A stretch of 27,686 nucleotides of DNA from Utricularia gibba. Lineage: Eukaryota > Streptophyta > Magnoliopsida > Lamiales > Lentibulariaceae. Below are positions 1 to 27,686 of this stretch, piece after piece. The notes beneath the pieces were generated by a model, which saw only the letters and a list, made by a program, of their open reading frames with translations, was not told the origin of the DNA and ran no database searches. How positions within the stretch are numbered: position 1 is the first letter of the stretch; each line of letters opens with the position of its first letter. The stretch covers positions 1 through 27,686 of the forward strand of contig NEEC01000462.1 of NCBI GenBank assembly GCA_002189035.1, in the 5' to 3' direction. The position numbers were made by a program, and so were the translations under genes.

Positions 1-629
1 AATCCTAACTTCAATAACTGCATCACGATTTTCGTCGAGTAGGACCAGATTGGCAAAGGAGACAGACCGAACCTTGGGTCAGAACGAAGTTCACAACGAC
101 ATCACCCGCCCAAAAACGACAAGCTTTTCCTTGAGAAAACCATTGAGGCAGCCTATTAAAACCAACCGTTAATAAATGCATCAAGTTTTTTGCCGAGCTA
201 CAAATGACTATGGGCCCGAGCTCGACTCGACCTCCTACTCGATACCGTTGCCCCACGAGAGCACCTTATCAAATATAAAGCATGCGGTTGAGAAAACCAT
301 TTTGGGTGCTCATGAATCCTAACTTCAATAACTGCATCACGATTTTCGTCGAGTAGGACCCGATGTGGCAAAGGAGTCAGACCGAACCTTGGTCAGAACG
401 AAGTTCCAAAAACATCACCCGCCCAGAAACGACAAGCTTTTCCTTGAGAAACCATGTAGGCAGCCTATTAAAACCAACGTTAATAAATGCATCACTTTTT
501 TTGCAGGCTAAAAATGACTCTGGGAGCGAGCCCGACTCGACCTTTTGCTCGATACCGTGCCCCACTAGAGCGCCTCCTCAAATATAAAGCATGCGATTGA
601 GAAAACATTTTGGGTGCTCATGAAATCCT

Positions 630-786
630 AACTTCAATAACTGCATCACGATTTTCGTCGAGTAGGACCAGATTTGGCAAAGGAGACAGACCGAACCTTG
701 GGTCAGAACGAAGTTCACAACGACATCACCCGCCCAAAACGACAAGCTTTTCCTTGAGAAAACCATTGAGGCAGCCTATTAAAACC
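630..786. repeat. Half-monomer a of the satellite (worked example, type A copy)
   Basis: This is the first half of a representative monomer, from aacttcaataa to the base before aacgttaataa. It contains the near-invariant stretch gattttcgtcgagtagga, the type-defining sites (agatttgg, gagacag, gttcacaac), the HindIII-type aagctt, and the shared core ttgagaaaaccatt at 754-767. It aligns to the following half. After aac, the blocks aataa, tgcatca, tttt and cgag fall in the same order and spacing (26 of 35 bases, no gaps). The next aligned stretch, around the shared core, matches 20 of 28. The same two-half layout is present in the other monomers I read. Confidence 0.85.
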
Positions 787-941
787 AACGTTAATAAATG
801 CATCAAGTTTTTTGCCGAGCTACAAATGACTATGGGCCCGAGCTCGACTCGACCTCCTACTCGATACCGTTGCCCCACGAGCACCTTATCAAATATAAAG
901 CATGCGGTTGAGAAAACCATTTTGGGTGCTCATGAAATCCT
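787..941. repeat. Half-monomer b of the satellite (worked example, type A copy)
   Basis: This is the second half of the same monomer, starting at aacgttaataa. It carries atgcat, the variable T-run, gggccc/gagctc, the ctcga-rich stretch, gcatgc, the second copy of ttgagaaaaccatt at 908-921, and tcatga. The two core copies are 154 bp apart here and about 155-156 bp apart generally, half of the full repeat. Half b differs from half a in having a slippage-prone T-run of 5-9 bases, where half a keeps a constant run of four. The halves have diverged too far to recombine freely, which explains why amplification proceeds in 310-bp steps. Confidence 0.85.
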
Positions 942-979
942 AACTTCAATAACTGCATCACGATTTTCGTCGAGTAGGA
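891..979. other. Conserved core spanning the monomer boundary (worked example)
   Basis: The stretch from aaatataaag through gcatgcgg, ttgagaaaaccattttggg, tgctcatga and taacttcaataactg to gtagga is nearly unchanged in the copies read. The exceptions are the D-type changes (aactaca, gcgattg), an a/-/c/t difference after catga, and rare small indels such as 4361 and 22971. The rest of the monomer, especially around gttc-aac, the aa-tgtagg site, the T-run and the gag-cc site, varies constantly. Such a conserved-versus-variable division is known for centromeric satellites, where conserved stretches can be protein-binding or nucleosome-positioning elements. No binding site of a known protein is identified here. 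Confidence 0.6.
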
Positions 980-1253
980 CCCGATGTGGCAAAGGAGTCA
1001 GACCGAACCTATGGTCAGAACGAAGTTCCAAAAGACATCACCCCCCAGAAACGACAAGCTTTTCCTTGAGAAACCATGTAGGCAGCCTATTAAAACCCAA
1101 CGTTAATAAATGCATCACTTTTTTTGACAGGCTAAAAAATGACTCTGGGAGCGAGCCCGACTCGACCTTTTGCCGATACCGTGCCCCACTAGAGCGCCTC
1201 CTCAACTACAAAGCATGCGATTGACAAAAGCATTTTGGGTGCTCATGAAATCC

Positions 1254-4200
1254 TAACTTCAATAACTGCATCACGATTTTCGTCGAGTAGGACCAGATTT
1301 GGCAAAGGAGACAGACCGAACCTTGGGTCAGAACGAAGTTCACAACGACATCACCCGCCCAAAAACGACAAGCTTTTCCTTGAGAAAACCATTGAGGCAG
1401 CCTATTAAAACCAACCGTTAATAAATGCATCAAGTTTTTTGCCGAGCTACAAATGACTATGGGCCCGAGCTCGACTCGACCTCCTACTCGATACCGTTGC
1501 CCACGAGAGCACCTTATCAAATATAAAGCATGCGGTTGAGAAAACCATTTTGGGTGCTCATGAAATCCTAACTTCAATAACTGCATCACGATTTTCGTCG
1601 AGTAGGACCCGATGTGGCAAAGGAGTCAGACCGAACCTTGGTCAGAACGAAGTTCCAAAAGACATCACCCGCCCAGAAACGACAAGCTTTTCCTTGAGAA
1701 ACCATGTAGGCAGCCTATTAAAACCAACGTTAATAAATGCATCAAGTTTTTGCCGAGCTACAAATGACTATGGGCCCGAGCTCGACTCGACCTCCTGCTC
1801 GATACCGTTGCCCCACGAGAGCGCCTCCTCAAATATAAAGCATGCGGTTGAGAAAACCATTTTGGGTGCTCATGACATCCTAACTTCAATAACTGCATCA
1901 CGATTTTCGTCGAGTAGGACCCGATGTGGCAAAGGAGTCAGACCGAACCTTGGTCAGAACGAAGTTCCAACGACATCACCCGCCCAGAAACGACAAGCTT
2001 TTCCTTGAGAAACTATGTAGGCAGCCTATAAAACCAACGTTAATAAATGCATCAATTTTTTTTGCCGGGCTACAAATGACTCTGGGCCCGAGCTCGACTC
2101 GACCTCCTGCTCGATACCGTTGCCCCACGAGAGCGCCTTATCAAATATAAAGCATGCGGTTGAGAAAACCATTTTGGGTGCTCATGAAATCCTAACTTCA
2201 ATAACTGCATCACGATTTTCGTCGAGTAGGACCAGATGTGGCAAAGGAGACAGACCGAACCTTGGGTCAGAACGAAGTTCACAACGACATCACCCGCCAA
2301 AAACGACAAGCTTTTCCTTGAGAAAACATGTAGGCAGCTATTAAAACCCAACGTTAATAAATGCATCAAGTTTTTTGCCGAGCTACAAATGACTATGGGC
2401 CGAGCTCGACTCGACCTCCTGCTCGATACCGTTGCCCCACGAGAGCGCCTTATCAAATATAAAGCATGCGGTTGAGAAAACCATTTTGGGTGCTCATGAA
2501 TCCTAACTTCAATAACTGCATCACGATTTTCGTCGAGTAGGACCCGATGTGGCAAAGGAGTCAGACCGAACCTTGGTCAGAACGAAGTTCCCAACGACAT
2601 CACCCGCCAGAAACGACAAGCTTTTCCTTGAGAAACTATGTAGGCAGCCTAATTAAAACCCAACGTTAATAAATGCATCAATTTTTTTGCCGGGCTACAA
2701 ATGACTCCCCGAGCTCGACTCGACCTCCTGCTCGATACCGTTGCCCCACGAGAGCGCCTTATCAAATATAAAGCATGCGGTTGAGAAAACCATTTTGGGT
2801 GCTCATGAATCCTAACTTCAATAACTGCATCACGATTTTCGTCGAGTAGGACCAGATTGGCAAAGGAGACAGACCGAACCTTGGTCAGAACGAAGTTCAC
2901 AACGACATCACCCGCCCAAAAACGACAAGCTTTTCTTGAGAAACCATTGAGGCAGCCTATTAAAACCAACGTTAATAAATGCATCAAGTTTTTTGCCGAG
3001 CTACAAATGACTATGGGCCCGAGCTCGACTCGACCTCCTACTCGATACCGTTGCCCCACGAGAGCACCTTATCAAATATAAAGCATGCGGTTGAGAAAAC
3101 CATTTTGGGTGCTCATGAAATCCTAACTTCAATAACTGCATCACGATTTTCGTCGAGTAGGACCCGATGTGGCAAAGGAGTCAGACCGAACCTTGGTCAG
3201 AACGAAGTTCCAAAAGACATCACCCGCCCAAAACGACAAGCTTTTCCTTGAGAAACATGTAGGCAGCCTATAAAACCAACGTTAATAAATGCATCAATTT
3301 TTTTTTGCCGGCTACAAATGACTCTGGGCCCGAGCTCGACTCGACCTCCTGCTCGATAGTTGCCCACGAGAGTGCCTTATCAAATATAAAGCATGCGGTT
3401 GAGAAAACCATTTTGGGTGCTCATGAAATCCTAACTTCAATAACTGCATCACGATTTTCGTCGAGTAGGACCGATTTGGCAAAGGAGACAGACCGAACCT
3501 TGGTCAGAACGAAGTTTCACAACGACATCACCCGCCCAAAAACGACAAGCTTTTCCTTGAGAAAACAATGTAGGCAGCTATTAAAACCCAACGTTAATAA
3601 TGCATCAAGTTTTTTGCCGAGCTACAAATGACTATGGGCCCGAGCTCGACTCGACCTCCTGCTCGATACCGTTGCCCCACGAGAGCGCCTCCTCAAATAT
3701 AAAGCATGCGGTTGAGAAAACCATTTTGGGTGCTCATGAAATCCTAACTTCAATAACTGCATCACGATTTTCGTCGAGTAGGACCGATGTGGCAAAGGAG
3801 TCAGACCGAACCTTGGGTCAGAACGAAGTTCCAACGACATCACCCGCCAAAAACGACAAGCTTTTCCTTGAGAAAACATGTAGGCAGCCTATTAAAACCA
3901 ACGTTAATAAATGCATCAATTTTTTTTGCCGAGCTACAAATGACTCTGGGCCGAGCTCGACTCGACCTCCTACTCGATACCGTTGCCCCACGAGAGCGCC
4001 TTATCAAATATAAAGCATGCGGTTGAGAAAACCATTTTGGGTGCTCATGAATCCTAACTTCAATAACTGCATCACGATTTTCGTCGAGTAGGACCCGATG
4101 TGGCAAAGGAGTCAGACCGAACCTTGGTCAGAACGAAGTTCCAAAAGACATCACCCGCCCAGAAACGACAAGCTTTTCCTTGAGAAAACTATGTAGGCAG

Positions 4201-4360
4201 CCTAATAAAACCAACGTTAATAAATGCATCAATTTTTTTGCCGAGCTACAAATGACTCTCCCGAGCTCGACTCGACCTCCTGCTCGATACCGTTGCCCCA
4301 CGAGAGCGCCTTATCAAATATAAAGCATGCGGTTGAGAAAACCATTTTGGGTGCTCATGA
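1254..4360. repeat. Mixed-order monomers
   Basis: Ten monomers start at 1254 (A), 1569 (D-like left half, B-like right half), 1881 (C), 2193 (B), 2504 (C), 2813 (A), 3124 (C with D-like left half), 3432 (B), 3745 (C with gccgag instead of gccggg), and 4055 (C with D-like gttccaaaagac). No single higher-order period fits. Several copies have small losses near gactctggg, such as gactcccc at 2704 and gactctcccg at 4255. The stretch looks like a region scrambled by unequal exchange between dyads, triplets and quartets. Confidence 0.75.
1569..1880. repeat. Mosaic monomer: D-like left, B-like right
   Basis: The left part has cccgatgtgg, gagtcag, gttccaaaagac, cagaaac and ccatgtagg, which match type D. 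From the T-run onward it has catcaag, ctatgggccc, cctgctcg, gagcgcctcctc and gcggttg, which match type B. The switch falls close to the half-monomer boundary near 1726. This is best explained by conversion or crossover between two neighbouring types. Its length is 312 bp. Confidence 0.75.
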
Positions 4361-5603
4361 AAACTTCAATAACTGCATCACGATTTTCGTCGAGTAGGAC
4401 CGATTGGCAAAGGAGTCAGACCGAACCTTGGGTCAGAACGAAGTTCACAACGACATCACCCGCCCAAAAACGACAAGCTTTTCCTTGAGAAAACCATTAG
4501 GCAGCCTATTAAAACCAACGTTAATAAATGCATCAAGTTTTTTTGCCGAGCTACAAATGACTATGGGCCCGAGCTCGACTCGACCTCCTACTCGATACCG
4601 TTGCCCCACGAGAGCACCTTATCAAATATAAAGCATGCGGTTGAGAAAACCATTTTGGGTGCTCATGAAATCCTAACTTCAATAACTGCATCACGATTTT
4701 CGTCGAGTAGGACCGATTTGGCAAAGGAGACAGACCGAACCTTGGTCAGAACGAAGTTCACAACGACATCACCCGCCCAAAAACGACAAGCTTTTCCTTG
4801 AGAAAACAATGTAGGCCTATTAAAACCAACGTTAATAATGCATCAAGTTTTTGCCGAGCTACAAATGACTATGGGCCCGAGCTCGACTCGACCTCCTGCT
4901 CGATACCGTTGCCCCACGAGAGCGCCTTATCAAATATAAAGCATGCGGTTGAGAAAACCATTTTGGGTGCTCATGAATCCTAACTTCAATAACTGCATCA
5001 CGATTTTCGTCGAGTAGGACCCGATGTGGCAAAGGAGTCAGACCGAACCTTGGGTCAGAACGAAGTTCACAACGACATCACCCGCCAAAACGACAAGCTT
5101 TTCCTTGAGAAAACATGTAGGCAGCCTATTAAAACCAACGTTAATAAATGCATCAATTTTTTTTGCCGAGCTACAAATGACTCTGGGCCCGAGCTCGACT
5201 CGACCTCCTGCTCGACCGTTGCCCCACGAGAGCGCCTTATCAAATATAAAGCATGCGGTTGAGAAAACCATTTTGGGTGCTCATGAATCCTAACTTCAAT
5301 AACTGCATCACGATTTTCGTCGAGTAGGACCCGATGTGGCAAAGGAGTCAGACCGAACCTATGGTCAGAACGAAGTTCAAAAGACATCACCCGCCCAGAA
5401 ACGACAAGCTTTTCCTTGAGAAAACCATGTAGGCAGCCTATTAAAACCCAACGTTAATAAATGCATCAATTTTTTTGCAGGCTACAAATGACTCTGGGAG
5501 CGAGCCCGACTCGACCTTTTGCCCGATACCGTGCCCCACTAGAGCGCCTCCTCAACTACAAAGCATGCGATTGAGAAAAGCATTTTGGGTGCTCATGAAA
5601 TCC
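4361..5603. repeat. Higher-order quartet A-B-C-D (first)
   Basis: Monomers start at 4361 (A), 4674 (B), 4981 (C-like, with B-like left half gttcacaac) and 5291 (D with ctatggtcag, gagcgagcccg, cttttgc, cactagag, aactaca, gcgattg). The total is 1243 bp. The order matches the quartets at 6541, 8721 and 9959. The first monomer begins abnormally: four bases (tcct) before aacttc are missing, giving catgaaaacttc around 4356-4367. Confidence 0.7.
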
Positions 5604-6540
5604 TAACTTCAATAACTGCATCACGATTTTCGTCGAGTAGGACCAGATTTGGCAAAGGAGACAGACCGAACCTTGGGTCAGAACGAAGTTCACAACGACA
5701 TCACCCGCCCAAAAACGACAAGCTTTTCCTTGAGAAACCATTGAGGCAGCCTATTAAAACCAACGTTAATAAATGCATCAAGTTTTTTGCCGAGCTACAA
5801 ATGACTATGGGCCCGAGCTCGACTCGACCTCCTACTCGATACCGTTGCCCCACGAGAGCACCTTATCAAATATAAAGCATGCGGTTGAGAAAACCATTTT
5901 GGGTGCTCATGAAATCCTAACTTCAATAACTGCATCACGATTTTCGTCGAGTAGGACCCGATGTGGCAAAGGAGTCAGACCGAACCTTGGGTCAGAACGA
6001 AGTTCACAACGACATCACCCGCCCAAAAACGACAAGCTTTTCCTTGAGAAAACCATTAGGCAGCCTATTAAACCAAACGTTAATAAATGCATCAAGTTTT
6101 TTGCCGAGCTACAAATGACTATGGGCCCGAGCTCGACTCGACCTCCTACTCGATACCGTTGCCCCACGAGAGCCCTTATCAAATATAAAGCATGCGGTTG
6201 AGAAAACCATTTTGGGTGCTCATGAATCCTAACTTCAATAACTGCATCACGATTTTCGTCGAGTAGGACCCGATGTGGCAAAGGAGTCAGACCGAACCTT
6301 GGTCAGAACGAAGTTCCAAAAGACATCACCCGCCCAGAAAACGACAAGCTTTTCCTTGAGAAACTATGTAGGCAGCCTATAAAACCAACGTTAATAAATG
6401 CATCAATTTTTTTGCCGGGCTACAAATGACTCTGGGCCGAGCTCGACTCGACCTCCTGCTCGATACCGTTGCCCCACGAGAGTGCCTTATCAAATATAAA
6501 GCATGCGGTTGAGAAAACCATTTTGGGTGCTCATGAATCC
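5604..6540. repeat. Triplet A-A'-C without D
   Basis: Monomers start at 5604 (A), 5918 (A-like right half with cctactcg but cccgatgtgg/gagtcag at the left) and 6230 (C with gttccaaaagac, ctatgtagg, gccggg, gagtgcc). No D monomer is present before the next quartet begins at 6541, so this is an incomplete or recombined quartet. Confidence 0.7.
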
Positions 6541-7786
6541 TAACTTCAATAACTGCATCACGATTTTCGTCGAGTAGGACCAGATTGGCAAAGGAGACAG
6601 ACCGAACCTTGGGTCAGAACGAAGTTCACAACGACATCACCCGCCAAAACGACAAGCTTTTCCTTGAGAAAACCATTGAGGCAGCCTATTAAAACCAACG
6701 TTAATAAATGCATCAAGTTTTTTGCCGAGCTACAAATGACTATGGGCCGAGCTCGACTCGACCTCCTACTCGATACCGTTGCCCCACGAGAGCACCTTAT
6801 CAAATATAAAGCATGCGGTTGAGAAAAACCATTTTGGGTGCTCATGAAATCCTAACTTCAATAACTGCATCACGATTTTCGTCGAGTAGGACCAGATGTG
6901 GCAAAGGAGACAGACCGAACCTTGGGTCAGAACGAAGTTCACAACGACATCACCCGCCCAAAAACGACAAGCTTTTCCTTGAGAAACAATGTAGGGCTAT
7001 TAAAACCCAACGTTAATAAATGCATCAAGTTTTTTGCCGAGCTACAAATGACTATGGGCCCGAGCTCGACTCGACCTCCTGCTCGATACCGTTGCCCCGA
7101 GAGCGCCTCCTCAAATATAAAGCATGCGGTTGAGAAAACCATTTTGGGTGCTCATGAATCCTAACTTCAATAACTGCATCACGATTTTCGTCGAGTAGGA
7201 CCCGATGTGGCAAAGGAGTCAGACAGAACCTTGGGTCAGAACGAAGTTCCCAACGACATCACCCGCCAGAAAACGACAAGCTTTTCCTTGAGAAACTATG
7301 TAGGCAGCCTAATAAAGCCGAACGTTAATAAATGCATCAATTTTTTTTGCCGGGCTACAAATGACTCTGGGCCCGAGCTCGACTCGACCTCCTGCTCGAT
7401 ACCGTTGCCCCACGAGAGTGCCTTATCAAATATAAAGCATGCGGTTGAGAAAACCATTTTGGGTGCTCATGATATCCTAACTTCAATAACTGCATCACGA
7501 TTTTCGTCGAGTAGGACCCGATGTGGCAAAGGAGTCAGACCGAACCTATGGTCAGAACGAAGTTCCAAAAGACATCACCCGCCCAGAAACGACAAGCTTT
7601 TCCTTGAGAAACCATGTAGGCAGCCTATTAAAACCAACGTTAATAAATGCATCAATTTTTTTGACAGGCTAAAAATGACTCTGGGAGCGAGCGACTCGAC
7701 CTTTTGCCCGATACCGTTGCCCCACTAGAGCGCCTCCTCAACTACAAAGCATGCGATTGAAAAACATTTTGGGTGCTCATGAATCC
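6541..7786. repeat. Higher-order quartet A-B-C-D (second)
   Basis: Monomers start at 6541 (A), 6853 (B), 7162 (C with cagacagaacc, cctaataaagccg, gagtgcc) and 7478 (D, opening with gatatcc and carrying ctatggtcag, cttttgcccg, cactagag, aactaca and gcgattg). The total is 1246 bp. All four types are clearly separated by linked variants, making this the clearest reference copy of the higher-order repeat. Confidence 0.85.
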
Positions 7787-8720
7787 TAACTTCAATAACT
7801 GCATCACGATTTTCGTCGAGTAGGACCAGATTTGGCAAAGGAGACAGACCGAACCTTGGGTCAGAACGAAGTTCACAACGACATCACCCGCCCAAAAACG
7901 ACAAGCTTTTCCTTGAGAAAACCATTGAGGCAGCCTATTAAAACCAACGTTAATAAATGCATCAAGTTTTTTGCCGAGCTACAAATGACTATGGGCCCGA
8001 GCTCGACTCGACCTCCTACTCGATACCGTTGCCCACGAGAGCACCTTATCAAATATAAAGCATGCGGTTGAGAAAACCATTTTGGGTGCTCATGAAATCC
8101 TAACTTCAATAACTGCATCACGATTTTCGTCGAGTAGGACCCGATGTGGCAAAGGAGTCAGACCGAACCTTGGGTCAGAACGAAGTTCCAAAAACATCAC
8201 CCGCCAAAAACGACAAGCTTTTCCTTGAGAAAACCATTAGGCAGCCTATTAAAACCAACGTTAATAAATGCATCAAGTTTTTTGCCGGCTACAAATGACT
8301 CTGGGCCCGAGCTCGACTCGACCCTGCTCGATACCGTTGCCCCACGAGAGCCCTTATCAAATATAAAGCATGCGGTTGAGAAAACCATTTTGGGTGCTCA
8401 TGAAATCCTAACTTCAATAACTGCATCACGATTTTCGTCGAGTAGGACCCGATGTGGCAAAGGAGTCAGACCGAACCTATGGTCAGAACGAAGTTCCAAA
8501 AGACATCACCCCCCAGAAACGACAAGCTTTTCCTTGAGAAACCATGTAGGCAGCCTATTAAAACCCAACGTTAATAAATGCATCACTTTTTTTGACAGGC
8601 TAAAATGACTCTGGGAGCGAGCCCGACTCGACCTTTTGCCCGATACCGTGCCCCACTAGAGCGCCTCCTCAACTACAAAGCATGCGATTGACAAAAGCAT
8701 TTTGGGTGCTCATGAAATCC
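7787..8720. repeat. Degenerate quartet lacking C (A-A'-D)
   Basis: Monomers start at 7787 (A), 8101 (mosaic: gttccaaaaac, ccattagg, catcaag T-run, then gccggc, ctctggg and a shortened ccctgctcg) and 8409 (D). The D copy closely resembles that at 941, including gcgattgac and the T-run after catcac. The middle monomer may be a fused B/C remnant formed when one monomer was lost by unequal exchange. Confidence 0.7.
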
Positions 8721-9958
8721 TAACTTCAATAACTGCATCACGATTTTCGTCGAGTAGGACCAGATTTGGCAAAGGAGACAGACCGAACCTTGGGTCAGAA
8801 CGAAGTTCACAAACATCACCCGCCCAAAAACGACAAGCTTTTCCTTGAGAAAACCATTGAGGCAGCCTATTAAAACCAAACGTTAATAAATGCATCAAGT
8901 TTTTTGCCGAGCTACAAATGACTATGGCCCGAGCTCGACTCGACCTCCTACTCGATACCGTTGCCCACGAGAGCACCTTATCAAATATAAAGCATGCGGT
9001 TGAGAAAACCATTTTGGGTGCTCATGAAATCCTAACTTCAATAACTGCATCACGATTTTCGTCGAGTAGGACCCGATTTGGCAAAGGAGTCAGACCGAAC
9101 CTTGGGTCAGAACGAAGTTCACAACGACATCACCCGCCCAAAAAACGACAAGCTTTTCCTTGAGAAAACAATGTAGGCTATTAAAACCAACGTTAATAAA
9201 TGCATCAAGTTTTTTGCCGAGCTACAAATGACTATGGGCCCGAGCTCGACTCGACCTCCTCTCGATACCGTTGCCCCACGAGAGCGCCTCCTCAAATATA
9301 AAGCATGCGGTTGAGAAAACCATTTTGGGTGCTCATGAATCCTAACTTCAATAACTGCATCACGATTTTCGTCGAGTAGGACCCGATGTGGCAAAGGAGT
9401 CAGACCGAACCTTGGGTCAGAACGAAGTTCCCAACGACATCACCCGCCAGAAACGACAAGCTTTTCCTTGAGAAACTATGTAGGCAGCCTAAAAACCAAC
9501 GTTAATAAATGCATCAATTTTTTGCGGGCTACAAATGACTCTGGGCCCGAGCTCGACTCGACCTCCTACTGATACCGTTGCCCCACGAGAGTGCCTTATC
9601 AAATATAAAGCATGCGGTTGAGAAAACCATTTTGGGTGCTCATGAATCCTAACTTCAATAACTGCATCACGATTTTCGTCGAGTAGGACCCGATGTGGCA
9701 AAGGAGTCAGACCGAACCTATGGTCAGAACGAAGTTCCAAAAGACATCACCCGCCCAGAAACGACAAGCTTTTCCTTGAGAAACCATGTAGGCAGCCTAT
9801 TAAAACCAACGTTAATAAATGCATCAATTTTTTTGCGGCTAAAAATGACTCTGGGAGCGAGCCGACTCGACCTTTTGCCCGATACCGTGCCCCACTAGAG
9901 CGCCTCCTCAACTATAAAGCATGCGATTGAGAAAACATTTTGGGTGCTCATGAAATCC
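8721..9958. repeat. Higher-order quartet A-B-C-D (third)
   Basis: Monomers start at 8721 (A), 9033 (B), 9343 (C with gttcccaac, ctatgtagg, gagtgcc) and 9650 (D with ctatggtcag, gagcgagccg, cttttgcccg, cactagag and gcgattg). The total is 1238 bp. It directly abuts the next quartet, giving the clearest two-copy tandem of the 1.24-kb higher-order unit. Confidence 0.85.
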
Positions 9959-11208
9959 TAACTTCAATAACTGCATCACGATTTTCGTCGAGTAGGACCA
10001 GATTTGGCAAAGGAGACAGACCGAACCTTGGGTCAGAACGAAGTTCACAACGACATCACCCGCCCAAAAACGACAAGCTTTTCCTTGAGAAAACCATTTA
10101 GGCAGCCTATTAAAACCAACCGTTAATAAATGCATCAAGTTTTTTGCCGAGCTACAAATGACTATGGGCCCGAGCTCGACTCGACCTCCTACTCGATACC
10201 GTTGCCCCACGAGAGCACCTTATCAAATATAAAGCATGCGGTTGAGAAAACCATTTTGGGTGCTCATGAATCCTAACTTCAATAACTGCATCACGATTTT
10301 CGTCGAGTAGGACCCGATGTGGCAAAGGAGTCAGACCGAACCTTGGGTCAGAACGAAGTTCACAACGACATCACCCGCCCAAAAACGACAAGCTTTTCCT
10401 TGAGAAAACATGTAGGCGCCTATTAAAACCCAACGTTAATAAATGCATCAAGTTTTTTTGCCGAGCTAAAAATGACTATGGGCCCGAGCTCGACTCGACC
10501 TCCTGCTCGATACCGTTGCCCACGAGAGCACCTTATCAAATATAAAGCATGCGGTTGAGAAAACCATTTTGGGTGCTCATGAATCTAACTTCAATAACTG
10601 CATCACGATTTTCGTCGAGTAGGACCCGATGTGGCAAAGGAGTCAGACCGAACCTTGGGTCAGAACGAAGTTCCCAACGACATCACCCGCCCAGAAACGA
10701 CAAGCTTTTCCTTGAGAAACTATGTAGGCAGCCTAATAAAGCCAACGTTAAATAAATGCATCAATTTTTTTGCCGGGCTACAAATGACTCTGGGCCCGAG
10801 CTCGACTCGACCTCCTGCTCGATACCGTTGCCCCACGAGAGCGCCTTATCAAATATAAAGCATGCGGTTGAGAAAACCATTTTGGGTGCTCATGAATCCT
10901 AACTTCAATAACTGCATCACGATTTTCGTCGAGTAGGACCCGATGTGGCAAAGGAGTCAGACCGAACCTTGGTCAGAACGAAGTTCAAAAGACATCACCC
11001 GCCCAGAAACGACAAGCTTTTCCTTGAGAAACCATGTAGGCAGCCTATTAAAACCAACGTTAATAAATGCATCAATTTTTTTTGCGGCTACAAATGACTC
11101 TGGGAGCGAGCTCGACTCGACCTCCTGCTCGATACCGTGCCCACGAGAGCGCCTCCTCAAATATAAAGCATGCGGTTGAGAAAAACATTTTGGGTGCTCA
11201 TGAAATCC
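9959..11208. repeat. Higher-order quartet A-B-C-D (fourth, eroded D)
   Basis: Monomers start at 9959 (A), 10274 (B, with an A-like gagcacc end), 10586 (C) and 10900 (D-derived). The total is 1250 bp. The last copy keeps gttcaaaagac, ctctgggagcgag and ccgtgccc, but its later part has cctgctcg, cacgagag, aaatata and gcggttg. It is a D monomer partly overwritten by another type. Confidence 0.8.
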
Positions 11209-13071
11209 TAACTTCAATAACTGCATCACGATTTTCGTCGAGTAGGACCAGATTGGCAAAGGAGACAGACCGAACCTTGGGTCAGAACGAAGTTCACAAC
11301 GACATCACCCGCCCAAAAAACGACAAGCTTTTCCTTGAGAAAACCATTTAGGCAGCCTATTAAAACCAACGTTAATAAATGCATCAAGTTTTTTGCCGAG
11401 CTACAAATGACTATGGGCCCGAGCTCGACTCGACCTCCTACTCGATACCGTTGCCCCACGAGAGCACCTTATCAAATATAAAGCATGCGGTTGAGAAAAC
11501 CATTTTGGGTGCTCATGAAATCCTAACTTCAATAACTGCATCACGATTTTCGTCGAGTAGGACCCGATGTGGCAAAGGAGTCAGACCGAACTTGGTCAGA
11601 ACGAAGTTCACAACGAAATCACCCGCCCAAAAACGACAAGCTTTTCCTTGAGAAAACAATGTAGGCAGCTATTAAAACCCAACGTTAATAAATGCATCAA
11701 GTTTTTTTGCCGAGCTACAAATGACTATGGGCCCGAGCTCGACTCGACCTCCTGCTCGATACCGTTGCCCCACGAGAGCGCCTCCTCAAATATAAAGCAT
11801 GCGGTTGAGAAAACCATTTTGGGTGCTCATGAATCCTAACTTCAATAACTGCATCACGATTTTCGTCGAGTAGGACCCGATGTGGCAAGGAGTCAGACCG
11901 AACCTTGGTCAGAACGAAGTTCCAAACGACATCACCCGCCAGAAACGACAAGCTTTTCTTGAGAAACTATGTAGGCAGCCTAATAACCGAACGTTAATAA
12001 ATGCATCAATTTTTTGCCGGGCTACAAATGACTCTGGGCCGAGCTCGACTCGACCTCCTGCTCGATACCGTTGCCCCACGAGAGTGCCCTTATCAAATAT
12101 AAAGCATGCGGTTGAGAAAACCATTTTGGGTGCTCATGAAATCCTAACTTCAATAACTGCATCACGATTTTCGTCGAGTAGGACCCGATGTGGCAAAGGA
12201 GTCAGACCGAACCTTGGGTCAGAACGAAGTTCAAACGACATCACCCGCCCAAAACGACAAGCTTTTCCTTGAGAAAACAATGTAGGCAGCTATTAAAACC
12301 CAACGTTAATAAATGCATCAAGTTTTTTGCCGAGCTACAAATGACTATGGGCCCGAGCTCGACTCGACCTCCTGCTCGATACCGTTGCCCCACGAGAGCG
12401 CCTCCTCAAATATAAAGCATGCGGTTGAGAAAACCATTTTGGGTGCTCATGAATCCTAACTTCAATAACTGCATCACGATTTTCGTCGAGTAGGACCGAT
12501 GTGGCAAAGGAGTCAGACAGAACCTTGGTCCGAACGAAGTTCCCAACGACATCACCCGCCCAGAAACGACAAGCTTTTCCTTGAGAAACTATGTAGGCAG
12601 CCTAATAAAGCCAACGTTAATAAATGCATCAATTTTTTTTGCCGGGCTACAAATGACTCTGGGCCCGAGCTCGACTCGACCTCCTACTCGATACCGTTGC
12701 CCCACGAGAGTGCCTTATCAAATATAAAGCATGCGGTTGAGAAACCATTTTGGGTGCTCATGATCCTAACTTCAATAACTGCATCACGATTTTCGTCGAG
12801 TAGGACCCGATGTGGCAAAGGAGTCAGACCGAACCTATGGTCAGAACGAAGTTCCAAAAGACATCACCCGCCAGAAACGACAAGCTTTTCCTTGAGAAAC
12901 ATAGGCAGCCTAAAAACCAACGTTAATAAATGCATCAATTTTTTTGCCGGGCTACAAATGACTCTGGCCGAGCTCGACTCGACCTCCTGCTCGATACCGT
13001 TGCCCCACGAGAGCGCCTTATCAAATATAAAGCATGCGGTTGAGAAAACCATTTTGGGTGCTCATGAATCC
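11209..13071. repeat. Expanded higher-order unit A-B-C-B-C-D
   Basis: Monomers start at 11209 (A), 11524 (B), 11837 (C), 12145 (B), 12457 (C with cagacagaacc and ggtccgaacg) and 12767 (D-like left half with ctatggtcag and gttccaaaagac; C-like right half). The total is 1863 bp, one quartet plus an additional B-C pair. An unequal exchange shifted by two monomers gives exactly this arrangement. Confidence 0.75.
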
Positions 13072-16000
13072 TAACTTCAATAACTGCATCACGATTTTCG
13101 TCGAGTAGGACCAGATTTGGCAAAGGAGACAGACCGAACCTTGGGTCAGAACGAAGTTCACAACGACATCACCCGCCCAAAAACGACAAGCTTTTCCTTG
13201 AGAAAACCATTGAGGCAGCCTATTAAAACCAACCGTTAATAAATGCATCAAGTTTTTTGCCGAGCTACAAATGACTATGGGCCCGAGCTCGACTCGACCT
13301 CCTACTCGATACCGTTGCCCCACGAGAGCCCTTATCAAATATAAAGCATGCGGTTGAGAAAACCATTTTGGGTGCTCATGAAATCCTAACTTCAATAACT
13401 GCATCACGATTTTCGTCGAGTAGGACCCGATGTGGCAAAGGAGTCAGACCGAACCTTGGTCAGAACGAAGTTCACAACGACATCACCCGCCCAAAAACGA
13501 CAAGCTTTTCCTTGAGAAAACAATGTAGGGCCTATTAAAACCCAACGTTAATAATGCATCAAGTTTTTTGCCGAGCTACAAATGACTATGGGCCCGAGCT
13601 CGACTCGACCTCCTGCTCGATACCGTTGCCCCACGAGAGCGCCTCCTCAAATATAAAGCATGCGGTTGAGAAAACCATTTTGGGTGCTCATGACATCCTA
13701 ACTTCAATAACTGCATCACGATTTTCGTCGAGTAGGACCCGATGTGGCAAAGGAGTCAGACAGAACCTTGGTCAGAACGAAGTTCCCAACGACATCACCC
13801 GCCAGAAACGACAGCTTTTCCTTGAGAAACTATGTAGGCAGCCTAATAAAACCGAACGTTAATAAATGCATCAATTTTTTTTGCCGGGCTACAAATGACT
13901 CTGGGCCGAGCTCGACTCGACCTCCTGCTCGATACCGTTGCCCCACGAGAGTGCCTTATCAAATATAAAGCATGCGGTTGAGAAAACCATTTTGGGTGCT
14001 CATGAATCCTAACTTCAATAACTGCATCACGATTTTCGTCGAGTAGGACCCGATGTGGCAAAGGAGTCAGACCGAACCTTGGGTCAGAACGAAAGTTCAC
14101 AACGACATCACCCGCCCAAAACGACAAGCTTTTCCTTGAGAAAACAATGTAGGCAGCTATTAAAACCCAACGTTAATAAAATGCATCAAGTTTTTTGCCG
14201 AGCTACAAATGACTATGGGCTCGACTCGACCTCCTGCTCGATACCGTTGCCCCACGAGAGCGCCTCCTCAAATATAAAGCATGCGGTTGAGAAAACCATT
14301 TTGGTGCTCATGACATCCTAACTTCAATAACTGCATCACGATTTTCGTCGAGTAGGACCCGATGTGGCAAAGGAGTCAGACAGAACCTTGGGTCAGAACG
14401 AAGTTCCCAACGACATCACCCGCCAGAAACGACAAGCTTTTCCTTGAGAAACTATGTAGGCAGCCTAATAAGCCGAACGTTAATAAATGCATCAATTTTT
14501 TGCGGGCTACAAATGACTCTGGGCCCGAGCTCGACTCGACCTCCTGCTCGATACCGTTGCCCCACGAGAGCGCCTCCTCAAATATAAAGCATGCGGTTGA
14601 GAAAACCATTTTGGGTGCTCATGAAATCCTAACTTCAATAACTGCATCACGATTTTCGTCGAGTAGGACCAGATTTGGCAAAGGAGACAGACCGAACCTT
14701 GGGTCAGAACGAAGTTCACAACGAAATCACCCGCCCAAAAACGACAAGCTTTTCCTTGAGAAAACAATGTAGGCAGCTATTAAAACCAACGTTAATAATG
14801 CATCAAGTTTTTTGCCGAGCTACAAATGACTATGGGCCCGAGCTCGACTCGACCTCCTGCTCGATACCGTTGCCCCACGAGAGCACCTTATCAAATATAA
14901 AGCATGCGGTTGAGAAAACCATTTTGGGTGCTCATGAATCCTAACTTCAATAACTGCATCACGATTTTCGTCGAGTAGGACCCGATGTGGCAAAGGAGTC
15001 AGACCGAACCTTGGGTCAGAACGAAGTTCCAACGACATCACCCGCAGAAACGACAAGCTTTTCCTTGAGAAAATGTAGGCAGCCTAATAAACCAACGTTA
15101 ATAAATGCATCAATTTTTTTGCCGGGCTACAAATGACTCTGGGCCGAGCTCGACTCGACCTCCTGCTCGATACCGTTGCCCCACGAGAGCGCCTTATCAA
15201 ATATAAAGCATGCGGTTGAGAAAACCATTTTGGGTGCTCATGAATCCTAACTTCAATAACTGCATCACGATTTTCGTCGAGTAGGACCCGATGTGGCAAA
15301 GGAGTCAGACCGAACCTTGGTCAGAACGAAGTTCCAACGACATCACCCGCCCAGAAACGACAAGCTTTTCCTTGAGAAACTATGTAGGCAGCCTATAAAC
15401 CGAACGTTAATAAATGCATCAATTTTTTTGCCGGGCTACAAATGACTCTGGGCCGAGCTCGACTCGACCTCCTGCTCGATACCGTTGCCCCACGAGAGCC
15501 TCCTCAAATATAAAGCATGCGGTTGAGAAAACCATTTTGGGTGCTCATGAAATCCTAACTTCAATAACTGCATCACGATTTTCGTCGAGTAGGACCCGAT
15601 TTGGCAAAGGAGTCAGACCGAACCTTGGGTCAGAACGAAGTTCACAACGACATCACCGCCCAAAAACGACAAGCTTTTCCTTGAGAAAACCATGTAGGCA
15701 GCCTATTAAAACCAACCGTTAATAAATGCATCAAGTTTTTTGCCGAGCTACAAATGACTATGGCCCGAGCTCGACTCGACCTCCTACTCGATACCGTTGC
15801 CCCACGAGAGCACCTTATCAAATATAAAGCATGCGGTTGAGAAAACCATTTTGGGTGCTCATGACATCCTAACTTCAATAACTGCATCACGATTTTCGTC
15901 GAGTAGGACCCGATGTGGCAAAGGAGTCAGACCGAACCTTGGGTCAGAACGAAGTTCACAACGACATCACCCGCCCAAAACGACAAGCTTTTCCTTGAGA

Positions 16001-16183
16001 AAACAATGTAGGCGTTCTATTAAAACCCAACGTTAATTAATGCATCAAGTTTTTTGCCGAGCTACAAATGACTATGGGCCCGAGCTCGACTCGACCTCCT
16101 GCTCGATACCGTTGCCCCACGAGAGCGCCTCCTCAAATATAAAGCATGCGGTTGAGAAAACCATTTGGGTGCTCATGACATCC
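13072..16183. repeat. Monomers without D, mostly A/B-C order
   Basis: Monomers start at 13072 (A), 13387 (B), 13699 (C), 14010 (B), 14319 (C), 14630 (B with A-like agatttgg start and gagcacc end), 14942 (C), 15248 (C), 15556 (A with cccgatttgg and ccatgtagg) and 15870 (B). Type D is absent. The copies at 13699, 14319 and 15870 open with gacatcc. The copy at 15870 has a private insertion-like ggcgttctatt near 16012 and a substitution creating ttaattaa at 16033-16040. Confidence 0.75.
13811..13817. other. Lost HindIII-type site in one monomer
   Basis: Here acgacagctttt replaces the usual acgacaagctttt, a single-A loss that removes aagctt. Nearly every other monomer keeps this site at about offset 117. 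A HindIII digest should therefore leave a roughly 620-bp fragment across this point if the loss is real and not a sequencing error. Confidence 0.8.
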
Positions 16184-16456
16184 TAACTTCAATAACTGCA
16201 TCACGATTTTCGTCGAGTAGGACCCGATGTGGCAAAGGAGTCAGACCGAACCTTGGTCAGAACGAAGTTCCAAAAGACATCACCCGCCCAGAAACGACAA
16301 GCTTTTCCTTGAGAAACTATGTAGGCAGCCTATTAAAACCCAACGTTAATAAATGCATCGACTCGACCTCCTACTCGATACCGTTGCCCCACGAGAGCGC
16401 CTTATCAAATATAAAGCATGCGGTTGAGAAAACCATTTTGGGTGCTCATGAAATCC
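16184..16456. repeat. Shortened monomer with internal 39-41 bp deletion
   Basis: This is the only strongly short copy (273 bp). The sequence runs aaatgcatc directly into gactcgacctcctactcg at 16359/16360. The T-run, the gcc-g-gctacaaatgact segment and gggcccgagctc are missing. The two breakpoints share only tc in the intact copies (gcatc and gagctc), which suggests a microhomology-mediated or slippage deletion. The left part is D/C-like (gttccaaaagac, ctatgtagg) and the right end is cctactcg with gagcgccttatc. Confidence 0.9.
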
Positions 16457-18611
16457 TAACTTCAATAACTGCATCACGATTTTCGTCGAGTAGGACCGAT
16501 GTGGCAAAGGAGTCAGACCGAACCTTGGTCAGAACGAAGTTCACAACGACATCACCCGCCCAAAAACGACAAGCTTTTCCTTGAGAAAACATGTAGGCAG
16601 CCTATTAAAACCCAACGTTAATAAATGCATCAAGTTTTTTGCCGAGCTACAAATGACTATGGGCCCGAGCTCGACTCGACCTCCTGCTCGATACCGTTGC
16701 CCCACGAGAGCGCCTCCTCAAATATAAAGCATGCGGTTGAGAAAACCATTTTGGGTGCTCATGAATCCTAACTTCAATAACTGCATCACGATTTTCGTCG
16801 AGTAGGACCCGATGTGGCAAAGGAGTCAGACGAACCTTGGTCGAACGAAGTTCCCAACGACATCACCCGCCAGAAACGACAAGCTTTTCCTTGAGAAACA
16901 TGTAGGCAGCCTATTAAACCAACGTTAATAAATGCATCAATTTTTTGCCGGGCTACAAATGACTCTGGGCCCGAGCTCGACTCGACCTCCTGCTCGATAC
17001 CGTTGCCCCACGAGAGCGCCTTATCAAATATAAAGCATGCGGTTGAGAAAACCATTTTGGGTGCTCATGAAATCCTAACTTCAATAACTGCATCACGATT
17101 TTCGTCGAGTAGGACCCGATGTGGCAAAGGAGTCAGACCGAACCTTGGGTCAGAACGAAGTTCACAACGACATCACCCGCCCAAAACGACAAGCTTTTCC
17201 TTGAGAAACATGTAGGCAGCCTATTAAAACCCAACGTTAATAAATGCATCAAGTTTTTTGCCGAGCTACAAATGACTATGGGCCGACTCGACCTCCTGCT
17301 CGATACCGTTGCCCCACGAGAGCCTCCTCAAATATAAAGCATGCGGTTGAGAAAACCATTTTGGGTGCTCATGAATCCTAACTTCAATAACTGCATCACG
17401 ATTTTCGTCGAGTAGGACCCGATGTGGCAAAGGAGTCAGACGAACCTTGGTCAGAACGAAGTTCCCAACGACATCACCCGCCAGAAACGACAAGCTTTTC
17501 CTTGAGAAACTATGTAGGCAGCCTAATAAAACCAACGTTAATAAATGCATCAATTTTTTTGCCGGCTACAAATGACTCTGGGCCCGAGCTCGACTCGACC
17601 TCCTGCTCGATACCGTTGCCCCACGAGAGCGCCTATCAAATATAAAGCATGCGGTTGAGAAAACCATTTTGGGTGCTCATGAAATCCTAACTTCAATAAC
17701 TGCATCACGATTTTCGTCGAGTAGGACCGATGTGGCAAAGGAGTCAGACCGAACCTTGGGTCAGAACGAAGTTCCAACGACATCACCCGCCCAAAAACGA
17801 CAAGCTTTTCCTTGAGAAAACATGTAGGCAGCCTATTAAAACCAACGTTAATAAATGCATCAAGTTTTTTGCCGAGCTACAAATGACTATGGGCCCGAGC
17901 TCGACTCGACCTCCTGCTCGATACCGTTGCCCCACGAGAGCGCCTTATCAAATATAAAGCATGCGGTTGAGAAAACCATTTTGGGTGCTCATGAATCCTA
18001 ACTTCAATAACTGCATCACGATTTTCGTCGAGTAGGACCCGATGTGGCAAAGGAGTCAGACGAACCTTGGTCAGAACGAAGTTCAACGACATCACCCGCC
18101 AAAACGACAAGCTTTTCCTTGAGAAACATGTAGGCAGCCTAATAAACCAACGTTAATAAATGCATCAATTTTTTTGCCGGCTACAAATGACTCTGGGCCC
18201 GAGCTCGACTCGACCTCCTGCTCGATACCGTTGCCCCACGAGAGTGCCTTATCAAATATAAAGCATGCGGTTGAGAAAACCATTTTGGGTGCTCATGAAT
18301 CCTAACTTCAATAACTGCATCACGATTTTCGTCGAGTAGGACCCGATGTGGCAAAGGAGTCAGACCGAACCTTGGTCAGAACGAAGTTCCAAACGACATC
18401 ACCCGCCAGAAACGACAAGCTTTTCCTTGAGAAACATGTAGGCAGCCTAATAAACCAACGTTAATAAATGCATCAATTTTTTGCCGGGCTACAAATGACT
18501 CTGGGCCCGAGCTCGACTCGACCTCCTGCTCGATACCGTTGCCCCACTAGAGCGCCTCCTCAAATATAAAGCATGCGGTTGAGAAAACCATTTTGGGTGC
18601 TCATGAAATCC
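16457..18611. repeat. B-C alternating dyads
   Basis: Monomers start at 16457 (B), 16769 (C), 17076 (B), 17379 (C), 17688 (B), 17999 (C) and 18303 (C). Three successive B-C dyads measure 619, 612 and 615 bp. From 16769 onward C copies often carry cagacgaacc, a one-base-shorter form of the cagacagaacc seen in C copies at 7162-14630. Several of these monomers are short (303-309 bp) because of small losses around gttc-aac and gggc-gag. Confidence 0.8.
18303..18611. repeat. C monomer with a D-type patch
   Basis: Most of this copy is C-like: ccagaaac, acatgtagg, cctaataaacc, gccggg and ctctgggccc. Near 18546 it has cactagag, otherwise found only in D monomers, followed by gagcgcctcctc and the usual aaatata and gcggttg. 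The short patch is a likely gene-conversion tract, or an independent g-to-t change. Confidence 0.6.
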
Positions 18612-19843
18612 TAACTTCAATAACTGCATCACGATTTTCGTCGAGTAGGACCAGATTTGGCAAAGGAGTCAGACCGAACCTTGGGTCAGAACGAAGTTCA
18701 CAACGACATCACCCGCCCAAAAACGACAAGCTTTTCCTTGAGAAAACCATGTAGGCAGCCTATTAAAACCAACCGTTAATAAATGCATCAAGTTTTTTGC
18801 CGAGCTACAAATGACTATGGGCCCGAGCTCGACTCGACCTCCTGCTCGATACCGTTGCCCCACGAGAGCCTTATCAAATATAAAGCATGCGGTTGAGAAA
18901 ACCATTTTGGGTGCTCATGAATCCTAACTTCAATAACTGCATCACGATTTTCGTCGAGTAGGACCCGATGTGGCAAAGGAGTCAGACCGAACCTTGGGTC
19001 AGAACGAAGTTCCAACGACATCCCGCCCAAAAACGACAAGCTTTTCCTTGAGAAAACATGTAGGCAGCCTATTAAAACCCAACGTTAATAAATGCATCTT
19101 TTTTTGCCGAGCTACAAATGACTATGGGCCCGAGCTCGACTCGACCTCCTGCTCGATACCGTTGCCCCACGAGAGCGCCTTCAAATATAAAGCATGCGGT
19201 TGAGAAAACCATTTTGGGTGCTCATGAATCCTAACTTCAATAACTGCATCACGATTTTCGTCGAGTAGGACCCGATGTGGCAAAGGAGTCAGACCGAACC
19301 TTGGTCAGAACGAAGTTCCAAAAGACATCACCGCCCAAAACGACAAGCTTTTCCTTGAGAAACCATGTAGGCAGCCTATTAAAACCCAACGTTAATAAAT
19401 GCATCAATTTTTTTGCCGGCTACAAATGACTCTGGGCGAGCTCGACTCGACCCTGCTCGATACCGTTGCCCCACGAGAGCGCCTCCTCAAATATAAAGCA
19501 TGCGGTTGAGAAAACCATTTTGGGTGCTCATGAAATCCTAACTTCAATAACTGCATCACGATTTTCGTCGAGTAGGACCCGATGTGGCAAAGGAGTCAGA
19601 CCGAACCTTGGTCAGAACGAAGTTCCAAAAGACATCACCCGCCAAAACGACAAGCTTTTCCTTGAGAAACATGTAGGCAGCCTATTAAACCAACGTTAAT
19701 AAATGCATCAAATTTTTTTGCGGGCTACAAATGACTCTGGGCCGAGCTCGACTCGACCTTTGCTCGATACCGTTGCCCCACGAGAGCGCCTCCTCAAATA
19801 TAAAGCATGCTTGAGAAAACCATTTTGGGTGCTCATGAAATCC
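18612..19843. repeat. Mixed quartet A-B-C/D-C/D
   Basis: Monomers start at 18612 (A-like left with agatttgg and aaccgtt, but cctgctcg), 18925 (B, with a loss giving catctttttttgcc near 19097 and catcccgcc near 19019), 19232 and 19539. The last two combine D-like gttccaaaagac with C-like later segments, and have shortened gggcgag and ccctgctcg (19232), or cctttgctcg and gcatgcttgag (19539). The arrangement resembles the A-B-C-D quartet with its last two members blended. Confidence 0.65.
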
Positions 19844-21701
19844 TAACTTCAATAACTGCATCACGATTTTCGTCGAGTAGGACCAGATTGGCAAAGGAGA
19901 CAGACCGAACCTTGGGTCAGAACGAAGTTCACAACGACATCACCCGCCAAAAACGACAAGCTTTTCCTTGAGAAAACCATGTAGGCAGCCTATTAAAACC
20001 AACCGTTAATAAATGCATCAAGTTTTTTGCCGAGCTACAAATGACTATGGGCCCGAGCTCGACTCGACCTCCTGCTCGATACCGTTGCCCCACGAGAGCA
20101 CCTTATCAAATATAAAGCATGCGGTTGAGAAAACCATTTTGGGTGCTCATGAATCCTAACTTCAATAACTGCATCACGATTTTCGTCGAGTAGGACCCGA
20201 TGTGGCAAAGGAGTCAGACCGAACCTTGGGTCAGAACGAAGTTCCAACGACATCACCCGCCCAAAAACGACAAGCTTTTCCTTGAGAAAACATGTAGGCA
20301 GCCTATTAAAACCCAACGTTAATAAATGCATCAAGTTTTTTGCCGAGCTACAAATGACTATGGGCCCGAGCTCGACTCGACCTCCTGCTCGATACCGTTG
20401 CCCCACGAGAGCGCCTCCTCAAATATAAAGCATGCGGTTGAGAAAACCATTTTGGGTGCTCATGAATCCTAACTTCAATAACTGCATCACGATTTTCGTC
20501 GAGTAGGACCGATGTGGCAAAGGAGTCAGACGAACCTTGGGTCAGAACGAAGTTCCCAACGACATCACCCGCCAGAAACGACAAGCTTTTCCTTGAGAAA
20601 CTATGTAGGCAGCCTAAAAGCCGAACGTTAATAAATGCATCAATTTTTTGCCGGCTACAAATGACTCTGGGCCGAGCTCGACTCGACCTCCTGCTCGATA
20701 CCGTTGCCCCACGAGAGCGCCTTATCAAATATAAAGCATGCGGTTGAGAAAACCATTTTGGGTGCTCATGAAATCCTAACTTCAATAACTGCATCACGAT
20801 TTTCGTCGAGTAGGACCGATGGCAAAGGACAGACCGAACCTTGGGTCAGAACGAAGTTCACAACGACATCACCGCCCAAAAACGACAAGCTTTTCCTTGA
20901 GAAAACCATGTAGGCAGCCTATTAAAACCAACGTTAATAAATGCATCAAGTTTTTTGCCGAGCTACAAATGACTATGGGCCCGAGCTCGACTCGACCTCC
21001 TGCTCGATACCGTTGCCCCACGAGAGCGCCTTATCAAATATAAAGCATGCGGTTGAGAAAACCATTTTGGGTGCTCATGAATCCTAACTTCAATAACTGC
21101 ATCACGATTTTCGTCGAGTAGGACCCGATGTGGCAAAGGAGTCAGACCGAACCTTGGGTCAGAACGAAGTTCCAACGACATCACCCGCCCAAAAACGACA
21201 AGCTTTTCCTTGAGAAAACATGTAGGCAGCCTATTAAAACCAACGTTAATAAATGCATCAAGTTTTTTGCCGAGCTACAAATGACTATGGGCCCGAGCTC
21301 GACTCGACCTCCTGCTCGATACCGTTGCCCCACGAGAGCGCCTATCAAATATAAAGCATGCGGTTGAGAAAACCATTTTGGGTGCTCATGACATCCTAAC
21401 TTCAATAACTGCATCACGATTTTCGTCGAGTAGGACCCGATGTGGCAAAGGAGTCAGACGAACCTTGGGTCAGAACGAAGTTCCCAACGACATCACCCGC
21501 CAAAACGACAAGCTTTTCCTTGAGAAACATGTAGGCAGCCTAATAAACCAACGTTAATAAATGCATCAATTTTTTGCCGGCTACAAATGACTATGGGCCG
21601 AGCTCGACTCGACCTCCTGCTCGATACCGTTGCCCCACGAGAGCGCCTTATCAAATATAAAGCATGCGGTTGAGAAAACCATTTTGGGTGCTCATGAATC
21701 C
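19844..21701. repeat. Two A-B-C triplets
   Basis: Monomers start at 19844 (A-like), 20157 (B), 20470 (C), 20777 (A-like), 21085 (B) and 21397 (C). Triplet lengths are 933 and 925 bp. A-like copies here have ccatgtagg and cctgctcg instead of ccattgagg and cctactcg, so A and B are converging. C copies carry cagacgaacc and gttcccaac. The copy at 20777 has a private loss giving gatggcaaaggacag at 20818-20832. Confidence 0.75.
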
Positions 21702-23559
21702 TAACTTCAATAACTGCATCACGATTTTCGTCGAGTAGGACCCGATGTGGCAAAGGAGTCAGACCGAACCTTGGTCAGAACGAAGTTCCAACGACATCAC
21801 CCGCCCAAAAACGACAAGCTTTTCCTTGAGAAAACATGTAGGCAGCCTATTAAAACCCAACGTTAATAAATGCATCAAGTTTTTTGCCGAGCTACAAATG
21901 ACTATGGGCCCGAGCTCGACTCGACCTCCTGCTCGATACCGTTGCCCCACGAGAGCGCCTCCTCAAATATAAAGCATGCGGTTGAGAAAACCATTTTGGT
22001 GCTCATGAAATCCTAACTTCAATAACTGCATCACGATTTTCGTCGAGTAGGACCGATGTGGCAAAGGAGTCAGACCGAACCTTGGGTCAGAACGAAGTTC
22101 CAACGACATCACCCGCCCAAAACGACAAGCTTTTCCTTGAGAAAACCATGTAGGCAGCCTATTAAAACCAACGTTAATAAATGCATCAAGTTTTTTGCCG
22201 AGCTACAAATGACTATGGGCCCGAGCTCGACTCGACCTCCTGCTCGATACCGTTGCCCACGAGAGCGCCTCCTCAAATATAAAGCATGCGGTTGAGAAAA
22301 CCATTTTGGGTGCTCATGAAATCCTAACTTCAATAACTGCATCACGATTTTCGTCGAGTAGGACCCGATTGGCAAAGGAGTCAGACGAACCTTGGGTCAG
22401 AACGAAGTTCCCAACGACATCACCCGCCCAGAAACGACAAGCTTTTCCTTGAGAAACATGTAGGCAGCCTATTAACCAACGTTAATAAATGCATCAATTT
22501 TTTTGCCGGGCTACAAATGACTCTGGGCCCGAGCTCGACTCGACCTCCTGCTCGATACCGTTGCCCCACGAGAGCGCCTCAAATATAAAGCATGCGGTTG
22601 AGAAAACCATTTTGGGTGCTCATGAATCCTAACTTCAATAACTGCATCACGATTTTCGTCGAGTAGGACCCGATGTGGCAAAGGAGTCAGACCGAACCTT
22701 GGGTCAGAACGAAGTTCCCAACGACATCACCCGCCAAAACGACAAGCTTTTCCTTGAGAAACATGTAGGCAGCCTAATAAACCAACGTTAATAAATGCAT
22801 CAATTTTTTGCCGGGCTACAAATGACTCTGGGCCCGAGCTCGACTCGACCTCCTGCTCGATACCGTTGCCCCACGAGAGCGCCTCCTCAAATATAAAGCA
22901 TGCGGTTGAGAAAACCATTTTGGGTGCTCATGAAATCCTAACTTCAATAACTGCATCACGATTTTCGTCGAGAGTAGGACCGATTGGCAAAGGAGTCAGA
23001 CCGAACCTTGGGTCAGAACGAAGTTCACAACGACATCACCCGCCCAAAAACGACAAGCTTTTCCTTGAGAAACCTAGGCAGCCTATTAAAACCAACGTTA
23101 ATAAATGCATCAAGTTTTTTGCCGAGCTACAAATGACTATGGGCCCGAGCTCGACTCGACCTCCTGCTCGATACCGTTGCCCCACGAGAGCGCCTTATCA
23201 ATATAAAGCATGCGGTTGAGAAAACCATTTTGGGTGCTCATGAATCCTAACTTCAATAACTGCATCACGATTTTCGTCGAGTAGGACCCGATGTGGCAAA
23301 GGAGTCAGACCGAACCTTGGGTCAGAACGAAGTTCACAACGACATCACCCGCCCAAAAACGACAAGCTTTTCCTTGAGAAAACATGTAGGCAGCCTATTA
23401 AAACCAACGTTAATAAATGCATCAAGTTTTTTGCCGAGCTACAAATGACTATGGGCCCGAGCTCGACTCGACCTCCTGCTCGATACCGTTGCCCCACGAG
23501 AGCGCCTATCAAATATAAAGCATGCGGTTGAGAAAACCATTTTGGGTGCTCATGAATCC
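21702..23559. repeat. Homogenised monomers, B-A-C-C-A-B
   Basis: Monomers start at 21702 (B), 22014 (A/B), 22325 (C), 22630 (C), 22939 (A-like) and 23248 (B). All have cctgctcg and gcggttg, and all but the copy at 22325 (shortened to gagcgcctcaaat) have gagcgcct followed by cctc, tatc or atc. A- and B-derived copies are nearly identical outside cccgatgtgg/cgattgg and the aa-tgtagg site. The copy at 22939 has a two-base ag insertion (gtcgagagtagg, around 22970) inside the otherwise invariant core. Confidence 0.75.
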
Positions 23560-23866
23560 TAACTTCAATAACTGCATCACGATTTTCGTCGAGTAGGACC
23601 CGATGTGGCAAAGGAGTCAGACCGAACCTTGGTCAGAACGAAGTTCCAAAAGACATCACCCGCCAGAAACGACAAGCTTTTCCTTGAGAAACCATGTAGG
23701 CAGCCTATTAAAACCCAACGTTAATAAATGCATCAATTTTTTGCCGGCTAAAAATGACTCTGGGAGCGAGCTCGACTCGACCTTTGCTCGATACCGTGCC
23801 CCACGAGAGCGCCTCCTCAAATATAAAGCATGCGATTGAAAACCATTTTGGGTGCTCATGAAATCC
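23560..23866. repeat. Isolated D-like monomer in the homogenised region
   Basis: This copy has gttccaaaagac, ccatgtagg, gccggctaaaa, ctctgggagcgag, cctttgctcg, accgtgcccc and gcgattg, all D features last seen strongly before 11 kb. It has cacgagag and aaatata instead of cactagag and aactaca, like the eroded D at 10900. It is about 10.8 kb from the nearest clear D-derived monomer to the left (12767). It is either a relic of a former quartet or a later transfer from another part of the array. Confidence 0.8.
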
Positions 23867-26659
23867 TAACTTCAATAACTGCATCACGATTTTCGTCGAG
23901 TAGGACCGATTTGGCAAAGGAGACAGACCGAACCTTGGTCAGAACGAAGTTCACAACGACATCACCCGCCCAAAAACGACAAGCTTTTCCTTGAGAAAAC
24001 ATTTAGGCAGCCTATTAAAACCAACGTTAATAAATGCATCAAGTTTTTTGCCGAGCTACAAATGACTATGGGCCCGAGCTCGACTCGACCTCCTGCTCGA
24101 TACCGTTGCCCCACGAGAGCGCCTATCAAATATAAAGCATGCGGTTGAGAAAACCATTTTGGGTGCTCATGAATCCTAACTTCAATAACTGCATCACGAT
24201 TTTCGTCGAGTAGGACCCGATGTGGCAAAGGAGTCAGACGAACCTTGGGTCAGAACGAAGTTCCCAACGACATCACCCGCCAGAAACGACAAGCTTTTCC
24301 TTGAGAAACTATGTAGGCAGCCTAATAAACCAACGTTAATAAATGCATCAATTTTTTTGCCGGGCTACAAATGACTCTGGGCCCGAGCTCGACTCGACCT
24401 CCTGCTCGATACCGTTGCCCCACGAGAGCGCCTCCTCAAATATAAAGCATGCGGTTGAGAAAACCATTTTGGGTGCTCATGAATCCTAACTTCAATAACT
24501 GCATCACGATTTTCGTCGAGTAGGACCCGATGTGGCAAAGGAGTCAGACCGAACCTTGGGTCAGAACGAAGTTCACAACGACATCACCCGCCCAAAAACG
24601 ACAAGCTTTTCCTTGAGAAACCATGTAGGCAGCCTATTAAAACCAACGTTAATAAATGCATCAAGTTTTTTGCCGAGCTACAAATGACTATGGGCCCGAG
24701 CTCGACTCGACCTCCTGCTCGATACCGTTGCCCCACGAGAGCGCCTTATCAAATATAAAGCATGCGGTTGAGAAAACCATTTTGGGTGCTCATGAATCCT
24801 AACTTCAATAACTGCATCACGATTTTCGTCGAGTAGGACCCGATGTGGCAAAGGAGTCAGACCGAACCTTGGGTCAGAACGAAGTTCACAACGACATCAC
24901 CCGCCAAAACGACAAGCTTTTCCTTGAGAAAACATGTAGGCAGCCTATTAAACCAACGTTAATAAATGCATCAAGTTTTTTGCCGAGCTACAAATGACTA
25001 TGGGCCCGAGCTCGACTCGACCTCCTGCTCGATACCGTTGCCCCACGAGAGCGCCTTATCAAATATAAAGCATGCGGTTGAGAAAACCATTTTGGGTGCT
25101 CATGAATCCTAACTTCAATAACTGCATCACGATTTTCGTCGAGTAGGACCCGATGTGGCAAAGGAGTCAGACCGAACCTTGGGTCAGAACGAAGTTCCAA
25201 CGACATCACCCGCCCAAAAACGACAAGCTTTTCCTTGAGAAAACATGTAGGCAGCCTATTAAAAAACCAACGTTAATAAATGCATCAAGTTTTTTGCCGA
25301 GCTACAAATGACTATGGGCCCGAGCTCGACTCGACCTCCTGCTCGATACCGTTGCCCCACGAGAGCGCCTCCTCAAATATAAAGCATGCGGTTGAGAAAA
25401 CCATTTTGGGTGCTCATGAATCCTAACTTCAATAACTGCATCACGATTTTCGTCGAGTAGGACCCGATGTGGCAAAGGAGTCAGACCGAACCTTGGGTCG
25501 AACGAAGTTCCCAACGACATCACCCGCCAGAAACGACAAGCTTTTCCTTGAGAAACATGTAGGCAGCCTAATAAGCCAACGTTAATAAATGCATCAATTT
25601 TTGCCGGGCTACAAATGACTCTGGGCCCGAGCTCGACTCGACCTCCTGCTCGATACCGTTGCCCCACGAGAGCGCCTTATCAAATATAAAGCATGCGGTT
25701 GAGAAAACCATTTTGGGTGCTCATGAATCCTAACTTCAATAACTGCATCACGATTTTCGTCGAGTAGGACCCGATGTGGCAAAGGAGTCAGACCGAACCT
25801 TGGGTCAGAACGAAGTTCACAACGACATCACCCGCCCAAAAACGACAAGCTTTTCCTTGAGAAAACATGTAGGCCTATTAAAACCCAACGTTAATAAATG
25901 CATCAAGTTTTTTGCCGAGCTACAAATGACTATGGGCCCGAGCTCGACTCGACCTCCTGCTCGATACCGTTGCCCCACGAGAGCGCCTCCTCAAATATAA
26001 AGCATGCGGAGAAAACCATTTTGGGTGCTCATGAAATCCTAACTTCAATAACTGCATCACGATTTTCGTCGAGTAGGACCGATTTGGCAAAGGAGACAGA
26101 CCGAACCTTGGGTCAGAACGAAGTTCCACAACGACATCACCCGCCCAAAAACGACAAGCTTTTCCTTGAGAAAACCATGTAGGCAGCCTATTAAAACCAA
26201 CGTTAATAAATGCATCAAGTTTTTTGCCGAGCTACAAATGACTATGGGCCCGAGCTCGACTCGACCTCCTGCTCGATACCGTTGCCCCACGAGAGCCTCC
26301 TCAAATATAAAGCATGCGGTTGAGAAAACCATTTTGGGTGCTCATGAATCCTAACTTCAATAACTGCATCACGATTTTCGTCGAGTAGGACCCGATGTGG
26401 CAAAGGAGTCAGACGAACCTTGGGTCCGAACGAAGTTCCCAACGACATCACCCGCCAGAAACGACAAGCTTTTCCTTGAGAAACTATGTAGGCAGCCTAA
26501 TAACCGAACGTTAATAAATGCATCAATTTTTTGCCGGGCTACAAATGACTCTGGGCCCGAGCTCGACTCGACCTCCTGCTCGATACCGTTGCCCCACGAG
26601 AGCGCCTATCAAATATAAAGCATGCGGTTGAGAAAACCATTTTGGGTGCTCATGAATCC
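23867..26659. repeat. Homogenised A/B/C monomers
   Basis: Monomers start at 23867 (A with gagacag), 24177 (C), 24487 (A/B), 24800 (B), 25110 (B), 25424 (C), 25731 (B), 26040 (A with gagacag) and 26352 (C). The sequence between catcaag and gcatgcgg is almost identical in the A and B copies. The copy at 25110 has an extended A-run (attaaaaaacc near 25260). The copy at 25731 has lost ttg after gcgg (gcggagaaaa near 26006). Confidence 0.75.
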
Positions 26660-27598
26660 TAACTTCAATAACTGCATCACGATTTTCGTCGAGTAGGACC
26701 CGATGTGGCAAAGGAGTCAGACCGAACCTTGGGTCAGAACGAAGTTCACAACGACATCACCCGCCCAAAACGACAAGCTTTTCCTTGAGAAAACCATGTA
26801 GGCAGCCTATTAAAACCAACGTTAATAAATGCATCAAATTTTTTTGCCGAGCTACAAATGACTATGGGCCCGAGCTCGACTCGACCTCCTGCTCGATACC
26901 GTTGCCCCACGAGAGCACCTTATCAAATATAAAGCATGCGGTTGAGAAAACCATTTTGGGTGCTCATGAATCCTAACTTCAATAACTGCATCACGATTTT
27001 CGTCGAGTAGGACCCGATGTGGCAAAGGAGTCAGACCGAACCTTGGGTCAGAACGAAGTTCACAACGACATCACCCGCCCAAAAACGACAAGCTTTTCCT
27101 TGAGAAAACATGTAGGCAGCCTATTAAAAACCAACGTTAATAAATGCATCAAGTTTTTTGCCGAGCTACAAATGACTATGGGCCCGAGCTCGACTCGACC
27201 TCCTGCTCGATACCGTTGCCCCACGAGAGCGCCTCCTCAAATATAAAGCATGCGGTTGAGAAAACCATTTTGGGTGCTCATGAATCCTAACTTCAATAAC
27301 TGCATCACGATTTTCGTCGAGTAGGACCCGATGTGGCAAAGGAGTCAGACGAACCTTGGGTCCGAACGAAGTTCCCAACGACATCACCCCGCCAGAAACG
27401 ACAAGCTTTTCCTTGAGAAACTATGTAGGCAGCCTAATAAACCGAACGTTAATAAATGCATCAATTTTTTTGCCGGCTACAAATGACTCTGGGCCCGAGC
27501 TCGACTCGACCTCCTGCTCGATACCGTTGCCCACGAGAGCGCCTTATCAAATATAAAGCATGCGGTTGAGAAAACCATTTTGGGTGCTCATGATATCC
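26660..27598. repeat. A-B-C triplet at the right end
   Basis: Monomers start at 26660 (A-like, with gagcacc), 26974 (B) and 27288 (C), 939 bp in total. The C copy at 27288 shares cagacgaacc, ggtccgaacg, ctatgtagg and ccgaacgtt with the C copy at 26352, exactly three monomers (936 bp) earlier. This supports a three-monomer higher-order period at this end. Confidence 0.75.
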
Positions 27599-27686
27599 TA
27601 ACTTCAATAACTGCATCACGATTTTCGTCGAGTAGGACCCGATGTGGCAAAGGAGTCAGACCGAACCTTGGGTCAGAACGAAGTTC
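27599..27686. repeat. Partial monomer at the window end
   Basis: The last 88 bases run from taacttcaataactg to gaacgaagttc. The type cannot be decided because the diagnostic gttc-aac site is cut off. It has cccgatgtgg, gagtcag and cttgggtc, and is preceded by gatatcc as in the D copy at 7478. Confidence 0.9.

What the first reader, a model, noticed from the sequence alone, without database searches (positions are those of the whole stretch)
630..941. The 310-bp unit is an ancient dimer of a ~156-bp repeat
Two halves of each monomer align head to tail. The block beginning aacttcaataa (half a) and the block beginning aacgttaataa (half b) match at 26 of 35 positions without gaps. The preceding 28 bases match at 20, and both contain the exact core ttgagaaaaccatt. 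The ctcga-rich and acgac/acgag regions also align more weakly. In the monomer at 1569 the two halves are exactly 156 bp each. A unit of ~156 bp is close to nucleosome spacing and to the size of known grass centromere satellites (about 155-156 bp for CentO and CentC), though size alone shows no kinship.
Basis: seen in the sequence. Interest (0 to 1): 0.72.

Follow-up and report, generated by a model that had tools for sequence, protein, structure and literature searches.

The report
Ancient doubled satellite repeat in bladderwort
The 311-base repeat that fills this stretch is an old fusion of two related 156-base units, and it belongs to an abundant satellite DNA family, probably near centromeres, in what is very likely a carnivorous bladderwort whose putative centromeres were described as lacking such repeats.

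Summary
Confirmed and extended. The window is one contig of ~89 head-to-tail copies of a ~311-bp satellite. Its halves (a, b) align in register: 104 of 148 ungapped positions, 63% of all columns, 0 of 1000 shuffles as good. Two diverged subfamilies from the same genome settle it: a- and b-profiles also match in the middle (z 5.9, 0 of 300), in register. A tree puts 5 a and 4 b sequences on opposite sides (100/100), so the doubling predates the subfamilies. Exact patterns found 6,418 b-a junctions genome-wide and no b-b or a-a; two short a/b chimeras exist. The genome is very likely Utricularia gibba. Contig C213 runs from a telomere to ~218 kb sampled as this satellite, beside LTR retrotransposons, so a (peri)centromeric place is likely but unproved; a paper says putative U. 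gibba centromeres lack satellites. Doubled satellites are known (e.g. the 343-bp repeat of New World monkeys): a new member, not a new kind.

The parts
1..27686 (+). Satellite array filling the whole contig (G000:C201); ~89 monomers of ~311 bp, one orientation
   Evidence: Tandem Repeats Finder periods 311-312 over the window; 89 monomers between 90 anchors; 27,561 of 27,686 bases covered by plus-strand hits of the consensus halves
630..786 (+). a half of the monomer named in the finding (157 bp)
   Evidence: Boundaries from the a and b start motifs
787..941 (+). b half of the same monomer (155 bp)
   Evidence: Boundaries from the b start and the next a start
754..767 (+). 14-base core ttgagaaaaccatt in the a half
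   Evidence: Read; exact in 12 of 89 a halves
908..921 (+). The same 14-base core in the b half
   Evidence: Read; exact in 77 of 89 b halves
1570..1881 (+). Monomer with halves of exactly 156 and 156 bp
1099..1254 (+). b-prime variant half, 84.8% to the b consensus; five others under 90% at 476-629, 5450-5604, 7636-7787, 8567-8721 and 9808-9959
   Evidence: 6 of 88 long b hits in the window lie under 90%
16185..16457 (+). Short 273-bp monomer; the stretch 16341-16357 in it is the only gap of 15 bases or more in consensus coverage
   Evidence: Monomer spacing and coverage

Best explanation
The repeat is a dimeric plant satellite. An ancestral ~156-bp tandem unit diverged into two variants, a and b; an a-b pair was then amplified, probably by unequal exchange, and replaced the single unit, so that homogenisation now acts on the ~311-bp pair. 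Shown here: the pair structure, its register, and that the a/b split is older than the split into at least three subfamilies. Inferred: the single-unit ancestor and the amplification step. The arrays most likely lie in centromeric or pericentromeric DNA of some chromosomes of Utricularia gibba, packaged with about one nucleosome per half (inferred from size and map position only). My separate odds: dimer 0.95, species 0.95, (peri)centromeric place 0.6.
For: Whole-half alignment above 1000 of 1000 shuffles in four scorings, best in register; autocorrelation peak at 155-156. In two diverged subfamilies a and b still alternate; all 20 a-b pairs of 5 a and 4 b sequences beat 500 of 500 shuffles over the whole half; profile comparison significant in the middle too. 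Tree splits a from b at 100/100. Monomers are on average 95.8% alike while halves are ~63-70% alike. 6,418 b-a junctions and no b-b or a-a by exact pattern; 571 of 573 neighbouring half starts 130-180 bp apart alternate in the fetched DNA. Place: C213 starts with a telomere and its last ~218 kb is satellite at all 28 stretches sampled, next to gypsy- and copia-type reading frames.
Against: With the window's own consensus the middle ~88 bp is marginal, and in the middle only 7 of 20 a-b pairs beat all 500 shuffles; the other 13 were reached by 1 to 185 of 500. Reverse-complement windows of b score up to 23.9 against 32.0 in register. No single ~156-bp array was found. For the centromeric place: no CENH3 or FISH data; C3 and C4 have telomeres at both ends, yet the listings show no exact copy on C1-C33; 32 of 37 readable ends of 19 large contigs show no satellite. 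No 10-bp AA/TT/TA period above shuffles (343 of 500 as high). Species: the paper's contig count is 581, here 516.
Confidence: 0.75

Rival explanations
1. Only a ~70-bp box around the a/b junctions is shared (a duplicated, converted or functionally constrained motif); the rest of the 311-bp unit is not a duplication.
For: On the window alone the middle is reached by 20 of 1000 shuffles and its first part by 312 of 1000; 13 of 20 middle comparisons are reached by at least 1 of 500 shuffles.
Against: Profiles over three subfamilies match in the middle and in each part of it (0 of 300 each) and only near register.
Confidence: 0.05
2. It is a dimeric satellite, but of subtelomeric, knob or B-chromosome heterochromatin, not of centromeres.
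For: Two telomere-to-telomere contigs seem to lack it; most satellite contigs are unplaced; 10 of 55 copies of one rare variant lie on C213, the rest on other contigs.
Against: On C213 the array lies ~3.49 Mb from the telomere, at the opposite end of the contig; none of the 14 telomeric ends probed shows satellite within 600 bases.
Confidence: 0.3
3. The array structure is an artefact of assembling noisy long reads.
For: Many contigs are short, and monomer lengths scatter by a few bases (303-316), which looks like residual indel error.
Against: The a-b alternation recurs in the arrays read, on contigs of very different sizes and in three subfamilies; misassembly would not make two diverged halves.
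Confidence: 0.02

Closest known systems
New World monkey 343-bp alpha satellite (PMC4053949, passages)
   Same: A doubled version of a nucleosome-sized unit became the main repeat, and its halves are only weakly alike.
   Different: [quoted passage not shown] here no single unit was found and relatives could not be searched.
Dimeric alpha satellite of human suprachromosomal families 1-2 (PMC8122249, passages)
   Same: Two alternating units that differ up to ~30%, homogenised as a pair.
   Different: Human dimers carry a CENP-B box and bind centromere proteins; no such box (motif recalled) is in the window and no protein data exist here.
CentO (rice, 155 bp) and CentC (maize, 156 bp) (PMC8122249, passages)
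   Same: Half length close to 155-156 bp; thousands of copies.
   Different: Those are single-unit repeats of grasses; the unit here is a dimer in a eudicot. Sequence kinship was not tested.
Arabidopsis pericentric 500-bp repeat (PMC8122249, passages)
   Same: A satellite derivative with a foreign insert, like the 2.33-kb composite unit seen here on C402.
   Different: Different species and sequence; the comparison is of the kind of event only.
Potato centromeres, five of which lack satellites (PMC6123737, passages)
   Same: Some chromosomes may carry satellite arrays while others lack them.
   Different: In potato centromere identity is established (recalled: by CENH3); here only map position is known.

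Membership tests
Doubled-unit (dimeric) satellite | The two halves are homologous along their whole length, in register | tested here: met
   Whole halves; middle with subfamilies; marginal on the window alone
Doubled-unit (dimeric) satellite | a and b copies cluster separately, and pairs are more alike than halves | tested here: met
   Tree 100/100; monomers 95.8% alike against ~63-70% between halves
Doubled-unit (dimeric) satellite | A single-unit form exists in the same or a related genome | tested here: inconclusive
   No b-b or a-a junction by exact pattern in the assembly, which would miss diverged ones; two a/b chimeras of 145 and 134 bp; no related genome held
Centromeric satellite | Long, abundant, homogenised tandem arrays | tested here: met
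   6,418 exact junctions; ~218 kb sampled at the end of C213. Whether it is the most abundant tandem repeat was not tested
Centromeric satellite | Present at the centromere of (nearly) every chromosome | tested here: inconclusive
   At one non-telomeric arm end on C213, and at ends of C402, C414 and C460; no exact copy listed on C1-C33, which include the telomere-to-telomere contigs C3 and C4
Centromeric satellite | Carries CENH3 nucleosomes | not testable with these tools
   Needs ChIP or immunostaining
CentO/CentC family of grasses | Unit of 155-156 bp | tested here: inconclusive
   Half length is 155-158 bp, but the repeated unit is ~311 bp
CentO/CentC family of grasses | Shared sequence motif (about 80 bp between rice and maize, PMC4053949) | not tested
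   No CentO or CentC sequence was fetched

The most novel reading that the evidence does not exclude
Utricularia gibba, whose putative centromeres were described as satellite-free, carries an old dimeric satellite family of several percent of its assembly that forms the centromeres of some chromosomes while others have satellite-free centromeres: a potato-like mixed state in one of the smallest plant genomes, with turnover among at least three subfamilies.
Probability: 0.3. Interest if true: 0.65.

Novelty: new member of a known kind. Interest (0 to 1): 0.42.

Why it matters
If the arrays are centromeric, the statement that U. gibba's putative centromeres lack satellites holds only for the chromosomes that assembled through, and a ~100-Mb plant becomes a handy system for comparing satellite-based and satellite-free centromeres. 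The dimer also shows a nucleosome-sized unit doubling early and from then on being homogenised as a pair.

Tried and rejected
CENP-B box (motif recalled): 0 in the window on either strand. Ten-base AA/TT/TA period of the consensus: 343 of 500 shuffles as high, so none. Higher-order unit inside the window: mean identity at lags 1-12 varies only from 0.952 to 0.966, so no clear one, although b and b-prime halves alternate over much of L006 on C213. Plastid contig length as a species test: the stretches asked for were masked in whole or part and the comparison gave no match, so nothing was concluded. Searches with diverged halves for relics on other contigs returned only the homogenised 2.33-kb family (40 of 1269 and 40 of 1029 candidates scored). 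Literature searches for a described U. gibba satellite: 3 papers; 11, 10 listed; 20; lists read, passages of some; none of the listings names one, but the 2017 genome paper is not held and may.

Full report
What is there. The window is a complete contig (G000:C201) made of one ~311-bp tandem repeat in one orientation: 89 full monomers between 90 anchors, 303-316 bp long except one of 273 bp, with 27,561 of 27,686 bases covered by hits of the two consensus halves. Mean pairwise identity of monomers, substitutions only, is 0.958 (lowest 0.869).

The observation. In the monomer 630-941 the halves are 157 and 155 bp. The 14-base core is exact in both halves of this monomer, but over the array it is exact in 77 of 89 b halves and 12 of 89 a halves. 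The raw window has an autocorrelation peak at 155-156.

Chance test on the window alone. Consensus a (158 bp) and b (156 bp) align globally with 104 of 148 ungapped positions identical over 166 columns; z is 7.8-8.2 in four scorings, and 0 of 1000 dinucleotide shuffles reach the score in each; the unrotated b is the best of all rotations. By block: the first 33 bases give 26 of 33 and the last 37 columns 23, each above 1000 of 1000 shuffles; the middle gives 55 of 78 ungapped, reached by 20 of 1000 shuffles (52 of 1000 with another scoring), its first part by 312 and its second by 23 of 1000.

Relatives. I probed both ends of 19 contigs of 0.88 Mb or more, chosen because histone or photosystem hits or the satellite had shown them; one of the 38 ends was wholly N. 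Five show satellite: C213 end, C402 end, C414 start, C460 start and C460 end; 14 show telomere repeats. At the C460 end lies a subfamily whose a halves are mostly 82-84% and b halves 74-83% like the window's consensus; at the C402 end a third one, with b 73-77% and a about 67-69% over the longer stretches. In both, a and b still alternate. Of 20 pairs (5 a, 4 b sequences), all 20 beat 500 of 500 shuffles over the whole half; in the middle 7 of 20 beat all 500, and the other 13 were reached by 1 to 185 of 500. One weighted a-profile against one weighted b-profile gives z 5.9 in the middle, 0 of 300 column shuffles, and 0 of 300 for each part of it. With fixed-length windows the in-register score is 32.0 (best 34.8, two columns away); far offsets reach at most 12.8, reversed b 14.0, reverse-complement b 23.9. 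A tree of the nine sequences splits a from b at 100/100. The duplication therefore spans the whole unit and is older than the subfamilies.

No single unit. Exact patterns found 6,418 b-a junctions in the assembly (3,030 + 3,388) and none of b-b or a-a type. As a control, in the window the b-a pattern gives 87 matches and the a-b pattern 48, so diverged junctions can be missed. In 97 fetched sequences (171,216 bases, six known duplicates removed) 571 of 573 neighbouring half starts 130-180 bp apart alternate; 39 further neighbour pairs have other spacings, 26 of these between like halves. The two exceptions, 145 and 134 bp, begin as a and end as b, as an exchange between halves would leave, though both lie in disordered or error-like sequence.

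Abundance. 6,418 window-type junctions correspond to about 2.0 Mb of the 100.09-Mb assembly. The 19-base b start with at most one mismatch occurs 15,008 times (7,151 + 7,857). In canonical loci the two counts are close (for example 87 and 83 in the window, 28 and 29 in L006), while C460- and C402-type loci have b starts but no such junction. So over half of the b starts seem to belong to other variants; if each marked a ~311-bp dimer the family would be about 4.7 Mb, an estimate not checked copy by copy.

Genome and place. The genome has a contig with an intact full-length photosystem II (PF00421) frame, hence a plastid contig, and contigs of 8,500,000, 6,822,880 and 3,424,836 bp. PMC5793159 (passages) gives the U. 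gibba PacBio assembly a contig N50 of 3.4 Mb, PMC8333044 (passages) a Unitig_8 of 6.8 Mb; 3,424,836 is the N50 that I recall for that assembly. Against: the paper's contig count is 581, here 516. I take it as Utricularia gibba. C213 (3,704,653 bp) starts with telomere repeats; from about 3,486,175 to its end all 28 stretches sampled (two overlap) are satellite, and the three sampled outside that range between 3,440,001 and 3,484,600 are not. The 9 kb sampled beside it hold LTR-retrotransposon reading frames, one with reverse transcriptase and RNase H, one copia-type with gag-pre-integrase and integrase, and the array edge abuts a further copia-like stretch (read by eye). This fits an arm ending in pericentromeric DNA. 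Against a satellite at every centromere, C3 and C4 have telomeres at both ends, and the listings, which run in contig order, show no exact copy on C1-C33; copies with mismatches there would not have been listed.

Literature. PMC8333044 (passages) suggests that low lncRNA density in the putative U. gibba centromeres could be related to absence of satellite repeats, citing Lan et al. 2017 (reference 15), which is not held. The listings name no U. gibba satellite. PMC4053949 (passages) gives the closest precedent for a doubled unit and reports dimeric or higher-order structure in 76 of 171 species. PMC6123737 (passages) reports that five potato centromeres lack satellites.

Mechanism. Shown: pair structure, register and order of events. 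Inferred: variants of a 156-bp unit, amplification of a pair by unequal exchange, homogenisation by pair, and (peri)centromeric packaging. No 10-bp dinucleotide period was found in the consensus, so the nucleosome link rests on size alone.

Noticed in passing
L083 (end of G000:C402), and contigs such as C150, C183, C196, C209-C211, C215, C217, C219, C252, C257, C258, C403, C404: A ~2.33-kb composite tandem unit: about five and a half diverged satellite halves plus ~1.5 kb of other DNA with 62-bp repeats and a ~900-bp foldback-like inverted repeat, apparently inserted in a b half. 70 of 80 scored copies of two of its halves are 100% identical across many contigs; a marker occurs 214 times.
   Followed up: partly
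G000:C460 (880,676 bp): Satellite at both ends, in opposite orientation and of different subfamilies, with no satellite hit at 8 places sampled between 100 and 860 kb, and broken photosystem II (PF00421) pieces with stops near 799 kb.
   Followed up: partly
L006 (G000:C213:3592001-3601000): b halves near 97% and b-prime halves near 85% identity alternate over much of the stretch, giving a ~624-bp higher-order unit that is rare in the window.
   Followed up: partly
L038 (G000:C213:3499001-3502000): A scrambled patch inside the array: fragments of a and b in broken order, with deletions.
   Followed up: no
L086 (start of G000:C414): A ~95-bp relic of the a/b junction, ~80% alike, followed by DNA without satellite hits.
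   Followed up: no
G000:C98, C99 and C92: The start of C98 reads as N; C92 and C99 are long arrays of the C460-type subfamily, with many markers spaced about 625 bp apart, suggesting a two-dimer unit.
   Followed up: no
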